A stretch of 64,000 nucleotides of DNA from positions 1,674,001-1,738,000 of the forward strand of contig LN554846.1 in NCBI GenBank assembly GCA_000953695.1. Reading direction: 5' to 3'. Source of the stretch: Aliivibrio wodanis (lineage in GTDB: Bacteria; Pseudomonadota; Gammaproteobacteria; Enterobacterales; Vibrionaceae). This document shows positions 1 to 64,000 of this stretch, in pieces. Each line of letters begins with the position of its first letter. Within the stretch, counting starts at the first letter, position 1. The notes beneath the pieces were generated by a model. It was not told the DNA's origin, searched no databases, and saw only the letters and a list, made by a program, of their open reading frames with translations. Both the position numbers and the translations under genes were made by a program.

Positions 1-256
1 CATCCAAGGCTTCAAGGTCAAACTCATTAATCGAGGTTGGTACTTCAATCATAAAGCGTAATTCAATATTGTGTTGGGAACGCTCCTCATTGCTCAAAGA
101 GTTATAAGGATCAGATTCACCGACTTGATAGCTGAAAGTTACCTCGCTAATTTCAATCGCTTTTCGCTTATAGATTGACCCTATATTGATATTCATCTTA
201 CTCTCAAGATGATCCTTAACCGTCGTTACCCACTCACGCGGCGAGTGATAAAACAT
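1..256 (-). CDS. Phage tail terminator / minor tail U-like protein (partial)
   Basis: The minus strand is open from an ATG at 256 to the window edge (85 codons) without a stop. The segment around residues 45-75, with an HNIELRFMIEVP strand followed by an acidic helix, resembles lambda gpU, the tail terminator. The frame overlaps the end of the Z-like gene by 23 bp, as is usual in this operon, and its place after FII- and Z-like genes matches the lambda order. The C-terminus lies outside the window. The family call rests on position and weak similarity. Confidence 0.5.
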   Translation of the reverse strand, partial: MFYHSPREWVTTVKDHLESKMNINIGSIYKRKAIEISEVTFSYQVGESDPYNSLSNEERSQHNIELRFMIEVPTSINEFDLEALD

Positions 257-761
257 TTTTGAATTCACGATGAAAAAACTCCTCAAACTTACGATTAATA
301 TCAGAAAGATATCGTTCAATAATCTCTTCAGCGTCATGTGAGATATCAATGGTGATCATCTCAATATTATGTCGAGATTTTCCCTTTCTTCTCCACACAA
401 GAAGCTCATCGCTATCCATTGGAGCAATAAAAGCTCCTTCATAAAAATCGCGTCCAACTCGAACCCCTTTCTTGTTTTGGATTGGCGTCCCCATTCGGTG
501 AACACCAATTTCATTAACGCCAATCCAAAGCTTTGAAATTCGACCGTTTTTATACAGTTTGAAACGAGAGCGCAACGCTTTAGCCTCAATCTTAAGTTCA
601 TAACCAAGCTCAGCCATTGTGATCGTTTTAAGCCATCTATTCGTCAGAACAGCCGCGCGATTCACCGCTTTTGGTATCTCTTTTTCAAACGCTTCATAGT
701 GCCGAATAAATTCTGTATCCAGTAAAGCTCGGTTGTTCCTAGTTAAATTCTGACCACTCAT
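234..761 (-). CDS. Phage minor tail protein Z-like
   Basis: This 175-residue protein lies between the FII-like and U-like genes, the place of lambda gpZ, which is needed for correct head-tail joining. It has a charged N-terminal helix and a central beta-rich part with the motifs IGVNEIGVHRMG and YEGAFIAPM that recall the GPZ family. Its start overlaps the end of the FII-like gene by 23 bp. It is likely expressed only late, as part of the leftward structural operon. The function is inferred from synteny and general resemblance. Confidence 0.55.
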   Translation of the reverse strand: MSGQNLTRNNRALLDTEFIRHYEAFEKEIPKAVNRAAVLTNRWLKTITMAELGYELKIEAKALRSRFKLYKNGRISKLWIGVNEIGVHRMGTPIQNKKGVRVGRDFYEGAFIAPMDSDELLVWRRKGKSRHNIEMITIDISHDAEEIIERYLSDINRKFEEFFHREFKNVLSLAA

Positions 762-1071
762 TTTTTGAACCTTTTGCCTGCCTTACCAAGGTATATTCAT
801 TAATAAGTCCACTCGCACCATTTCCACTGGGTAATGCTTGTGCATACGACAAAAAATAAACGAGCCCCTCATGCTGAATAATGCAATGCTCAGGAAGCGT
901 TTCACAAGTCAGCAACCGAAAAGTAATACGCTCACTCTGTTGTGATTTTTTCACATACCCAAATATTGTTAATGTATCTCCTTGCTCAGTAACCACAGAC
1001 TTAGGTGAGCCAAAACAATCAGCAATGGATGCCCGAAGTAACCCTCGGGCATTATCAAAAAGGCTAGTCAT
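739..1071 (-). CDS. Head-tail attachment protein, FII-like
   Basis: A 110-residue protein of the size of lambda gpFII (117 aa), which caps the head after DNA packaging and receives the tail. It is mostly predicted beta strand (DTLTIFGYVKKS, RITFRLLTCE, GLVYFLSYAQ). It lies one base from the decoration-like gene and overlaps the Z-like gene, in lambda order. The assignment is from length, fold impression and order rather than a diagnostic motif. Confidence 0.5.
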   Translation of the reverse strand: MTSLFDNARGLLRASIADCFGSPKSVVTEQGDTLTIFGYVKKSQQSERITFRLLTCETLPEHCIIQHEGLVYFLSYAQALPSGNGASGLINEYTLVRQAKGSKNEWSEFN

Positions 1072-1072
1072 A

Positions 1073-1405
1073 CTAAGCGACTAACTGCGTAATAAGCTCA
1101 CCGGTCAGCAATACCCCTCCATCAATAAACACACCGACAGGTTGTTCAACTTCCCCTGAGGTGGTCGGCTGTACTTTCGTAAATACACCGCCATCAAAAT
1201 ACGCGGCCTCACAATTAAAGCTAAGAGTATCCCCAGCTTTAATTGGTCCATCGTAATAACCAGAATAGGTACAGGTAACTACTTCATTTTCTTTTGCACT
1301 AAAACTAGGAACAACAAGCAGCGCACCAACGACACACGGAATGTCTTTTACAAATCCATTGGATGGTGCAACCAATGCAATTTTTTTACCTTCTGCAATT
1401 TGCAT
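1073..1405 (-). CDS. Capsid decoration-like protein (DUF2190-type)
   Basis: A 110-residue beta-rich protein with the pattern of DUF2190 phage proteins: a start near IALVAPSNG, then GALLVVPSFSAKENEVV and GDTLSFNCEAAYFDGGVFTKV, ending in GVFIDGGVLLTGELITQL. These are found just downstream of major capsid genes and are thought to stabilise the head as decoration or cement proteins. It follows the protease/capsid fusion after a 63-bp gap. Head stabilisation is inferred. Confidence 0.6.
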   Translation of the reverse strand: MQIAEGKKIALVAPSNGFVKDIPCVVGALLVVPSFSAKENEVVTCTYSGYYDGPIKAGDTLSFNCEAAYFDGGVFTKVQPTTSGEVEQPVGVFIDGGVLLTGELITQLVA

Positions 1406-1468
1406 AAATATAATCTCTATAAAAAAGAAAAGAGAGCCGAGCCCTCCTTTGAATGAATAATGTTTACC

Positions 1469-3631
1469 TTATTTTGTCGTGGCAAACATCGCTTGGGTAA
1501 TACCACGGCGATCAAGTACTTTTGAAGTAATATCATAAGTGATACGGAATTTAGCCCCATCACTGCTCCAGCCATCCCCCGTTTCTAACCATGGATCTTG
1601 TTGACCATCTAAAAAGCCCATCAAGACCGTATCAAAATCCTTGCTAGTAAAACCGATTGCACCATTAATGGCGTTAGCTCTTGCGGTTTCAATAACACGC
1701 TTAAACTTCTTATACGCTGGATTGTAATTATCAGGCTTACTTGCCGTGTTAAGTACCGCTTCAAACATAGACGCGTGCTCTGGACTCGCCAGAAGGATTT
1801 CACCACGCAAATCTAATGGGTCACCTTTCCCTTTACCATCCAATGGAATAGTCGTGGTCGTAGCAAACATTTTATGTAGCGCCATGATTAACGCTTCATA
1901 ATCACCAGCCGCAATACCGTCCGTTAAATTGCCCCAATCACCTTGAACATTCTTCTTAAATACAGGTCCACCATCGCTCATTTTTCCGCTAAGAATTGCG
2001 TTAAACATCAATTTATCTGCTAAGCGATAACCGGCTTGCATGAATTTACGCGGCACTTTTGAAACCAAACCAATTTCATCATTAATAATGGCTTGGCGAG
2101 TAAACTGGATCCCTCGTCCAAAAGTCGCAAGTTGGATACGCTCACCACTGCCTTTCAAGATAGCGGACTTATATTCACCATCTTCACCAATATTCATTAA
2201 GTCTGGTGCATCATTCACCATGGTTAATTCTGTTTCACGAAAATCAGGTAAGCTTTCAATATTTGCAAGCTCACGCCATAGCGGTGTTGTTGCTTCACGT
2301 TCATCACGCATAACAGTACGAATACTTTCAGTGACAATGTCACCAAAATCTTGAGAATTAAACGCACGATTCACCAATTCATCTTTGGTCATTGCGCTTC
2401 GAGCATTCATCCCCAAACTTGCACGAGCCATATTAAGCAATGATTCATGACCAAAGCTGTTGTCTTTTTCAAGCTCTGAAACCCCACAGCGTGCATTAAG
2501 TGCATTCTGCAGTTCCTCTTTTACATGGTTACCGTTGCCAACATGGATCTGAGTAGGCGTAATATTCGTTTTTGTTCCTAACGCACTCGCTTCACCAAGA
2601 GAGTTAAGTAATTGTTGTGATGCATTTTCAATCGTGAAGTCAGGGTTACTCAATACCTTATTAGTGAGTTCATCATTCAGGTTTAAGGTTTGACATAAAT
2701 TACGCAAATTATCACGATCGGTACTCATGTTCGTCAAAATACGCGCAGAGGCTTGTTCAAGTGTGCAATCCATGTCTTCGAGCATGATGTTCATAAGCAC
2801 ATCTTTCACGCCATGTTTATTGCATAAGCTACGAATAGCTTGTTGACGTTGGTTCTCCGCTTTTACCGCATTTTTAAGTTCATCTGGTTTTGGCATATCG
2901 CTTACCTGTTGATTTGAATTAGATTGTGGAACATCGGAAAATTCCGCTTGATCCGTGAGTGCTTGTTTTTGGTTGCTTTCTTCACCTTCAAGCTTTAGAC
3001 GATTTAGTAATGTATCAGGCGTATTTTTAAAGGCGGAGAGAGCTTGATCCCCTTCTTGTGATAAACAATTAGTCAAATCAACAGGGTCAATGATTTTATC
3101 AATGAGTTTCCAGTCGAGCGCTTCTTGAGCCGTAAACCATGTTTCTTTAGCCATAGCAGCCAATACTTCATCCATTGATTTACCACTTCGCTCAGCATAC
3201 GCTTCTGCAATGGTTTGCTTTGAGTTCTTGAGTTGAACTAATGCTGACTCGATTTCTTGCTCACCACCGCGCGCCCCAATTTCAGGGTTATGGATCATTA
3301 AGGTGGCATTTTCTGGCATTTGGATCTCATTACACGCCATAAGAATGTACGAAGATATGGAAGCGGCAATGCCATCAATCACACCAACGGTATGACCTTT
3401 ATGAGCCTTTAACGCGTTATACATTGCAAGACCTTGGTAAATACTGCCGCCATAGCTTTGCACTCGTAAGGTCAAATCTTTACTACCCACCGCTTGTAAA
3501 GCTTGAATAAGATGAATGGCTTCAATATCGTAATCACCAATAGAGCCATGCACGTAAAGTTGAGCGCCACTGTTTGATGATTCATTTTTTAATGTGTACC
3601 AACTTTTTGTTGGTTTAGTAGAGTTAGGCAT
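1469..3631 (-). CDS. ClpP-like prohead protease / major capsid protein fusion
   Basis: One 720-residue reading frame carries two functions. Residues about 1-190 are an S14 ClpP-type protease: GGSIYQGLAMYN, then the serine region GIAASISSYILMA and the histidine region MIHNPEIG. A charged linker follows (about 200-380, probably scaffold-like). The C-terminal 320 residues (TPLWRELANIESLPDF to LDRRGITQAMFATTK) are a capsid protein. Fusions of this kind occur in several siphophages and presumably self-process on assembly. The start was chosen at 3631, where ATG overlaps the portal stop by 8 bp; the longer frame upstream lies inside the portal gene. Confidence 0.85.
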   Translation of the reverse strand: MPNSTKPTKSWYTLKNESSNSGAQLYVHGSIGDYDIEAIHLIQALQAVGSKDLTLRVQSYGGSIYQGLAMYNALKAHKGHTVGVIDGIAASISSYILMACNEIQMPENATLMIHNPEIGARGGEQEIESALVQLKNSKQTIAEAYAERSGKSMDEVLAAMAKETWFTAQEALDWKLIDKIIDPVDLTNCLSQEGDQALSAFKNTPDTLLNRLKLEGEESNQKQALTDQAEFSDVPQSNSNQQVSDMPKPDELKNAVKAENQRQQAIRSLCNKHGVKDVLMNIMLEDMDCTLEQASARILTNMSTDRDNLRNLCQTLNLNDELTNKVLSNPDFTIENASQQLLNSLGEASALGTKTNITPTQIHVGNGNHVKEELQNALNARCGVSELEKDNSFGHESLLNMARASLGMNARSAMTKDELVNRAFNSQDFGDIVTESIRTVMRDEREATTPLWRELANIESLPDFRETELTMVNDAPDLMNIGEDGEYKSAILKGSGERIQLATFGRGIQFTRQAIINDEIGLVSKVPRKFMQAGYRLADKLMFNAILSGKMSDGGPVFKKNVQGDWGNLTDGIAAGDYEALIMALHKMFATTTTIPLDGKGKGDPLDLRGEILLASPEHASMFEAVLNTASKPDNYNPAYKKFKRVIETARANAINGAIGFTSKDFDTVLMGFLDGQQDPWLETGDGWSSDGAKFRITYDITSKVLDRRGITQAMFATTK

Positions 3632-5111
3632 TAAAGGCTCCCTCGCCATTGGAGTGGATTTGAATAGTCTCAGCAAGATTATGAGCAGGATCTGATGTAC
3701 TAATAATGCCATCAGCTTTCATTTGCTCTCGTTCTGCTTTAATTTCCTTACGAGTGGAAAGTGGATTTATATTTCGCTCACGTTGAGTCTGGCTTAAAGA
3801 AAACAGACTTAACCGCGTTCCTTTTTCAATACCATCCATCTCTTTTGCTGGATCTATCCATGGCATAACCGGTGCTTGATAAATCGCATTAAGCACTGTT
3901 GAAACATCAACATCAGAAGGAATAGTTAACTCTCCTTTCATGACAGCCATCGTAAGTGCATGACGGTATTGAGGTCGCGTCCAATTGGTGACAAACTCAC
4001 GTTGAAGAACTTTATATCTAGAGTGTGAGTCCACTAGTTCTTGCCGGTTCGATGAATATGAACCGTCATAATTGCGAGTCACAGAAGAATTGTTTACCCC
4101 AACAGCCCCACTCACTAACTTTTGCTGACTAGAACGAAACGTAGGACTAGCCGACTCTTTCCTATTCGACTCAACCACACCAGCGTCTTCTCCTGGTGCT
4201 AATTCAAATGAATTAGCCACGCCTAAAGTCATATCACCACCGCCACCAAAAGAGTCAGCATTGGGAATGTCTTTATCCCGCTTAATATAAAACGCAAATT
4301 TTGCTGCAATTTCATGACCAAGCATTTCAGTAAAATCATAGCTTTCAATTCGTTCAGCTAAATCAATGGCTGAATGAAGGATTGATACGCCTCGATTTTG
4401 ATGAAATCGGCGAGTAAATTTAAGATGACAGATAAAGTTGGCGTCTATTTCTGCATACTCAAATCCTTTACTATTTTTTTGTATTAGGAAGCTTTTAGGC
4501 TGACCAAATGCATTACGTTTAATCCCTTCAATCAAGCCACCTTCCATTTCCGTAATATGGTGTGGTACAAAGTCAGGCTCAAACGCTTGAACAGCAAAAG
4601 GAGTGGTTGATGGGTACTCTAAATCACCATGCTCCCCCATATACATTCGACCAAAAACCTCCCCATCACGGAGCCAAGTACGGCATGCTAACCACTCTGT
4701 TTCAGAGCGAGACATCTCCTTATTTATATTTTGATTCAATGAATGAAGTTCATGCCACTTCGCTATCTCTTGAGCAAACTCAACATGAACATTACCACTA
4801 CGATCTAATGGTTGAGGCTCTACCATTATTCCTTTTGAACCAACCACATTAGCGCACAACTCATCGAGAATAGCGGTCACAAAAGGATTGTTTTCATCGG
4901 CATACCGCGCTCGTTGATACAGCGCTTTTGCCCCTTGATTCAGTTGGTTGGGTGTTTGTTTAGAAAATTTATTTGTACGTTTTGTTCGAGGATCTTTAGG
5001 CAGTGCCGCATTATATCGATTGAGCAACATACGGTCATGCAATCGAACTAACCCACTGCTTGGGCTAAAAGTAGCGACCAACTTATCAAAAAAGTTGAGT
5101 GGATTATTCAA
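3624..5111 (-). CDS. Phage portal protein, lambda gpB family
   Basis: 495 residues, close to lambda gpB (533). The portal is a ring at one capsid vertex through which DNA is packaged and ejected and on which the head assembles. Family-like segments include NPFVTAILDELCANVVGSKGI, the REFVTNWTRPQYRHALT block and APVMPWIDPAKEMDGIE near the C-terminus. The start overlaps the end of the gpW-like gene by 8 bp and the stop overlaps the protease/capsid start, so the genes look translationally coupled. Confidence 0.85.
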   Translation of the reverse strand: MNNPLNFFDKLVATFSPSSGLVRLHDRMLLNRYNAALPKDPRTKRTNKFSKQTPNQLNQGAKALYQRARYADENNPFVTAILDELCANVVGSKGIMVEPQPLDRSGNVHVEFAQEIAKWHELHSLNQNINKEMSRSETEWLACRTWLRDGEVFGRMYMGEHGDLEYPSTTPFAVQAFEPDFVPHHITEMEGGLIEGIKRNAFGQPKSFLIQKNSKGFEYAEIDANFICHLKFTRRFHQNRGVSILHSAIDLAERIESYDFTEMLGHEIAAKFAFYIKRDKDIPNADSFGGGGDMTLGVANSFELAPGEDAGVVESNRKESASPTFRSSQQKLVSGAVGVNNSSVTRNYDGSYSSNRQELVDSHSRYKVLQREFVTNWTRPQYRHALTMAVMKGELTIPSDVDVSTVLNAIYQAPVMPWIDPAKEMDGIEKGTRLSLFSLSQTQRERNINPLSTRKEIKAEREQMKADGIISTSDPAHNLAETIQIHSNGEGAFNA

Positions 5112-5310
5112 GTTGTACCCTCCGAATCACACTTCGATGGCTGTTACTAATCAAGCGTTGTAAGCGCTCTATCTCTTTACGTACCGTTGCAAGACTGGTT
5201 AGTGTTAATTTTTCACCCTCCGCTGTTTCTACCGATTGCTGCATTAATATTTTACGTTCTGCCTCGATATACCAAGCAAGACGCTCATGATTAGTAGGAA
5301 TGGTCATCAT
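5104..5310 (-). CDS. Head-tail joining protein gpW-like
   Basis: 68 residues, the same length as lambda gpW, which stabilises packaged DNA in the head and provides a base for the tail. It is predicted helical with a short beta element (EGEKLTLTSLATVRKEIERLQRL), as known for gpW. Its ATG at 5310 overlaps the terminase stop (ATGA); a second ATG is one codon on. Its position between terminase and portal is exactly that of W. Confidence 0.8.
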   Translation of the reverse strand: MMTIPTNHERLAWYIEAERKILMQQSVETAEGEKLTLTSLATVRKEIERLQRLISNSHRSVIRRVQLE

Positions 5311-7397
5311 CCGAAAAGCCCTTTTGAATGGTTATAACGACGTTTAGGTTTTCGCTCAAATTCAGGTTTTATATCAGCATCAACAACATTAGGGTTTAGT
5401 TGCCAATCTGCCGCCCATGCCGGTGGTTTATCCCAATGAATATCATCACCGCCTAAGTAATGCATACCGGCTTCTGCATAAGCGCACAGATCTAACGATT
5501 CATTTGAGGTATTTGGTGGGCACTCCCAATCGCCTTTGTCATTAATAAACTCAGCAGTGAGTTCCTCATACCAATTACGATCTGCCCATAGCGGCAAATG
5601 AAAGTAACGAGACCCAAATTCTAAGCGAGAATAACTGGCAGCCACACGGTTTTTAAGTCGATTACTGTGTAGTAACAATAGAGGAATTTCACCATGCGCG
5701 AGTTTGCTTCGTTTATCGGGGTAACTTTGTTTTACTAGAGAATCAATGTCTCGACTTGCCCCTTTCACTAAACGAAATAGATGGGATAAACTTTTAGGCT
5801 TTAAGCTGTTATAAAATTGATAGGCTAAATCCGTAACAGAGGTTTTTCTTCCATCTTTCACGCCTCCAGCCCCCCCCGAATCACACAGGGTTAATACCGA
5901 TTTCATCACTCGACCAGAGCCATCAGAAAGTGGATAAGTTCGCTTAATCACTTGTTCAATTAATAAGTCCCAATCTTCCGCATAAACAGCGGGATTAAGT
6001 CGTTCATTATTACGATTGGGATTTGTTAATATTTCAAAACGGTCAATGACCCAACGTTGTAACCCCTGCCCAAACACTTGAGCCTGAACGACAAAACGCG
6101 CACTCTTTTGTCCGCCTTGAACATCAATGCTCATTATTAAGAATCGACCGCCTTCTGGCACTGTCGCACGACGATAATCAACCGCTTTTGCCATTAACTC
6201 ATGCGCACCAATATCATTACTTTCTGTTTGCAGAATGTATGGCCTGCCAACATCAACGTTATAAAATGACATGAGTTTGTTTTCATCCCCTGTCGCTTCA
6301 AATTGCTCTTGTGCGGCAAGGTAACGTAACACCAAACTTTCCCAGCTTTGATAAGTCGCAATCACTCCTTCAAACCAAAACGTTGCCCATTTTGATTGCC
6401 TGATGTGACTCTCATCGGTGATCTCTTCACCATATTGGTTAATCGCTCCCTCACGAAACCACCGACCCTCTATATTTTTAGCTTGTTTTTGCTCCTCATC
6501 AACACGATGAGTACAACGTGGGCACTGACAACACACTGTTTTTGCCATTTCAATATGGTTACTAAGCGTGTCATCCCAATACAGTGTTTCAAACATCGGA
6601 ATAAACCAATGATCACAATCATCACATAACCAATAGAAGCAACGACGATCACCTTGATTGTAAATTTGAGCAATCCCACCGCAAGGCTGAACTTCATGCA
6701 TACCTAGTTGTTCTTCAGCAACAGGATGACGAACTAAGCGACCAGGTGAACTTTCAGCCATTGCCATACCGGACGATTTGGCATTCTGCACACGTTTAAG
6801 CATGAGCTGAAACTTATCACCTTCTTGGCCTACGCCATCGTCATCACGATCATAATCGGAACAACCAACATAACGATACGTCTCAGCGGATAAACTGGTT
6901 TCTGTTGCTGAATCTAAATTCAAATTCATGCCATTTTTAAAATGCTTATACGCTAATGTATCGTCTGATTTTCTTCCGGTTCTTAACTCTGAAATACCCG
7001 GAGTAGAGACAAAGCAACGCGCCAAATCTTTCTTGGCCATGTTTTGTGCTTTTATCTTAGTACTGTAAATCAGTAACATGTCACCAGGTGATTGGGTAAC
7101 AGCGTAATTTATCCACCCTTCAACTAACGCCTTAGTTTTTCCTGACCGAGCAGGTCCCATAAGTCCAAGAGCCTCATAAATACGACGAGATAAGCAATTC
7201 ATCGGCTCTCGCATATAAGGAACTTGGCTAGAAAGAAACTTGGTAACGTCTGAGCCATCAGAGATCCACAAATCACCGTCCGCAGCCTCTACTGGTGTTT
7301 TATCTTCAGGTTTACATAGATATGCTAATTTTCTACGAATTTTTGCGGCATCAGCAAACGTTATGCCTAAGCATTCATCAAACGTATTCAAGCTCAT
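5307..7397 (-). CDS. Terminase large subunit, GpA family
   Basis: 696 residues, a packaging motor plus cos-cleaving nuclease of the lambda gpA type. Visible marks: a Walker-A-like loop GPARSGKTKALVEGW near residue 82; the acidic segment CSDYDRDDDG; the coupling segment MAESSPGR; a cysteine cluster CDDC ... CCQCPRC in the middle; and the nuclease core with MSIDVQGG and LCDSGGAGG. It overlaps the small subunit by 20 bp and gpW by 4 bp. Length and order fit a cos-type lambdoid phage. Confidence 0.9.
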   Translation of the reverse strand: MSLNTFDECLGITFADAAKIRRKLAYLCKPEDKTPVEAADGDLWISDGSDVTKFLSSQVPYMREPMNCLSRRIYEALGLMGPARSGKTKALVEGWINYAVTQSPGDMLLIYSTKIKAQNMAKKDLARCFVSTPGISELRTGRKSDDTLAYKHFKNGMNLNLDSATETSLSAETYRYVGCSDYDRDDDGVGQEGDKFQLMLKRVQNAKSSGMAMAESSPGRLVRHPVAEEQLGMHEVQPCGGIAQIYNQGDRRCFYWLCDDCDHWFIPMFETLYWDDTLSNHIEMAKTVCCQCPRCTHRVDEEQKQAKNIEGRWFREGAINQYGEEITDESHIRQSKWATFWFEGVIATYQSWESLVLRYLAAQEQFEATGDENKLMSFYNVDVGRPYILQTESNDIGAHELMAKAVDYRRATVPEGGRFLIMSIDVQGGQKSARFVVQAQVFGQGLQRWVIDRFEILTNPNRNNERLNPAVYAEDWDLLIEQVIKRTYPLSDGSGRVMKSVLTLCDSGGAGGVKDGRKTSVTDLAYQFYNSLKPKSLSHLFRLVKGASRDIDSLVKQSYPDKRSKLAHGEIPLLLLHSNRLKNRVAASYSRLEFGSRYFHLPLWADRNWYEELTAEFINDKGDWECPPNTSNESLDLCAYAEAGMHYLGGDDIHWDKPPAWAADWQLNPNVVDADIKPEFERKPKRRYNHSKGLFG

Positions 7398-7848
7398 CGG
7401 CTACTGCCTTTAAATCAAAATTAAACAGCCTTTCTAAATCTTCAAGCTGTTGAGGGTTAATGTTAGGAATAGCTGTCTCCACTCGTGTAATCGCTTTATT
7501 CTTAAACCCTTTAATTGCGGTAATACAAATACCTAACTCATTTTCATAATCAACCGAACTAACAACCTCTTCAGTCTCTTTCATGAATTTGAGTTTTTCA
7601 CTTTGTGCTTGAATATAAGCACGAAACTCCGCAGCGGTTTTAAAGCCCATTAAATCAGGTGCATCTGACTGTTGACGAGGAGATTGGACCAAATAAGGGG
7701 TGACTTGCACTACGTCGTAGAGTGGCGTATTGCCTTTATAAGCAACAGGCTCAATACCTGCCGCCTTGAGTTTTTTACGAATGGTTGACCGATGATAACC
7801 AAAGACCTCTAGATCAGTTAAGTTCCAGAGGCGCTTTTCATTGTTCAT
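7378..7848 (-). CDS. Terminase small subunit-like DNA-binding protein (DUF1441-type)
   Basis: 156 residues. The N-terminal LTDLEVFGYHRSTIRKKLKAAGI is a helix-turn-helix expected to recognise the packaging site; the rest is helical and charged and ends in LEDLERLFNFDLKAVADELEYV, suitable for contacting the large subunit. It lies directly upstream of the GpA-type gene. The start at 7848 overlaps the stop of an upstream small frame as ATGA. The DUF1441 label is from memory of the family pattern; the role is supported by position. Confidence 0.7.
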   Translation of the reverse strand: MNNEKRLWNLTDLEVFGYHRSTIRKKLKAAGIEPVAYKGNTPLYDVVQVTPYLVQSPRQQSDAPDLMGFKTAAEFRAYIQAQSEKLKFMKETEEVVSSVDYENELGICITAIKGFKNKAITRVETAIPNINPQQLEDLERLFNFDLKAVADELEYV

Positions 7849-7967
7849 AATGACCCCTGAGTGGTTGTCTCGTCTCTCCGAGTGTCACGCCCATTATCGC
7901 CTTTGGCTGACGTTGCCATTAATGAGGGGATTTCTACCCTTGACTTGCGTCTTTTTGATTTTTTCAT
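7845..7967 (-). CDS. Small basic hypothetical protein
   Basis: A 40-codon frame whose TGA overlaps the ATG of the terminase small subunit (ATGA), suggesting coupling. It starts with MKKSKRRKSRVEI and is very basic. The frame stays open upstream to 8132, inside Rz1, but no convincing ribosome binding site decides between starts. It could be a real small gene or simply the open stretch between Rz1 and terminase. Confidence 0.3.
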   Translation of the reverse strand: MKKSKRRKSRVEIPSLMATSAKGDNGRDTRRDETTTQGSL

Positions 7968-8064
7968 TGCGTTCACATGTAAGGAGTTGCTATATGCAAT
8001 AGCAGCATGATCATAACTAACAAAGAAAAACGGCGAGACACCTACGCGAGACAAAAAAGAAAGA

Positions 8065-8334
8065 TTAATTAGATGTATTAACTGAACCACCGTACCCATA
8101 AAAGCGGCGTAAATGCTGGATTTGATTAGCACATAAGCGCCACGCTTCTAACCACACTGGATCACGTAATACCGCTTCACCGTAAGTTTTGGGTGGTGAG
8201 GTAAATGGAATTTGGCATTGAACAAGGTAAGCGGATGGCGGAACAATCAAACGGTCTTGATACTCAGTTACCACCTGTTTGGTAGTACAGCCACTTATCA
8301 GCGTTAGGGATAGGCACATCACGACAAGTTTCAT
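8065..8334 (-). CDS. Rz1-like outer-membrane spanin lipoprotein
   Basis: 89 residues with a lipoprotein signal: MKLVVMCLSLTLISGC, lipobox LISGC with cysteine 16, then a proline-containing mature part. Its start is nested out of frame inside the end of the Rz-like gene (71-bp overlap), the classic Rz/Rz1 arrangement. It would span the periplasm with Rz to fuse inner and outer membranes at the end of lysis. Confidence 0.8.
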   Translation of the reverse strand: MKLVVMCLSLTLISGCTTKQVVTEYQDRLIVPPSAYLVQCQIPFTSPPKTYGEAVLRDPVWLEAWRLCANQIQHLRRFYGYGGSVNTSN

Positions 8335-8632
8335 GCTTAATCACCTCTTTAATCACAGTTACGGTTTGAATGGTTTGTTGTTTTTGTTTGGATTGCTCAA
8401 GCGCCAATGCATCAGCTGCCGTTTGAGCTTGTTTGATTTCTTGGTTTAAGTTGCTAATGGTTAAGGCCAAAGACAGGTTCTTGGTTGCGGTGTCTATTAA
8501 CTTGGTTTCAAGCTTACCGTTGTGAATGGCTTGGCTCTCGACCACATCAAACAAGTAAGCAATAGAGAGCCCACAAGCGAGTAATAAGCCAAGAGACAAA
8601 TACAACGCCACGTTCTTGATTGAAAATACCAT
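8264..8632 (-). CDS. Rz-like inner-membrane spanin
   Basis: 122 residues: one N-terminal membrane segment (about residues 7-29, LYLSLGLLLACGLSIAYLF) followed by a long coiled-coil-like periplasmic helix rich in Q, A and K, and a cysteine-containing tail. This is the i-spanin plan. It lies 1 bp from the endolysin and contains the start of Rz1 in another frame. Confidence 0.8.
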   Translation of the reverse strand: MVFSIKNVALYLSLGLLLACGLSIAYLFDVVESQAIHNGKLETKLIDTATKNLSLALTISNLNQEIKQAQTAADALALEQSKQKQQTIQTVTVIKEVIKHETCRDVPIPNADKWLYYQTGGN

Positions 8633-8633
8633 A

Positions 8634-9161
8634 TCACCACCCGTTTAAACACGCTTGTTGTTCAATGTGACGACGCTTAACGATGCCAGCGCAATTGCTT
8701 TCTTTTACTCGGCAATCTTTGCCATCGACATACACCCAACGAAGCAATTCATTGCACGCGCCGGTGATGTCGTTTTGATTGAATTTTTTAAGCAGTGTTG
8801 AGCGTTGGAAGTTGCCAGCGCCAAGGTTAAACACAAAGCTCACCATCACATCGTATTGTGCTTGGGTAACTTCAGTTTTAATGGCGTTGTTTACAATGGT
8901 TTCTGCAGAGGAAATGTCGTTTACAAAATGGGTCGCAATATCTTGGTTTGAAAATTCAGTATTGGGTTTTACTGATTTGGTGTGGCCTACCCCGACAGTC
9001 CATACATTGGCACTGCATTGGTAGGCCTGTGTTCGGCACCCCTCCAAATTTGCGATATGCGATAAACCTTGTTCGCTGGTAGCCAAATTGGAATCAATGC
9101 CAAAGACAACGCCCAGTATGACTCCCACTGAACAAATGGCTTTAGTCGCTAATCTCTTCAT
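8634..9161 (-). CDS. SAR-type phage lysozyme (GH24 endolysin)
   Basis: 175 residues. After a short basic start (MKRLATK) comes a hydrophobic, glycine-containing segment (ICSVGVILGVVFGI), typical of a signal-arrest-release domain. Then comes the GH24 triad in its E-x8-C-x5-T form (E of NLEGC, C of YQCS, T of VWTVG), then GVGHT. It degrades peptidoglycan once released from the membrane. The start at 9161 was preferred over the longer frame because the SAR segment follows directly; it overlaps the holin end by 20 bp. Confidence 0.85.
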   Translation of the reverse strand: MKRLATKAICSVGVILGVVFGIDSNLATSEQGLSHIANLEGCRTQAYQCSANVWTVGVGHTKSVKPNTEFSNQDIATHFVNDISSAETIVNNAIKTEVTQAQYDVMVSFVFNLGAGNFQRSTLLKKFNQNDITGACNELLRWVYVDGKDCRVKESNCAGIVKRRHIEQQACLNGW

Positions 9162-9363
9162 ATAATTTCTCGCTGATGGGACGTTTGCGAATTTCTTCGA
9201 GCGTTTTCTTTTTGTAATGGCGGTTAATGAACACGGTAGATACCACGCACACCCCACCAACGATGCTCATCCAATCTTGCAATGAGAACGCACCAAACAA
9301 AGCAAAAGCCCAACCAGAGACATACGCGGATAAAGAACTGATCTTTTCTTGGTAAGCGCTCAA
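9142..9363 (-). pseudogene. Holin (pinholin-like), separated from its start by IS66
   Basis: About 70 residues with two hydrophobic segments (YVSGWAFALFGAF and MSIVGGVCVVSTVFI) and a basic-acidic tail: the look of a small two-helix holin partner for a SAR endolysin. The present frame begins in the IS66 end at a TTG (9361-9363). Removing the IS and one target copy joins an ATG at 11710-11712 directly to codon 2 (CAA at 9349-9351), preceded by GGGTGA. The insertion therefore lies between codons 1 and 2 and removes the native start and ribosome binding site. Translation could only come from the IS-supplied TTG or re-initiation after tnpC, which ends in the same frame. Confidence 0.75.
9344..9351. 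repeat. IS66 target site duplication, left copy (TTTTCTTG)
   Basis: TTTTCTTG occurs directly before the element and again directly after it at 11702-11709. Eight bp is the usual IS66 duplication length. The repeat corresponds to holin codons 2-4. Confidence 0.95.
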
Positions 9364-9378
9364 TGAACTAGTGATGCT

Positions 9379-10902
9379 TTACTCTGCATCACTCATTTCA
9401 ACGAGCCACGGCATAAGATCCGACATATCATCAACTGGATCACGTTTAGGTAATTCCGTAAATAGATACTGGAAGTAATAATACGGGTTAATGTCATTGG
9501 CGCGGCACGTCATTACCAAGCTATACAAGTTAGCACTGGCCTTCGCTCCATCAACAGACGTTGAGAACATCCAGTTTTTTCTACCTGTGGTAAACGGCCT
9601 AATGTCTCTTTCTGTGACATTATTATCGATGCTGATATCACCATCCTCAAGATAGGTGAGTAATTTAGGCCATTGCTTTTGAGTGTAGGCGATAGCTTTA
9701 CCTAATGCCCCTTTGGGTAAGACATTTTGAACATCAAGCCACGCTTTAAATTCACTCAATATTGGCTCAGCTTCCTGTTTTCTTATCTTCTGCCGTTCAT
9801 TTGCGGATAATCCCTTTGCCTTTCTTTCTACGCCGTAAAGTTTGGCGATGAAGTTGAGGGCTTTTTCAGGTTTTCCCGCTTTTTTAGAGGGTGACGCTTT
9901 TTGTGCATCGGTGAACTTTCTACGAGCATGCGCCATACATGCTGCTTGTGTCACTGCATCTAATGTGTCGTATACGCTGTAGCCATCAGAGAGTAAGTAC
10001 CCTGAGTAATCACCTAAAAAGTCTTTTGCACACGTTGCTGCACGGCTTGGGTGATAATCATAGATAACAACAGGGGTTTTAATGAACTCACCACTACGGT
10101 AAACCCACATATAAGATTTGGTTTGCGCTTTTCTATCTTCTTCGCGTAGCACTTGTACTGTGGTTTCATCTGCGCAGATAAGCTTTTCATTAAGCAGCCT
10201 TGATTTCATCTCATCAATGACTGGTTTCACTTTATTACCCAACTGAACACACCAATTAGCAAGCGTCGCTCGGCTTATATCAATATCAGACCGATTTAGG
10301 ATATCTACTTGGCGATACAGTGGCAGTGCATCTACGTATTTTGCTGTGACTACCGCCGCGAAAGCTCCTGCGCTTCCCATGCTTTTGGGGATCATACTAG
10401 CGGGCTTTGGTGCGGTGATAATTTTGGATTGGGTTTGCGTTTTTTCACATTGGCGACAAGCGTATTTAGTGCGTTCGTGGCGAATGACAGTGACCTTTTG
10501 AGGAATAATTTTAAGCTCTTCTGAGGTTTCAACGCCACATTCATGCAATGGTTCATCACAACATTCACAATAAGGTGCATTGAGTTCATGCTTGTGTATC
10601 TCACGCTCAAGCTCTTTTGGTAGAGGCTTGCGACCTGTTTTTTTCTTCTCATCATTCGATTTAGGGAGCGAGTTTTGCTGCTCAGCTTCATTGAAAGTAC
10701 CTTTTGGTACTTTTTCACTTTGCGATGAGAAGCGCTTGGATTTATTTAGGTTTAATTGCTCAACCAAGAGTGCAACTTGAGTTTTTAATTCAGCGACTTC
10801 TTCTTGCTTGGCAACAAGCAGCTTCTCTTTGGCTTCATTTTGATTATGAAGCTCAAGTAGCATCGCTTTTAGTTGCTCAATATCATTAGGAAGATCGGTC
10901 AT
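9379..10902 (-). CDS. tnpC: IS66 transposase TnpC (copy A)
   Basis: 507 residues. N-terminal leucine-zipper-like coiled coil (LLVAKQEEVAELKTQVALLVEQL), a zinc-finger region CECCDEPLHECG with further CRQC cysteines, then the DDE catalytic domain: D in LICADETTVQVL, D in LLSDGYSVYD, E in DNNVTERDIRPF. The C-terminus carries the short IS66 tail domain. It catalyses transposition with TnpA and TnpB. Its TAA is in the same frame as the downstream holin fragment. Confidence 0.97.
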   Translation of the reverse strand: MTDLPNDIEQLKAMLLELHNQNEAKEKLLVAKQEEVAELKTQVALLVEQLNLNKSKRFSSQSEKVPKGTFNEAEQQNSLPKSNDEKKKTGRKPLPKELEREIHKHELNAPYCECCDEPLHECGVETSEELKIIPQKVTVIRHERTKYACRQCEKTQTQSKIITAPKPASMIPKSMGSAGAFAAVVTAKYVDALPLYRQVDILNRSDIDISRATLANWCVQLGNKVKPVIDEMKSRLLNEKLICADETTVQVLREEDRKAQTKSYMWVYRSGEFIKTPVVIYDYHPSRAATCAKDFLGDYSGYLLSDGYSVYDTLDAVTQAACMAHARRKFTDAQKASPSKKAGKPEKALNFIAKLYGVERKAKGLSANERQKIRKQEAEPILSEFKAWLDVQNVLPKGALGKAIAYTQKQWPKLLTYLEDGDISIDNNVTERDIRPFTTGRKNWMFSTSVDGAKASANLYSLVMTCRANDINPYYYFQYLFTELPKRDPVDDMSDLMPWLVEMSDAE

Positions 10903-10987
10903 GCTTTAGCTCAAGGTTGTTTAATTACCCTAAGTGTGACATCGAAAAAGGATCGTTCAAGTCCAATTTGATGATCATTATCAGCGA

Positions 10988-11332
10988 TCACACTTCTAGG
11001 TTAAATAACGGCTTATGAGCTTTAGCATGATCTAAAGTCAGTCCAGATAAAAGCCAGTTGAGTTGTTGTCTGCTAATGTGGAGCGCACCATCAATATTGG
11101 GAGTTGGCCATTTGAACGTCCCTTTTTCTAAGCGACGATAATAAAGCCAAAAACCATTGGTATCCCAAAACAAGATCTTGAGTTTATCTCGATTGCGGTT
11201 ACAAAAAATAAACCAGGCTTCACTGAATGGGTCCATTTCCAGCGTTTCGGCGACAATGAGTGATAAGCCATCAATGGATTTTCTCATGTCGGTGACGCCA
11301 ACGACGAGGTAAACCTTTCCTGACTGTATCAT
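10988..11332 (-). CDS. tnpB: IS66 accessory protein TnpB (copy A)
   Basis: 114 residues of the IS66 Orf2 type, recognised by VYLVVGVTDMRKSIDGLSLIV and the WFIFCNRNRDKLKILFWDTNGFWLYYRRLEKG core. It is required with TnpA for transposition, role unknown in detail. It overlaps tnpA by 4 bp (ATGA), so the two are probably translated together. Confidence 0.95.
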   Translation of the reverse strand: MIQSGKVYLVVGVTDMRKSIDGLSLIVAETLEMDPFSEAWFIFCNRNRDKLKILFWDTNGFWLYYRRLEKGTFKWPTPNIDGALHISRQQLNWLLSGLTLDHAKAHKPLFNLEV

Positions 11333-11628
11333 TGCAATGCATCAACCCAATGTTTTATTTGTTTGGAATTAAGGTTTGCTGGTAACTCGGCACGAAGGCC
11401 ATTATTACATGTCAGCACCACAATATTTGACGGCTCTTGTGTTGGCTCTGTCACGATAATGGGGTGAATTTTTGTTGTGACTTCTGACTCGCTGAGCTTC
11501 TTTGACCAGTAATAAAGGGTTTGGTAGCTTATTTCATTATCAATACAAAATTGCTTGATAGATAGGTTACTCTCTTTCTGCTGCTCTAAAATATTAGCCC
11601 AATGGTCGCGCTTACTTTGTTGATTCAT
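11329..11628 (-). CDS. tnpA: IS66 accessory protein TnpA (copy A)
   Basis: About 99 residues with an N-terminal helix-turn-helix (HWANILEQQKESNLSIKQFC ... SYQTLYYWSKKL). The start at 11628 follows a strong ribosome binding site GGAGG with 5-6 bp spacing; the 12 extra codons upstream lie in the left IS end. First gene of the tnpABC operon. Confidence 0.93.
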   Translation of the reverse strand: MNQQSKRDHWANILEQQKESNLSIKQFCIDNEISYQTLYYWSKKLSESEVTTKIHPIIVTEPTQEPSNIVVLTCNNGLRAELPANLNSKQIKHWVDALQ

Positions 11629-11701
11629 AATACCTCCGATTAAAAAGATACTATGGCAAAGCATGCTTAATATTGATATGTGTGGTTAGTTAAGCGCTTA
11701 C

Positions 11702-11709
11702 TTTTCTTG
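11702..11709. repeat. IS66 target site duplication, right copy (TTTTCTTG)
   Basis: Second copy of the 8-bp duplication. Directly after it, on the minus strand, lies the orphaned holin start codon (11710-11712). Confidence 0.95.
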
Positions 11710-11723
11710 CATATTTCACCCAT

Positions 11724-11747
11724 AAAAAAAGCACCCCGAAAGGTGCC
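11724..11747 (-). terminator. Rho-independent terminator upstream of the holin
   Basis: On the minus strand GGCACC-TTTCG-GGGTGC is followed by seven T. It lies 12 bp before the original holin ATG and after the ATPase/DUF4435 cassette, so it is one of two tandem terminators closing that cassette. A Q-modified polymerase would be expected to read through it. Confidence 0.75.
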
Positions 11748-11772
11748 AGTAAACGTCATAAATTGCAGGCAT

Positions 11773-11803
11773 AAAAAACCCCGCCGGATGGGCGAGGTTT
11801 TTC
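11773..11803 (-). terminator. Rho-independent terminator after the DUF4435 gene
   Basis: A C/G-rich stem (CCCCGCC with GGGCGAGG, loop about 4 nt) flanked by A and T runs; read leftwards it ends in six T. It is 35 bp after the stop of the DUF4435 gene and could work in both directions. Confidence 0.8.
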
Positions 11804-11837
11804 AATGTGGTAATTATGCTTCATTTTTCTTGTTATT

Positions 11838-12737
11838 TCAAGGCCAATGCTTAGATTTAAAGCTCAGTACATCTGCATGAATATCGTTTATTACACAAAC
11901 ATGACTAAGATCTCTATCTTTTAATAAATTAGGTAAATCTACATGCTCAGAAAAAATTTCTTTTATTTCTTCTTGTGTAATTAAAGGATTTAACGCAACT
12001 TTAATCCCTCTCAACTTAGAAACATAATTACTAACAATCCCTTTACTTTTAAAAAGCGACGATTCAAAATTATGCCCTCTATAGTATAGGTGCAAATTAT
12101 CACTATCCAAACCTTTACTATTTAAATGTTGTTTTTCAGCAAGTGAGATAGTATTTATATTTGTACATTTCTTTATATTATTCAGATCAATAGATTCACT
12201 AATCTTTGCTATTTTAGTTTGACAGCGATCATTAATTAGTAAATAACAAAAATAATCACAATACTCCCTAGACCATTCCAATATTTTATCCTGAACTACA
12301 TTTATTGTACTATTTTCTACAACACCGATATGTTTTTGAATTTCAGTAGTCATATGTTCAGGATGATAATAAATATTTTCGATTGCATATGCATATGTTT
12401 GAAAAACATAATCTGAATTATAATAGTTTTGGTTTTTATTCACAAAATTATCATAATCACTATCTAAACAAACAATCAAACGCTTAGATAAAGTAAAGCG
12501 ACCAGACTTTATACCAGAAATAATTGCGTCCTTCCCATTTGCAGGTTGGTGCTGACTTATATCTCTAAATTCAATGCCATTTAATTCATGAAATCCAAAA
12601 CGATCTCGCCAAAAGTCAATATCAACCGGAGCTTCTACATATGCAATAATTAATGGAGGAGTAACTCCAAAATTTTCATCAGCATCTTCTAATTCATCAT
12701 CTAAATCAAAATCAGGTATTGTATATTCAACTTCCAT
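11838..12737 (-). CDS. DUF4435 / TOPRIM-like effector (PARIS AriB-like)
   Basis: 299 residues. Marks of the DUF4435 family: YVEAPVDIDFWRDRF (acidic residue E35), the DxD-type strand LIVCLDSDYD (residues 87-96) and YAIENIYYHPEH. These recall a TOPRIM nuclease fold. In PARIS the DUF4435 protein AriB is held by the ATPase AriA and released as a tRNA-cutting toxin when a phage anti-restriction protein is sensed. Here it starts 1 bp after the ATPase stop (TGATATG), so the pair is surely co-expressed. The DNA is strikingly A/T rich beside the phage genes, a sign of separate acquisition. Function is inferred from family and pairing. Confidence 0.7.
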   Translation of the reverse strand: MEVEYTIPDFDLDDELEDADENFGVTPPLIIAYVEAPVDIDFWRDRFGFHELNGIEFRDISQHQPANGKDAIISGIKSGRFTLSKRLIVCLDSDYDNFVNKNQNYYNSDYVFQTYAYAIENIYYHPEHMTTEIQKHIGVVENSTINVVQDKILEWSREYCDYFCYLLINDRCQTKIAKISESIDLNNIKKCTNINTISLAEKQHLNSKGLDSDNLHLYYRGHNFESSLFKSKGIVSNYVSKLRGIKVALNPLITQEEIKEIFSEHVDLPNLLKDRDLSHVCVINDIHADVLSFKSKHWP

Positions 12738-12738
12738 A

Positions 12739-13914
12739 TCAAGATCTTACTTCTACACAATGAGCAAGCCAACCATGTTTAATCAAGCTAGGAGAATGTG
12801 TCGCAACTATAAATTGATGTTCTGGAGCTAACTCAGACAAATCTTTTATCAAGTTTTTTTGCCATTTAACATGCAATGCAATTTCAGGTTCATCGAAAAT
12901 AAATATTGAAACTTTTTCTTTATATAAAAAAGTAACTACAAATAAATATATTAATGTTTTTTCCCCTCGAGATAATAATTCCCAAGGTATATTACCATCG
13001 CTATCTTTGTATTTTAAATTTAATTTCCTATCTTTATCTAAATCATTATCTCTACTAAAAGTAACAACTTTATTTAAAGGTGAGAAATATTCATTTATTT
13101 TTTCAATATATAAAGAAAGATCTATATTCCTAGTTTTAGATTTCTCAAATTCATCAAACGTAGCTTGTTTATCATTTTCTATTTCTTGAAAACCTAATTC
13201 TTCATTAGTTTGAGAAAGAAATGAAATTACTGTATCACGATGTTCACCTTGCCAATGGCTTAATTTATCTCTTACATATAAGAATCGTTCATCAATACTA
13301 CTTTTATATGAGTCCCATACTTTTCCAGTACGAGAAGAAGAATTCTGACCATGAAGATTTAACCTATCATCTTGATATAAAAAACTAAAAGGTTGATCAT
13401 ATAGCGTCACTGACGGATCACTACCAAAGCTAATATCAGGATTACCAATTCTTAATACATACTCTTTCTCCTGATGAGATGAGTCATCATCGTTAAAATA
13501 AGATATATGCTTAGGAACTTTAGATTCTTCTAATTTAAAAAGATCTTCAATTTTACTTAAAAGTTTAAAGTGCTTTTTTATATCACCAGAACCAATTTCA
13601 CCATCAAAGGCATCATTGACTTTTTTTTGTAAATTACTTGTTGGTATTTGAGGTAATAGTATTGTATCTACTCTAATATCTTCAAAAAACTCATTTAAAG
13701 TATCCATATGTAAATGAGCTACAGATGACCAAAATCGATATTTAGAAGTTGACGGTTTGGAAGATCCAAAATTAAGGGTATCGTAAATCAGGTTACATAA
13801 GGAACTTTTACCTGAGCCATTTGGACCTGTAATAAAAGTTACTCGATGTTTAAATGTTAACGAAATTTGTTCTTTTCCCCACCAATTTGAAATTTCAATT
13901 TTTGATATTTGCAT
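12739..13914 (-). CDS. ABC/SMC-type AAA ATPase (PARIS AriA-like)
   Basis: 391 residues with a complete ABC-ATPase set: Walker A GPNGSGKSS (30-38), signature LLSRGEKTL, Walker B IFIFDEPEIALH, and H-loop VATHSPSL near the C-terminus. The short insertion between them fits AAA15/21-type defence ATPases rather than a long-arm SMC. The start at 13914 follows GAGG with proper spacing; 12 codons further upstream are open but lack a site. It is first in a two-gene cassette with the DUF4435 gene and sits between Q and the lysis genes, where lambdoid phages carry morons. Confidence 0.75.
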   Translation of the reverse strand: MQISKIEISNWWGKEQISLTFKHRVTFITGPNGSGKSSLCNLIYDTLNFGSSKPSTSKYRFWSSVAHLHMDTLNEFFEDIRVDTILLPQIPTSNLQKKVNDAFDGEIGSGDIKKHFKLLSKIEDLFKLEESKVPKHISYFNDDDSSHQEKEYVLRIGNPDISFGSDPSVTLYDQPFSFLYQDDRLNLHGQNSSSRTGKVWDSYKSSIDERFLYVRDKLSHWQGEHRDTVISFLSQTNEELGFQEIENDKQATFDEFEKSKTRNIDLSLYIEKINEYFSPLNKVVTFSRDNDLDKDRKLNLKYKDSDGNIPWELLSRGEKTLIYLFVVTFLYKEKVSIFIFDEPEIALHVKWQKNLIKDLSELAPEHQFIVATHSPSLIKHGWLAHCVEVRS

Positions 13915-13938
13915 TTCATACCTCAAAAACATAGCGTC

Positions 13939-13966
13939 TACATAATTCAATTTCTATCTATGTAAA
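13939..13966 (-). promoter_or_regulatory. Candidate promoter of the ATPase/DUF4435 cassette
   Basis: Reading leftwards, TTTACA (13961-13966) and TATGTA (13939-13944) are separated by 16 bp and lie 25 bp upstream of the ATPase ATG. The surrounding 13915-14173 gap is very A/T rich and could also hold the late promoter expected next to Q. Confidence 0.4.
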
Positions 13967-14173
13967 CAAAATCAACACTTAAATTCTAAACACTATTATT
14001 TAATATGCCTATTCATAACGCCTGCATAACACGTTTACTACCATACAGATTAAGCTGAATTTTAACGCCTTAAACACTGAAATGAAAGACAAACCTAGAA
14101 TACCGAATGTAAAAATCATGTTGAAAGCGTTCTTATTGAACTATATAAGACATTTATCTATAAATTAAATCGT

Positions 14174-14773
14174 TTATAGCACTAAATACGCTAATGCTGC
14201 CGTTCTCTCATCTTCGGCAATCGTTCCTTGCACCGACAGCGCCGCTGCATTCCTCTTATCAGAAAGCCAATCTACCAAGGCTTTGATAACTGGCATGTAG
14301 CGGCGAAAGCGTGAATACGTAATCCTCAAAGTTAAACAAAAGTATGCAAAACGGGTTTCTTGAGTCCATTGAATACGGCCATCATCGCAACATGGGCATT
14401 TACGTGTCACGCGGTTCTTGGCCTTCACCTTTCCTGAGCCATTACACTCTGGGCAGATTTGGCCTAATGGTTGTGTTGCCTCTGCTATCGCTGTGATGCA
14501 CATAGCATTGAGCGCTTTGTCTGGATAGGTTCCACGCCATGTTTTCATGATCTCATTGGCTTCAATCATTGTGGCTTTAAATAACTGCTTTGCTGATTGT
14601 GCATCATTCAAACATTCTACAAACAACACCAAGAACCCTACTGGTGATTGCTTCCATGCTATCCCTACAGTGGCGAGATACTCTTCTAATGTCATTAACG
14701 CTTTGCCGCCTTTTGATGGCTCGTAGTTAATCCCTTTTAAATCAAACTTTGCGATTACACGTTCAATATTCAT
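14174..14773 (-). CDS. Phage antitermination protein Q-like
   Basis: 199 residues with a DnaJ-like zinc-finger CPECNGSGKV ... KCPCCDDGRI (about 109-137) inside a helical protein, the hallmark of the Q antiterminators of the phage 82 type. Q loads on RNA polymerase at the late promoter and lets it pass terminators, switching on lysis and structural genes. It is the last gene of the leftward early operon, ATGA-coupled to the gene before it, and the lysis and head genes follow downstream, as expected. Confidence 0.75.
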   Translation of the reverse strand: MNIERVIAKFDLKGINYEPSKGGKALMTLEEYLATVGIAWKQSPVGFLVLFVECLNDAQSAKQLFKATMIEANEIMKTWRGTYPDKALNAMCITAIAEATQPLGQICPECNGSGKVKAKNRVTRKCPCCDDGRIQWTQETRFAYFCLTLRITYSRFRRYMPVIKALVDWLSDKRNAAALSVQGTIAEDERTAALAYLVL

Positions 14774-14964
14774 TTGTTACTCTCATCCACAATAAGCACT
14801 CTTGTTTTACCAGTACCAACAAGAGCAAAACGGTTTGCGATGGTGATCACCTCACCTTTGATATGTTTAGCAGCTTCTGCAATCGCTTGGTCCCAATCAG
14901 CGCTTAATGCTAATGGTTCCATGTTGACAGCTTGACCACCTGCGTCGTAAAAAATCCCTTTCAT
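14770..14964 (-). CDS. Small phage protein, unknown function
   Basis: 64 residues starting MKGIFYDAGGQAVNMEPLAL. The start at 14964 was chosen because its ATG overlaps the helicase-loader TGA as ATGA, and its own TGA overlaps the Q-like ATG in the same way; a longer frame to 15021 exists. I recognise no domain. Tight coupling to replication and Q genes suggests a small early protein. Confidence 0.65.
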   Translation of the reverse strand: MKGIFYDAGGQAVNMEPLALSADWDQAIAEAAKHIKGEVITIANRFALVGTGKTRVLIVDESNK

Positions 14965-15689
14965 GACACCGCCTGTAATTTCTTGTTCTTTCTGAAGCTC
15001 GGCCATGAGAACGTTACCCACTCGCCGTTATTTTCTAGCAAACGTTCAATTACTCGCGGCCCAAGAACTTGAGTTAAGTTCTCAGTGGTAAGATTGGTTA
15101 AAATTCCGGTAGGTTTTTCATTGGTGTATCGAGAGTTTATGATCATATTAATCATAAGAGTTTCATGATCACTCATGCGCTGAATCCCAACTTCGTCGAG
15201 AATTAGCACATCTAAATTGCTGAGGTATTTTATGAATTGTTCTTCGGTAGTTCGTGAGTTTGAATTGTATTTATCACGGATATTGAGCATGAGGTCGGCG
15301 ATAGTAATCACCAGTACTGAAGTTTTGCGTGCCATCAAACGGTTTGCAATGGCGCATGCCAAATGGTTTTTACCTGTGCCTGGCGTGCCAGAGAAAACAA
15401 AACTGCCTGTTGCGCCCTTGCGGTAATTCACTAGCCAGTTTTTGGCTTGGTTGTACGCTTGGCGTTGGCCTTGATTCTCAGTGATGTAATTTTCAAAACT
15501 ACACTTCAAATGACGTTTCTTGATACCACTGCGACCAAGGACTGATTGCAATTGGCTTGCTTGATGATTATCACGAGCTCTGTTTGATGCAGCTTGCTCG
15601 CACTCCTTCGCAATTTGTGCCATACGCTCTGGTGTGTGAGGAATAATATGCGATGGTATTTTACTTTGCAATCGATTTAGTAAATTCAT
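14961..15689 (-). CDS. DnaC-like replicative helicase loader
   Basis: 242 residues. AAA+ ATPase with Walker A GTPGTGKNHL (101-110, the same GKNHL variant as E. coli DnaC), Walker B VLILDEVGIQ, a sensor segment ILTNLT, and an arginine-finger region PRVIERLLENNGEWVTFSW. It would deliver host DnaB helicase to the phage origin together with the O-like protein encoded just upstream. It is second in the replication pair, 2 bp from the preceding gene fragment. Confidence 0.85.
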   Translation of the reverse strand: MNLLNRLQSKIPSHIIPHTPERMAQIAKECEQAASNRARDNHQASQLQSVLGRSGIKKRHLKCSFENYITENQGQRQAYNQAKNWLVNYRKGATGSFVFSGTPGTGKNHLACAIANRLMARKTSVLVITIADLMLNIRDKYNSNSRTTEEQFIKYLSNLDVLILDEVGIQRMSDHETLMINMIINSRYTNEKPTGILTNLTTENLTQVLGPRVIERLLENNGEWVTFSWPSFRKNKKLQAVS

Positions 15690-15691
15690 GA

Positions 15692-16012
15692 TTAAAATCC
15701 TTTTGGCGCTTCAAATTGTGAGCTGTCTAGCCCTTCAGAGTATTCCACGATATCGTTGATGCGGTTTGAGTTACGGACTCCGCCTTTGAGTTCAAACAAC
15801 CCTTGCCATTCGTTGTCGATGGATTGATCGATAATTCGTTGCTGTAATTTTTTATCGTTGCGAGATAATTCAAGCAGCTTGGTGATGCAAGTTAACTCAC
15901 CACGTTGAGTTTTGTATTTTTTCTTGATGGTTGCTCGATACTCAAGCCATTGCTGCCAAGCAACCAGATTTAGTTCTTCAGGAAGCTCAATGTTTTCAAT
16001 TTTTTGAACCAA
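15692..16012 (-). pseudogene. C-terminal part of split O-like replication protein
   Basis: 106 codons from a TTG, carrying IELPEELNLVAWQQWLEYR and further helices of the kind found at the C-terminus of phage replication initiators that bind helicase or its loader. There is no good start of its own. It overlaps the preceding frame by 43 bp, and adding one base in the A7 run at 16012-16018 fuses the two into one protein. Either the gene is broken by a 1-base loss, or a -1 ribosomal shift joins the parts. Confidence 0.6.
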
Positions 16013-16413
16013 TTTTTTTGTTTATTTTTTATAGGTTCTAATTGACTGGTTCTATGACTGGTTCTGGGTGACACAGTGTCACTAGGGGGGTGACTCTGTG
16101 TCACCACCCCTGGTGATCGTGTGTCACTAGGTAGTGCCAATTTGTCACCATCTAAATGAAGGTAATATATGTTGCTAGAATTACCCTTTTCACCCTTACG
16201 ATAAGTAAAAGTAAGCAATCCAGATTCAGTTAATGCTTTGATGTGACGCATGGCTGAACGACGTGATATTTCACACATTTCAGCAATGTGATCATACGAT
16301 GGCCAGCACTTACCGTTATCGTTCGCGTTATCGGCCAATTTAAGTAAAACAAGCTTACGAGTAGGATTACCCACTTTTATGCTCATGGCCTTTGCCATTA
16401 AGATCATACTCAT
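15970..16413 (-). CDS. N-terminal part of O-like replication protein (winged helix)
   Basis: 147 residues. The first 85 are a helix-turn-helix / winged helix (RKLVLLKLADNANDNGKCWP, YDHIAEMCEISRRSAMRHIKAL, GLLTFTYRKG) typical of phage replication initiators. A proline/serine-rich linker follows, and then an off-frame tail of about 12 residues after the A7 run. The start overlaps the stop of a 43-aa frame as ATGA. It should bind the phage origin; without its C-terminus it may not recruit the helicase. Confidence 0.65.
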   Translation of the reverse strand: MSMILMAKAMSIKVGNPTRKLVLLKLADNANDNGKCWPSYDHIAEMCEISRRSAMRHIKALTESGLLTFTYRKGEKGNSSNIYYLHLDGDKLALPSDTRSPGVVTQSHPPSDTVSPRTSHRTSQLEPIKNKQKNWFKKLKTLSFLKN

Positions 16414-16541
16414 TGATTAGCCCTTTGCTTCATTTGATTAAAAATGCCTTGCGCCACTTGTCTTGTGACAATGCAACGCATGAAACGGTTACTTGCTACC
16501 CACTGCATTTGGCCGTGGATGTTTTGATATGAAAGACTCAT
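16410..16541 (-). CDS. 43-aa protein with repeated MSLS leader start
   Basis: A short frame starting MSLSYQNIHGQMQWV and ending ATGA-coupled to the replication gene. Its start codon lies in a 19-20 bp motif (TTTGTGCAATGAGTCTTTC on the minus strand, 16532-16550) that also precedes two rightward early genes at 18581 and 19340. Function unknown; coupling and the repeated leader support translation. Confidence 0.5.
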   Translation of the reverse strand: MSLSYQNIHGQMQWVASNRFMRCIVTRQVAQGIFNQMKQRANQ

Positions 16542-16550
16542 TGCACAAAG
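16531..16550 (-). repeat. Leader repeat, copy 1 (TTTGTGCAATGAGTCTTTC)
   Basis: First of three copies of a motif that contains an ATG and encodes MSLS. On this strand it opens the 43-aa frame. Confidence 0.8.
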
Positions 16551-16553
16551 TCC

Positions 16554-17099
16554 TTATTTCTTATTAGAAATTAAAGTTTCTAGATAATTTAAAATTGGCT
16601 CGTGAGCGCCCTCGCTTTCTTGAACTTCTTTAAAAGCGGCGCGTAGCTGGTCAATGCTTGCGTTTTCGCTTAACAGAAGTACAGAACGAAGTGCCTCACC
16701 CGATTCTTTACTAAATTGCGCCAAGAGTTGATCTCGGCTTACTTGAGTTTGATTTGCTCCAATGGCAGCAACAGAGAACCCAAGTGGATTTAAAAATTGG
16801 TTTAATGCAGTACACGCCCTATCCACTGGCATGACGCTGATAATGGCTGGCAATAAATCCATAATGGTTGCTTTGGCTTCAACACTGCTTCGTTCGTTGT
16901 AGCGAAAGAAGTTTTGAGTGTTGTTCTTGTCATCCGCACCAGGAACTTTCAGCAGCTCTTTACGTTGTGCATCGACTTCTTGCGGTAAGCCCATTTTGAA
17001 ATATGCACTTGCGACTTTCTGAGCAATAAACTCTTTGCTTACTTCGCATCGCCACCCTTCTATGGCGTTACGCATAACGCCTTTTAAACTGGTTATCAT
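16554..17099 (-). CDS. YdaT-like / CII-type phage regulator
   Basis: 181 residues. The pattern VASAYFKMGL ... NTQNFFRYNE ... EAKATIMDLLPAIISVMP matches the YdaT family of Rac-type prophages, which act as CII-like lysogeny regulators and are toxic when overproduced. It is second after the Cro-like gene on the leftward early transcript, exactly the place of CII. The C-terminal third is helical and has no motif I know. Confidence 0.6.
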   Translation of the reverse strand: MITSLKGVMRNAIEGWRCEVSKEFIAQKVASAYFKMGLPQEVDAQRKELLKVPGADDKNNTQNFFRYNERSSVEAKATIMDLLPAIISVMPVDRACTALNQFLNPLGFSVAAIGANQTQVSRDQLLAQFSKESGEALRSVLLLSENASIDQLRAAFKEVQESEGAHEPILNYLETLISNKK

Positions 17100-17151
17100 G
17101 GTTTGTCCTTAGTACTGGTTATTTATCCAGAGTGTTATGGTTCACCTGTTT

Positions 17152-17382
17152 TTATTCTTTTTCCGTATGATTAATATTCATCGGGTTTGGGAATACATCT
17201 GTAAATTGGCAGTTCGCCCCAAGTTCATTCAATGCAGTAACGATTCGCCAACAAGTGTTTATGTCAGGGAAACGACGACCTTTTTCAAAATGACTGATTG
17301 CAGAAGCTGAGATACCAAGTTTTGTCGCTAAATTTGCTTGAGTTAATAGAGCACCTCCCCTGATTTCTTTAATCTTTGACAT
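17152..17382 (-). CDS. Cro-like helix-turn-helix regulator
   Basis: 76 residues with an XRE-type helix-turn-helix (LTQANLATKLGISASAISHF EKGRRFPD region). The start at 17382 follows AGAGG with good spacing; 17 more codons upstream lie in the operator. It is divergent from the S24 repressor and first on the leftward early transcript, so it takes the role of Cro/YdaS. Confidence 0.8.
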   Translation of the reverse strand: MSKIKEIRGGALLTQANLATKLGISASAISHFEKGRRFPDINTCWRIVTALNELGANCQFTDVFPNPMNINHTEKE

Positions 17383-17418
17383 ATAAGTACCTCTTGTATG
17401 TACGCGACGAACTACAAT

Positions 17419-17489
17419 ATACATAACGTACATATAAATATCAACAAAATGTACATAGTGTTTCTTGAATGGTTTATTACATTTTGTAT
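17419..17489. promoter_or_regulatory. Immunity operators: three AC-N5-GT half-palindromes
   Basis: Three sites share an AC-N5-GT core with A/T-rich flanks: ACATAACGT (17421-17429), ACATAGTGT (17453-17461) and ACATTTTGT (17479-17487). They fill the 116-bp divergent space between the Cro-like gene and the S24 repressor. A three-site operator at this place is the expected layout for CI/Cro competition. Confidence 0.65.
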
Positions 17490-17498
17490 AGTTGAGTT

Positions 17499-18155
17499 AT
17501 GAAAATGAATTGGACTGAAATGGTGAAAGCTCGCCTAAAGGAGCTATCAGTAACTCAAGAAGCATTGGCTGAAAAAATCGGAGTTACCCCTGGAGGTTTG
17601 GGTCATTGGTTAAATGGACGACGTGACCCTAGTCTTGAAATCATAGCTAAGATTCTTAAAGAATTGAGGCTAGATAAGTTGATCCTAAATTCTGATGGTT
17701 CTCTTGAGTACCCATCTCTTGAAAATACAACACCATCACCAGAACTAGCGTATAAGAATAGCTTTCCAGTGATCAGTGCTGTACAAGCAGGAGCATGGAC
17801 AGAGGCTTGTGAACCCTACTCTTTAAATGAGGTAGATGAGTTCCTATTCACCACAGAGAAGGCGAATGAGCATTCTTTTTGGCTGAAAGTTAAAGGTGAT
17901 TCGATGACATCAAACTCATCGCCAAGCTTTCCTGAAGGAACTGCCGTTTTAGTCGACCCATGTATAGAACCGGAAAGTGGTAAATTAGTTATTGCCAAAT
18001 TATCTGATGTGAATGAAGCGACATTTAAACGCTTAATCATTGATGCTGGGCAAAAATACCTTAAACCACTAAACCCTGATTACCCAATGCTTCCGATAAA
18101 TGGAAACTGTAAGATCATTGGTGTCGTTATAGACGCCAAAATGAAACTGTTTTAA
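17499..18155 (+). CDS. CI-like prophage repressor with S24 self-cleavage domain
   Basis: 218 residues. An XRE helix-turn-helix (about 14-52), a linker, then a LexA/CI-type peptidase: cleavage site A97-G98 (VQAG), catalytic Ser135 in KGDSMTS and Lys177 in EATFKRL. RecA-stimulated self-cleavage would inactivate it in the SOS response and induce the prophage. It is divergent from the Cro-like gene and followed by a clear terminator. Confidence 0.9.
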   Translation: MKMNWTEMVKARLKELSVTQEALAEKIGVTPGGLGHWLNGRRDPSLEIIAKILKELRLDKLILNSDGSLEYPSLENTTPSPELAYKNSFPVISAVQAGAWTEACEPYSLNEVDEFLFTTEKANEHSFWLKVKGDSMTSNSSPSFPEGTAVLVDPCIEPESGKLVIAKLSDVNEATFKRLIIDAGQKYLKPLNPDYPMLPINGNCKIIGVVIDAKMKLF

Positions 18156-18173
18156 ACAACATCCATTTCTAAT

Positions 18174-18198
18174 TAACCGCCCTAGTGGCGGTTTTTTT
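18174..18198 (+). terminator. Terminator of the repressor gene
   Basis: AACCGCC-CTAGT-GGCGGTT followed by a seven-T run, 19 bp after the repressor stop. Confidence 0.9.
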
Positions 18199-18240
18199 AT
18201 GCCTAAATTTTAGTCTCTAGCTCTCCAAAAGAAAATAAAT

Positions 18241-18280
18241 ATACATTTTGTATTTACAACGATATATACGTTATGTATAT
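18241..18280. promoter_or_regulatory. Two further repressor-type operators
   Basis: ATACATTTTGTAT (18241-18253) and ATATACGTTATGTATAT (18264-18280) carry the same AC-N5-GT core as the immunity operators, 25 bp apart, and are better palindromes. They lie just upstream of the rightward early gene at 18313, so that operon is probably under the same repressor. Confidence 0.65.
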
Positions 18281-18312
18281 TTAAATCATCAAATGAGTAC
18301 AGAGGACTAAAT

Positions 18313-18570
18313 ATGAAAACACTTTCGTTAAGCCATTTATCAAAACTTGCCTCTACGGCTGAGCAAGTTCGCCAGAGTATTACTTTAGGCAATATTGCTG
18401 TAAGCCAGACGGCACAAAACCACCCTATCCGCGATGAGTTTAAGGCTTTTGAAGTTGAGGCAAAGTCGCTGTTGGAGACATTCACAGCAGAAGTAAGCGA
18501 TGAGCTGATCTCAAAAATTGAGAAGCTGCAAATCACCGCTGAGAATATTAATAGCAGATTGAGTTATTGA
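18313..18570 (+). CDS. Early prophage protein, unknown function
   Basis: 85 residues, all predicted helix, acidic C-terminal half (SDELISKIEKLQITAENINSRL). No domain recognised. It is the first gene of the rightward early operon behind two repressor-type operators, so it would be among the first proteins made on induction, where other lambdoids encode N or Kil-type functions. Confidence 0.6.
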   Translation: MKTLSLSHLSKLASTAEQVRQSITLGNIAVSQTAQNHPIRDEFKAFEVEAKSLLETFTAEVSDELISKIEKLQITAENINSRLSY

Positions 18571-18579
18571 ATTGAAAAG

Positions 18580-18619
18580 CTTTGTGCAATGAGCCTTTCA
18601 CCAATTTGGGCTGACCACC
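18580..18619 (+). repeat. Leader repeat, copy 2, with GGCTGACCACC
   Basis: TTTGTGCAATGAGCCTTTC (18581-18599) followed after 9 bp by GGCTGACCACC (18609-18619). Both blocks recur together at 19340-19391. Confidence 0.8.
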
Positions 18620-18636
18620 CACAGGAGATGTTATGA
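18589..18636 (+). CDS. 15-aa leader peptide coupled to the next gene
   Basis: ATG within the leader repeat opens MSLSPIWADHPQEML and stops at a TGA that overlaps the ATG of the 18633 gene. A very short frame ending exactly on a start codon suggests translational coupling or attenuation. Confidence 0.4.
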   Translation: MSLSPIWADHPQEML

Positions 18637-18941
18637 GTAATGAACTAAACGGATTCTTTACCCTAATTATGAGTGATTTGGATGATAGAGAACGTATGTG
18701 GGAGCGCTACTTGAAGCAACGCCCACATGAACAAGTTTGCTGTCAACATCACTTAGCAACAATTGGCAATATCAAAAGACTCACCTTAAGCCGAGCTAGG
18801 CAGTTTGGTCTTGTGGTGAATGATGATCCAAAAATACTCAAACAAGATGAAGAGTTTGGTGTTGTTGATATTGATGCCCGTAGAAAACAAGTAAAACATA
18901 TTTTTCTATCTCAACATCTTATTTGTTTGGGGGAATACTGA
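18633..18941 (+). CDS. Hypothetical early protein
   Basis: 102 residues, helical and charged (MSDLDDRERMWERYLKQRPHEQ, then a CCQHH cluster). Not recognised. GGAG lies 8 bp before the ATG. Its 3' end overlaps by 23 bp the end of a gene on the other strand. Confidence 0.6.
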   Translation: MSNELNGFFTLIMSDLDDRERMWERYLKQRPHEQVCCQHHLATIGNIKRLTLSRARQFGLVVNDDPKILKQDEEFGVVDIDARRKQVKHIFLSQHLICLGEY

Positions 18942-19194
18942 ATAGCTCGTAATACGGAAGGTATATTGGCTTTGGCCTGGCAAAGATGTTTTCAACAACA
19001 GCAGAGGTGATGAACTCTCCACTAAGGTTCGTTATATCCTCACCACCAAGAGTATGCAGATCGCCAGTAACAAAATCTCTATGCTGGAAGTCTTCACAGT
19101 CCGCAGTGTAGAAAGTGGTAATAGTACAGTCATCTTCCACTAAGACGAAAACTAGATTTTCCCTTAATGAGCGAGCAACGACAATGCCTCTCAT
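18919..19194 (-). CDS. Hypothetical protein, antisense within the early operon
   Basis: 91 residues starting MRGIVVARSLRENLVFVLVEDD, beta-rich, with no domain I recognise. It is transcribed against its neighbours and ends inside the 18633 gene. Its amino-acid make-up looks like a real protein rather than a shadow, and the other strand here is not otherwise coding. It may be an independent cargo gene. Confidence 0.5.
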   Translation of the reverse strand: MRGIVVARSLRENLVFVLVEDDCTITTFYTADCEDFQHRDFVTGDLHTLGGEDITNLSGEFITSAVVENIFARPKPIYLPYYELFSIPPNK

Positions 19195-19338
19195 ATTTTT
19201 ATCCTCTGATTAGTTGGCACTATCAAGGATACCACGACCGAGCGTGGTTAAATATCTCGGACTCTTTTTAAAGCTTTTATTTGTGAGGGCTTTAAAAAGA
19301 AGAAAACCCCTATTAGTGACCAAACCAATAAGGGCTAA

Positions 19339-19391
19339 CTTTGTGCAATGAGTCTTTCAACTCGCAATCAGTATATAACTGGCTGACCACC
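19339..19391 (+). repeat. Leader repeat, copy 3, with short frame MSLSTRNQYITG
   Basis: TTTGTGCAATGAGTCTTTC (19340-19358) and GGCTGACCACC (19381-19391). The ATG at 19348 opens a 12-codon frame ending at 19386, 58 bp before the next gene, which itself begins MSLLTYQN. Confidence 0.75.
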
Positions 19392-19443
19392 AATTACAAG
19401 CACTTATGCTGATTGCTGGGTTTCACCCAAAAGGAAATGTGTA

Positions 19444-19683
19444 ATGAGTCTATTAACTTATCAAAACAGCCAAGAAGCGTTTATTGGCAAGCATATACAT
19501 GCCGCTTTACAGACTGACGGCTATGAAACGTCTGATATTAACCGAGGCATTCAAGAAGCTCTCCGTTTCTATCGTACCACTTGTACTTTCACCAAAGGCC
19601 GAGTGTTTGATTCATGTTTAGCAAAAGCTCGCAATCTTCTTAAGCCAATTAAGAAGCCAACAAAGAAAGGTAAAGCAGCATGA
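19444..19683 (+). CDS. Hypothetical early protein
   Basis: 79 residues with a basic tail (KPIKKPTKKGKAA). It starts MSLLTYQNSQEAF, similar to the 43-aa protein's MSLSYQNIHGQ, which suggests a shared origin of the 5' part. AAGGAAA precedes the ATG. It overlaps the next gene by 4 bp. Confidence 0.6.
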   Translation: MSLLTYQNSQEAFIGKHIHAALQTDGYETSDINRGIQEALRFYRTTCTFTKGRVFDSCLAKARNLLKPIKKPTKKGKAA

Positions 19684-20351
19684 ATCCGCGTCATTTAGAA
19701 AAAATCAAAAAGTGTTTTGAGCTTGGTAAATCAGGTAACCCAAACGAAGCTGCAACCGCTTTGGCAATGGCTCATAAATTAATGCGTAAATATGGTCTTT
19801 CTGAAGATGATATTGACTTTATTGAAATGGGAGCCACCACCACTGCTTCTAAGATCCAGAAAAAGCCAGTTGCTTACGCTGTAAATCTTGGGACAAGTAT
19901 CGCCAGCTCGTTTAAGTGTGAGGTGCTTCTTCAGTATTCGTATCATGGAAATAATTTTAAATTCATCGGTAGAAAAGACACGGCCATGATGTCTGCTTAT
20001 GCATTTGATGTGCTTTTTCGTCAATTGAAACTGGCTCGTAAAGCGTTCTTGGCTACTGTCCACACTCGCACTTCTAAACAGAATAAAACAAAGCGAGCAG
20101 ATTGTTATTGTGACGGCTGGGTAAATTCTGTTGTACGTAACTTAGATGTTGAAGAGTTACCACCAGAAGAGAAAGAACGCATTACAAATTATCGTAAACA
20201 CATTGGTTCATACACAGAGAAAAAGGCTAAATCAAGACAGCGCAAAGGCGGTTCTATCTCTGATTACCTTACAGGTTCTCATGATGGTAAGAACGTTCGC
20301 GTAAACACGCCAATACATGGTTCAGAAGGTGAACGACTATGCCTTCAATAG
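19680..20351 (+). CDS. DUF2786-domain phage protein
   Basis: 223 residues. The N-terminus (LEKIKKCFELGKSGNPNEAA, TALAMAHKLMRKYGLSEDDID) is the DUF2786 domain, found in many phage and plasmid early regions; the middle, with HTRTSKQNKTKRADCYCDGW, is typical of its companion domain. Molecular role unknown. It is coupled to its upstream neighbour (ATGA) and overlaps the next gene by 13 bp. Confidence 0.75.
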   Translation: MNPRHLEKIKKCFELGKSGNPNEAATALAMAHKLMRKYGLSEDDIDFIEMGATTTASKIQKKPVAYAVNLGTSIASSFKCEVLLQYSYHGNNFKFIGRKDTAMMSAYAFDVLFRQLKLARKAFLATVHTRTSKQNKTKRADCYCDGWVNSVVRNLDVEELPPEEKERITNYRKHIGSYTEKKAKSRQRKGGSISDYLTGSHDGKNVRVNTPIHGSEGERLCLQ

Positions 20352-20722
20352 ACAAAATCAAAGAGCAGAATCGTAAACGCGCTCAAAAGTTACGTAACAA
20401 CAAAAAGAAACACGGTGTGATTGATCTTCGCGTGCCTTTGCACTCTGTTGAGCAAAACAAGTTAAGCAAGATTTGTGAGTTCTTCGCCTTTCCTGATAAA
20501 GCGTATAGCAGTGAAGAAGCTCTCCAATCGTTAATTCATCGGGTTTATTCCGAGATACCAAAGATTGAAGATGATCTTGGTATGTGTGAAATGTGTGGTG
20601 AGCAATTGCCACAAGGTTGCGCCAAGTTGAAAGAAGGCGGCCTTTTTAAAGGCGATAGCAACTGTTTCCATACAATTAACCGTGTACGAATATTTGAACC
20701 AAGCAAGGAGGCTTCACAATGA
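20339..20722 (+). CDS. Hypothetical protein with CxxC pair
   Basis: 127 residues: a very basic N-terminus (KEQNRKRAQKLRNNKKKHG), then a helical part and MCEMCGEQLPQGC ... DSNCFHT, which could bind zinc. Likely a nucleic-acid-binding early protein; not recognised as a family. Overlaps neighbours at both ends. Confidence 0.6.
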   Translation: MPSIDKIKEQNRKRAQKLRNNKKKHGVIDLRVPLHSVEQNKLSKICEFFAFPDKAYSSEEALQSLIHRVYSEIPKIEDDLGMCEMCGEQLPQGCAKLKEGGLFKGDSNCFHTINRVRIFEPSKEASQ

Positions 20723-20793
20723 GCTTAGCAATTTATGGCATTGGCTGTTTGATTTTTTATGCCTTTTACACATGGAACCACCACTCAAAATAA
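20719..20793 (+). CDS. 24-aa membrane peptide
   Basis: ATG overlaps the preceding TGA (ATGA) and follows AAGGAGG at 20704-20710. The peptide MSLAIYGIGCLIFYAFYTW plus a short polar tail is one hydrophobic helix. The strong ribosome binding site makes translation likely; role unknown. Confidence 0.55.
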   Translation: MSLAIYGIGCLIFYAFYTWNHHSK

Positions 20794-20839
20794 ACCTATT
20801 GTTTTAAAAACTACTTAGATTAAAAATAAGGACTGATTT

Positions 20840-21031
20840 ATGACAACTCAAACTGAAGTTAAAAAGACACCGTTGTACATTACTGATGCTGAAGTAATGG
20901 AAACTTTAGATATTAGCCAGCCTACTCTATGGCGTTGGACAAAGAAAAGAGATTTTCCAAAGCCTGTAATGCGTGGCCGCCGTTCGTACAAAGCATTTAT
21001 GGAATGGATGGTAGGGAAAGGTTTGGTTTAA
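20840..21031 (+). CDS. AlpA-family excisionase / regulator
   Basis: 63 residues with the MerR-like helix-turn-helix of AlpA (YITDAEVMETLDISQPTLWRW, then DFPKPVMRGRRSYKAF). Such proteins act as excisionase or activate integrase. It ends the rightward early operon, on the integrase side of the prophage, which fits an Xis role. Confidence 0.75.
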   Translation: MTTQTEVKKTPLYITDAEVMETLDISQPTLWRWTKKRDFPKPVMRGRRSYKAFMEWMVGKGLV

Positions 21032-21035
21032 AATT

Positions 21036-21069
21036 AAAAATAAGGAGCGAATAAAAGCTCCTTATTTTT
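21036..21069. terminator. Bidirectional terminator between AlpA and the membrane gene
   Basis: Perfect stem AAAAATAAGGAGC / GCTCCTTATTTTT with an 8-nt loop. It closes the rightward early operon and the leftward membrane/NA37-like cassette. Confidence 0.9.
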
Positions 21070-21077
21070 CTATAAAA

Positions 21078-22301
21078 TCAACCAGATAATGGACATCCCG
21101 AGCCCTGACTATTTAAATAAAAACACACCATATATATTAGCCAAACTAAAGAAGACATAAAAACACCGAATCGGATATTTTTAAGAAGGGCTATGGCTTT
21201 CGTTCCTCTATCTTTGATCTCATCATAAGTAGAATCAACTAATTTAGAGCTATGTTTTAAATTATAATCATCTGTTGAATTCTCATTTAAACGATACAAA
21301 ACACGTTTAGAACTCTTTATACAATCTCTTATTGCTGATATTTTATGCTCTAAATTTAAAGTAACTAAATACAATGCTAGTACCATAGCTGTAAAAATTA
21401 AAATAGCAGACATAACATTCCAGCTACGTAAAAGACTTGTCCCTAAAATCACTACTGGTATTGATAAAGCTTTAGCCTGATTATCATGAATAATAGCGTT
21501 AATTTTTTCGAAATACTCAATCTTAGAAATCTCTATTGATTGAAAAAATTTATCAAACGAATATTTATTTATATAATACTCATAGCCAGTAATATAATAA
21601 TCATTAAAATCAGTAGGTTCCTTGAGTATGTTTATTATAACACTCTGATTTCGACCTCTTTTAAATGCTTTTAAAAGAGCTGATTTCACTACTAATTTTT
21701 TCTCTACTGCATGAGTTTCATCTTCTCCAAAAGAATAACTTAATGGAAAATCTGAAATATTATCAAATACCTCAAGCACTTTATTGTTTTCAATCAATAA
21801 CTCATGTGTTTTAATTTTCTTATCTGATTCAATTTCTTCAAGAATATAAATTGACAACTTATTATCATTATTACTAAGTGAATAATTTCTTGTCACATCT
21901 TTAAATAATTGAACCCACTGTTGAAGCGCAATAAATTTATTATAGACACCATCGTAATTAAAATTCTTATCCATAATGAAAAATGATGAGTCTTGGGAGC
22001 TTAACTCACCTTTAACCGCCAACTTAAAGTATCGATTAAAAAAAGATTTAAATGTTTCATCTACATTATCTAAATGTAGATATTTAAAACTTAAACGAAC
22101 AATGCTACCTGATTGCTCAGAAACAAATTCAGCTTCCAAATTTGCATTTAATGCTTCTAATTCAGTAAGTAAATGATCTACAGCCGAGCGATCTTCCAGA
22201 ACAAACGTCATTTCTAAATAACGCCCACTAATAGCTGCACCATCTTGAGATAGTGCATTTAATAACTTTAGTTTTTCTAGAATTTCAGTGTGATTATTCA
22301 T
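21078..22301 (-). CDS. Membrane protein of the NA37-linked cassette, unknown function
   Basis: 407 residues. The first 270 are soluble and mixed alpha/beta. Near residues 276-316 come two hydrophobic stretches (LSIPVVILGTSLL and WNVMSAILIFTAMVLALYLV), then a charged cytosolic-type loop and a last membrane helix (about 379-396). No known domain was recognised. It overlaps the NA37-like gene by 8 bp and shares its transcript and terminator. A large sensor-like soluble part joined to a few membrane helices is common among abortive-infection effectors, but this is inference. Confidence 0.65.
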   Translation of the reverse strand: MNNHTEILEKLKLLNALSQDGAAISGRYLEMTFVLEDRSAVDHLLTELEALNANLEAEFVSEQSGSIVRLSFKYLHLDNVDETFKSFFNRYFKLAVKGELSSQDSSFFIMDKNFNYDGVYNKFIALQQWVQLFKDVTRNYSLSNNDNKLSIYILEEIESDKKIKTHELLIENNKVLEVFDNISDFPLSYSFGEDETHAVEKKLVVKSALLKAFKRGRNQSVIINILKEPTDFNDYYITGYEYYINKYSFDKFFQSIEISKIEYFEKINAIIHDNQAKALSIPVVILGTSLLRSWNVMSAILIFTAMVLALYLVTLNLEHKISAIRDCIKSSKRVLYRLNENSTDDYNLKHSSKLVDSTYDEIKDRGTKAIALLKNIRFGVFMSSLVWLIYMVCFYLNSQGSGCPLSG

Positions 22302-23451
22302 CTATAATATTTTTAATTTTTCTCAGTTGTTCAGGATCTGTAATAGTTGCTGTAAACGTTAATTCATTACTTGCATCATCAAATCTAATACCTCGACTAC
22401 TACTATCAGTACTTGAACCTAATGAACTTTTTTCAAGCCTTAATGTAGCAAAACCCACATCCAAACTAACGTATACCAATTCTTTAATTATATTCGATTT
22501 TAGCTCAAATTCATCATTAATTTCATATATTCCTTCATTAGCAAAAACAACAAACTGTCCACGTAATTCTGCATAATCATTAGGAATACATTGGTCAACA
22601 ACAGCACCAACTTGCTCTAATGTAACTAATGTACCTTTCTTTTCTTCTGAAAAGTCATATACTTTCTGTTCAATCACATCTCTTACTGTTCGATTTAAGC
22701 TTGCTTTATGAAGTGAATTAAAATCATGTAATGCTTTTTCCAAATTCTCACAACTTGCCTTATTTGTAACTCCTTTCTCTGCAAACATTGCATCCTTAAA
22801 GTAATCACGAATATCAGCACCACCTCGAATAAACGAGAGAAAGTTATCTATTTCTTCAGTATCAGATGCTTGATGAGCTAAGAACCTAGTCAAATCAATC
22901 TGACAACCCTGGATGAATTGCTTCAAATCGATAACGTCGACTTCTGAAATTTGTAAATCACTCGTAAATTTAAGAGCCCCAGTATTACGAACCATCAGCA
23001 CCACAAATTTATCACCTATGATCTCTAATTCATCTATGGCCACTCTTTCGCTAATCCCATTCTCTCCTATAACTTGAGATTGTTCTTTTAAGAGTTGATA
23101 ATGAATAAAAACAATAACCGCGCCATCTTCTAGTCTTGAGTTTTTTAACTCTCTTTTTAAAGAGTGCTCCGTAAAATTTTGATGGAAAGCTGAAAAAGAG
23201 ATCCCACCATCAACTTCTAAATATTCAGATAAAATTGTTGGAAACGAACGAGGTGCAGCATCAGCCTTAAATGTTGAATACTCCTTACTTCCTGAGTTTA
23301 TTTTTTCATGTACTTTCTGAACAAATTTAATCACATTTTCAGAGTTCGCATCCCATGAACTACCAGGACTTAGATTCCAGTCTCGATCATCATTATTTTC
23401 AGAAGTCGCACCTTTATATGCAATTGCGTTCAAAACTTTAAACATGTTCAA
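22294..23451 (-). CDS. NA37 / YejK-like nucleoid-associated protein
   Basis: 385 residues whose layout follows the 37-kDa nucleoid-associated family (E. coli YejK/NdpA): an early helix VIKFVQKVHEKIN followed by YSTFKAD, the strand AVIVFIHYQLL, a central DLTRFLAH, then the family-like core LSFIRGGADIRDYFKDAMFAEKG and a helical VRDVIEQKVYDFSEE. The resemblance is by pattern and not aligned. YejK binds the nucleoid; here the gene is cargo beside the integrase and first in a two-gene operon with a membrane protein. Confidence 0.6.
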   Translation of the reverse strand: MNMFKVLNAIAYKGATSENNDDRDWNLSPGSSWDANSENVIKFVQKVHEKINSGSKEYSTFKADAAPRSFPTILSEYLEVDGGISFSAFHQNFTEHSLKRELKNSRLEDGAVIVFIHYQLLKEQSQVIGENGISERVAIDELEIIGDKFVVLMVRNTGALKFTSDLQISEVDVIDLKQFIQGCQIDLTRFLAHQASDTEEIDNFLSFIRGGADIRDYFKDAMFAEKGVTNKASCENLEKALHDFNSLHKASLNRTVRDVIEQKVYDFSEEKKGTLVTLEQVGAVVDQCIPNDYAELRGQFVVFANEGIYEINDEFELKSNIIKELVYVSLDVGFATLRLEKSSLGSSTDSSSRGIRFDDASNELTFTATITDPEQLRKIKNIIDE

Positions 23452-23521
23452 TACCTATAAATGATTATTTTTAGGGATATTACAATAACTATAAAGCTTT
23501 TGTTACTAACAACATTGCATT

Positions 23522-24739
23522 CTAAAGAATATTTTTGAAATCTGCTGATTTATCTACTATTTGACACCACTTTTCATAACCTTCTCGCTGCTCTTCAAGA
23601 TAGTTATAATCAAGATAGTGGCTTTGTACGCCTGTATGCACCTTATGGCCTAACATCACCTCGGCTACATGGTATTTAACCCCTATCGACTCCCAAATAT
23701 TACGAGCCGTTCGTCTCATGTCGTGGTTAGTCGTTCTCGGGTAACCCATGCTTTCTATTTTATCTGCTAATGTCCTTCCAAACGCGACAGGAACATTGGC
23801 CGACATTGGTCTATCGTCTTCACTAATTACTGGTGGAAACATGATTTTATGATCTTGCCATATCCCCATTTGAAAACGGATAACCTCTTCAGCCAATTTT
23901 GGGATAGGACGGATAATCTCTCCTCCATTTTTCTTACGAGTCTTATTATTCTCTTCTGGTACTGTCCATATCAACTTATCTAAATCGAAATCACTCTTTT
24001 TCGCTAAACGCAGCTCATTACTACGACAAGCAAAGATCATCATTAAACGTAAAAAGTTACAGTTGCTTTCATGAACATGTATTTCTGAGATGGCATTCCA
24101 AAGCACAGGAACCGCTTCTTCACTTTGTTTGCTTTTTTTAACGCTGCTTTGAACACCTACATCTGTTTTCTTTAGTTCTGAGAGAGCATTGTATTTAATT
24201 AGGCCGTGACGAACCGCAAATGAAAGGACTTGTTTAAATCGTGCCATTAGGTTGGCTGAATGCTTCGGGCTGACACGCTCACGGGCTTTTCTAAACACTG
24301 GCATGTAATCTATCAGCTCTAAGTGCTTTGCTTGATACTCGCCGATATAGGGACGAATATCAGTATCAAACATTTGAATTAATGGTTTCCAACGAAGGAT
24401 GTTATCTTTTGCGTGGTTTTCCAACCAATAATCTATGATCTCATTGATTGTCGTAGGCACATTAGTTTGACTAAGGTTCAACCCAACTCTTGGATCAACC
24501 CCCATCATTACAAGCTCTGCTTTTTTATCTTTCAGAACTATTGCTTCACGCATTTTTAATGCTGGGTACTGACCTAATGTTAATTTAATTGGTTTGCTTC
24601 TAAATAGAACTCGATATATCCAGGTAACTTTACCTTTGGGGCTAACTCGCACACCTAAGCCGTCTCGATGAGTAACTTCAGGTTTACCCTTGTAAGGTTT
24701 ATTTACTGTGGCTCTTAACCACGCATCTGTAATAGCCAT
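23522..24739 (-). CDS. int: Tyrosine-type prophage integrase (P4-like)
   Basis: 405 residues. N-terminal DUF4102-type arm (DGLGVRVSPKGKVTWIYR), SAM-like core-binding domain, then the catalytic set R239 (ACRSNELR), H339 and R342 (NHDMRR), H365 (LGHKV) and nucleophile Y375 (SHYLD). It integrates and, with an AlpA-type factor, excises the prophage. It lies at the right prophage end. Two LexA boxes upstream suggest SOS control. Confidence 0.95.
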   Translation of the reverse strand: MAITDAWLRATVNKPYKGKPEVTHRDGLGVRVSPKGKVTWIYRVLFRSKPIKLTLGQYPALKMREAIVLKDKKAELVMMGVDPRVGLNLSQTNVPTTINEIIDYWLENHAKDNILRWKPLIQMFDTDIRPYIGEYQAKHLELIDYMPVFRKARERVSPKHSANLMARFKQVLSFAVRHGLIKYNALSELKKTDVGVQSSVKKSKQSEEAVPVLWNAISEIHVHESNCNFLRLMMIFACRSNELRLAKKSDFDLDKLIWTVPEENNKTRKKNGGEIIRPIPKLAEEVIRFQMGIWQDHKIMFPPVISEDDRPMSANVPVAFGRTLADKIESMGYPRTTNHDMRRTARNIWESIGVKYHVAEVMLGHKVHTGVQSHYLDYNYLEEQREGYEKWCQIVDKSADFKNIL

Positions 24740-24809
24740 AATTGTTCAATCCCACCAAATCTTTAGTACAAACTTGGTACAAATTGTAGATGAATACAAG
24801 GGATGAAAC

Positions 24810-24911
24810 ATGAAAATGAGATATCAACTGTATATTTATACAGTATTTTCTATTTTTGTTAAGGTACTGTTTTTGAAGAGAATTAGAAATGTAAGGAAAA
24901 ACACTGAATAG
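24810..24911 (+). CDS. Possible 33-aa hydrophobic-basic peptide
   Basis: An ATG with AAGGG 8 bp upstream opens a peptide with a hydrophobic middle (YIYTVFSIFVKVLFL) and a basic tail, like small membrane toxins. The first LexA box lies inside codons 7-12. It may be chance in an A/T-rich gap. Confidence 0.2.
   Translation: MKMRYQLYIYTVFSIFVKVLFLKRIRNVRKNTE
24827..24844. promoter_or_regulatory. LexA (SOS) box 1
   Basis: ACTGTATATTTATACAGT contains CTGT-N8-ACAG and is palindromic except at the centre, very close to the gammaproteobacterial consensus. It is 88 bp upstream of the integrase start. Confidence 0.8.
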
Positions 24912-24916
24912 TTACA

Positions 24917-24934
24917 ACTGTATGTATGCACAGT
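24917..24934. promoter_or_regulatory. LexA (SOS) box 2
   Basis: ACTGTATGTATGCACAGT again fits CTGT-N8-ACAG, 90 bp from the first box. Confidence 0.65.
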
Positions 24935-25079
24935 GTAAAGTTTTATACGAAGCAACACATGCTAAAAATTAATAAGTCTAAATAATAGAACGTTTATATA
25001 TGATGTAAGGATCAATCAACCACACAAAGGTCGGGACACTTACAAGCCGATTATTGTACGATTCTTGAGTGCCTAATGC

Positions 25080-25120
25080 AAAAAAGAATCGAGATCACAA
25101 AAATGATGTCGATTCTTTTA
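25080..25120 (-). terminator. Terminator of the Spo0M-like gene
   Basis: Long hairpin AAAAGAATCGA / TCGATTCTTTT with inner pairing; on the minus strand it ends in a T run. It is 24 bp past the Spo0M-like stop. Confidence 0.85.
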
Positions 25121-25143
25121 TTGTATTTAAAAATAGAAATTAA

Positions 25144-25890
25144 CTACACACGCAAGATTTTTTGTACCGCATGATGAATATCTGCACTTGATGCATTCGT
25201 ATTTAGTGAAAACGACACATATTGATCACCACGATTAAAGCCCATCGAGCGATCCACTTCTGCTAAACAGTGAAGAACTTGCCCATCAAGAATAAATGAC
25301 AACTCTATCTCTTTTTTATTGATGAATCCGTTACTTCTAAATTCAATCTCTTGATAGCCGCCTGAATGAGATTTAAAGTGGCCACCATTAAGGTAGCCCT
25401 TCTCTACATCTGCTTTTACCATACTAAACCCAGCTTGTTCAATTTGATTAATAATTGCTGTAGCGACAGGCATAGGTTTGACGACTAATAGATCACGGTC
25501 TGTTGGGTCTATCGCAAAATCAATATCCAGTACAGTTTCAATCCAAACATCACAATGATTATTTCGCACATTAAGCGCTGTAATTGGAGTTTCATCAGGT
25601 AGGTTAATGGTGAATGGCATTTCCTGTTTCTCCCCCGCTTGAATTACAAAGGGATTTACTGCCTGAGTATGAAATAGAGTTAACGTTTGATAACTGGTGC
25701 CATTATCACTTTCTACTTTCACCTCGGTATTCAGTTTCAAATGAATCGCATCAATTTGCTGTTCAATATCGCCACCTTGGATATGAACAGTCCCTATTAA
25801 CGTGTCACCTTGAGATAACTCTGGGTTTTCTAAAATGGTATCTACCTTTGTGGCACCTATACCTAATGAAGCTTTTAATTTTTTAAACAT
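25144..25890 (-). CDS. Spo0M-like arrestin-fold protein
   Basis: 248 residues of the SpoOM family: start MFKKLKASLGIGATKVDTIL, then two beta-sandwich halves (QGDTLIGTVHIQGGDIEQQID and the EMPFTINLPDETP region), ending in a DIHHAVQKIL helix. In Bacillus Spo0M affects sporulation; in non-sporulating vibrios the role is unknown and may concern cell-envelope or division control. First host gene beside the prophage. Confidence 0.85.
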   Translation of the reverse strand: MFKKLKASLGIGATKVDTILENPELSQGDTLIGTVHIQGGDIEQQIDAIHLKLNTEVKVESDNGTSYQTLTLFHTQAVNPFVIQAGEKQEMPFTINLPDETPITALNVRNNHCDVWIETVLDIDFAIDPTDRDLLVVKPMPVATAIINQIEQAGFSMVKADVEKGYLNGGHFKSHSGGYQEIEFRSNGFINKKEIELSFILDGQVLHCLAEVDRSMGFNRGDQYVSFSLNTNASSADIHHAVQKILRV

Positions 25891-25976
25891 CCTTCGTCCT
25901 TTTTATATTCTTATACTGCTGTCTAATTTTTTACTTTCAATAATAAATGTTAGAACTAATCTATTAGATTAGGTTC

Positions 25977-26180
25977 CTAAAATCCACATCGATAACTGTG
26001 ATGACGAGCACGCCATTCAAAGACAATCTTTAGACTTCCCATGATAAGCAAGAATCTAAACAATGCGAGTCCTAATTGGTAACTTATTATGATGATAGCT
26101 AGTACGTACAATATGGAACGCAATTCATTGATCATTAAGAAGCGAATACCTTTAGTAATAAGACCATCAAAAAGATTCAT
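25977..26180 (-). pseudogene. Decayed 3' copy of the M50 protease gene
   Basis: The 67-codon frame contains SYQLGLALFRFLLIMGSLK followed by IVFEWRARHHSY, nearly the same as the C-terminal part of the M50 protease at 30520-31602. Upstream of this the expected LDGGH motif has decayed to LFDGL, and the last about 110 bp of coding sequence are deleted, while the terminal GTTCCTAAAATC sequence is kept. Without the HExxH domain it cannot be a protease. It looks like the remnant of a duplicated gene 4.5 kb away. Confidence 0.75.
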
Positions 26181-26193
26181 GTACTAAGTATAA

Positions 26194-26225
26194 AAAAGCG
26201 GCTTAACGTTAAGGTAAGCCGCTTT
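26194..26225 (-). terminator. Terminator of the chemoreceptor gene
   Basis: AAAGCGGCTTA / TAAGCCGCTTT stem with a 9-nt loop and six T on the minus strand, 22 bp after the chemoreceptor stop. Confidence 0.9.
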
Positions 26226-26246
26226 GGTTATCGATAATGTTCAACA

Positions 26247-28139
26247 CTAACTCAATTTAAAATTGGCTACTTGACGCTTGAGATCATCATTCGTATCATT
26301 AAGTAACTCGGTCGCTTGCACTGTTTGTTGACCACTACTTACTAATGACTCAACAATGTCTCGAATTGAAAGCATATTACGACTGAGCTCTTCAGCCACA
26401 GTGCTCTGCTCTTCTGTGGCTGCAGCTATCTGAGTACTAACATCATCGATTTCTTGCACTGAAGTACTCATCACGGTCAAGCTCTCAGATACTTCTGCAG
26501 TCTTGTCGGCAGTCTCTTGGCATTGCTTTTTGGTTGAGTCCATCGCTTTCACAACACTCTCTGTCCCACTAAGTAATTGATTAAGCATGTCTGAAATTTC
26601 CATAGTGCTGTTTTGTGTTCTGCCAGCAAGGGCACGAACTTCATCAGCAACTACCGCGAAACCACGTCCTTGCTCACCCGCACGAGCAGCTTCAATGGCC
26701 GCATTTAGCGCCAGTAAATTAGTTTGTTCAGAGATTTCACCGATCACATTAAGTACATTACTGATCTTATTAGCGTCTTGATTCATACGAATAATATTAC
26801 TGGACATCTCCTCCACCTCGATCACTAATGCACTGACTGTACTAACCGCGTTATTAACAATACCCAACGAAGATTCAGCTTCTTTACTTGCCTCTTCAGT
26901 GATTCGATTCGATTGATTTACATTTCCAGCAACCGTTCGTGCGCTTTCACTCATCTCTGTAATTGCGGTAACCACTTGTTCTGTTTCACTTGAATGAGTT
27001 ACAAGCCTTACTTCGTTTTCTCGCGCTGTAGTACCTAATTGCTTAGCACTAACTGAAATATTTTGGCTTGCTTGAGAAATATGCAGCATCATTTCTTGTA
27101 GATTCTCTACAAATCGATTAAAGCCCTGACTTATTTGAGCTAAATCGTCATTGCCTTCTATGTTAAGCCGCTGGGTGAGATCGCCAGTACCATGAGAGAG
27201 ATCTAATACTGCGCTTTTTAATTTCAGTAGCGGTCGATAAGCGTATTGTAAAATAACAAAAATAGCACCACAACTTACAAACAACAGTAACCCTCCAGTC
27301 ACTAGCGACTCATTCATTGCCGTATAAACCTCTGTTAGAGCACTTTCTTGATCAACAAACACCATCAAAGTCCAATACATATCGGGGGTAAGATTAACGC
27401 GTTCAAAATAGCCATCAAACTGAATCCCTAGGTAAGGAAAACTTAAATGACCTAATTGCTGAGAAAAAAAGGCTCGCTCCATATCTACAAAATTTTCGCT
27501 AATTTGTGATGGTTTTTTTCCTAGATCATTCGGATCATCACTAGCAAAAAATACCGCGTTCTTATCCGTCAATGTTGCTGCACCACCAGCAAAGCGCATA
27601 TTACTTACTGCACTTATTACATCACCTAGCTGTATATCACCAAGCAATACACCGATAACTTGCCCGTCTTGAGTTACAGGTATCGTGACGCTAACCACTT
27701 TCTGTTGGGTCAATTGATCTTGATATACACCTGTAACAATAACGTCACGAGCATTTTTTGCGTCTTGATACCAATCACGCTGACGAAAATCATATTTCTC
27801 ACCATCTAATGACATAAAGGTACGGCCATCTTGATAAGTCATGATGACATTAGAGAGCGACGCACTCTCCGCCAAAAGTTCAACTAAACCTTGATTGGCT
27901 TCATCACTAAGTTCGCGATTAAAGCTTTTCGCTCCATTCTTAATAGCCTGAGTCTTAAACGCCATCATCTGTTCTAGTTCTGCAACATGAAAACTGAGCT
28001 TATCAGAAGTTTTTGCCTCCAAACCTTCAATCATATTGTCTCTCATCGCCAGTATATTAAGCGTTCCTAACACGATGAGTGAAGCGGCGACAAGCACCCC
28101 AACCCCAACGTAAATTCTCGATTTAAAGCCTAAATTCAT
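26247..28139 (-). CDS. Methyl-accepting chemotaxis protein with Cache sensor
   Basis: 630 residues: N-terminal membrane helix (about 8-28), a periplasmic double-Cache-like sensor (with [20 protein letters not shown] and RDWYQDA), a second helix near 280-302, HAMP, then the signalling domain with the conserved hairpin tip ([35 protein letters not shown]). It would steer flagellar movement through CheA/CheW; the Cache domain suggests amino acids or other small metabolites as ligands. Start chosen at the ATG following GAGG; the GTG upstream is within that site. Confidence 0.9.
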
Positions 28140-28555
28140 CTTATACCTCACTGTTTACGTATATATTAGAGCGATATTTTGATGATATTGGTCATTTTAT
28201 TTTATATTTCACGTAGCTGAATGCTCAGTACATGAAGATTGCAACCAATCTATCACCTAGCCATGACTGCTTCTTTGTTTGTATACAACTAAGCCGTCAG
28301 TAAAATTTAGCTGCTGAATGGATAACTATCAATAGTTTCAATATATTTATTTTTATAAAGTATCACTAATCATATTTATTTGATTTTATTGAGAACAATA
28401 TGAGATTTATTTAACATTTTGAACACCATTTATTCTCACGCTCAATAAAATGCCTATAGTAAGCGAGGCACGGATGTTTCGTGATTGGCTAAGTAGCGAT
28501 AAAGCTCTCGCTACTTGTTCCGGATAAAACAATTTTAAGAATTTGGAGCAACACT
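28140..28555. other. Divergent promoter region with 5' leader hairpin
   Basis: A 416-bp A/T-rich gap between the chemoreceptor and the decarboxylase. A perfect 9-bp inverted repeat AAGTAGCGA / TCGCTACTT with 8-nt loop (28491-28516) lies 40 bp before the decarboxylase start without a T run, so it is a leader hairpin rather than a terminator. Confidence 0.5.
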
Positions 28556-30439
28556 ATGAGTGATAAGAAAAAAATCAAGTACGGCCCAAGGCAAGAGCCA
28601 TGGATAGATCAAGTACCGGACTTCGCGCTTGGAAAAGTTTCCCCACCCTCAGCGGACCCAACCAAGGTTTATGCAGAAAGAAACTATGATTTTCATTACA
28701 CCGAGCAGGCAGTCGATAGCTTTGATGTCGAACTATCACCCAGAGGACAAACTTCAGAAGAGCAAGATCACGTTTATCAACAGTTACTTGCTTATGTTGG
28801 TGTTCAAAAACAGCATTTTCTTGGTTATCAGACAGAAGAAAACCTTAATTATCAAAATCGACTTTCTCCATTTCTTAACGCCAGCCTAAATAACGTCGGC
28901 GACCCTTTCGTTAATGGGAACTATACGATTAACTCAAAATGTGTTGAACGCTCCGTTCTAGATTATTTTGCTTGTTTGTGGAATGCCAAATGGCCCTCAC
29001 AAGGTCCATATATGGATAAAAACGACCAATTTCAACCTGGTGACCCTGACAGTTATTGGGGTTATGTTCTCACTATGGGTAGTACAGAAGGAAACTTATA
29101 TGCAATGCTTAATGCTCGTGACTATTTGAGCGGTGTGATGTTATTGGAGGAGGAAATAAAATCTGAAACAATCAGTGGTGCAACCTTGGTTAATAATGAG
29201 GTGTATGCACACTACCCCTGTCCACCACCGAAAAAAACTAATGCCTACACGCCTGTAGCTTTTTTTTCACAAGATACCCATTACTCTATCGTAAAGGCTA
29301 TGGCGGTTGAAAAAATTGATACCTTTGGCGATCTTGGAAATCGACTTTACCCACAGCAAAACCCTGTAGATCCGGGAAAACCTTGGCCAAGAGAGGTTGA
29401 GTCAGAAAAACCTACCCCCGATCTTCCTGCTGGTTCTGGTGCTATTGACGTTGAAAAACTAATCAAATATGTCACATTTTTTGCCCAAAAAGGGTATCCA
29501 ATCTTATTGGTTCTAAACTGTGGAACAACTTTCAAAGGAGCCTATGATGATGTTGATCAAGTAACATCTCTATTAGATCCAATTTTAAAAGAAAATGGTT
29601 TATGGCAAAGAAAGGTACCTATCGATCCACAAGACCCCAAAAGTGATTTTGAGATGCGAGCCGGCTATTGGGTACATATTGATGGTGCGCTCGGCGCAAG
29701 CTATTTACCTTTCATAAAAATGGCAAAAGATTGTCCAGAATACCAAAGCTATTTTGCCGAGCATAATCACAAAACAGGGCCAAATTTTGATTTCAGTAAC
29801 ACCATGGTTCACTCCATTGTCACTAGCGGGCATAAGTGGCCAGGTGCTCCATGGCCAACGGGCGTCTACATGACCAAGCAAAAATTCATGGTTTCACCTC
29901 CCGATAACCCAGAATATATTGGCTCACCCGACACCACATTTGCAGGGTCGCGTAACGGTCTTTCTCCATTAGTGCTTTGGGAGTATTTCGCCAATAACAG
30001 TTATCAGAAGCAGATAGAACTTGCCATGCAAGGGCAACAGATGGCGCAGTATGCCTATGAGCAATTAGCTTTGGTTGCTGAGTATTGGCGCAATAAAGAC
30101 GCTAACTTACCTGAAGGATTGTGGCTACAAAGGACTCCTCAGTCACTCTCGTTGATCTTCTGCCAACCGAATGAGAAGATTATTTTTCGTTATTCCCTTG
30201 CTAAAGAGAGCGCCAGTTTAGGAGAGGAAGATACTGAACAACGGCACTATGTTCATCTATTTACGATGTGGAACGTAGACAAATCACTGATCAATAGTTT
30301 ATGTCATGATCTTAAGCAACCGGGAGCATTCGACCCTCTATTATTTGAATCAATCAAACACACTAAGGTAAGTAAACCTAGAGTCGCAAACACCCTCAAG
30401 CAAATCCGCTTACCTCTAAGAGGGCGTTCGTTTCGTTGA
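28556..30439 (+). CDS. PLP-dependent group II amino acid decarboxylase
   Basis: 627 residues. PLP lysine K427 in SGHKWPGAPWPTG; the cofactor aspartate in HIDGALGASYLPF; and the ring-stacking-type segment QDTHYSIVKAM. These place it with glutamate/histidine/aromatic decarboxylases. It is longer than the usual 470-500 residues because of extra N- and C-terminal parts. The substrate cannot be read from sequence. GGAG lies 8-9 bp before the ATG; a terminator follows. Confidence 0.8.
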   Translation: MSDKKKIKYGPRQEPWIDQVPDFALGKVSPPSADPTKVYAERNYDFHYTEQAVDSFDVELSPRGQTSEEQDHVYQQLLAYVGVQKQHFLGYQTEENLNYQNRLSPFLNASLNNVGDPFVNGNYTINSKCVERSVLDYFACLWNAKWPSQGPYMDKNDQFQPGDPDSYWGYVLTMGSTEGNLYAMLNARDYLSGVMLLEEEIKSETISGATLVNNEVYAHYPCPPPKKTNAYTPVAFFSQDTHYSIVKAMAVEKIDTFGDLGNRLYPQQNPVDPGKPWPREVESEKPTPDLPAGSGAIDVEKLIKYVTFFAQKGYPILLVLNCGTTFKGAYDDVDQVTSLLDPILKENGLWQRKVPIDPQDPKSDFEMRAGYWVHIDGALGASYLPFIKMAKDCPEYQSYFAEHNHKTGPNFDFSNTMVHSIVTSGHKWPGAPWPTGVYMTKQKFMVSPPDNPEYIGSPDTTFAGSRNGLSPLVLWEYFANNSYQKQIELAMQGQQMAQYAYEQLALVAEYWRNKDANLPEGLWLQRTPQSLSLIFCQPNEKIIFRYSLAKESASLGEEDTEQRHYVHLFTMWNVDKSLINSLCHDLKQPGAFDPLLFESIKHTKVSKPRVANTLKQIRLPLRGRSFR

Positions 30440-30464
30440 TGAAATAGACTACGCTTAGATGTTA

Positions 30465-30516
30465 ACATCGCCTCAGATCAGTCACGAATATTTGAGGCGA
30501 TGTCTTTTAATTTTTT
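30465..30516. terminator. Terminator between decarboxylase and M50 protease
   Basis: ACATCGCCTCA / TGAGGCGATGT stem (11 bp, 17-nt loop) followed by TCTTTTAATTTTTT; convergent genes share it. Confidence 0.85.
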
Positions 30517-30519
30517 AGA

Positions 30520-31602
30520 TTACGTTCCTAAAATCTGCATTGGTAATTGTAACAACGCATCACCACTGCTAGCAAAATACCAAATAATCGCGATAAGTGA
30601 ACTGACTAATCCGATGTACCATGCTGTTGATACAATCTGTCCATATTTATCTAATGGTAATAAATGGCTATGATGGCGAGCACGCCACTCAAATACTATT
30701 TCAAGACTTCCCATAATCAGTAAGAAACCAAAAAGTGCGAGTCCTAATTGATAACTCAATATAACCCCACCTACCGCAGCCAACGCGCATAATGTAATGC
30801 CTAACTTACTGTTCATTGAGAAACTAATGCTTTTCAGCACATGCCCTCCATCTAAAGGGAGTATTGGTAGTAAGTTAAATAGGTTCAAAAAGGCGTTAAA
30901 TACAGCAAGGCCAGCAAAGAACATTTCTCCGGTTATCCAGTACACAACGACTAGCACGAGAGACAATACCAAGCCAAAGAAAGGTCCCATGATGGAGATA
31001 ACAACATCTTGCCAACGAGTATTTATTTTCTCATCACTGAGCGCTAAGCCCCCAAGAAATGGAATTAAATAAATGCCTTTGGTTTTCATGCCAAAATATT
31101 TCATTGCTCGGATATGCCCATATTCATGAAATACAAGACAAGCGATAAGTGATAATGCAAATTCAATTGAGAATAACCAAGAATACGCGGCAATACTGGC
31201 AGAAGCTAAGACCACTTTGATCAGCTTTGCGCTTTTTAACGCTTTCATTCCTAATGAGATAAGGCCAATTAGACTGAATTTTCGCTCTGCCTTAATTGGA
31301 GTATGCGGGACTTGTTGTTCAATGTCTTTAGTATTACGTGAGCCTTCAGAAATTAATTTATCATCAACGGTTGCTCGATATTCTATTAAGAAAGGTTGCC
31401 ATGTCACTTTTGCTTCTAAGCGGCAGGTTAACACTGTTTCGCCTTGATTGAGCTGAAATTCATGTTGGTAGTTATCTTGATGATCAGCAGAAGCCGCTTG
31501 TTGAGCAACTAAGGTATTATTCCAGAAGACTTGTTGCCAACCGGCCATTGATCCTTCTAAGCGCAATGGTTGCCCTAGAAAGTCGATAGATAATAGTTCC
31601 AT
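30520..31602 (-). CDS. Site-2-type membrane metalloprotease (M50)
   Basis: 360 residues. A soluble N-terminal domain of about 130 residues precedes 5-6 membrane helices with the zinc motif HEYGH (in LVFHEYGHIRAMKYFGM) and the second motif LPLDGGHVLKS. Such intramembrane proteases cut membrane-anchored regulators; the target is unknown. AGGGAAA precedes the ATG. A decayed copy of its 3' part lies at 25977. Confidence 0.85.
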   Translation of the reverse strand: MELLSIDFLGQPLRLEGSMAGWQQVFWNNTLVAQQAASADHQDNYQHEFQLNQGETVLTCRLEAKVTWQPFLIEYRATVDDKLISEGSRNTKDIEQQVPHTPIKAERKFSLIGLISLGMKALKSAKLIKVVLASASIAAYSWLFSIEFALSLIACLVFHEYGHIRAMKYFGMKTKGIYLIPFLGGLALSDEKINTRWQDVVISIMGPFFGLVLSLVLVVVYWITGEMFFAGLAVFNAFLNLFNLLPILPLDGGHVLKSISFSMNSKLGITLCALAAVGGVILSYQLGLALFGFLLIMGSLEIVFEWRARHHSHLLPLDKYGQIVSTAWYIGLVSSLIAIIWYFASSGDALLQLPMQILGT

Positions 31603-31674
31603 TATTTTCCCTGTCTGTAGTACATCGCATCAATAATGTTAAGCTACTGCCACTATTGATGCGCGTAGTAGTAT

Positions 31675-31992
31675 TTATACTATATGGTACGAAATAACGT
31701 ACAGTTGACCTTTGTTTGGGTAGATCTCTTCAATGATATTTTTTAATTCTTCAAGCGTCATGTTCTCTTGCTCTGCATGATAGGTATTAAGATCATCAAA
31801 AGTAATTGGTTCTACTGAATCAATTGCTAATCGACAAAAACGACGGTTATCTTCATATGTACTAACCTCCACTTCTGTTCCTACGACGTAATCTTTTTCT
31901 GATTCATCACGAATGGTAATTACTTTTTTACCCGATAAAATATCAGATTCAAAACGTTCAAAAAAAGTCATGTTTGTTGGTGCTGATTTCAT
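31675..31992 (-). CDS. yqfB: N4-acetylcytidine amidohydrolase YqfB (ASCH domain)
   Basis: 105 residues, close to E. coli YqfB (103 aa) throughout: MTFFERFESDILSGKKVITIRDESEKD and HAEQENMTLEELKNIIEEIYP. The ASCH domain hydrolyses N4-acetylcytidine to cytidine, salvaging modified RNA nucleosides. AGGAAA precedes the ATG. Confidence 0.9.
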   Translation of the reverse strand: MKSAPTNMTFFERFESDILSGKKVITIRDESEKDYVVGTEVEVSTYEDNRRFCRLAIDSVEPITFDDLNTYHAEQENMTLEELKNIIEEIYPNKGQLYVISYHIV

Positions 31993-32011
31993 TGTCTTTT
32001 CCTAAATACAA

Positions 32012-32037
32012 TTCGAGCTGCGACAATGCAGCTCGAA
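32012..32037. terminator. Hairpin between yegD and yqfB
   Basis: Perfect 10-bp stem TTCGAGCTGC / GCAGCTCGAA with a 6-nt loop, 29 bp after the yegD stop. There is only a weak T run, so it may be a partial terminator or an RNA-stabilising hairpin. Confidence 0.5.
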
Positions 32038-32065
32038 GCGTAATATTAATAAAAAATACGTAGCG

Positions 32066-33418
32066 TTAACCGAAGCAGTAATTTGCCCAATGAGCTAAAC
32101 CTGCAGTTACCGAACCAAAGTAATTACCACCTACAATTTCAATGTTTGGTAATTGTTGTTGTAGTGCTGCTCGTAAAATTGGTGAACGAGCTGAACCGCC
32201 AGTAACATAAATAATATCTGGCGTTTTTCCTGCTTGCTGAATGGCTTCTTTTACTAGCTTATTAATGTTCTCTTGTGGTTTAGCTATCGCTTCTGTCAAA
32301 TCTGACTGGCTGATTGATAGCGATAACCCTTCATCTAAGTAGCTTAAATCTACCGCATTCTCTAAGTGCTCTGATAATGCAATTTTTGTTTGCTCAGCAT
32401 CACGTAGTAATTTATAGCTTAGTTTTTCATCATATAATTTAATTAGACGAGCTAGCTTCTCAGGCTCTTGAGTGTCGTTCATCATCTGTAAAAGGTGCTT
32501 ACGATTACCAAAACCAAAAAACTCCAACTGAGCGACAATGTTATTGATCGCTATTGGGTTCCAGAACTGTGTCATTGGTAACTCAAGTCCTTTATGCGTA
32601 CGACTTTGAGAGCCCAATAATGGCATTAATTGACGATGAGCTAAATGAATATCTAAATCGTTACCACCAATTCGTGAACCACTGTGAGATAAGATTCCTT
32701 TTGTGCGATCATGATAATCACGCCATGATGGCCCCATTTGAAGCATTGAGCAGTCCGTTGTACCACCACCGATATCGACAATAAGAACGGTTTTATCTTC
32801 ATTTAATGTTTGTTCATAATCTAGACCAGCAGCAACTGGTTCAAACTGAAATTCAATATTCTTAAAGCCTACACGTATTGCTGCACGAGACAGAATTGAA
32901 ATTGCTTGGCTGTTCGCCTCATCACTTGCTGCGCCTTGAAAATTGACAGGACGTCCAATTACCGTTGATGTAATATCTTGTTGTAGTTCTTGCTCTGCTT
33001 TATTTTTGATGTTCTTCATCATTGCAGTTACAAGATCTTCAAACAGACTCACTTGAACATCACGTAGACCAGAAACCCCTAAGAAAGACTTTGGTGATTT
33101 AACGTAATAAACATCTTCAGGATCTTCAATATAAGTATTTAATGCTGCTTGACCAAATGTCATTGATTCAGCATCAACATCAATATCTTCTTCACGGTTA
33201 AAAGAGATAGCGGTATGAAGTAAACGTTCATTAATATCAGTACTTGGTTGAACACCCCAAATACGGAAAAGATATTCAGAAACGGCTTCTCTTGTAGGCG
33301 CACATAATGCAGAAGGAATAAAAGTACTATCCCCTTCTAGCTTTAATAGCTTCGCTTGATTATCCAGAATGGTCGCCACTGAGCAGTTAGCGGTTCCGTA
33401 GTCAAATCCAATAAACAT
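32066..33418 (-). CDS. yegD: Hsp70-like protein YegD
   Basis: 450 residues, the same length as E. coli YegD, starting MFIGFDYGTANCSVA. Actin-like ATPase motifs: phosphate-1 GFDYGTANCS, VDIGGGTTDCSML (phosphate 2) and VTGGSARSP (adenosine). It lacks the substrate-binding domain of DnaK, so it is a short Hsp70 relative of unclear chaperone role. Start at the ATG after AGGTG. Confidence 0.92.
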   Translation of the reverse strand: MFIGFDYGTANCSVATILDNQAKLLKLEGDSTFIPSALCAPTREAVSEYLFRIWGVQPSTDINERLLHTAISFNREEDIDVDAESMTFGQAALNTYIEDPEDVYYVKSPKSFLGVSGLRDVQVSLFEDLVTAMMKNIKNKAEQELQQDITSTVIGRPVNFQGAASDEANSQAISILSRAAIRVGFKNIEFQFEPVAAGLDYEQTLNEDKTVLIVDIGGGTTDCSMLQMGPSWRDYHDRTKGILSHSGSRIGGNDLDIHLAHRQLMPLLGSQSRTHKGLELPMTQFWNPIAINNIVAQLEFFGFGNRKHLLQMMNDTQEPEKLARLIKLYDEKLSYKLLRDAEQTKIALSEHLENAVDLSYLDEGLSLSISQSDLTEAIAKPQENINKLVKEAIQQAGKTPDIIYVTGGSARSPILRAALQQQLPNIEIVGGNYFGSVTAGLAHWANYCFG

Positions 33419-33479
33419 GTTGTACACCTAGCTTCGATAAAAGGGAGCTGATTTTACTCGCTTGTTACCTCTTTGCCAA

Positions 33480-34028
33480 TCAAAATGAGAAAGAAGCTGA
33501 AATTCCGACCTGATCTTGATTAATGACAGGCATAATCATGACAGAATTTGAATCCATATACTTATCAGTGACCACGTATTGAATCGCGGTGGCCAGCGCA
33601 GCACCAGCAATCACATCACGCCAATAATGATGATCGTTCTCTACTCGTGAATAACCAATTAGACTTGCCCCCATATAAGCAGGTAATCCATACTCCCACC
33701 CATAACGAAATTGGAGATATGATGCACCTTGGAAGGCAGCCGAAGAGTGACCAGATGGAAAACTTAATTCATCTTCACCATTTGGTCGTTCCGCTTTCAC
33801 TGTTCGCTTCAATATTTGTGTTGCAGCTAAAGTGTAAGCAGCTCCTTTAGTGAACATCCAAAAACCATCGTAATCTTCTTTATATAATGCAATGGATCCT
33901 GCTATCAGAGGAATACCTACCGCACCAATATCAGCGTTCCTATCATCTGACGACTTATCTTCCGCTTGTACAGAAGCACTTAGCATGGCTGCTATACTGA
34001 TAAATACTACTTTTTCAAACCCTTTCAT
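33480..34028 (-). CDS. Secreted or membrane PAP2-family phosphatase
   Basis: 182 residues with an N-terminal signal (VVFISIAAMLSASVQA) and the three PAP2 motifs: KRTVKAERP, FPSGHSSAAF and GYSRVENDHHYWRDV. Such enzymes remove phosphate from lipid phosphates such as phosphatidic acid or undecaprenyl pyrophosphate in the periplasm or membrane. Single gene, upstream of which lies a perfect inverted repeat. Confidence 0.85.
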   Translation of the reverse strand: MKGFEKVVFISIAAMLSASVQAEDKSSDDRNADIGAVGIPLIAGSIALYKEDYDGFWMFTKGAAYTLAATQILKRTVKAERPNGEDELSFPSGHSSAAFQGASYLQFRYGWEYGLPAYMGASLIGYSRVENDHHYWRDVIAGAALATAIQYVVTDKYMDSNSVMIMPVINQDQVGISASFSF

Positions 34029-34076
34029 TAATCTCGCCTTAATGTTAATGAACTTCCATTTGTGGCATCATTTATT

Positions 34077-34096
34077 ATGATTATAACGATAATCAT
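34077..34096. promoter_or_regulatory. Perfect inverted repeat, possible Fur-type operator
   Basis: ATGATTATAACGATAATCAT: 8-bp perfect arms around AACG, between the divergent PAP2 and DUF3581 genes, 49 bp from the PAP2 start. Composition recalls Fur boxes but the 4-bp centre differs from the 7-1-7 form. Confidence 0.4.
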
Positions 34097-34239
34097 GTGA
34101 ATTAATTGTCAATTTTTATAATTTGAAACGTTTAACTGATTGTTTTTACTTTTATTCTGACTGGATAGACCATTTAATGAAGATATATTGGTTATACTAG
34201 CCCAGTTATTTCATTAGCTAGGTTTTCCAAAAACATATT

Positions 34240-34947
34240 ATGCAGTTAAATCAATATTTTTCAGAAACGGACAACTCATTCGAATTCACTCGCCAACAAG
34301 CAAGCGATTTTGCAAAAAAAGTAGCGGGTGATTTCAACCCTATTCATGATGTAGAGTCAAAACGTTTTTGTGTTCCTGGCGATTTGTTGTTTGCAGTTTT
34401 GCTGTCTAAGACTGGTATTAGCCACAAAATGCATTTTGATTTTGCTGGTATGGTTTCTAGCGGTACGCCTTTGCATATAAACCATACAGCCGAAGGTGAG
34501 TATTCTTTATCTGATGATAACGATAAACAATATCTTCATGTTAAGCGTAGCGGTGAAAAGAATTTAGAACCTGAGTTTATTGAACATGTTGTAAAACAGT
34601 ATGTTCAATTTTCTGGAATGAATTTTCCTCATATCATGGTGCCACTCATGGAAGAAAAGCAGTTAATGATCAACTGCCAACGTCCTTTGGTGATTTATGA
34701 AAGCATGGATCTGGAATTTACTCGTTTAGATCTTTCAGCACCAAGCGTTGAATTTACAGGTGCGACCATGGATATAGAAGGTAAACGTGGCCTTGTTAAA
34801 TTAAACTTCAAATTCATTGAAAATGGTGAAGAAGTGGGTCACGGCACTAAACGTATGATCGCAACAGGCCTAAAGGCTTACGATCAAGCGGCTATTGATG
34901 ATCTTGTTGATCGCTTTACTGCATTGAAAGAAAACTACACCGCCTAA
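34240..34947 (+). CDS. DUF3581 family protein
   Basis: 235 residues, recognised as the gammaproteobacterial DUF3581 family. The N-terminal FAKKVAGDFNPIHDVESKRFCVPGD recalls the substrate helix of MaoC-type hot-dog enzymes (DFNPIH), so an acyl-thioester-related activity is possible but unproven. Single gene with a following terminator. Confidence 0.75.
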   Translation: MQLNQYFSETDNSFEFTRQQASDFAKKVAGDFNPIHDVESKRFCVPGDLLFAVLLSKTGISHKMHFDFAGMVSSGTPLHINHTAEGEYSLSDDNDKQYLHVKRSGEKNLEPEFIEHVVKQYVQFSGMNFPHIMVPLMEEKQLMINCQRPLVIYESMDLEFTRLDLSAPSVEFTGATMDIEGKRGLVKLNFKFIENGEEVGHGTKRMIATGLKAYDQAAIDDLVDRFTALKENYTA

Positions 34948-34972
34948 ACTATATAATTAAACTCTTTATATT

Positions 34973-35009
34973 TAGCACTAAATTATTTTTTAATTTGGTG
35001 CTTTTTTAT
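34973..35009 (+). terminator. Terminator of the DUF3581 gene
   Basis: AGCACTAAATT / AATTTGGTGCT stem followed by a T run. Confidence 0.8.
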
Positions 35010-35043
35010 ATTCATAAATTAATATTGTTGTTCTAACAAAAAC

Positions 35044-35076
35044 AAAAAAAGCCCACTTTAATTAGCGGGCTTTTTA
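35044..35076 (-). terminator. Terminator of gyrA
   Basis: AAAAAAGCCC ... GGGCTTTTT stem-loop 20 bp past the gyrA stop; A and T runs on both sides let it act in both directions. Confidence 0.88.
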
Positions 35077-35095
35077 TTTAAGATTAAGTTAACAC

Positions 35096-37810
35096 TTATT
35101 CTTCTGTATCTTCAACGCCTGAATCATCAGCTTGAGGTGCTTCAGTTACTTCAGTATTGACTTCAGTCTCTGTTGCTTCGCCCTCTTCACCTTCAAAGAT
35201 TTCAAGCTCTTCTGGTTCATCAATACGTTGTAGACCAACTACATTCTCATCTTCAGCAGTACGGATCAAGGTAACACCTTGGGTATTACGACCCACTTGG
35301 CTCACTTCCGATACGCGTGTACGAACTAACGTACCTGCATCTGTGATCATCATGAACTCATCACCATCTTCAGTTTGAACCGCACCAACAACACTGCCGT
35401 TACGATCAGAAACCTTGATAGATACAACACCTTGAGTTGCACGACCTTTAGTTGGGTACTCAGCAAGTTCTGTACGTTTACCGTAACCATTTTCAGTTAC
35501 TGTAAGTACGTCGCCATCATTTTTAGGAACAATCAATGAGACAACTTTATCGCCACTTGCCAGTTTCATACCACGAACACCCGAAGCGGTACGACCCATT
35601 TGTCGAACCCCTTTGAACTTGATTTCTGGCTGACCATTTTCATCAAGAACTGGGTTACCATTCTCATCAAATACTTGAGTTTCTTCCGCTTCTTTGAAAC
35701 GAACAACTTTACCAAATTTAGAGAACAGCATGATTTCATTTGAACCATCAGTGATATCAACACCGATCAATGAATCATCTTCACGTAAATTAACTGCTAT
35801 CAGGCCGTTTGCACGAACTTTAGCAAATTGATCTAGTGATGTTTTCTTAACTGTACCATCACCTGTTGCCATGAAGATGTACTTATCTTCAGAGTATTCA
35901 GATACTGGTAGAATCGCTGTAATACGTTCACCTTCTTCTAGAGGAAGAATGTTAACGATAGGCTTACCACGAGCAGTACGGCTAGCTTGAGGAAGTTGGA
36001 ATACTTTCAAACTGTATGCTTTACCACGTGTAGAGAAGCAAAGGATATTATCATGAGTGTTAGCAACAAGTAGACGCTCGATGTAATCGGTGTCCTTCAT
36101 CTTCGTTGCACTCTTACCTTTACCACCACGACGCTGAGCTTCGTAGTCACCTAGGATTTGGTACTTAACATAACCTTCACGAGAAAGCGTTACTACTACG
36201 TCTTCTTGTGTGATTAAGTCTTCCATGTCGATATCGTGAATTGCTGCACCAATTTCAGTGCGACGCTCATCACCATAAGTATCACGAACTGCTACTAATT
36301 CGTCACGGATAACTTCCATTAGACGCTCAGTGCTTGCAAGGATATGCATTAGCTCTGCGATTTCGTCCAATAAAGCTTTGTATTCGTCTAGAATTTTTTC
36401 ATGCTCTAAACCAGTTAAACGGTGTAGGCGAAGTTCTAGAATTGCTTGAGCTTGTTGTTCCGTTAAGAAGTATTTACCTTCACGAATACCAAACTCTGGC
36501 TCTAACCAATCAGGGCGAGCTGCATCTGTACCTGCACGCTCTAGCATGTCAGCTACATTACCAAGATCCCAACCGCGAGCGACTAGGCCTTGCTTAGCTT
36601 CAGCTGGTGTCGGTGCATTTTTGATCAGCTCAATGATGTCATCAATATTTGCTAATGCTAGTGCCAAACCTTCAAGGATATGAGCACGATCACGCGCTTT
36701 GCGTAATTCAAAAATAGTACGACGAGTTACCACTTCACGACGGTGATCAACAAAACACTTCAACATTTCTTTTAAGTTGAATAGTTTTGGTTGGCCGTTG
36801 TCTAGCGCTACCATGTTTACGCCGAATGTAGTTTGAAGCTGAGTTAATGAATACAGGTTATTAAGAACCACTTCACCAACAGCATCGCGCTTACATTCGA
36901 TAACAATACGCATACCATCTTTATCAGATTCGTCGCGCAGTGCTGAAATGCCTTCTACTTTCTTATCTTTCACAAGCTCAGCAATTTTTTCAATCACACG
37001 TGCTTTGTTTACTTGATAAGGGATCTCAGTAACAATAATGGTTTCTTTGCCATTTTTGTCCGCTTCGATATTTGCTTTAGAGCGCATGTAAACTTTACCA
37101 CGACCTGTTTTATATGCATCAACGATGCCTTTACGACCACTGATTAATGCAGCTGTCGGAAAGTCAGGACCCGGAATATAGTTAATCAGCTCATCGATGG
37201 TGATATCTTCATTCTCGATGTAAGCCAAACAACCATTAACCACTTCAGTTAAATTATGAGGCGGAATGTTTGTTGCCATACCAACAGCGATACCTGATGC
37301 ACCATTAACTAATAAGTTTGGTACACGAGTTGGTAATACCGCAGGGATCTGTTCTGTACCATCATAGTTAGGAACGTAATCAACTGTTTCTTTATCTAAA
37401 TCAGCCAACAGTTCGTGAGCGATTTTCGACATACGAACTTCGGTATAACGCATCGCCGCCGCTGAATCCCCATCAATAGAACCAAAGTTACCTTGGCCAT
37501 CAACAAGCATGTAGCGTAGTGAGAACGGCTGCGCCATACGTACGATCGTATCGTATACAGCACTATCACCGTGTGGGTGATATTTACCAATTACGTCGCC
37601 GACAACACGGGCAGATTTTTTATATGGTTTATTCCAATCATTACCTAGTACATCCATCGCGAATAAAACACGGCGGTGTACAGGTTTTAGACCATCACGC
37701 ACATCTGGAAGAGCACGACCAACGATTACTGACATCGCATAGTCTAGGTATGAACCTCGAAGCTCATCTTCAATATTTACGGGCGTGATCCCTTTAGCAA
37801 GATCGCTCAT
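35096..37810 (-). CDS. gyrA: DNA gyrase subunit A
   Basis: 904 residues. Starts [17 protein letters not shown] after GAGGG; catalytic tyrosine in [11 protein letters not shown]-terminal beta-pinwheel with the GyrA box (QRRGGKG) and repeated blades; acidic tail. Gyrase introduces negative supercoils and is the quinolone target. Residues at positions 83 (S) and 87 (D) are the susceptible type. Divergent from ubiG, as in other vibrios and enterics. Confidence 0.98.
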
Positions 37811-38137
37811 AGAGCCAATATCCCTCAATTAGTTCTGTCGTATCAATATCAATTACTCTGTCTGCTATTATGTTCTTTATAAAAGACAAAGTAATTGATA
37901 CTGATAAACGTGCAAGATTGCAAAATATAGCACATAACACTTCGAGTTCGCATCGTTTTAATTCGCAAAATAGATCTTAAGCTTAAGAAACCGACGAAAT
38001 CAGGAGTAAGTCACACAGCGATTCATCATATTCTTGAAAAACCTCATAAAAATCGATGAAAAAAACATCATTTTAAACACTCTCTTTCTGTTTTTTTTCT
38101 GTATATAATAAAAGAAGATAAAAAAGGAATATGAATT
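37811..38137. promoter_or_regulatory. gyrA-ubiG divergent promoter region
   Basis: A 327-bp gap with A/T-rich stretches on both sides. It should hold both promoters; I see no clear operator or RNA gene. Confidence 0.4.
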
Positions 38138-38842
38138 ATGACTCAGCAGTTAAATGTCGATCCGGCAGAAATCAAAAAATTTGAAGATATGGCGTCTCGT
38201 TGGTGGGATCTTGAAGGTGAATTTAAACCACTACACCAAATCAATCCATTACGCCTGAACTACGTATTAGATAATGCCAATGGCTTATTTGGTAAAAAGA
38301 TATTAGATGTAGGCTGTGGCGGCGGTATCTTAGCTGAGAGCATGGCAAAGCAAGGTGCTGATGTTATCGGGTTAGATATGGGAAAAGAGCCTCTTACTGT
38401 TGCTCGTTTACACGCTTTAGAGACAGGGACTACGTTGGAATACATCCAATCTACTGCCGAACAGCACGCTGAAGAAAATCCTGAGACCTATGATGTGGTT
38501 ACCTGCATGGAAATGCTGGAACATGTCCCTGATCCACTATCAGTGATTCGCTCATGTGCGAAAATGGTAAAACCAGGTGGCCACGTATTTTTCTCAACAC
38601 TGAATCGTAATATTAAATCGTATTTATTTGCGATTGTAGGTGCTGAGCAACTACTTAAACTAGTACCTAAAGGCACACATGACCACAATAAGTTCATCCG
38701 CCCTTCTGAATTAATGAAGATGCTAGATCAAACTGCATTACAAGAACAAGGTATTACCGGCTTACATTACAATCCATTAACAGATGTCTATTCATTAGGC
38801 AAAAATGTTGATGTGAATTATATCGTTCACACCACTTTATAA
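38138..38842 (+). CDS. ubiG: Ubiquinone biosynthesis O-methyltransferase UbiG
   Basis: 234 residues. Class I SAM fold: motif [20 protein letters not shown], acidic loop [21 protein letters not shown], then the membrane-contact insertion [28 protein letters not shown] typical of UbiG. It methylates two hydroxyl groups in ubiquinone synthesis. AAGGA precedes the ATG; a terminator follows. Confidence 0.95.
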
Positions 38843-38868
38843 ATTAAAGCTCGCTAATTACTTTCTTT

Positions 38869-38914
38869 AAGCCCTTCTTACTTTTAATTAAGTAGTTATG
38901 AAGGGCTTTATTTT
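38869..38914 (+). terminator. Terminator of ubiG
   Basis: AAGCCCTTC / GAAGGGCTT stem, 22-nt A/T-rich loop, followed by TATTTT. Confidence 0.75.
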
Positions 38915-39328
38915 GAATTATCTTATCACTATTTTTAGTTGCCAAATCATCATAATGATCAGATCGCCGTACAACAAATCATCATTTTCATTTGAATCTT
39001 AGAGATCCATCTAAACCACAAAAATCAAGAAAAATATTTTTTTGACTGGCTACTTCTCAACCATTACGAAATACGCTATTTCTGAACACTTGATATCACT
39101 AAACTTACTCGGTTAGTAGTTACTTACTGTTTTTTTTAATTCATAGGTTATCCACAGGCAAGTCTCATTTTCTAGCTTGATCAGTCGCCTTTTTATCATT
39201 ATCTTGTAGCCAATTATTTAGTTAAGCCCTATATGTTGTGTTTGCTTATCAAATTAACACTATACGCTTGATCACAAATTAATAACGATAATTACAAAAA
39301 ATACATAGATTCTAAGGAAAAGCCGCAA
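38915..39328. promoter_or_regulatory. nrdA control region with DnaA box and possible NrdR boxes
   Basis: A perfect DnaA box TTATCCACA lies at 39148-39156. Two partly conserved NrdR-like 16-mers follow, CCTATATGTTGTGTTT (about 39228-39243) and ACACTATACGCTTGAT (39257-39272), about 29 bp centre to centre. DnaA and NrdR control of nrdAB is known in E. coli. The rest of the gap shows no gene. Confidence 0.6.
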
Positions 39329-41605
39329 ATGACCCAACAGCTTACCGTTACTAAGCGAAATGGCACCACAGAAAAGATCAATTTAGAGAAGATCCATAAA
39401 GTGATCACGTGGGCAGCAGAAGATCTTGATAACGTTTCAGTGTCTCAAGTTGAAATGAAATCTCACATCCAATTCTACGATGGAATGAAGACATCTGATA
39501 TTCATGAAACCATCATTAAAGCCGCTGCTGATCTTATTTCTGAAGAAACGCCAGATTACCAATATCTTGCTGCTCGTTTGTCGGTTTTCCATCTTCGTAA
39601 AAAAGCCTATGGTAAATTTGAGCCGCCAACTCTATTCTCTCATGTTAATAACCTGATTGAACTAGGTAAATACGATAAGCACATTACAGAAGATTATACT
39701 GAAGCTGAATTTGCTCTGATGGATGAAATGATCGATCATGATCGTGATATGGATTTTTCATACGCAGCAGTTAAACAACTTGAAGGTAAATACTTCGTTC
39801 AGAACCGTGTAACGGGCGAGATCTACGAAAGTGCACAGTTCCTATATATTCTTGTTGCTGCATGTTTATTTGCTAAATATCCTAAAGATACGCGTCTTGA
39901 TTACATTCAACGCTTCTACGATGCGACATCTAAATTTAAGATTTCATTGCCAACACCAATCATGTCAGGTGTTCGTACCCCTACACGTCAGTTCAGCTCA
40001 TGTGTATTAATTGAGTGTGATGATAGCCTAGATTCAATCAACGCGACTGCTGGATCAATTGTACGTTATGTATCTCAACGTGCTGGTATTGGTATCAATG
40101 CTGGTCGTATCCGCGCTCTAGGCTCTGAAATCCGTGATGGTGAAGCTTTTCACACCGGTTGTATCCCATTCTACAAATACTTCCAAACAGCAGTAAAATG
40201 TTGTTCTCAAGGTGGTGTCCGTGGTGGCGCAGCAACTCTGTTCTACCCTATTTGGCACCGTGAAGTAGAATCGCTACTAGTGCTAAAAAACAACCGTGGT
40301 GTTGAAGAAAACCGTGTACGTCATATGGACTACGGTGTTCAAATTAACAAGCTTATGTATACTCGTTTAATTAAAGGCGAACACATTAGCTTATTCTCAC
40401 CATCTGATGTTCCTGGCTTATATGATGCTTTCTTTGCTGACCAAGTTGAATTTGAACGTCTATACGAAAAATACGAGCAAGATACCTCAATCAAGCGTGA
40501 AACAATTAAAGCGATAGAGTTATTCTCTCTACTAATGCAAGAGCGAGCTTCAACAGGTCGTATCTACATTCAAAACGTCGACCACTGTAATACGCATAGC
40601 CCGTTCGACCCAAGTGTTGCGCCAGTACGCCAATCTAACCTTTGTTTAGAAATTGCACTTCCAACTAAGCCATTAACACACGTTAATGACGAAGAAGGTG
40701 AAATCGCATTATGTACTCTGTCAGCATTCAACTTAGGTGCGATTGAAAAGCTAGAAGAACTTGAAGAATTAGCAAACCTTGCAGTACGCGCTCTTGATGC
40801 GCTACTTGATTATCAAGATTACCCTCTTCCAGCAGCTTATAAATCAACAATGAATCGCCGTACTTTAGGTGTAGGTGTGATTAACTATGCTTACTACCTT
40901 GCTAAAAATGGTGTGAAGTATTCTGACGGTAGTGCAAATGGTTTAACACATAAAACATTTGAAGCGATTCAATTCTATCTTCTAAAGGCATCCGTTGGTT
41001 TAGCAAAAGAGCAAGGTGCTTGTCCTGCTTTTAATGAAACAACTTATTCTCAAGGCATTCTACCTATCGATTCTTATAAGAAAGACATCGATAAAGTGTG
41101 TGATGAGCAATTGCATTTAGATTGGGAAGAGCTTCGTGAAGAGATCAAAACTCACGGTCTTCGTAACTCAACATTATCAGCATTAATGCCTTCTGAGACA
41201 TCTTCTCAGATCTCAAATGCAACTAATGGTATTGAGCCACCACGTGGTTTTGTCTCTATTAAGGCATCAAAAGATGGGATCTTAAAGCAAGTAGTCCCTG
41301 ATTATGTAAACTTAAAAGAGAACTACGAACTACTGTGGAATATTGGTTCTAATGATGGTTATTTACAGCTAGTTGGCATCATGCAGAAATTTATTGACCA
41401 AGCGATTTCAGCAAATACTAACTATGACCCAAGCACTCAAGCAAATGGCAAAGTACCAATGAAGTTGCTATTAAAAGATCTGCTTACGGCTTATAAATTA
41501 GGTTTGAAAACACTGTACTACCATAACACCCGTGATGGTGCGAGCGATGCACAAGGTGATTTAGGGCAAGATGACGATTGTGCAGGCGGTGGTTGTAAGA
41601 TCTAA
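39329..41605 (+). CDS. nrdA: Class Ia ribonucleotide reductase, alpha subunit NrdA
   Basis: 758 residues (E. coli 761). N-terminal ATP-cone; active-site cysteines in FSSCVLIECDD and QSNLCLEIALPT; C-terminal redox pair in CAGGGCKI. It makes dNTP precursors with NrdB under aerobic conditions. AAGGA lies 10-12 bp before the ATG. It is followed by two strong hairpins before nrdB. Confidence 0.97.
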   Translation: MTQQLTVTKRNGTTEKINLEKIHKVITWAAEDLDNVSVSQVEMKSHIQFYDGMKTSDIHETIIKAAADLISEETPDYQYLAARLSVFHLRKKAYGKFEPPTLFSHVNNLIELGKYDKHITEDYTEAEFALMDEMIDHDRDMDFSYAAVKQLEGKYFVQNRVTGEIYESAQFLYILVAACLFAKYPKDTRLDYIQRFYDATSKFKISLPTPIMSGVRTPTRQFSSCVLIECDDSLDSINATAGSIVRYVSQRAGIGINAGRIRALGSEIRDGEAFHTGCIPFYKYFQTAVKCCSQGGVRGGAATLFYPIWHREVESLLVLKNNRGVEENRVRHMDYGVQINKLMYTRLIKGEHISLFSPSDVPGLYDAFFADQVEFERLYEKYEQDTSIKRETIKAIELFSLLMQERASTGRIYIQNVDHCNTHSPFDPSVAPVRQSNLCLEIALPTKPLTHVNDEEGEIALCTLSAFNLGAIEKLEELEELANLAVRALDALLDYQDYPLPAAYKSTMNRRTLGVGVINYAYYLAKNGVKYSDGSANGLTHKTFEAIQFYLLKASVGLAKEQGACPAFNETTYSQGILPIDSYKKDIDKVCDEQLHLDWEELREEIKTHGLRNSTLSALMPSETSSQISNATNGIEPPRGFVSIKASKDGILKQVVPDYVNLKENYELLWNIGSNDGYLQLVGIMQKFIDQAISANTNYDPSTQANGKVPMKLLLKDLLTAYKLGLKTLYYHNTRDGASDAQGDLGQDDDCAGGGCKI

Positions 41606-41619
41606 CGTTTCATTTTAAA

Positions 41620-41655
41620 ATTAAGCCCGCTTTTATGGCGGGCTTAATTGTTTTT
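41620..41655 (+). terminator. Terminator-like hairpin between nrdA and nrdB
   Basis: TTAAGCCCGC / GCGGGCTTAA stem followed by TTGTTTTT. It should reduce read-through into nrdB, so it is probably a partial terminator or nrdB has its own promoter. Confidence 0.7.
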
Positions 41656-41673
41656 AGCTCCCGTTACATTACG

Positions 41674-41714
41674 TGATACCGATAAGCATTTGTATAAAGT
41701 GCTTATCGGTATCA
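41674..41714 (+). repeat. 15-bp perfect inverted repeat between nrdA and nrdB
   Basis: TGATACCGATAAGCA and its exact complement TGCTTATCGGTATCA, 11-nt loop, no T run, 59 bp before nrdB. May be an RNA-stability or processing hairpin, or a small mobile palindromic repeat. Confidence 0.7.
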
Positions 41715-41772
41715 TCATTTCATAAGAATAAAGCCCTTCGTTTCTTTTGGCTTTAACAACATTGAGGTTTCC

Positions 41773-42906
41773 ATGGCGTATAGTACTTTTCGACAAGAAA
41801 AAAATGATCAATTGAAAGAGCCTATGTTTTTAGGTAACTCGGTAAATGTTGCTCGTTATGACCAACAAAAATTTCAGATCTTTGAAAAACTTATCGAAAA
41901 GCAACTGTCGTTCTTTTGGCGTCCAGAAGAGGTTGATGTTTCTGGTGATCGTATTGATTACCATAACCTACCAGATCATGAGCAACATATTTTTATCAGT
42001 AACTTAAAATATCAAACGCTACTCGATTCGATTCAAGGTCGTAGCCCAAATGTTGCCCTACTGCCTTTAGTTTCACTACCAGAATTAGAAACTTGGATTG
42101 AGACTTGGTCTTTCTCTGAAACAATCCACTCACGTTCATACACCCATATTGTTCGTAATATCGTGAATAATCCATCAATTATTTTTGATGATATCGTCGA
42201 GAATGAAGAAATTCTAAAGCGTGCAAAAGACATTGCACACTATTATGATAACTTGATCCAAGCGACAAATGATTACCATCGTTTAGGTGAAGGTACTCAT
42301 ACTATCAATAACGAAGAAATTATTGTTTCAAAGCGTGAGTTAAAGAAAAAACTCTATCTTTGTTTAATGTCTGTTAATGCACTAGAAGCGATTCGTTTCT
42401 ATGTCAGCTTTGCTTGTTCTTTTGCTTTTGCAGAACGAAAATTAATGGAAGGTAATGCCAAGATCATAAAACTGATCGCTCGTGATGAAGCCCTTCACTT
42501 AACTAGTACCCAACATATGGTAAACCTGCTTCGTACAGGCCAAGATGACCCTGAGTTTATTGAAATTGCAGCTGAGTGTGAGCAAGAGTGCTTTGATTTA
42601 TTTAAAGCAGCAGCTGAGCAAGAAAAAGAATGGGCAAGCTACTTATTTAAAGACGGTTCAATGATCGGTCTAAACAAAGATATTCTTTGCCAATATGTTG
42701 AATATATTACGAATCTACGTATGAAAGCAGTTGGTCTTAATAGTGCATATGAAGGTGCAACTCAAAACCCAATTCCATGGATCAACTCTTGGTTAAGCTC
42801 TGATAACGTTCAAGTTGCTCCTCAAGAAGCAGAAATTAGCTCTTACTTAGTTGGTCAAATTGATAACGACATCGACGCTGACGATCTTGGTGACTTTGAG
42901 TTATAA
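41773..42906 (+). CDS. nrdB: Class Ia ribonucleotide reductase, beta subunit NrdB
   Basis: 377 residues (E. coli 376). Metal ligands in [27 protein letters not shown] and [12 protein letters not shown]; the tyrosyl radical lies in IAHYYDNL. It generates the radical used by NrdA. The ferredoxin gene yfaE, which follows nrdB in E. coli, is absent here; a terminator follows directly. Confidence 0.97.
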
Positions 42907-42925
42907 TAAGCCAAACTAAAAATAC

Positions 42926-42955
42926 AAAAACGCCGAGACTATGCTCGGCGTTTTT
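42926..42955. terminator. Bidirectional terminator between nrdB and volA
   Basis: AAAAACGCCGAG / CTCGGCGTTTTT stem with 6-nt loop. Confidence 0.95.
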
Positions 42956-42973
42956 ATATCTATCATATTAGAT

Positions 42974-45496
42974 TTATCTATCTAATAGCACTTCATCTTC
43001 AGGTGTTAACTCAACTACCCCACCACCACTTAAAAATGCAGTTGCTTGGCGTGCCACTGAGTCAGATGCTAACTTCACTGTGGCGAAGTCTCTTGTTCCT
43101 TGCGTTACATCATCTGTTAATGTGCCGACACCAATATTATGATTACCTTCAATAAGATGTGAATATGAACGGTTAGTCCCATCACGAACATCATTAAGTT
43201 GTAATGCCTTTTCTAATGGTTCTGCACCCGCTAGTGGGAACTCTGTAATATTCATTGAGTAATATGGTACTTGCTCTTCACCAAACCCACACTCAGAACT
43301 TACTGATGCCATCTCTTTTGAACCTTCAAAAGCAATACAACGAGTAATCATAGTTTGTCCATCTAGTTCTACTTTAATTGGAACCGTCTGATCAGCAGCA
43401 GTTAAACCTGTAAACTGACCGTCAAATAATGTTCCTTTGCTGTCTTTATTGCCAACAGCTGTGATAGCTAAAATAGGTTCATCAACCAGATCTGCCGCAT
43501 AATTTAATGGATCAGCAGTATCAACTACGGCTTGGATCAGGTACTGGAATTCTGATAAAAATTGAGGTGAAATTACATCAGACTTTGCAAGGTATGCCTT
43601 CGGATTATTTTCAGCAAATACTCTTACAGCATCTAATGTTGCTTGTTCATCACCAACAACATCAATCTCTAATTCTCGAGCCATACGTAGACGATATTCA
43701 GGTAAGAACTTAACTGCTGGTGGTACTTCATCTTTACCAAGCCAATTTGAGTTCATAACAATACCACCAATCGCACCGCCTGGATTTGCTAAAATAGTTC
43801 CAGTAAACGGAGTTCCGGTAGATTGCATTGCATTACGCTTTTCGATACCGGCAGCAGTTGCTGCAGCAATAGCTCCCATTGAGTGACCATAAATACTAAT
43901 GTTTGATGCATCAAAGCGATAGTAATCATCCGTTGTTGGCGTTGCAATAGAAGCAACAGCAGCTTTAAGGTTTAAAATATCGGCAACTACTTTTCTAAAA
44001 TTATCACGCGATGTAAGTAACGCATCAGCTTTTAAGAAATTTTTAGAATCAGCATGGTCATGACCCGCAAATAAACCACGTACTGATGAGCTTACTGAGA
44101 TATCATAATTACCAGCCAACTGCACCGCATCTGGTGTATTTTTAAAGCACGTTTGATCTGCTTTGCCGTCATTATCGCAATCAAAACCAGCATTGCCTTC
44201 TAAGCTAACTGAGCGTGAACCATGATAAATATGGTCAATAGCAATTACCGCATAATCAGTATTACCAGATGGGCTTGGAGTGTTAGCCATTTGAGATTGA
44301 ACAAAATTATCTAACCCTGTCATTCCACCATTACCCAGCTCTTTTACTGCAGTAATACCATGTGCGGCAATAATCACAGGAACCGTTTGCTGTTGTGGTA
44401 CTTTTGAACCACCAAAACCTGTTGATTTTTTCTCAGGAAAAACCATTTGAACTTCAACAGTTGATGTCGTGGTATCCGAGAAATCGATTGGTTGATATAG
44501 CTTAGGGCAACTTGTTTTTGTATATTTGAAGCTTTCTAAATGCGCATTAGCACCATTCAAGTTAAACCAAAAGCTAGCTGATTCTAGGTTATCGACATCT
44601 TCACTACATTGACTAATCACTGCACTAATCGAAGGTAAATAGTTTGGTATTTCAAGGGTTCCTGACAGTTTTTCAACACACTCACTGCCTTTACAATCTA
44701 GCGGAAACGATGAGATTTTATCTGAATAATATGGCTGTGAGTCAGCCGAATCAAACTGAATACCTGCATTGGTAGTAATTAAAGATTCAAGCTCAGTACC
44801 AATACTTTGAGTTGTAATGTTCGCAGCGTATAAAATAGCCTCTGTAACACCAATGGCATTTGCTTCTGCTGATTGGATCTCAAGAGCAATGGCGTCACTG
44901 CCCGCCTTCTTATTAAGATACGCATCAGATGAAAGTACCGATACGCCTTCTTGATCTTTTAATTCTTCTGTCACTACTAACGTATAAGTTGTCGCGTCAT
45001 CAAATACTTTTAGTGGAAGAATTTGCAAATGGCCAAAGCTTGATATTTGCACTGTAAAATCGAGATCATAAGTTAATTCACTGTTACCATTAAACAATCT
45101 CACTGCATTAATGAAAGTACTTGTATCTATTTGTGATACATCACCCGTCATTGGTAATGTAAAAGGAGCTGTCGTTGACCAACCATCCAAATCTTCCATT
45201 GCACATTTGGTCGCGTTCTCAACATCTCCCTGTTGCTCGTCAGCTAAGTCAGTTTGACCACAACCAAAAACAACTAGCTTACTAGTCGTTGTACCATTAC
45301 TAGCGATCTTGTATAGATCGTTTGGCATTGGGATATTATTGTCATTTGCGATTTCTTTCGTATTTTCCATACCAAAAGAAAACTTCAAATTAGCTGGACC
45401 TTTCGTAGTACTATCGTTGCTGTCTGAGCCACACGCTGTTAAACCAGCTGTCGCTAAAGCAATTGCTACGTATTTAGAAATTGTGTTTAATTTCAT
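42974..45496 (-). CDS. volA: VolA-like surface lipoprotein lysophospholipase
   Basis: 840 residues with a lipoprotein signal (ALATAGLTAC, Cys22) and the lipase elbow GHSMGAI, the pattern of the Pla-1/cef lipase family. In Vibrio cholerae VolA is a surface-exposed lipase that frees fatty acids from lysophosphatidylcholine for uptake by FadL. Here it lies 46 bp downstream of a fadL gene on the same strand, the same partnership. Terminated by the shared nrdB hairpin. Confidence 0.88.
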   Translation of the reverse strand: MKLNTISKYVAIALATAGLTACGSDSNDSTTKGPANLKFSFGMENTKEIANDNNIPMPNDLYKIASNGTTTSKLVVFGCGQTDLADEQQGDVENATKCAMEDLDGWSTTAPFTLPMTGDVSQIDTSTFINAVRLFNGNSELTYDLDFTVQISSFGHLQILPLKVFDDATTYTLVVTEELKDQEGVSVLSSDAYLNKKAGSDAIALEIQSAEANAIGVTEAILYAANITTQSIGTELESLITTNAGIQFDSADSQPYYSDKISSFPLDCKGSECVEKLSGTLEIPNYLPSISAVISQCSEDVDNLESASFWFNLNGANAHLESFKYTKTSCPKLYQPIDFSDTTTSTVEVQMVFPEKKSTGFGGSKVPQQQTVPVIIAAHGITAVKELGNGGMTGLDNFVQSQMANTPSPSGNTDYAVIAIDHIYHGSRSVSLEGNAGFDCDNDGKADQTCFKNTPDAVQLAGNYDISVSSSVRGLFAGHDHADSKNFLKADALLTSRDNFRKVVADILNLKAAVASIATPTTDDYYRFDASNISIYGHSMGAIAAATAAGIEKRNAMQSTGTPFTGTILANPGGAIGGIVMNSNWLGKDEVPPAVKFLPEYRLRMARELEIDVVGDEQATLDAVRVFAENNPKAYLAKSDVISPQFLSEFQYLIQAVVDTADPLNYAADLVDEPILAITAVGNKDSKGTLFDGQFTGLTAADQTVPIKVELDGQTMITRCIAFEGSKEMASVSSECGFGEEQVPYYSMNITEFPLAGAEPLEKALQLNDVRDGTNRSYSHLIEGNHNIGVGTLTDDVTQGTRDFATVKLASDSVARQATAFLSGGGVVELTPEDEVLLDR

Positions 45497-45542
45497 CTTT
45501 AATTCTCTTTAGTAATACCCTGCTAAAAAGCAGAGCAAAGTA

Positions 45543-46841
45543 TTATTTAAAAGTGTACGAATACTGAATTGAGTAAATCATCGCTGTTGATTTAGTTACT
45601 TCGAAGTAGCTGCCGTCTTCTAAGTGAGAGCCTGTGTTATCACCTTCAATATAAGCAAAACCAAAATCAACCATATGTTGAGAAGCAATATAAGAAATAC
45701 CCGTTGTGTACCAATTACGATCAGAGTCTGGAATAGAAGCCGTTACATGTTCATCGGTAGGTGTTTCATCTTTAGCCCAACCAGCACGAACAATTAAGCT
45801 CGGAGAAATATTATACGTAGCGCCAATAGAGTAACGGTTTGAATCTTTCCACTCTTCAGCTTTACGCATACATTCATTATCGTTCTGACCAGCGGTACTA
45901 CATTCACCATTTGGTGATGTTGCTAAAATTTCTTCAAATGCATTCCAACCAATACGAACCCAGCTATAGTGAACAGCAAAGTCTTGCGTCACTTGGTGGT
46001 AACCTGATACTTCCATAAGAGATGGTAAAGAAAGTGTCAGCTCACCATCAACATCAACCAAATAATCAAACATGCCATTGTCAGTATTCAACTGAAGGCC
46101 CGAAAACTTACCTTCCATATCAATGTCAGTCGCTCCGGTATAAGCAATACCCCAACGATGATCTTCATTTAGCTCATATAAAGCACCCACTTTATAGCCA
46201 AAACCAAAGCCCTCACCTTCCATGCTCGCAATGGCATTACTACCATCAGGAGAGAAGTTACTCGCAAGTGAGCTATAACGATTTAACTCAGCATGAGCCA
46301 TTAAGATACTTGCAGAAACGCCTAAAGTTAGTTGTTCTGTTGCTTTATAGGCAAATGAATTATTGATATTAACAACTGACACAGCAGTATCACCCGCAAT
46401 GTCACCGAACTTTTCATTCGTTGCATCGCTATATTCTGAAGCAAGACCAAAATCAGCATAAGCACCAATACCCCAAGTGAATTTTTCATTAATTGGCATA
46501 CTGAAGAAAATATTTGGAACTAAAGCAGTTGGAGCCGCTTCTGATTCATGAGTAACTTCTGACTTATAACGAGCACCCTGCTTCCAAAAATCAACGGTAA
46601 CATCAGGATCAATATATGAAATACCACCAGTGAAGTTTTTCTCTTCTAGCATGCTAAGAGATGCAGGGTTTCGTGCTAATGTTGAAGCGTTATCTGCAAT
46701 AGCTGCTTCACCTGCAAATGCACGGCTAAGACCTGATGCTGAATGCTCTACTATTTGGAAACCAGCAGCATTTGAATTAACTGCAAATAGTGTTGCAGAT
46801 ACAGCAAAAGCAACTTTGGTAATATTACGTATATTGATCAT
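45543..46841 (-). CDS. fadL: FadL-family long-chain fatty acid porin
   Basis: 432 residues. Signal peptide (VAFAVSATLFAVNSNA), then AGFQIVEHSASGLSRAFAGEAA and NASTLARNPAS, the FadL hatch with its conserved NPA; then beta strands ending in aromatic residue (SYTFK tail with IQYSYTF). It takes up long-chain fatty acids through the outer membrane. First gene of the fadL-volA unit. Confidence 0.92.
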   Translation of the reverse strand: MINIRNITKVAFAVSATLFAVNSNAAGFQIVEHSASGLSRAFAGEAAIADNASTLARNPASLSMLEEKNFTGGISYIDPDVTVDFWKQGARYKSEVTHESEAAPTALVPNIFFSMPINEKFTWGIGAYADFGLASEYSDATNEKFGDIAGDTAVSVVNINNSFAYKATEQLTLGVSASILMAHAELNRYSSLASNFSPDGSNAIASMEGEGFGFGYKVGALYELNEDHRWGIAYTGATDIDMEGKFSGLQLNTDNGMFDYLVDVDGELTLSLPSLMEVSGYHQVTQDFAVHYSWVRIGWNAFEEILATSPNGECSTAGQNDNECMRKAEEWKDSNRYSIGATYNISPSLIVRAGWAKDETPTDEHVTASIPDSDRNWYTTGISYIASQHMVDFGFAYIEGDNTGSHLEDGSYFEVTKSTAMIYSIQYSYTFK

Positions 46842-47187
46842 GGAGAACCTATTCTGTAATGATTAAAACATTCCATTTTTTGATGACACCACAATCCATA
46901 TGGCGTTCACTTTACACCTGCATTTTTACAGAATATCGTTTAAATGTAAACTTTAGCGCATATCATTTGTTAAGTTTTAGTTTTTTAAAAATACAATAAA
47001 GACAGCAACTACATGATATTAAAAAGATAAACAACACCTCCGATCATTAACTTAGAGTTAACACTCTAATGATGCGTGATTTTTAAAGAATTTAACACCT
47101 CGTAAATATTGTAAATTTTTTGATCTCTAGGTAGTCAAAGAGTTACAATTAGCCCGCTTTCAAAATAATTAAAATTAAGGATATTTC
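46842..47187. promoter_or_regulatory. fadL / carboxypeptidase divergent region with palindrome
   Basis: A 346-bp gap. At 47052-47069 lies the inverted repeat TTAGAGT-TAAC-ACTCTAA with perfect 7-bp arms, inside a wider ATCATTA ... TAATGAT frame (47043-47073). This could be an operator for either gene; the regulator is unknown. Confidence 0.5.
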
Positions 47188-48672
47188 ATGAGTCATTACC
47201 AAAAGCTTGTTGAACATAATTTAAAAATTTCTCGCTTTGAACATCTATCTGCCATTTGTGGTTGGGACCAAGCAGCTGTAATGCCATCTGGTGGGAATGA
47301 AGCGAGATCAGAAGCCATGGCTGAGCTGTCTGTTCATCTACATCAACTTGGTAATGCCCCGCAGTTAGCTGAATGGTTTGATAAAGCAGAATCAGAGTCT
47401 TTATCGACTAATGAGCAAGCAAGCCTTCGTGAAATGAAATCTCAATGGCAACAAACCACTGCTCTACCAGAAGCTTTAGTCGAAGCACAATCTCTTGCAG
47501 GTTCTAAATGTGAACATGCGTGGCGTACTCAACGTGGTGAGAATGATTGGGCGGGTTTTAGCAAGAACTTTGCAGAAGTTGTCGCGCTATCAAAAGAAGA
47601 AGCTCAGATCCGCGCAGACATCACAGGATTAACGCCTTACGATGCCATGCTTGATTTATACGAACCAGGAACCACCACCGCTAAACTTGATGTGGTTTTT
47701 GATAACGTAAAAACATGGCTGCCAACACTTATCCAACAGATCCAAGAAAAACAAGCGACAGAGTCTATACATTTACCAAAGGGCCACTACCCGACAGAGC
47801 AACAGCGCAAGCTAAGTTTAGATGTAATGAAGCTTCTGAATTTTGATTTTGACCATGGTCGACTTGATGTCAGCATGCACCCTTTCTGTGGCGGCGTTCC
47901 TACCGACGTTCGTATTACCACCCGTTATGATGACAGTGATTTTGTGCAATCATTAATGGGCACGGTACATGAAACGGGTCATGCACGTTATGAACAAGGT
48001 TTACCAAAAGCGTTTGCAGGGTTACCAGTAGGACAAGCTCGTTCGATGGGCATTCATGAATCTCAAAGCCTGTTTTTTGAAATGCAATTAGGCCGCAGCC
48101 AAGAGTTTATAGCTCAACTGTCTCCTTTAGTTGCTAAACACTTTACTCAAGCTGATCCAAAAATCATTGAATCAAGTAACCTGCAAAAAATCTACACACG
48201 AGTAAACCCAGATTTTATCCGTGTTGATGCTGATGAAGCAACCTACCCTGCTCACGTTATTCTTCGTTATGAAATTGAACGTGACTTAATGAACGGTAAA
48301 ATCGAATACACAGATATCCCTGAATTATGGGATACAAAAATGCAGCAGTACTTAGGTTTATCAACTAAAGACAATTACAAAAATGGTTGCATGCAAGACA
48401 TTCACTGGACAGACGGCAGCTTTGGTTACTTTCCAAGCTACACATTAGGTGCAATGTACGCAGCACAGTTTATGGCAGCAATGAAAAAAGAAGTAAACGT
48501 TGCAGAGCAGATCTCGCAAGGTAATCTAGAACCAATCTTTGCATGGTTAGATAAGAACATTTGGAAGAAAGCATCCCTACTCTCAACAGATGAGTTGGTT
48601 AAACAAGCGACAGATGATGTGTTGAATCCTGAATTCTTTAAAGCGCATTTAGAGACGCGTTATTTAGGATAA
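47188..48672 (+). CDS. M32 metallocarboxypeptidase
   Basis: 494 residues, the normal M32 size. Zinc motif HETGH (residues 261-265) in GTVHETGHARYEQGLP, followed by GIHESQSLFFE with the third ligand, and the family segments DVRITTRYDDSDF and YPAHVILRYE. It removes C-terminal residues from peptides, probably in the cytoplasm since no signal is seen. Single gene with terminator. Confidence 0.93.
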   Translation: MSHYQKLVEHNLKISRFEHLSAICGWDQAAVMPSGGNEARSEAMAELSVHLHQLGNAPQLAEWFDKAESESLSTNEQASLREMKSQWQQTTALPEALVEAQSLAGSKCEHAWRTQRGENDWAGFSKNFAEVVALSKEEAQIRADITGLTPYDAMLDLYEPGTTTAKLDVVFDNVKTWLPTLIQQIQEKQATESIHLPKGHYPTEQQRKLSLDVMKLLNFDFDHGRLDVSMHPFCGGVPTDVRITTRYDDSDFVQSLMGTVHETGHARYEQGLPKAFAGLPVGQARSMGIHESQSLFFEMQLGRSQEFIAQLSPLVAKHFTQADPKIIESSNLQKIYTRVNPDFIRVDADEATYPAHVILRYEIERDLMNGKIEYTDIPELWDTKMQQYLGLSTKDNYKNGCMQDIHWTDGSFGYFPSYTLGAMYAAQFMAAMKKEVNVAEQISQGNLEPIFAWLDKNIWKKASLLSTDELVKQATDDVLNPEFFKAHLETRYLG

Positions 48673-48710
48673 GAGCTAGACGTTAATTCGTCACTTTACT
48701 TTAAATAATT

Positions 48711-48745
48711 AAAAAATGGATGTAGTTTTGGCTGCATCCTTTTTT
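48711..48745 (+). terminator. Terminator of the M32 gene
   Basis: AAAAAATGGATGTAG / CTGCATCCTTTTTT stem with a 6-nt loop. Confidence 0.9.
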
Positions 48746-48882
48746 GTTCTATGACTAATAAACCATCCCTCACCCTCCTATTCCATTTAGGAATAGAATG
48801 AATACCAAGCTTTCCTTTATAAAATAAAAAAATCGCCCGTAGAATATTTCTTCTAATTCATCACACTTAGAAGTGACCATCC

Positions 48883-50013
48883 ATGAAATACATCTGCATG
48901 GCGTGTAATAAAGAATACGCACCTAAACCTGAACTCATTAAATGTGAATGTGGCTCCGCCCTATGGGTTAAACCTCAAACGTCATTTAGTAAAAAAGATC
49001 TCATAAAAAATGACTTCACACCTAGACGCTATTCTAGTGTTTTCCCAGTAAAAAAAGATGACATCAAAATCACTTTCAGTGAAACCATCACACCTCTTTG
49101 CCAAGCTGAAATATCAGGAACTCCAGTACTGGTTAAACTCGATTCGCTGCAACCAACAGGCTCATTTAAAGATCGAGGAGCCTCTCTTGTAATCAACTAT
49201 CTCAACAACCATGGAATAACGAACATTGCTGAAGACTCAAGCGGTAATGGAGGAAGTGCTTATGCCGGTTATGCCGCTAAAGGAAAAATGCAATGCAATA
49301 TATTTGTGCCTGCTGGTACATCCAAAGGAAAGACGACACAAACGCGATTATACGGCGCTAACTGTATTAAAATAGAAGGAACAAGAGAAGACGTTGCTCT
49401 AGCCGCAATAGAGAGCAGCGTCACTCATGGAAGCCATTACGTTGGGCATAACTGGCATCCCCTATTTATCGAGGGAGTCAAATCTATCGCTTATGAAATA
49501 TGGGAACAATGTGGGTATAAAGCCCCTGATAATTTTGTTGTTCCCGCAGGGAATGGAAGTTTACTCGCCGGGGCATATATCGGTTTCTCTGAATTATTAA
49601 AAGGCGGAGAAATAAGCAAACTCCCTCGCCTTTTTGGTATTCAAAGTGAAAGCATTCAGCCGTTCGTTCAAACCTTTAACAATAAAGAAATCAACATTAC
49701 TTCAGAAGATACCATTGCTGAGGGTATTAAGATTAAGCGTTCATCACGAATGAATGAAATCCTTCAATTTGTCAAAGAAACGAATGGGGATTTTATTAGT
49801 GTTAGTGAACAACAAATTCAATCAGCATTAAAAGAAATGGGAGTGCAAGGATACTTTATCGAACCAACATCAGCGACGGCATTTGCAGGAATCGCTCAGC
49901 TTATAAAAACGCAAGAAATCAAACCTGACGAGATTACCGTTGGTGTCGTAACCGGAAATGGACTCAAAGCAACAAACTCAATTGAACATTTAATCAATGA
50001 TATGAGAGGTTAA
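48883..50013 (+). CDS. Threonine-synthase-like PLP enzyme
   Basis: 376 residues. N-terminal zinc-ribbon CMACNKEY ... CECGS, then fold type II PLP domain with lysine K96 in TGSFKDRGAS, NGGSAYAGYAAKG, and the phosphate loop-type NFVVPAGNGSLLAG. It belongs to the threonine synthase/threonine deaminase group; the substrate is uncertain. It is followed after 2 bp by a RidA-like gene, so its chemistry likely releases reactive enamines that RidA proteins destroy. Confidence 0.8.
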   Translation: MKYICMACNKEYAPKPELIKCECGSALWVKPQTSFSKKDLIKNDFTPRRYSSVFPVKKDDIKITFSETITPLCQAEISGTPVLVKLDSLQPTGSFKDRGASLVINYLNNHGITNIAEDSSGNGGSAYAGYAAKGKMQCNIFVPAGTSKGKTTQTRLYGANCIKIEGTREDVALAAIESSVTHGSHYVGHNWHPLFIEGVKSIAYEIWEQCGYKAPDNFVVPAGNGSLLAGAYIGFSELLKGGEISKLPRLFGIQSESIQPFVQTFNNKEINITSEDTIAEGIKIKRSSRMNEILQFVKETNGDFISVSEQQIQSALKEMGVQGYFIEPTSATAFAGIAQLIKTQEIKPDEITVGVVTGNGLKATNSIEHLINDMRG

Positions 50014-50327
50014 TAATGAAATATATTCAAACTAAAAATTCATTAAAAGCAGCAGGACATTACTCTCAAGCGATAGTACATAATGGATTAATTTACGTAT
50101 CAGGCCAATTACCAATTAACCCAAACACAGGAGAAAAAATAAACGGTGATATAAGCCAACAGACCCATCGCGTATTAGATAATTTGAACACCATTCTTGA
50201 AGAAGCAGGAACCGATCTTCAACAAGTATTAAAACTGGTTATTTACATTTCAGACATTGATATGTGGGACACGGTTAATGATATTTGCAAAGAATACTTT
50301 ATGGATCATAAACCGGTGCGAACCATA

Positions 50328-50335
50328 GTACCAAC
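50328..50335. repeat. IS66 target site duplication, left copy (GTACCAAC)
   Basis: GTACCAAC precedes the element and recurs right after it at 52686-52693. Confidence 0.95.
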
Positions 50336-50408
50336 GTAAGCGCTTAACTAACCACACATATCAATATTAAGCATGCTTTGCCATAGTATCTTTTTAATCG
50401 GAGGTATT

Positions 50409-50708
50409 ATGAATCAACAAAGTAAGCGCGACCATTGGGCTAATATTTTAGAGCAGCAGAAAGAGAGTAACCTATCTATCAAGCAATTTTGTATTGATAA
50501 TGAAATAAGCTACCAAACCCTTTATTACTGGTCAAAGAAGCTCAGCGAGTCAGAAGTCACAACAAAAATTCACCCCATTATCGTGACAGAGCCAACACAA
50601 GAGCCGTCAAATATTGTGGTGCTGACATGTAATAATGGCCTTCGTGCCGAGTTACCAGCAAACCTTAATTCCAAACAAATAAAACATTGGGTTGATGCAT
50701 TGCAATGA
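50409..50708 (+). CDS. tnpA: IS66 accessory protein TnpA (copy B)
   Basis: Identical in protein to copy A; helix-turn-helix DNA-binding accessory protein with start at 50409 after GGAGG. Overlaps tnpB by 4 bp. Confidence 0.93.
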   Translation: MNQQSKRDHWANILEQQKESNLSIKQFCIDNEISYQTLYYWSKKLSESEVTTKIHPIIVTEPTQEPSNIVVLTCNNGLRAELPANLNSKQIKHWVDALQ

Positions 50709-51049
50709 TACAGTCAGGAAAGGTTTACCTCGTCGTTGGCGTCACCGACATGAGAAAATCCATTGATGGCTTATCACTCATTGTCGCCGAAACGCTGGAA
50801 ATGGACCCATTCAGTGAAGCCTGGTTTATTTTTTGTAACCGCAATCGAGATAAACTCAAGATCTTGTTTTGGGATACCAATGGTTTTTGGCTTTATTATC
50901 GTCGCTTAGAAAAAGGGACGTTCAAATGGCCAACTCCCAATATTGATGGTGCGCTCCACATTAGCAGACAACAACTCAACTGGCTTTTATCTGGACTGAC
51001 TTTAGATCATGCTAAAGCTCATAAGCCGTTATTTAACCTAGAAGTGTGA
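50705..51049 (+). CDS. tnpB: IS66 accessory protein TnpB (copy B)
   Basis: 114 residues identical to copy A, IS66 Orf2 type (VTDMRKSIDGL). ATGA-coupled to tnpA. Confidence 0.95.
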   Translation: MIQSGKVYLVVGVTDMRKSIDGLSLIVAETLEMDPFSEAWFIFCNRNRDKLKILFWDTNGFWLYYRRLEKGTFKWPTPNIDGALHISRQQLNWLLSGLTLDHAKAHKPLFNLEV

Positions 51050-51134
51050 TCGCTGATAATGATCATCAAATTGGACTTGAACGATCCTTTTTCGATGTCA
51101 CACTTAGGGTAATTAAACAACCTTGAGCTAAAGC

Positions 51135-52658
51135 ATGACCGATCTTCCTAATGATATTGAGCAACTAAAAGCGATGCTACTTGAGCTTCATAATCAAAAT
51201 GAAGCCAAAGAGAAGCTGCTTGTTGCCAAGCAAGAAGAAGTCGCTGAATTAAAAACTCAAGTTGCACTCTTGGTTGAGCAATTAAACCTAAATAAATCCA
51301 AGCGCTTCTCATCGCAAAGTGAAAAAGTACCAAAAGGTACTTTCAATGAAGCTGAGCAGCAAAACTCGCTCCCTAAATCGAATGATGAGAAGAAAAAAAC
51401 AGGTCGCAAGCCTCTACCAAAAGAGCTTGAGCGTGAGATACACAAGCATGAACTCAATGCACCTTATTGTGAATGTTGTGATGAACCATTGCATGAATGT
51501 GGCGTTGAAACCTCAGAAGAGCTTAAAATTATTCCTCAAAAGGTCACTGTCATTCGCCACGAACGCACTAAATACGCTTGTCGCCAATGTGAAAAAACGC
51601 AAACCCAATCCAAAATTATCACCGCACCAAAGCCCGCTAGTATGATCCCCAAAAGCATGGGAAGCGCAGGAGCTTTCGCGGCGGTAGTCACAGCAAAATA
51701 CGTAGATGCACTGCCACTGTATCGCCAAGTAGATATCCTAAATCGGTCTGATATTGATATAAGCCGAGCGACGCTTGCTAATTGGTGTGTTCAGTTGGGT
51801 AATAAAGTGAAACCAGTCATTGATGAGATGAAATCAAGGCTGCTTAATGAAAAGCTTATCTGCGCAGATGAAACCACAGTACAAGTGCTACGCGAAGAAG
51901 ATAGAAAAGCGCAAACCAAATCTTATATGTGGGTTTACCGTAGTGGTGAGTTCATTAAAACCCCTGTTGTTATCTATGATTATCACCCAAGCCGTGCAGC
52001 AACGTGTGCAAAAGACTTTTTAGGTGATTACTCAGGGTACTTACTCTCTGATGGCTACAGCGTATACGACACATTAGATGCAGTGACACAAGCAGCATGT
52101 ATGGCGCATGCTCGTAGAAAGTTCACCGATGCACAAAAAGCGTCACCCTCTAAAAAAGCGGGAAAACCTGAAAAAGCCCTCAACTTCATCGCCAAACTTT
52201 ACGGCGTAGAAAGAAAGGCAAAGGGATTATCCGCAAATGAACGGCAGAAGATAAGAAAACAGGAAGCTGAGCCAATATTGAGTGAATTTAAAGCGTGGCT
52301 TGATGTTCAAAATGTCTTACCCAAAGGGGCATTAGGTAAAGCTATCGCCTACACTCAAAAGCAATGGCCTAAATTACTCACCTATCTTGAGGATGGTGAT
52401 ATCAGCATCGATAATAATGTCACAGAAAGAGACATTAGGCCGTTTACCACAGGTAGAAAAAACTGGATGTTCTCAACGTCTGTTGATGGAGCGAAGGCCA
52501 GTGCTAACTTGTATAGCTTGGTAATGACGTGCCGCGCCAATGACATTAACCCGTATTATTACTTCCAGTATCTATTTACGGAATTACCTAAACGTGATCC
52601 AGTTGATGATATGTCGGATCTTATGCCGTGGCTCGTTGAAATGAGTGATGCAGAGTAA
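51135..52658 (+). CDS. tnpC: IS66 transposase TnpC (copy B)
   Basis: 507 residues identical to copy A: coiled coil, zinc-finger cysteines and the DDE catalytic residues are intact, so this copy should be active. Confidence 0.97.
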   Translation: MTDLPNDIEQLKAMLLELHNQNEAKEKLLVAKQEEVAELKTQVALLVEQLNLNKSKRFSSQSEKVPKGTFNEAEQQNSLPKSNDEKKKTGRKPLPKELEREIHKHELNAPYCECCDEPLHECGVETSEELKIIPQKVTVIRHERTKYACRQCEKTQTQSKIITAPKPASMIPKSMGSAGAFAAVVTAKYVDALPLYRQVDILNRSDIDISRATLANWCVQLGNKVKPVIDEMKSRLLNEKLICADETTVQVLREEDRKAQTKSYMWVYRSGEFIKTPVVIYDYHPSRAATCAKDFLGDYSGYLLSDGYSVYDTLDAVTQAACMAHARRKFTDAQKASPSKKAGKPEKALNFIAKLYGVERKAKGLSANERQKIRKQEAEPILSEFKAWLDVQNVLPKGALGKAIAYTQKQWPKLLTYLEDGDISIDNNVTERDIRPFTTGRKNWMFSTSVDGAKASANLYSLVMTCRANDINPYYYFQYLFTELPKRDPVDDMSDLMPWLVEMSDAE

Positions 52659-52685
52659 AGCATCACTAGTTCATTGAGCGCTTAC

Positions 52686-52693
52686 GTACCAAC
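52686..52693. repeat. IS66 target site duplication, right copy (GTACCAAC)
   Basis: Second copy of the 8-bp duplication; the ridA 3' fragment follows. Confidence 0.95.
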
Positions 52694-52755
52694 CAGAGAA
52701 TTGCACTTTGGATTAAAGATTGAAGTCGATTGCATTGCTATATGCGAATAACACC

Positions 52756-53601
52756 TCATAGCTTAATATTGACGTGCTCAGAAAGTGCGGTAATGACTTT
52801 CTGAACTCGCTCTAATCGATAATTATTTTGTCTAGTGCATATATAGATGGGTCTAAAAAGCGGTTTGAGTTCGCTATATTGATATAAATAACGCGCTTCT
52901 ATATTTAATGCTTTTATTACCGAAAAAGGAATCAGTGCCGGAGCAGTTCCTTGTAATGCTAAATGAGCTGCTGCGATATATGAATCTAGCTCCATTATAG
53001 GGTTCACTTTTAAGGCTTCTAAAATAACCGATTGATGAGTATTCGCACTGTTTGTCAGATCCGTTGTTATCAATTCACTAGGTAGCTTATCCAAATATTT
53101 GTTACTAACAACATAAAATGGTTCATCAAAAAGATGGAAGCTTAATAATCCATGTCCAGATGGTAAATACCCAGCACAAAGGCCTAGCGTCGCTTTTCCT
53201 GATTTTACATTTTCGACAATTCGTGGCGTGTGATTCGTTGTGACTGTCAAATTTGGGTCATCATGAAAACATGTTGATAGCGCTTGGCTGAAATACCCTG
53301 CCACAAGCGTTTCAGAGCAATCAATTCTAAGTAAAGAGTCATTCGCTAAGGCTTGTTGTTCATATATGCGTCCGCAAAGTTCACTAAACGTTGGAGCGAT
53401 ATTATCAATTAGCGATTTAGCATCAGCCGTGAGCGTGACATAACGACCATTAGGCTCTATTAATTTTTTCCCTAAACGCTTTTCTAGCTTTGTAATACGC
53501 TTACTCACCGCAGATTGACTAAGGTACAGGACGCTGCCTGTACGGCTCATTGTCTTCTCTTTACTTAAAACTAAAAGTGTTTCAATACCTTCAAGTAACA
53601 T
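52756..53601 (-). CDS. LysR-family transcription regulator
   Basis: 281 residues. N-terminal winged helix (SRTGSVLYLSQSAVSKRITKLEKRLGKKLI) and a periplasmic-binding-like effector domain. Its end lies 4 bp from the end of the ridA fragment, convergent. It may control the threonine-synthase-like/ridA unit or genes elsewhere. The ATG at 53601 is preferred; a GTG lies one codon before. Confidence 0.88.
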   Translation of the reverse strand: MLLEGIETLLVLSKEKTMSRTGSVLYLSQSAVSKRITKLEKRLGKKLIEPNGRYVTLTADAKSLIDNIAPTFSELCGRIYEQQALANDSLLRIDCSETLVAGYFSQALSTCFHDDPNLTVTTNHTPRIVENVKSGKATLGLCAGYLPSGHGLLSFHLFDEPFYVVSNKYLDKLPSELITTDLTNSANTHQSVILEALKVNPIMELDSYIAAAHLALQGTAPALIPFSVIKALNIEARYLYQYSELKPLFRPIYICTRQNNYRLERVQKVITALSEHVNIKL

Positions 53602-53764
53602 CACATTATCTTATGAAAATCAGGAATAGTTAACTCAGTTTATCTATGTTTTATGATGCTTGCAAAAAAGTTGATGGGGAATGATTTGTATATCAAACTT
53701 TGAAAACACCCCTGAAAAAATCTTAAACGGCATTCATTTTGTAATTCGATTTTGATCATCACTT

Positions 53765-53810
53765 TATCCCCGATAAGGGATAAGATCTACTTTATCCTCG
53801 ATCGGGGATA
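53765..53810. promoter_or_regulatory. Two HipB-type operators (TATCC-N8-GGATA)
   Basis: TATCCCCGATAAGGGATA (53765-53782) and TATCCTCGATCGGGGATA (53793-53810) both fit the E. coli HipB operator consensus exactly, 28 bp centre to centre. No hipB or hipA gene is present in the window. Confidence 0.7.
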
Positions 53811-53858
53811 TTGCAAATATGATGGGGTGTGGTGATTATTGAAGAATATCTCGTATCA

Positions 53859-53896
53859 AAAAATGGATGTAATTATTTAAAATTACATCCATTTTT
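53859..53896. terminator. Perfect terminator hairpin without an upstream gene
   Basis: AAAAATGGATGTAATT / AATTACATCCATTTTT, 16-bp perfect arms, 6-nt loop. It could act in both directions. It resembles the hairpin after the M32 gene. Confidence 0.8.
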
Positions 53897-54100
53897 AATA
53901 TCTACTAACCTATTTTATCAACAGAAATACGACAGTAATTTAAACTAAATTAGAGAAAAATTAATTAATATAGATAGTTATTGATCTGCAAGTGTCAATA
54001 AGTACCAAAGATGCCTTATTTGCTAAGTATTTACGCATAATATATAGCTCTTATAACTTGACTAAATCACTTAAACTAACAAAAAACTAAACACATTGAT

Positions 54101-56677
54101 TTAGTTACGACGTTTCTTCAGAGCTTTAAAATATATATCCAAAGTATTCACATCATTCTCAAATTCACTCGCTCGAGGGCAATCTACTGCCAACCCTGTC
54201 GCGTCATCGTGACCGCGCAAGTAGGTGCTACATTTAGACATTGCGGCATTAATGATGTCGTTATCCTCAGAGGTTACATCGTCGACGATCTCTTTCAAAC
54301 TTTGGGTCTTCACCGCACGACCAAATCGCTCAACAACTTTTCTTAGTAGCCATTCTTCGACAAGACGCTCGTAGGTTTCACGCAGTCGACCGTAGCCATC
54401 CTTAACTCTCATTTCGTACTCAAAGTCACCCGATGCCTCAATCTTCTTAAGCTGTGGTACCAAGTTCTTCAACTCACCAACTCGAGAGAGTGTATTTTTG
54501 GCTCCCCACGGCGGCTCATTAAATGGGTAACCAGCTACATCGCCTAGTTTACGAATAGAAACTACTTCCATAGGAGCTTTAGTCACATCAGTGGATTCCT
54601 CTAACATTTTCAAGAACGACATATCGTGAGTGAATACAATGACCTGACGCGTCAAAGCTTCTCGAGCGATGCGATCAGCAAACAAACGGCGCCATTTATG
54701 GTCGAGAGAATTGATAGGGTCATCGAATATGATGGCTGATTTTCTGTTATCTACAGTAAGCTCAGCCAAGAAGCAGGCAAGAGCAACACACTTTTGCTCA
54801 CCCTCACTTGCCACATCAGTGATACCGTTAGGCTTATCTGTTAAGCGAATCTTGAGCATTTGCTTCCCACGAAGTCCGCGAGTCACAGTGCCTACTTTGA
54901 AGTTATCAAAGCCTAGCTTACCTAGTTCCGCACTGAATGCAGCTTGTAAAGCACCTACGGCACCACTATTCGCGATAGCATTAGTTTGAGTGGTGATAGG
55001 CGTAGACTGGCAAGAGCTACCAACATAGTTGTACAAAGCGAGCGTTTGTAGACGACCAATTTCACGCATTACACTCTGTTTAGCTGCAGTGAAGGTCTTT
55101 CTGTCCTCAAGGTCTTGAATCTCAGCCGTCATATCTAAAATCTTCTTAGCCAAACCCTCGTCCGTCGCGACCTCAGTTTCTTTCTTCTTCCAAGAAGCGA
55201 TCTGAGCGGTAATCCAGTCAACAGCCTTAAAGTCTACCTTAATAGCAGTAAAGTTCGGTTCGGTCTTAACTAGGTTATCGCGAAGAGTCTCAAGGTTTAT
55301 ATTCAGTGCAACGATGCTCTCCGCATACTCTGCGTTGTAGTCGCGGATCATGCTTAAAGCCAATTCATGCGGTTTTAAGTCGAAGTTAAGGATCTTCAAA
55401 TTCGCAATGTAGGCGTCAAACGTTCCCTTCGCTCTCTTGGCTTCTACCTGAGTTTGATCTCTCAGATAGTCGTCAAATGACTTCAGCTTAGCGGCAGTTT
55501 CACCTGAAATCGATTGAAGACATGTAGGGCACGATGAACCTTCAGCTGGTGGAAATGCCAAAGTTTTATTATGAGTCTGAACAAACGTCTTAACGTGGGA
55601 CCACATCTGAGCCCATTCTGATGAGCAGATGCCAGCAAGGTCATGCCCTTCAACGGCCTGACTGCGAGCTAACTCAGCAGCGCCTTGCTTTGTTTTGTAA
55701 TCATCGTAAGAAGCCTTAATTAAGTCGAATCGCTCTTGCTCTAACTTGTCTTTCAGCTTAACTAAGTGAGTAAGCAGAGGCTGTAGACCTTTGCACTTGT
55801 CACTGTAGACTTTACGAAGTTTGTCAGGCGTACCAGTTCTTAGTTTCGCTAGTTCTTCAACAAGAACAGGGATCGAATCTTCTGTTTCTTTATCGATGCA
55901 AAGCGCGTTAACATCTTCAGGTTTTGTCTTAACCGTCAAATTCGAGATAAGAGCGATAGCCTTGCCACCAGGTTTAAAGGTTGGTAGTGGGCTAGGTGTT
56001 ACATATGGTCTCTTCTCGTTATCGTTTTCAGCACGCACAAACTCACAGGCACGCATAAGCTGCGCCAAGAGTTTCATTCCGACAGGCTTGTACTCAATAG
56101 CATCTTCGCCAGAAATGTAGTGGGCGGCAGAGGTGTTGTCGAAGACACGAATAGACTTTAGGTCTTCGCGAGAGGCAGCAGACAGAGCCCACTCCACATC
56201 ATGCTGTGCTTCGGCGATGGCAATCGAAAGCTCAGCAGAAGGGTCTCCGGAGTTATCATGATAAATATTAGATATGATTTTAGGGGTATCACCGCGAGTT
56301 AGACAGGCATTCTTAAGGATTTTTGCATAGCTAGATTTGCCAGAGCCATTGTCACCATATACCGCAGTCAGACCTTCGGTTTTGAATTCTAGCAAGGCAT
56401 CAGAAACCAATGCAGACACATGGTTTACTTTACCAATGCTCTTTAAGGTTACAGCCTGTCCTTCCTCACCAAATCCAGTAAGGTCTAGTGGCGCAATGTA
56501 GTCTGAGTAAGATTCATCCTGAGTCTCTAGGCCATGTTCCATCTTGGCAACGGTGAGTAGAAGCTGTAAGTCATCGCCTCCTAATTTACCTTTCTCAGCA
56601 GCTAACCTTATGGCATGACGCCACCATAGGTTCTTTTTTAATTTGTTAGCCCAGCTAACAACGCTTTCAGTCGACAT
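54101..56677 (-). CDS. Large SMC/Rad50-like ATPase with CxxC, candidate defence protein
   Basis: 858 residues. Walker A GDNGSGKSSYAK (108-119), central helical region split by CPTC (383-386), signature SEGEQK (624-629), Walker B AIIFDDPINSLDH (648-660), H-loop FTHD (682-685), then a 150-residue C-terminal domain with YGRLRETYERLVEEWLLR and YLRGHD. The centre CxxC recalls a zinc hook, and the plan that of RloC/PrrC-type AAA_13 proteins, whose C-terminal part cuts tRNA. An active-site match is not certain. The start at 56677 follows GGAG; the upstream frame lacks a site. It is less A/T rich than its flanks, pointing to transfer. Confidence 0.65.
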   Translation of the reverse strand: MSTESVVSWANKLKKNLWWRHAIRLAAEKGKLGGDDLQLLLTVAKMEHGLETQDESYSDYIAPLDLTGFGEEGQAVTLKSIGKVNHVSALVSDALLEFKTEGLTAVYGDNGSGKSSYAKILKNACLTRGDTPKIISNIYHDNSGDPSAELSIAIAEAQHDVEWALSAASREDLKSIRVFDNTSAAHYISGEDAIEYKPVGMKLLAQLMRACEFVRAENDNEKRPYVTPSPLPTFKPGGKAIALISNLTVKTKPEDVNALCIDKETEDSIPVLVEELAKLRTGTPDKLRKVYSDKCKGLQPLLTHLVKLKDKLEQERFDLIKASYDDYKTKQGAAELARSQAVEGHDLAGICSSEWAQMWSHVKTFVQTHNKTLAFPPAEGSSCPTCLQSISGETAAKLKSFDDYLRDQTQVEAKRAKGTFDAYIANLKILNFDLKPHELALSMIRDYNAEYAESIVALNINLETLRDNLVKTEPNFTAIKVDFKAVDWITAQIASWKKKETEVATDEGLAKKILDMTAEIQDLEDRKTFTAAKQSVMREIGRLQTLALYNYVGSSCQSTPITTQTNAIANSGAVGALQAAFSAELGKLGFDNFKVGTVTRGLRGKQMLKIRLTDKPNGITDVASEGEQKCVALACFLAELTVDNRKSAIIFDDPINSLDHKWRRLFADRIAREALTRQVIVFTHDMSFLKMLEESTDVTKAPMEVVSIRKLGDVAGYPFNEPPWGAKNTLSRVGELKNLVPQLKKIEASGDFEYEMRVKDGYGRLRETYERLVEEWLLRKVVERFGRAVKTQSLKEIVDDVTSEDNDIINAAMSKCSTYLRGHDDATGLAVDCPRASEFENDVNTLDIYFKALKKRRN

Positions 56678-57641
56678 ATTATTCTCCACACGCATTGTGC
56701 TTTTGTAATTTCCATAACACAACAGAGGTATTCGATAAATTGATTGAATATCTATTGTGTTTCTTAATGGGTTTTAACTACTTTTGAATTAGAACGTTGA
56801 GGCATGAAGGAATTTATCACGAACTATATTATGAGAATGGATTACTTTTGGTATGGTAAGTACTCGTTAACAGTATTTAAATGAATCTTTACTCTGTTTA
56901 ACAGTGAAAGGCTTTCAAAGCCACTCAAACACTTCAATATCTCATCTTCTATTTTAAATCGACCATAAATGCCCACACACTACGGTCTAAAAAACTGAGC
57001 CATCTTACCGCACGACGGTATATACCACCTACAAATAACAGAGCAAATCCACCACTATTTTTGAAAACTGCTTACAAATTCACAAAAGTTAACTTAGCTC
57101 AAATACAGTCCGTTATTTATTACGCAAGACTACAGCTAATTCTCGAGGTATTTCACACTTTAGTGCTAACTGCGCATCATGCCTTTCAACTAACTCTACG
57201 CTCACCTCGAAAGAAAAAATCTATACTTAATCGAATATAAAGACACTTACCCTACTTTTACTTAAAAAGTCGATACTTTGCCTCAGAGATCATAGGTAAA
57301 AGTAGATAGAAAAATCGTATCAAAAATAAATGTTCAATAACCAAACGTTATAAAAAAGTCTGATTTGTAATACTTTTCAGTTAGCCATGCCTATACTATG
57401 TAAAGTTATTGTTAGACAAGGAGGTTTACCAACATGCTATTTATTCACTACTTAAAAAATACCTTTTCTGCTCAATTATATAGTGACAACCAAAGCAATA
57501 ATCACTCATTTGCTTCACGTAATTACCACTAACAGCGTAATCAAATCCGTTTATATTCAGAGTGATCTAGATACGAAACTAAGTCGTATTTAACTAGGGA
57601 ACAAGAATTACTCTTTCCCGTAAACAAGTCAGGAGTTTCAC
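56678..57641. other. Long region with no clear gene except one small frame
   Basis: About 960 bp of A/T-rich DNA with stops in all frames. The only supported item is a 32-codon frame at 57434 with a strong ribosome binding site. It may be a decayed end of the accessory stretch. Confidence 0.5.
57434..57532 (+). CDS. 32-aa small protein with strong ribosome binding site
   Basis: AAGGAGG at 57419-57425 is followed after 8 bp by an ATG opening MLFIHYLKNTFSAQLYSDN and a polar tail. A TATACT-like -10 lies near 57393. Not recognised; the site makes translation credible. Confidence 0.4.
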   Translation: MLFIHYLKNTFSAQLYSDNQSNNHSFASRNYH

Positions 57642-57917
57642 ATGGAAAGCAGACTTACCACTAAAGAGTTTCTAAGAGTATTCGATTGTATTCGCTCGAA
57701 TGGCGACCGATTTGATAATAAATATTTATTCGGTGAAATATCCGCATGGCATGATTACGATGGATATACCTGTTGGCTGGGCTATAAAGATGTAACCGTC
57801 ACGCTGATGTTTCATGGTTCTCTCAAAATCGAATTCGACAAATCATCAAACTACTCTGATTTCACCAACCAATGTTTAGCAATGATCACGGAAAATCATA
57901 GTGTTAAGGAAAGTTAA
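57642..57917 (+). CDS. Small hypothetical protein (DUF3081-like)
   Basis: 91 residues with FGEISAWHDYDGYTCWLGYKD and VTLMFHGSLKIEFD, beta-rich. The pattern recalls the DUF3081 family of marine gammaproteobacteria, by memory only. AGGAG lies about 10 bp before the ATG; it ends one base before the next gene's ATG and is likely co-transcribed with it. Confidence 0.55.
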   Translation: MESRLTTKEFLRVFDCIRSNGDRFDNKYLFGEISAWHDYDGYTCWLGYKDVTVTLMFHGSLKIEFDKSSNYSDFTNQCLAMITENHSVKES

Positions 57918-57918
57918 G

Positions 57919-58458
57919 ATGAATGAACAAGAAGTTGAAATTATTGATTTTACAAACCCCAACGAATATCAAAAATGGTCAGCGATAAATGACAACGTAA
58001 TGGGTGGAATTTCAATTGGTCAGCTTAACTGGGATGGAAAAAGGTGCCGATTTCAAGGTGAATTATCATTAAAAAACAATGGTGGTTTCAGCTCAATCAA
58101 GCGATATATTGAGCCTCTATCTAAAGAGATAAACACAATAGAACTCATGTTTCTAGGTGATGGGCATACCTATCAATTAAGACTTACCACATGGAAAAAT
58201 GGTGAGCGTATTCAATACAAACACGATTTTACCACCACAAAAGGAAAACAGCAGAAAAAGACATTTCACTTACACAACTTTCAAGCTGTTTTTAGAGGGC
58301 AATTGCTTACTCATGCTCCCGAGCTTGTAGCGAACGATATCAAACAAGTTGGCTTTCTCATTACAAATAAACAAACATCACCCTTTAACCTAAACTTAGA
58401 TCAAATTCAGTTTAAAACACTCAAAAACCACCCCACTCCTCAATCCATTCCAGAATAA
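57919..58458 (+). CDS. CIA30-family protein
   Basis: 179 residues. IIDFTNPNEYQKWSAINDNV and MGGISIGQLN with the later NNGGFSSIKRYI are typical of the CIA30 (NDUFAF1-like) jelly-roll domain. In bacteria its role is unclear, perhaps carbohydrate or flavin-related binding. Start at 57919 after AAGGA; its end overlaps the convergent LysR gene by 38 bp. Confidence 0.8.
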   Translation: MNEQEVEIIDFTNPNEYQKWSAINDNVMGGISIGQLNWDGKRCRFQGELSLKNNGGFSSIKRYIEPLSKEINTIELMFLGDGHTYQLRLTTWKNGERIQYKHDFTTTKGKQQKKTFHLHNFQAVFRGQLLTHAPELVANDIKQVGFLITNKQTSPFNLNLDQIQFKTLKNHPTPQSIPE

Positions 58459-59308
58459 GTCCAAACACTTCTACCTCTGCTTTGCCGTAACAATAAAAGG
58501 CATTAAGACCAAACGACACATTACTTCCTAACTCTTTTAGCTTCAATTCAACCACCTCTCCTCGCTCTACGTATGACGTCATGTAATGCCTTGGCATAAT
58601 TGTCCAACCGCTCTGTTTTACTAACTCACACAGCAAATCATTATTACTGACGGTGTGCATTTTGGGTGAAACTTGAATCGAGGTGAAATTCAATTTTAAG
58701 GTTGCGAAGTTCTCTGTTATGTATTGAGTATCTAGCATTAAGTTTTCGAGCTTTAAATCATCAATTAATGCCAGAGGTGAGTCGACGCCTGAAAAACAGC
58801 CAACTTGGATCGGCTTTATCGCTTTCCATGTAACTTCTTTCTCTGCAAACAACTGTCCACGATATGGCATGATAGCTATATCGCATTCGCCTTCTTGCAA
58901 TTTATCCATAGCTTCCTGCCGAGTGCGATGCTTCCAATTTATAACGATATCTGAGTTGTAACCCGTCACTCGTTTCTCTATATATGTAATCAAACTGAGC
59001 GGCGTGATCACATCATAATAGATCGTAATGTTATGAACGTTAGATTCGTACAAGGCTTGGCTTTGCACAAACAGAGAGCGATTTTGCTTTTCAACTAACT
59101 TAGCACGGTGATACAAATGCTCGGCCTTCTCTGTTGGAATAGCTTTTCTGCCTTCTATCACAAACAGCGAATAACCTAACAAATCCTCATAGGCCACCAC
59201 ATGTTCACGTACTGTGGTTCGAGATTTTTTAAGCTTTCTTGCTGCGCTGCTGTATGAGCCTTGTTCATATACGGCAACAAAAGCGCTCACTTGTTCTAAT
59301 GTATGCAT
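58421..59308 (-). CDS. LysR-family transcription regulator
   Basis: 295 residues. Winged helix FVAVYEQGSYSSAARKLKKS RTTVREHV region, then an effector-binding domain. It is divergent from the amidohydrolase gene with a 133-bp space, so it probably controls it. The HTH is unusual in having RTTVRE instead of the usual QSAVS. Confidence 0.85.
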   Translation of the reverse strand: MHTLEQVSAFVAVYEQGSYSSAARKLKKSRTTVREHVVAYEDLLGYSLFVIEGRKAIPTEKAEHLYHRAKLVEKQNRSLFVQSQALYESNVHNITIYYDVITPLSLITYIEKRVTGYNSDIVINWKHRTRQEAMDKLQEGECDIAIMPYRGQLFAEKEVTWKAIKPIQVGCFSGVDSPLALIDDLKLENLMLDTQYITENFATLKLNFTSIQVSPKMHTVSNNDLLCELVKQSGWTIMPRHYMTSYVERGEVVELKLKELGSNVSFGLNAFYCYGKAEVEVFGLILEWIEEWGGF

Positions 59309-59441
59309 TCAATCACTCCTTTGATTTTATATTTCCACCCAACTTGTTAGGCATACCCTATCATAAGTGACTTCTTTGTTTTGGTATTACATGAAAAGAT
59401 ATTACTTAATTTATAGTTATGGCAAAAACAGAGAGGACATT

Positions 59442-61127
59442 ATGAAGACGTTCCCATTGAGTTTACTTGCAGGCTTTCTTGTTTCACCTTTTGTGTTGGC
59501 TGCACCTGATCTGATTTTTACCCATGGTGACGTAATCACGGTGACGGGTGAATCTGATCGCGCAGAGGCTATCGCTATTAAAGATGGCATTATTGTGGCG
59601 GTAGGCAATAACCAAGAGATCCTTAAACAAAAAGGCACCAATACACAAGTAAGAGATTTAAAAGGCAAAACCGTTGCGCCGGGATTTATCGACAGTCACG
59701 GACACTTTGCTCAATATTTACCTTTAATTGAAAGTCCGTTTCTCTACCCTTCACCAATGGGAAATGTGAACTCGTTTGATGATATTCAACAGATAATGAT
59801 GAGCTATTTTAATCAACCAAATCTTGATAAAAACAGTCTTCATGTGGCTTTTGGTTATGATGATGCCGAGCTAAAAGAGAAGCAACACCCAACTAAGCAG
59901 TTCTTTGATACGTTCAGTAAAGAGTACCCTTTCTGTGCCATACATATCTCGGGGCACCTTGCGACCTGTAACAGCAAAGGCCTAGACTTAATTGGATTTA
60001 ACCAACAAAGCACGAACCCAGATGGCGGAGTGTTACGCCGTAACGATAATGGTGAGCTGACTGGTGTATTAGAAGAATCTGCCATTTATCCGATTTTAGG
60101 AAACCTACCTGAAATGGCGCAAGAAGATGCGATTCGTCGCTTTGGTAAGGTTCAGGATTTATACGCAGGTTATGGCATTACGACCACACAAGAAGGCTTA
60201 GCGACGCTTCCTGCACTTAATGCAATGAAAACCATGGCAGAGAATGATTTGCTAAAAATAGATCTGCTTGCTTATGCCAAATGGGTCGATTTAAAAGAAG
60301 CGGTAAAAGTAATGCCGATGAAATCATCCATTAATGGTTTAACGTTAGCAGGCGTGAAAATGGTGGGTGACGGCTCTCCACAAGGGAAAACTGCTTATCT
60401 CTCAACACCATATTTTGTCCCCCCACACAGCCACGCTTATGATTATCATGGTTATCCAGTGCTAACTCAAGATGAGATGAATCAATGGGTAGATACCGCG
60501 TATCAAATGAATGCTCAGATCCTAAGCCACAGTAACGGCGATGCATCGGCAGATATTCTATTAAATGCGGTTGAGCTTGCTGATGCTAAATATGGTAAAG
60601 AAGATCGCCGAACGGTGGTAATTCACGCTCAAACAACACGTTTAGATCAAATTAAACGTATGAAGAAAAATGAGATGATCCCTTCTTTCTTCCCGGCTCA
60701 CACCTTTTTTTGGGGAGATTGGCATCGTGATTCAGTGTTAGGTCCTTGGCGTGCGTCTAACATCTCGCCTATGGGGTGGGCAAATTCAAATGAGCTGATG
60801 TTTACGATTCACATGGACGCCCCTGTGTTATTCCCAGACATGATGACCAATATGTGGAGTGCAGTAAATCGTGTTACACGCAGTAATCAAACCTTAGGCG
60901 AGCACCATAAAATCACGCCATATCAAGCATTAGAAGCGATAACCATTAATGCGGCATATCAAAATTTTGAAGAAAAAAGTAAAGGATCTATTGAAGTAGG
61001 AAAACGTGCCGACTTGGTGATTTTAAATGAGAACCTACTTGAGATTAACCTAATGAAGATAAAAGACATCGCTATTTTAGAAACGATTAAAGATGGGAAA
61101 ACGGTCTATCTAAATAGTGATCATTAA
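59442..61127 (+). CDS. Secreted YtcJ-like amidohydrolase
   Basis: 561 residues with a signal peptide (MKTFPLSLLAGFLVSPFVLAA). Amidohydrolase superfamily: metal motif APGFIDSHGHF, then HAQTTRLDQIKRM and the C-terminal KGSIEVGKRADLVILNENL. The YtcJ-like group acts on cyclic or N-substituted amides; the substrate is unknown. Start at 59442 follows GAGAGGA; the longer frame has no signal peptide. Confidence 0.85.
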   Translation: MKTFPLSLLAGFLVSPFVLAAPDLIFTHGDVITVTGESDRAEAIAIKDGIIVAVGNNQEILKQKGTNTQVRDLKGKTVAPGFIDSHGHFAQYLPLIESPFLYPSPMGNVNSFDDIQQIMMSYFNQPNLDKNSLHVAFGYDDAELKEKQHPTKQFFDTFSKEYPFCAIHISGHLATCNSKGLDLIGFNQQSTNPDGGVLRRNDNGELTGVLEESAIYPILGNLPEMAQEDAIRRFGKVQDLYAGYGITTTQEGLATLPALNAMKTMAENDLLKIDLLAYAKWVDLKEAVKVMPMKSSINGLTLAGVKMVGDGSPQGKTAYLSTPYFVPPHSHAYDYHGYPVLTQDEMNQWVDTAYQMNAQILSHSNGDASADILLNAVELADAKYGKEDRRTVVIHAQTTRLDQIKRMKKNEMIPSFFPAHTFFWGDWHRDSVLGPWRASNISPMGWANSNELMFTIHMDAPVLFPDMMTNMWSAVNRVTRSNQTLGEHHKITPYQALEAITINAAYQNFEEKSKGSIEVGKRADLVILNENLLEINLMKIKDIAILETIKDGKTVYLNSDH

Positions 61128-61355
61128 TCCCATATAATCCAGCAGCAGGAGGCCTCACGGCCTCCGTCCTCTCACACCACCGTACAAACGTGGGTCGCAT
61201 ACGGCGGTTCCGAATACATTTTTAGTGCCTTATACCCATCATCAAGTAATGAGTATAATCCCATCGCCATCAGTTTCACGTTTGGAAAAGCATGGACGTT
61301 CTCGAATTAATACTTTACCTCAATGAATCAAAGTTGATTAAATATCAAAATCTCA
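61128..61355 (-). other. Possible 3' remnant of a group II intron
   Basis: On the minus strand 61139-61212 reads GAACCGCCGTATGCG ... TACGGTGGTGTGAGAGG, then a GGAGGCC-GTGA-GGCCTCC hairpin. This resembles the terminal domains V and VI of bacterial group II introns. No reverse transcriptase frame is left. The flank up to 61355 carries no gene. Confidence 0.4.
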
Positions 61356-62414
61356 TTATGTACCTAAATCCTCGCTAACTGTACTTAAATAAAATTTACG
61401 ATATTCACTTGGTGCCATTCCCATTATTCTTAAAAACTCACGGTTAAAATTAGACTTAGTTTGAAAGCCTGAACTCATAAAAATCTGAGTAATGGAATCT
61501 TGTGAGGTAGCCAGCGAATGCTTAGCGTGTTCAATACGATACCCATTAATTAGCTTAGAAATATTCTGCCCATGAATTTGATTGACTGCGATTGAAATCT
61601 GTTTCGCGGGCACACCTAGTTTACGTGTTAGTTTAGAAAGAGTTAGCTCTGGATCAAGATAAAGCGAATGCTGGCGAATTAAAACATCTAGCATAGACGT
61701 AATTTCTTGAGCTCGCTCTTTAGTCATGACCAAAGTATTGGTTGGTTCCTTTGTTTTATTCTCCATTCTGAGTAGCTGTGAAGTCTCTTTAACAGGGGTA
61801 TTAACACCAGCAACGACGACAGCTATCGATAATATTGGTAAAAGAATTAGATGTGCAGCAGTGAGAATATAAAGAGATAATTCACCTTGATTAAACGAAA
61901 AATCCCAAGAAATAAATGTATCAACCAAGGCTGAAAATATCAATGTCCATCCAGCGATACTCTCCGCCTTTTGAACCTCCTCCCAACTCCCAAGGGAAAT
62001 ATTAATTAACGTTGTTTCTTTAGTCGAAAAACGAATCAATGCAACTCCGTAAGCGATATACATTAAGGTTAAAACCTCATCGAGTGGAAGCTCTAACCAA
62101 GGCTGAGTAACGGCACTCACAATGACAAATAGTGGCGTAATAAAATGTTTGATTGACAAAAAGCCTTGCTCACGACTTACATGTACAAACGTATACCAAG
62201 CAGTGATAGGAATGATAGAGGCCAAAATAAGCTGCACGATACTGAAGGCACTAACCTCAAACATCCAACGTAAACCAACCATTGCTGTCGTCGCAGCGCA
62301 TAACCCTAAAAACAGACAAGCCGCTTTCACTTGCTGTGAGAATCGCGTGTAGAGTGTTATCGCTAATAATCCGAGCAACATTGATACAACAAACGGAACG
62401 GGGATTGCAAGCAT
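61356..62414 (-). CDS. Membrane-bound AraC-family regulator
   Basis: 352 residues. The first about 210 hold 6-7 membrane helices; the last 100 are an AraC DNA-binding domain (LTLSKLTRKLGVPAKQISIAV and SITQIFMSSGFQTKSNFNREF). Such proteins may sense a signal in the membrane and act directly on DNA. Single gene; nearest neighbour target unknown. Confidence 0.85.
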   Translation of the reverse strand: MLAIPVPFVVSMLLGLLAITLYTRFSQQVKAACLFLGLCAATTAMVGLRWMFEVSAFSIVQLILASIIPITAWYTFVHVSREQGFLSIKHFITPLFVIVSAVTQPWLELPLDEVLTLMYIAYGVALIRFSTKETTLINISLGSWEEVQKAESIAGWTLIFSALVDTFISWDFSFNQGELSLYILTAAHLILLPILSIAVVVAGVNTPVKETSQLLRMENKTKEPTNTLVMTKERAQEITSMLDVLIRQHSLYLDPELTLSKLTRKLGVPAKQISIAVNQIHGQNISKLINGYRIEHAKHSLATSQDSITQIFMSSGFQTKSNFNREFLRIMGMAPSEYRKFYLSTVSEDLGT

Positions 62415-62496
62415 AGATACTCCTAAATAAAATATTTTTTATTGAGTTCATGTAAATAACTTAATGAAATATAACAAAAATCAAATATAGACCAAT

Positions 62497-62540
62497 ACCA
62501 GTTAAAGGACGCCCTAAAACCAGTTTAAGGACGTTTTTTT
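62497..62540 (+). repeat. Direct repeat ACCAGTTWAAGGACG x2 before a T run
   Basis: ACCAGTTAAAGGACG (62497-62511) and ACCAGTTTAAGGACG (62519-62533), then seven T, 52 bp upstream of the DUF805 gene. Meaning unknown. Confidence 0.5.
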
Positions 62541-62591
62541 CTCTTATTCATAGCAAAATGTTAACACTAATTAATTACTGAGGTTACATTT

Positions 62592-62927
62592 ATGTGGTTC
62601 TATCTTTTCGCGTGGAAACAAAGCTTAAACTTTTCTGGGTACTCATCTAGAAAAGAGTTCTGGCTATTTATACTCATCCATACATTGATCACGGTTGGCT
62701 GTATTATGACAGATATCATAATGAATATGACGACTTGGTTTGATGCTATTTATAGTGTGATAAGTTTCATTCCTATGCTTTCAGCAGTGATACGACGACT
62801 GCACGATATCGATAAATCTGGCTATTGGGGATTGATCTTTTTTATTCCTATAATTGGTCCGTTTTGGTTAGTTTACTTATTAACACAATCAACAAAAAAC
62901 CAGAGAGATGAGGAGATAGTTATATGA
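62592..62927 (+). CDS. DUF805 membrane protein
   Basis: 111 residues with about three membrane helices and the DUF805 marks FSGYSSRKEFWLF and RRLHDIDKSGYWGL. Often found near stress or phage-related genes; function unknown. Overlaps the next gene by 4 bp (ATGA). Confidence 0.88.
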   Translation: MWFYLFAWKQSLNFSGYSSRKEFWLFILIHTLITVGCIMTDIIMNMTTWFDAIYSVISFIPMLSAVIRRLHDIDKSGYWGLIFFIPIIGPFWLVYLLTQSTKNQRDEEIVI

Positions 62928-63412
62928 ATAAAATATTACGTCTTAGTCTAATATTATCTGTTCTTATTTCCACCTTCAGTTATGCTTCAACCGCCTCTCT
63001 TTCGGATTCGTTTGGTATTCTCACTGTAAATAAAATGACGCAAGGACAGTTTTTTTGGCTTAAAGGCCGAGTTGGAGAAGCAAGCTACACCTTCACTCGC
63101 CAAGATACAAAAACCTGCACCCTTAACGTTGCTGTTGCTGTTGCTGTTGGCAGTATTTCAAAGTCGAATTTAAGCATCAGTGAAACTAAAGGACTTACTA
63201 TTGTTATTGTAAGCCAGAAACTCAATAATGCTCTTATACAAGGAGAGCGAATAAAGAGTCAGGATTGGTTTCTCACAACACAAAAATACAACGATAAGAT
63301 CGATGGAGTGATTATTAATGGGATAACACCTAAAGAAGGTTTTATTCTAAATTCAAAGCGAAGATGGCTTTCTTGGTTCATGGGAAATAAAAATAACCCA
63401 ATTTGTATCTAA
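62924..63412 (+). CDS. Exported hypothetical protein with hexamer repeat
   Basis: 162 residues with a signal peptide (LSLILSVLISTFSYA). Residues near 68-75 are VAVAVAVG, encoded by GTTGCT repeated three times (63129-63148), in frame. No domain recognised. Coupled to the DUF805 gene, so both may act together at the inner membrane. Confidence 0.65.
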   Translation: MNKILRLSLILSVLISTFSYASTASLSDSFGILTVNKMTQGQFFWLKGRVGEASYTFTRQDTKTCTLNVAVAVAVGSISKSNLSISETKGLTIVIVSQKLNNALIQGERIKSQDWFLTTQKYNDKIDGVIINGITPKEGFILNSKRRWLSWFMGNKNNPICI

Positions 63413-63634
63413 TCTAATTATTAGAACTCGCTTCTCATACAAAAGACTTAACTCATTCGTTAGGTCTTTTTTGAAAGTGAGGAACCGATATTCACTTAGT
63501 TACTACAAAACGAACTTACCTCTGTAATAGAATGTATTGAAATGTATAGCTATGTCGAATAACAATCTTTATCACACAATATAAATATCGTTCCATTATA
63601 TTAATCGCCACTATATTAAAAGACGAGATTAACT

Positions 63635-64000
63635 ATGCGAACACTACCCTTCACCATTTTAGCTTCTACCATTTTACTTGCTGGCTGCAACCATTCAGAC
63701 AACACTACGTCTATTCCAGATACTTCTTTCTCTGTTGTCCATAATGTGAAAATCGAACCGATACCTAGTCAATTTATGGCCTATTCAAAAGCAGGCTATA
63801 ATCGATATGTATCAGTAAAAGCCCCTAATGGAAAATCTATTCATATCTTAATTATGAATAGATTATCTGACTATCAAATCGTTAAGGCCGTGAATGTCTT
63901 AAACCATTACCTAACACCAGTTGACGGTGCGAAGTACGGCACAGCTGAGAAAAAAGGTAAAATAGCAAATACAATGGCCAACAACGGCGCAATTCTAAAG
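63635..64000 (+). CDS. Lipoprotein, unknown function (partial)
   Basis: 122 codons to the window edge. Lipoprotein signal MRTLPFTILASTILLAGC, lipobox LLAGC (Cys18). The mature part (KIEPIPSQFMAYSKAGYNRYV) is not recognised; C-terminus missing. Confidence 0.7.
   Translation, partial: MRTLPFTILASTILLAGCNHSDNTTSIPDTSFSVVHNVKIEPIPSQFMAYSKAGYNRYVSVKAPNGKSIHILIMNRLSDYQIVKAVNVLNHYLTPVDGAKYGTAEKKGKIANTMANNGAILK

Follow-up and report, generated by a model that had tools for sequence, protein, structure and literature searches.

The locus analysed here raises the question of what is encoded by two adjacent genes, A and B, that lie beside the integrase gene of an Aliivibrio wodanis prophage. Gene A (22294..23445, minus strand, positions of the window, i.e., of the whole 64,000-nucleotide stretch analysed) codes for an NA37/YejK-fold protein of 383 aa counted from the ATG at 23445; an alternative TTG start at 23451 extends the ORF to 22294-23451. 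Gene B (21078..22301, minus strand) codes for a 407-aa protein that has a soluble N-terminal part (residues ~1-270) followed by two or three membrane helices. The end of A lies on the start of B, and the two ORFs overlap by 8 bp (22294..22301, minus strand). Our preferred and somewhat probable reading is that A and B each supply one of the two subunits of an anti-phage system of the DS-1 type that the prophage carries, and a defence function of the pair as such is very probable.

The tyrosine integrase gene (23522..24739, minus strand; Phage_integrase, 9.1e-9) is located upstream of A and has the same direction as the pair; a 97% identical copy is present in the genome G039, which carries a sister prophage. 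On the other side, the slot is bordered by a gene for an AlpA-like HTH regulator (20840..21031, plus strand; Phage_AlpA, 21.6 bits against a cut-off of 21). A previous sequence-only reading had described a two-gene cassette between an integrase and an excisionase. The 8-bp overlap and the integrase were confirmed, but the supposed excisionase is this AlpA-like regulator, the gene of which is convergent with the A-B pair. Between B and the AlpA-like gene, a hairpin with A/T-rich flanks (21036..21069) was found, having a fold energy of -17 kcal/mol and a z value of -6.3. It coincides with the limit of the sister-prophage homology at 21040 and is likely to terminate transcription from both directions at the border of the cargo slot. 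In the region 20700-25200, the terminator scanner reported no terminator, this hairpin included, and the promoter scan gave 10 sites versus 19.8 expected.

Protein A matched the Pfam family NA37 (PF04245) with 68.6 bits, which is above the gathering score of 24.6, and it has the fold of YejK/NdpA represented by the E. coli structure 9be2. The earlier assignment of the first protein to the NA37/YejK type was thus borne out. At the same time, A did not reach the score of the YejK equivalog model NF001557 (88.8 bits, cut-off 341). A separate ordinary YejK, scoring 394.5 bits to NA37 versus 68 bits for A, is encoded in the same genome. A is therefore an extra, divergent NA37 copy, and the possibility that it is the host's own YejK was rejected. 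The net charge of A is -22, and eleven YejK-type proteins fall between -19 and -24; since these proteins are equally acidic, the charge is uninformative on DNA binding by A.

Protein B, in which the sequence-only reading had recognised no domain, indeed passed no Pfam cut-off. When 36 B proteins were compared with Pfam, no family was matched by more than two of them, the best E-value being 0.00055. The PDB sequence search gave best rows at E ~0.8, and no match to B was obtained when phages and plasmids were searched by tblastn. The predicted architecture of B as a membrane protein agreed with the earlier description of a soluble part of about 270 residues and two or three helices. Namely, the Kyte-Doolittle hydropathy analysis indicated two membrane segments at the threshold of 1.6 and three at 1.2, and at the threshold of 1.6 two segments were found in 35 of the 55 B proteins, three in 17, four in 2, and one in 1. 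The AlphaFold2 model of B (pLDDT 77.1, pTM 0.57) shows an alpha/beta part followed by the long helices 230-272, 275-291, 296-341, and 345-400. Searching PDB and BFVD for the fold of B gave no row at E ≤ 0.001, and a further fold search gave weak helical-bundle background matches. The six best Foldseek rows were CorA chains (E 0.03-0.13, prob 0.44-0.85). The alpha/beta part with a long helix entering the membrane in the B model also resembles what we take to be the layout of the CorA/Mrs2 channels. We regard this weak resemblance as a lead and not as a result.

The system had been proposed as undescribed, which did not hold. The NCBIfam models DS1_1 (NF053868) and DS1_2 (NF053869) matched A and B in this order, with 158.1 and 70.7 bits. 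Both models are equivalogs, named "nucleoid-associated anti-phage protein" and "anti-phage protein", and both scores are far below the curated cut-offs of 330 and 315. According to the accessible part of the DefensePredictor paper (2026), 42 of 94 cloned units were protective, and a YejK nucleoid-associated domain was among the newly validated domains, the assays being performed in E. coli (PMC13092281). The follow-up experiments described in that part concern DS-2, 3, 5, 6, 8, 9, and 11, without DS-1, and no mechanism is given there for the YejK-domain system (PMC13092281). Going by the names of the NCBIfam models, the YejK-domain system appears to be DS-1. A literature search on a YejK clamp gave no structure paper by title.

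As in DS-1, a gene for an NA37/YejK-like protein is directly followed in the window by a membrane-protein gene on the same strand. The window pair differs from DS-1 in its sub-cut-off scores, in the 27% (A) and 21% (B) identity to the nearest relatives of its proteins, and in its long branches. As both proteins stay below the curated cut-offs, the test that NCBI itself applies makes the pair a relative of DS-1 rather than a member, and its sequence suggests a deep-branching relative. Meanwhile, an E. coli pair scored above both DS-1 cut-offs (451.4 and 375.2 bits); it is located on a plasmid that carries phage genes and is flanked by genes for a holin and for antitermination. In Klebsiella phage P7641, lysis genes likewise lie close to a related pair, the other neighbour of which is hypothetical; the loci concerned are L177 3652-6044 and L179 3821-6182. 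On the plasmid of E. coli MS 69-1 (L178 5477-6684), the annotation splits the B gene into two overlapping ORFs. The DNA search of E. coli genomes with one DS-1-type pair (L032) gave no match.

The conserved pairing of the two genes elsewhere was confirmed. Matches to the B model were obtained in 15 of the 296 genomes of the same family, in 26 of the 394 of the same order, and in 2 of the 369 of the same class. The window's own genome is among the hits of each sample, and two same-family hits are repeated in the order sample; the matches were above the cut-off in three same-family and three same-order genomes. The B model yielded 39 loci, and the upstream ORF was placed in the alignment A1 for 37 of them, the window's own included. 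Among these upstream ORFs, 35 of 37 matched Pfam NA37 and 36 of 37 matched DS1_1 (E ≤ 0.1). The loci L009 (a B fragment) and L054 (a weak B match) entered neither alignment and have no NA37 neighbour, and L053 entered A1 only; the L054 match (E 1.3e-4) may be due to chance.

In the wider set, an intact NA37 gene was found directly upstream of 70 of the 79 B-type ORFs, with gaps from -59 to +48, when the gene before B was counted as A at a length of at least 300 aa. The remaining B ORFs comprise three at which the end of the locus cuts (L083, L090, and L121), two with a partial A (L035, 168 aa; L062, 204 aa), two with a shortened NA37 ORF (L048, 264 aa; L079, 276 aa), the broken B of L053 (205 aa, NA37 neighbour present), and the 196-aa fragment of L009 without A. 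It should be noted that the count skipped L002, L014, and L019-L030 as copies, and that the window's own pair is present more than once among the 70 (W, L003, and L117), its gap in W being entered as 0 instead of the true value of -8. The 70 pairs reduce to 55 non-identical pairs, so that the family reaches far beyond the two NCBI models. Across these 55 pairs, the distances of A and B co-vary (Mantel r 0.930, a value that none of 2000 permutations reached), and A and B are inherited together. A second NA37 match was found in 14 of the 15 genomes with B versus 11 of the 281 without B; as these 11 genomes also have one, an NA37 duplicate need not mean defence.

Tight spacing and co-inheritance of A and B are also what a toxin-antitoxin-like addiction module would show, in which B would be a membrane toxin held by A and would serve prophage stability first and defence secondarily. 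A membrane toxin with a soluble partner is presumably a common layout of such modules. Both proteins (383 and 407 aa) are large, unlike what we take to be the rule for toxin-antitoxin pairs, and A has at least 300 aa before B in all 70 pairs by the counting criterion itself. We consider this explanation improbable.

In the tree of A, the paired A proteins form one group (support 88, not starred) that is separate from the YejK-type rows. The window A belongs to a 13-row group (support 98) together with eight rows labelled DS-1, six of which are above the B-model cut-off and two near it. The tree of B contains a 13-row group with DS-1 as well (support 90, not starred). The window branches are long in both trees (1.25 in A and 2.45 in B), with a long-branch warning for the A tree.

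These trees bear on the possibility that A and B are phage lysogeny or DNA-metabolism genes, as NA37 may be in phage F116, next to a non-defence membrane neighbour. A matches the PHROGs family phrog_3767 ("nucleoid associated protein", category DNA metabolism), the F116 NA37 lies among exonuclease, SSB, RdgC, and methylase genes and adjoins the paired group as its closest outsider, and the NA37 of a related prophage (L144) is followed by an ORF judged by eye to be Dcm-like. Both the F116 and the L144 proteins are nevertheless outside the paired group, the latter falling among YejK. The sequence-only reading had counted on neither gene matching a phage structural or replication family. PHROGs gave no structural match, and the pair as phage structural genes was rejected on these grounds; the DNA-metabolism match of A formally touches the other half of that expectation, although the paired A group stands apart from YejK in the tree. 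B matched phrog_5023, a family of unknown function, with 1.5e-22. As a side observation, the F116 NA37 (L176 2914-6690) lies near annotated cytosine-methylase genes, and that of L144 (9371-12178, a Vibrionaceae prophage) lies near a cytosine-methylase gene identified by eye, which is perhaps a different use of NA37.

The cargo slots of the sister prophage weigh against the DNA-metabolism explanation as well. The A-B segment occupies cargo slot 1 (21041..23573), outside of which the two prophages align by blastn, with 95% identity on the side ending at 21040 and 94% on the side starting at 23574. In G039, this slot holds a Lamassu system instead of the pair (PADLOC: LmuB 4.3e-167, LmuA 7.4e-71, and LmuC 7.2e-18). 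The cargo slot 2 of the window prophage (11838..13950, minus strand) contains its second defence system, a PARIS-type pair composed of AriA (12739-13950, minus strand; PADLOC 2.7e-34, the best of 137 families, with PtuA-type ATPase models matching too) and AriB (11838-12737, minus strand; PADLOC 8.7e-15). At the PARIS slot, the G039 prophage carries a different A-B pair, which belongs to another branch (L113 4225-6483), and the pair family thus occupies both slots. To the right of slot 2, the prophages share 88-96% identity (74.9% at the repressor) and a common chromosomal flank; to the left, the identity is 72-81% up to 7862 and 93.7% at 8088-9351. The A-B stretch has a low GC content (0.311), like the Lamassu of G039 (0.281) and the PARIS pair (0.289), versus 0.405 in the backbone (14182-21040). 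Taken with the trees, these data make the DNA-metabolism explanation highly improbable. Three ORFs at 9379-11664, beside the PARIS pair, have what is presumably the layout of an IS66-type transposon, and nothing in the aligned stretch of the G039 prophage corresponds to them.

In related prophages, this slot holds known defence systems in place of A-B. The proposed defence role is therefore upheld by context, namely by Lamassu at this slot in the sister prophage and by PARIS and another A-B pair at the second slot. Of the new evidence, this exchange of cargo is the strongest. We conclude that the cassette is, with high probability, anti-phage and that it extends the family published in 2026. 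Sister prophages with differing defence cargo also constitute a natural experiment which, together with the conservation map of B, makes the mechanism testable. The cassette combines a DNA-clamp-like protein with a membrane protein as a swappable prophage module, and its main interest lies in how it works.

As to how the DS-1-type pair might act, we tentatively propose a sensor-to-membrane-effector mechanism, although we hold it with less than even confidence. A would contact DNA or topoisomerase IV, which we take to be the known partner of YejK, and would sense the state into which the DNA is brought when a phage enters or replicates. B would be embedded in the inner membrane, its soluble part facing the cytoplasm. 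Infection would alter A, which would release or trigger B; the helices of B would then disturb the inner membrane, and phage production would be halted before prophage loss. No set of catalytic-type residues is invariant in the alignment of A or in that of B, which leads us to expect binding and gating rather than enzymatic chemistry, weakly so at such divergence. The residues H197, K266, and K277 are among the best conserved in B and leave room for an enzymatic role of this protein.

The main rival of this mechanism is a Kiwa-like tether, in which B would serve solely to anchor A, as a clamp, to the inner membrane and A would seize phage DNA and block its replication or transcription, the cell surviving. 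The YejK-fold partner agrees with such a tether, and so does the conservation of B, which is highest at residues 241-280 leading into the membrane, with P282 invariant in the 36-row alignment A2; the more variable N-terminal part would fit a docking or recognition surface. The soluble domain of about 270 residues and the long C-terminal helices of B exceed the needs of an anchor, and neither A nor B matches a PADLOC model, Kiwa included. We therefore regard the tether as possible, though doubtful.

The PADLOC scan of A and B returned no family at E ≤ 10, most matches above 0.1 being dropped by the HMMER filters, and the KwaA/KwaB models are, as we assume, present in PADLOC. Kiwa membership by sequence was rejected on this basis, in line with the earlier remark that the families here look different from those of Kiwa, and KwaB was absent among the matches listed in the fold searches of A and B. 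Only the logic is alike, since Kiwa, as we understand it, also combines a membrane protein with a DNA-contacting protein. The same applies to RexAB, which we take to be a prophage-borne intracellular sensor with a membrane effector, A and B having no PADLOC match.

A bolder and rather unlikely extension of the sensor-effector proposal is that the paired family is a large, old immune class with DS-1 as one tip, in which a repurposed nucleoid DNA clamp would read the topology of phage DNA and directly gate a membrane channel of CorA topology. If true, the YejK fold would here serve immunity, and DNA would signal to the membrane in a new way that does without nucleotide messengers.

Defence genes were also found around other pairs and in the slots of further relatives. 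Near 14 other pairs, type I RM, CBASS-type, Mokosh, SoFic, and HEC-06 systems were matched at E ≤ 1e-20 among the best 25 of 82 families. This survey covered the pair loci alone and used 87 of 96 neighbour ORFs (the six of L060 and three of L070 being omitted as near-copies), mostly with one matching protein per system. For the slots, 25 further loci were fetched via backbone or integrase genes, with regions from 20 of 40 places, and in 14 of the 25 the backbone gene and a similar integrase lie within 8.5 kb. In L119, slot 1 contains a third A-B pair, and in L091 it contains Lamassu, each recognised by its similarity to proteins of this analysis; PADLOC identified Hachiman HamB there in L152 and a candidate PDC-S19 in L149.

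The PADLOC cargo scan comprised nine relatives with one or two ORFs each, L141, L143, L144, L153, L154, and L155 being outside it, and gave no match in four of the nine and a weak match in L159 (2e-4). In L142, which is not among the 14, no cargo lies between the backbone gene and the integrase. Two other loci outside the 14 carry defence genes, namely a type IIG RM at the same slot in L118 (PADLOC), the contig of which ends within the cargo, and Gabija GajA/GajB in L145 (3269-6983), a related prophage in which these genes lie beyond an unrelated integrase. In L146, no PADLOC match was obtained beyond an integrase of the same kind as that of L145. The cargo of L147, L150, and L157 in this defence-rich slot, scanned at one or two ORFs per locus, had no PADLOC match; its large proteins (L147 8167-9816, 549 aa; L150 10924-12534, 536 aa; L157 10472-11851, 459 aa) are candidates for new defence systems.
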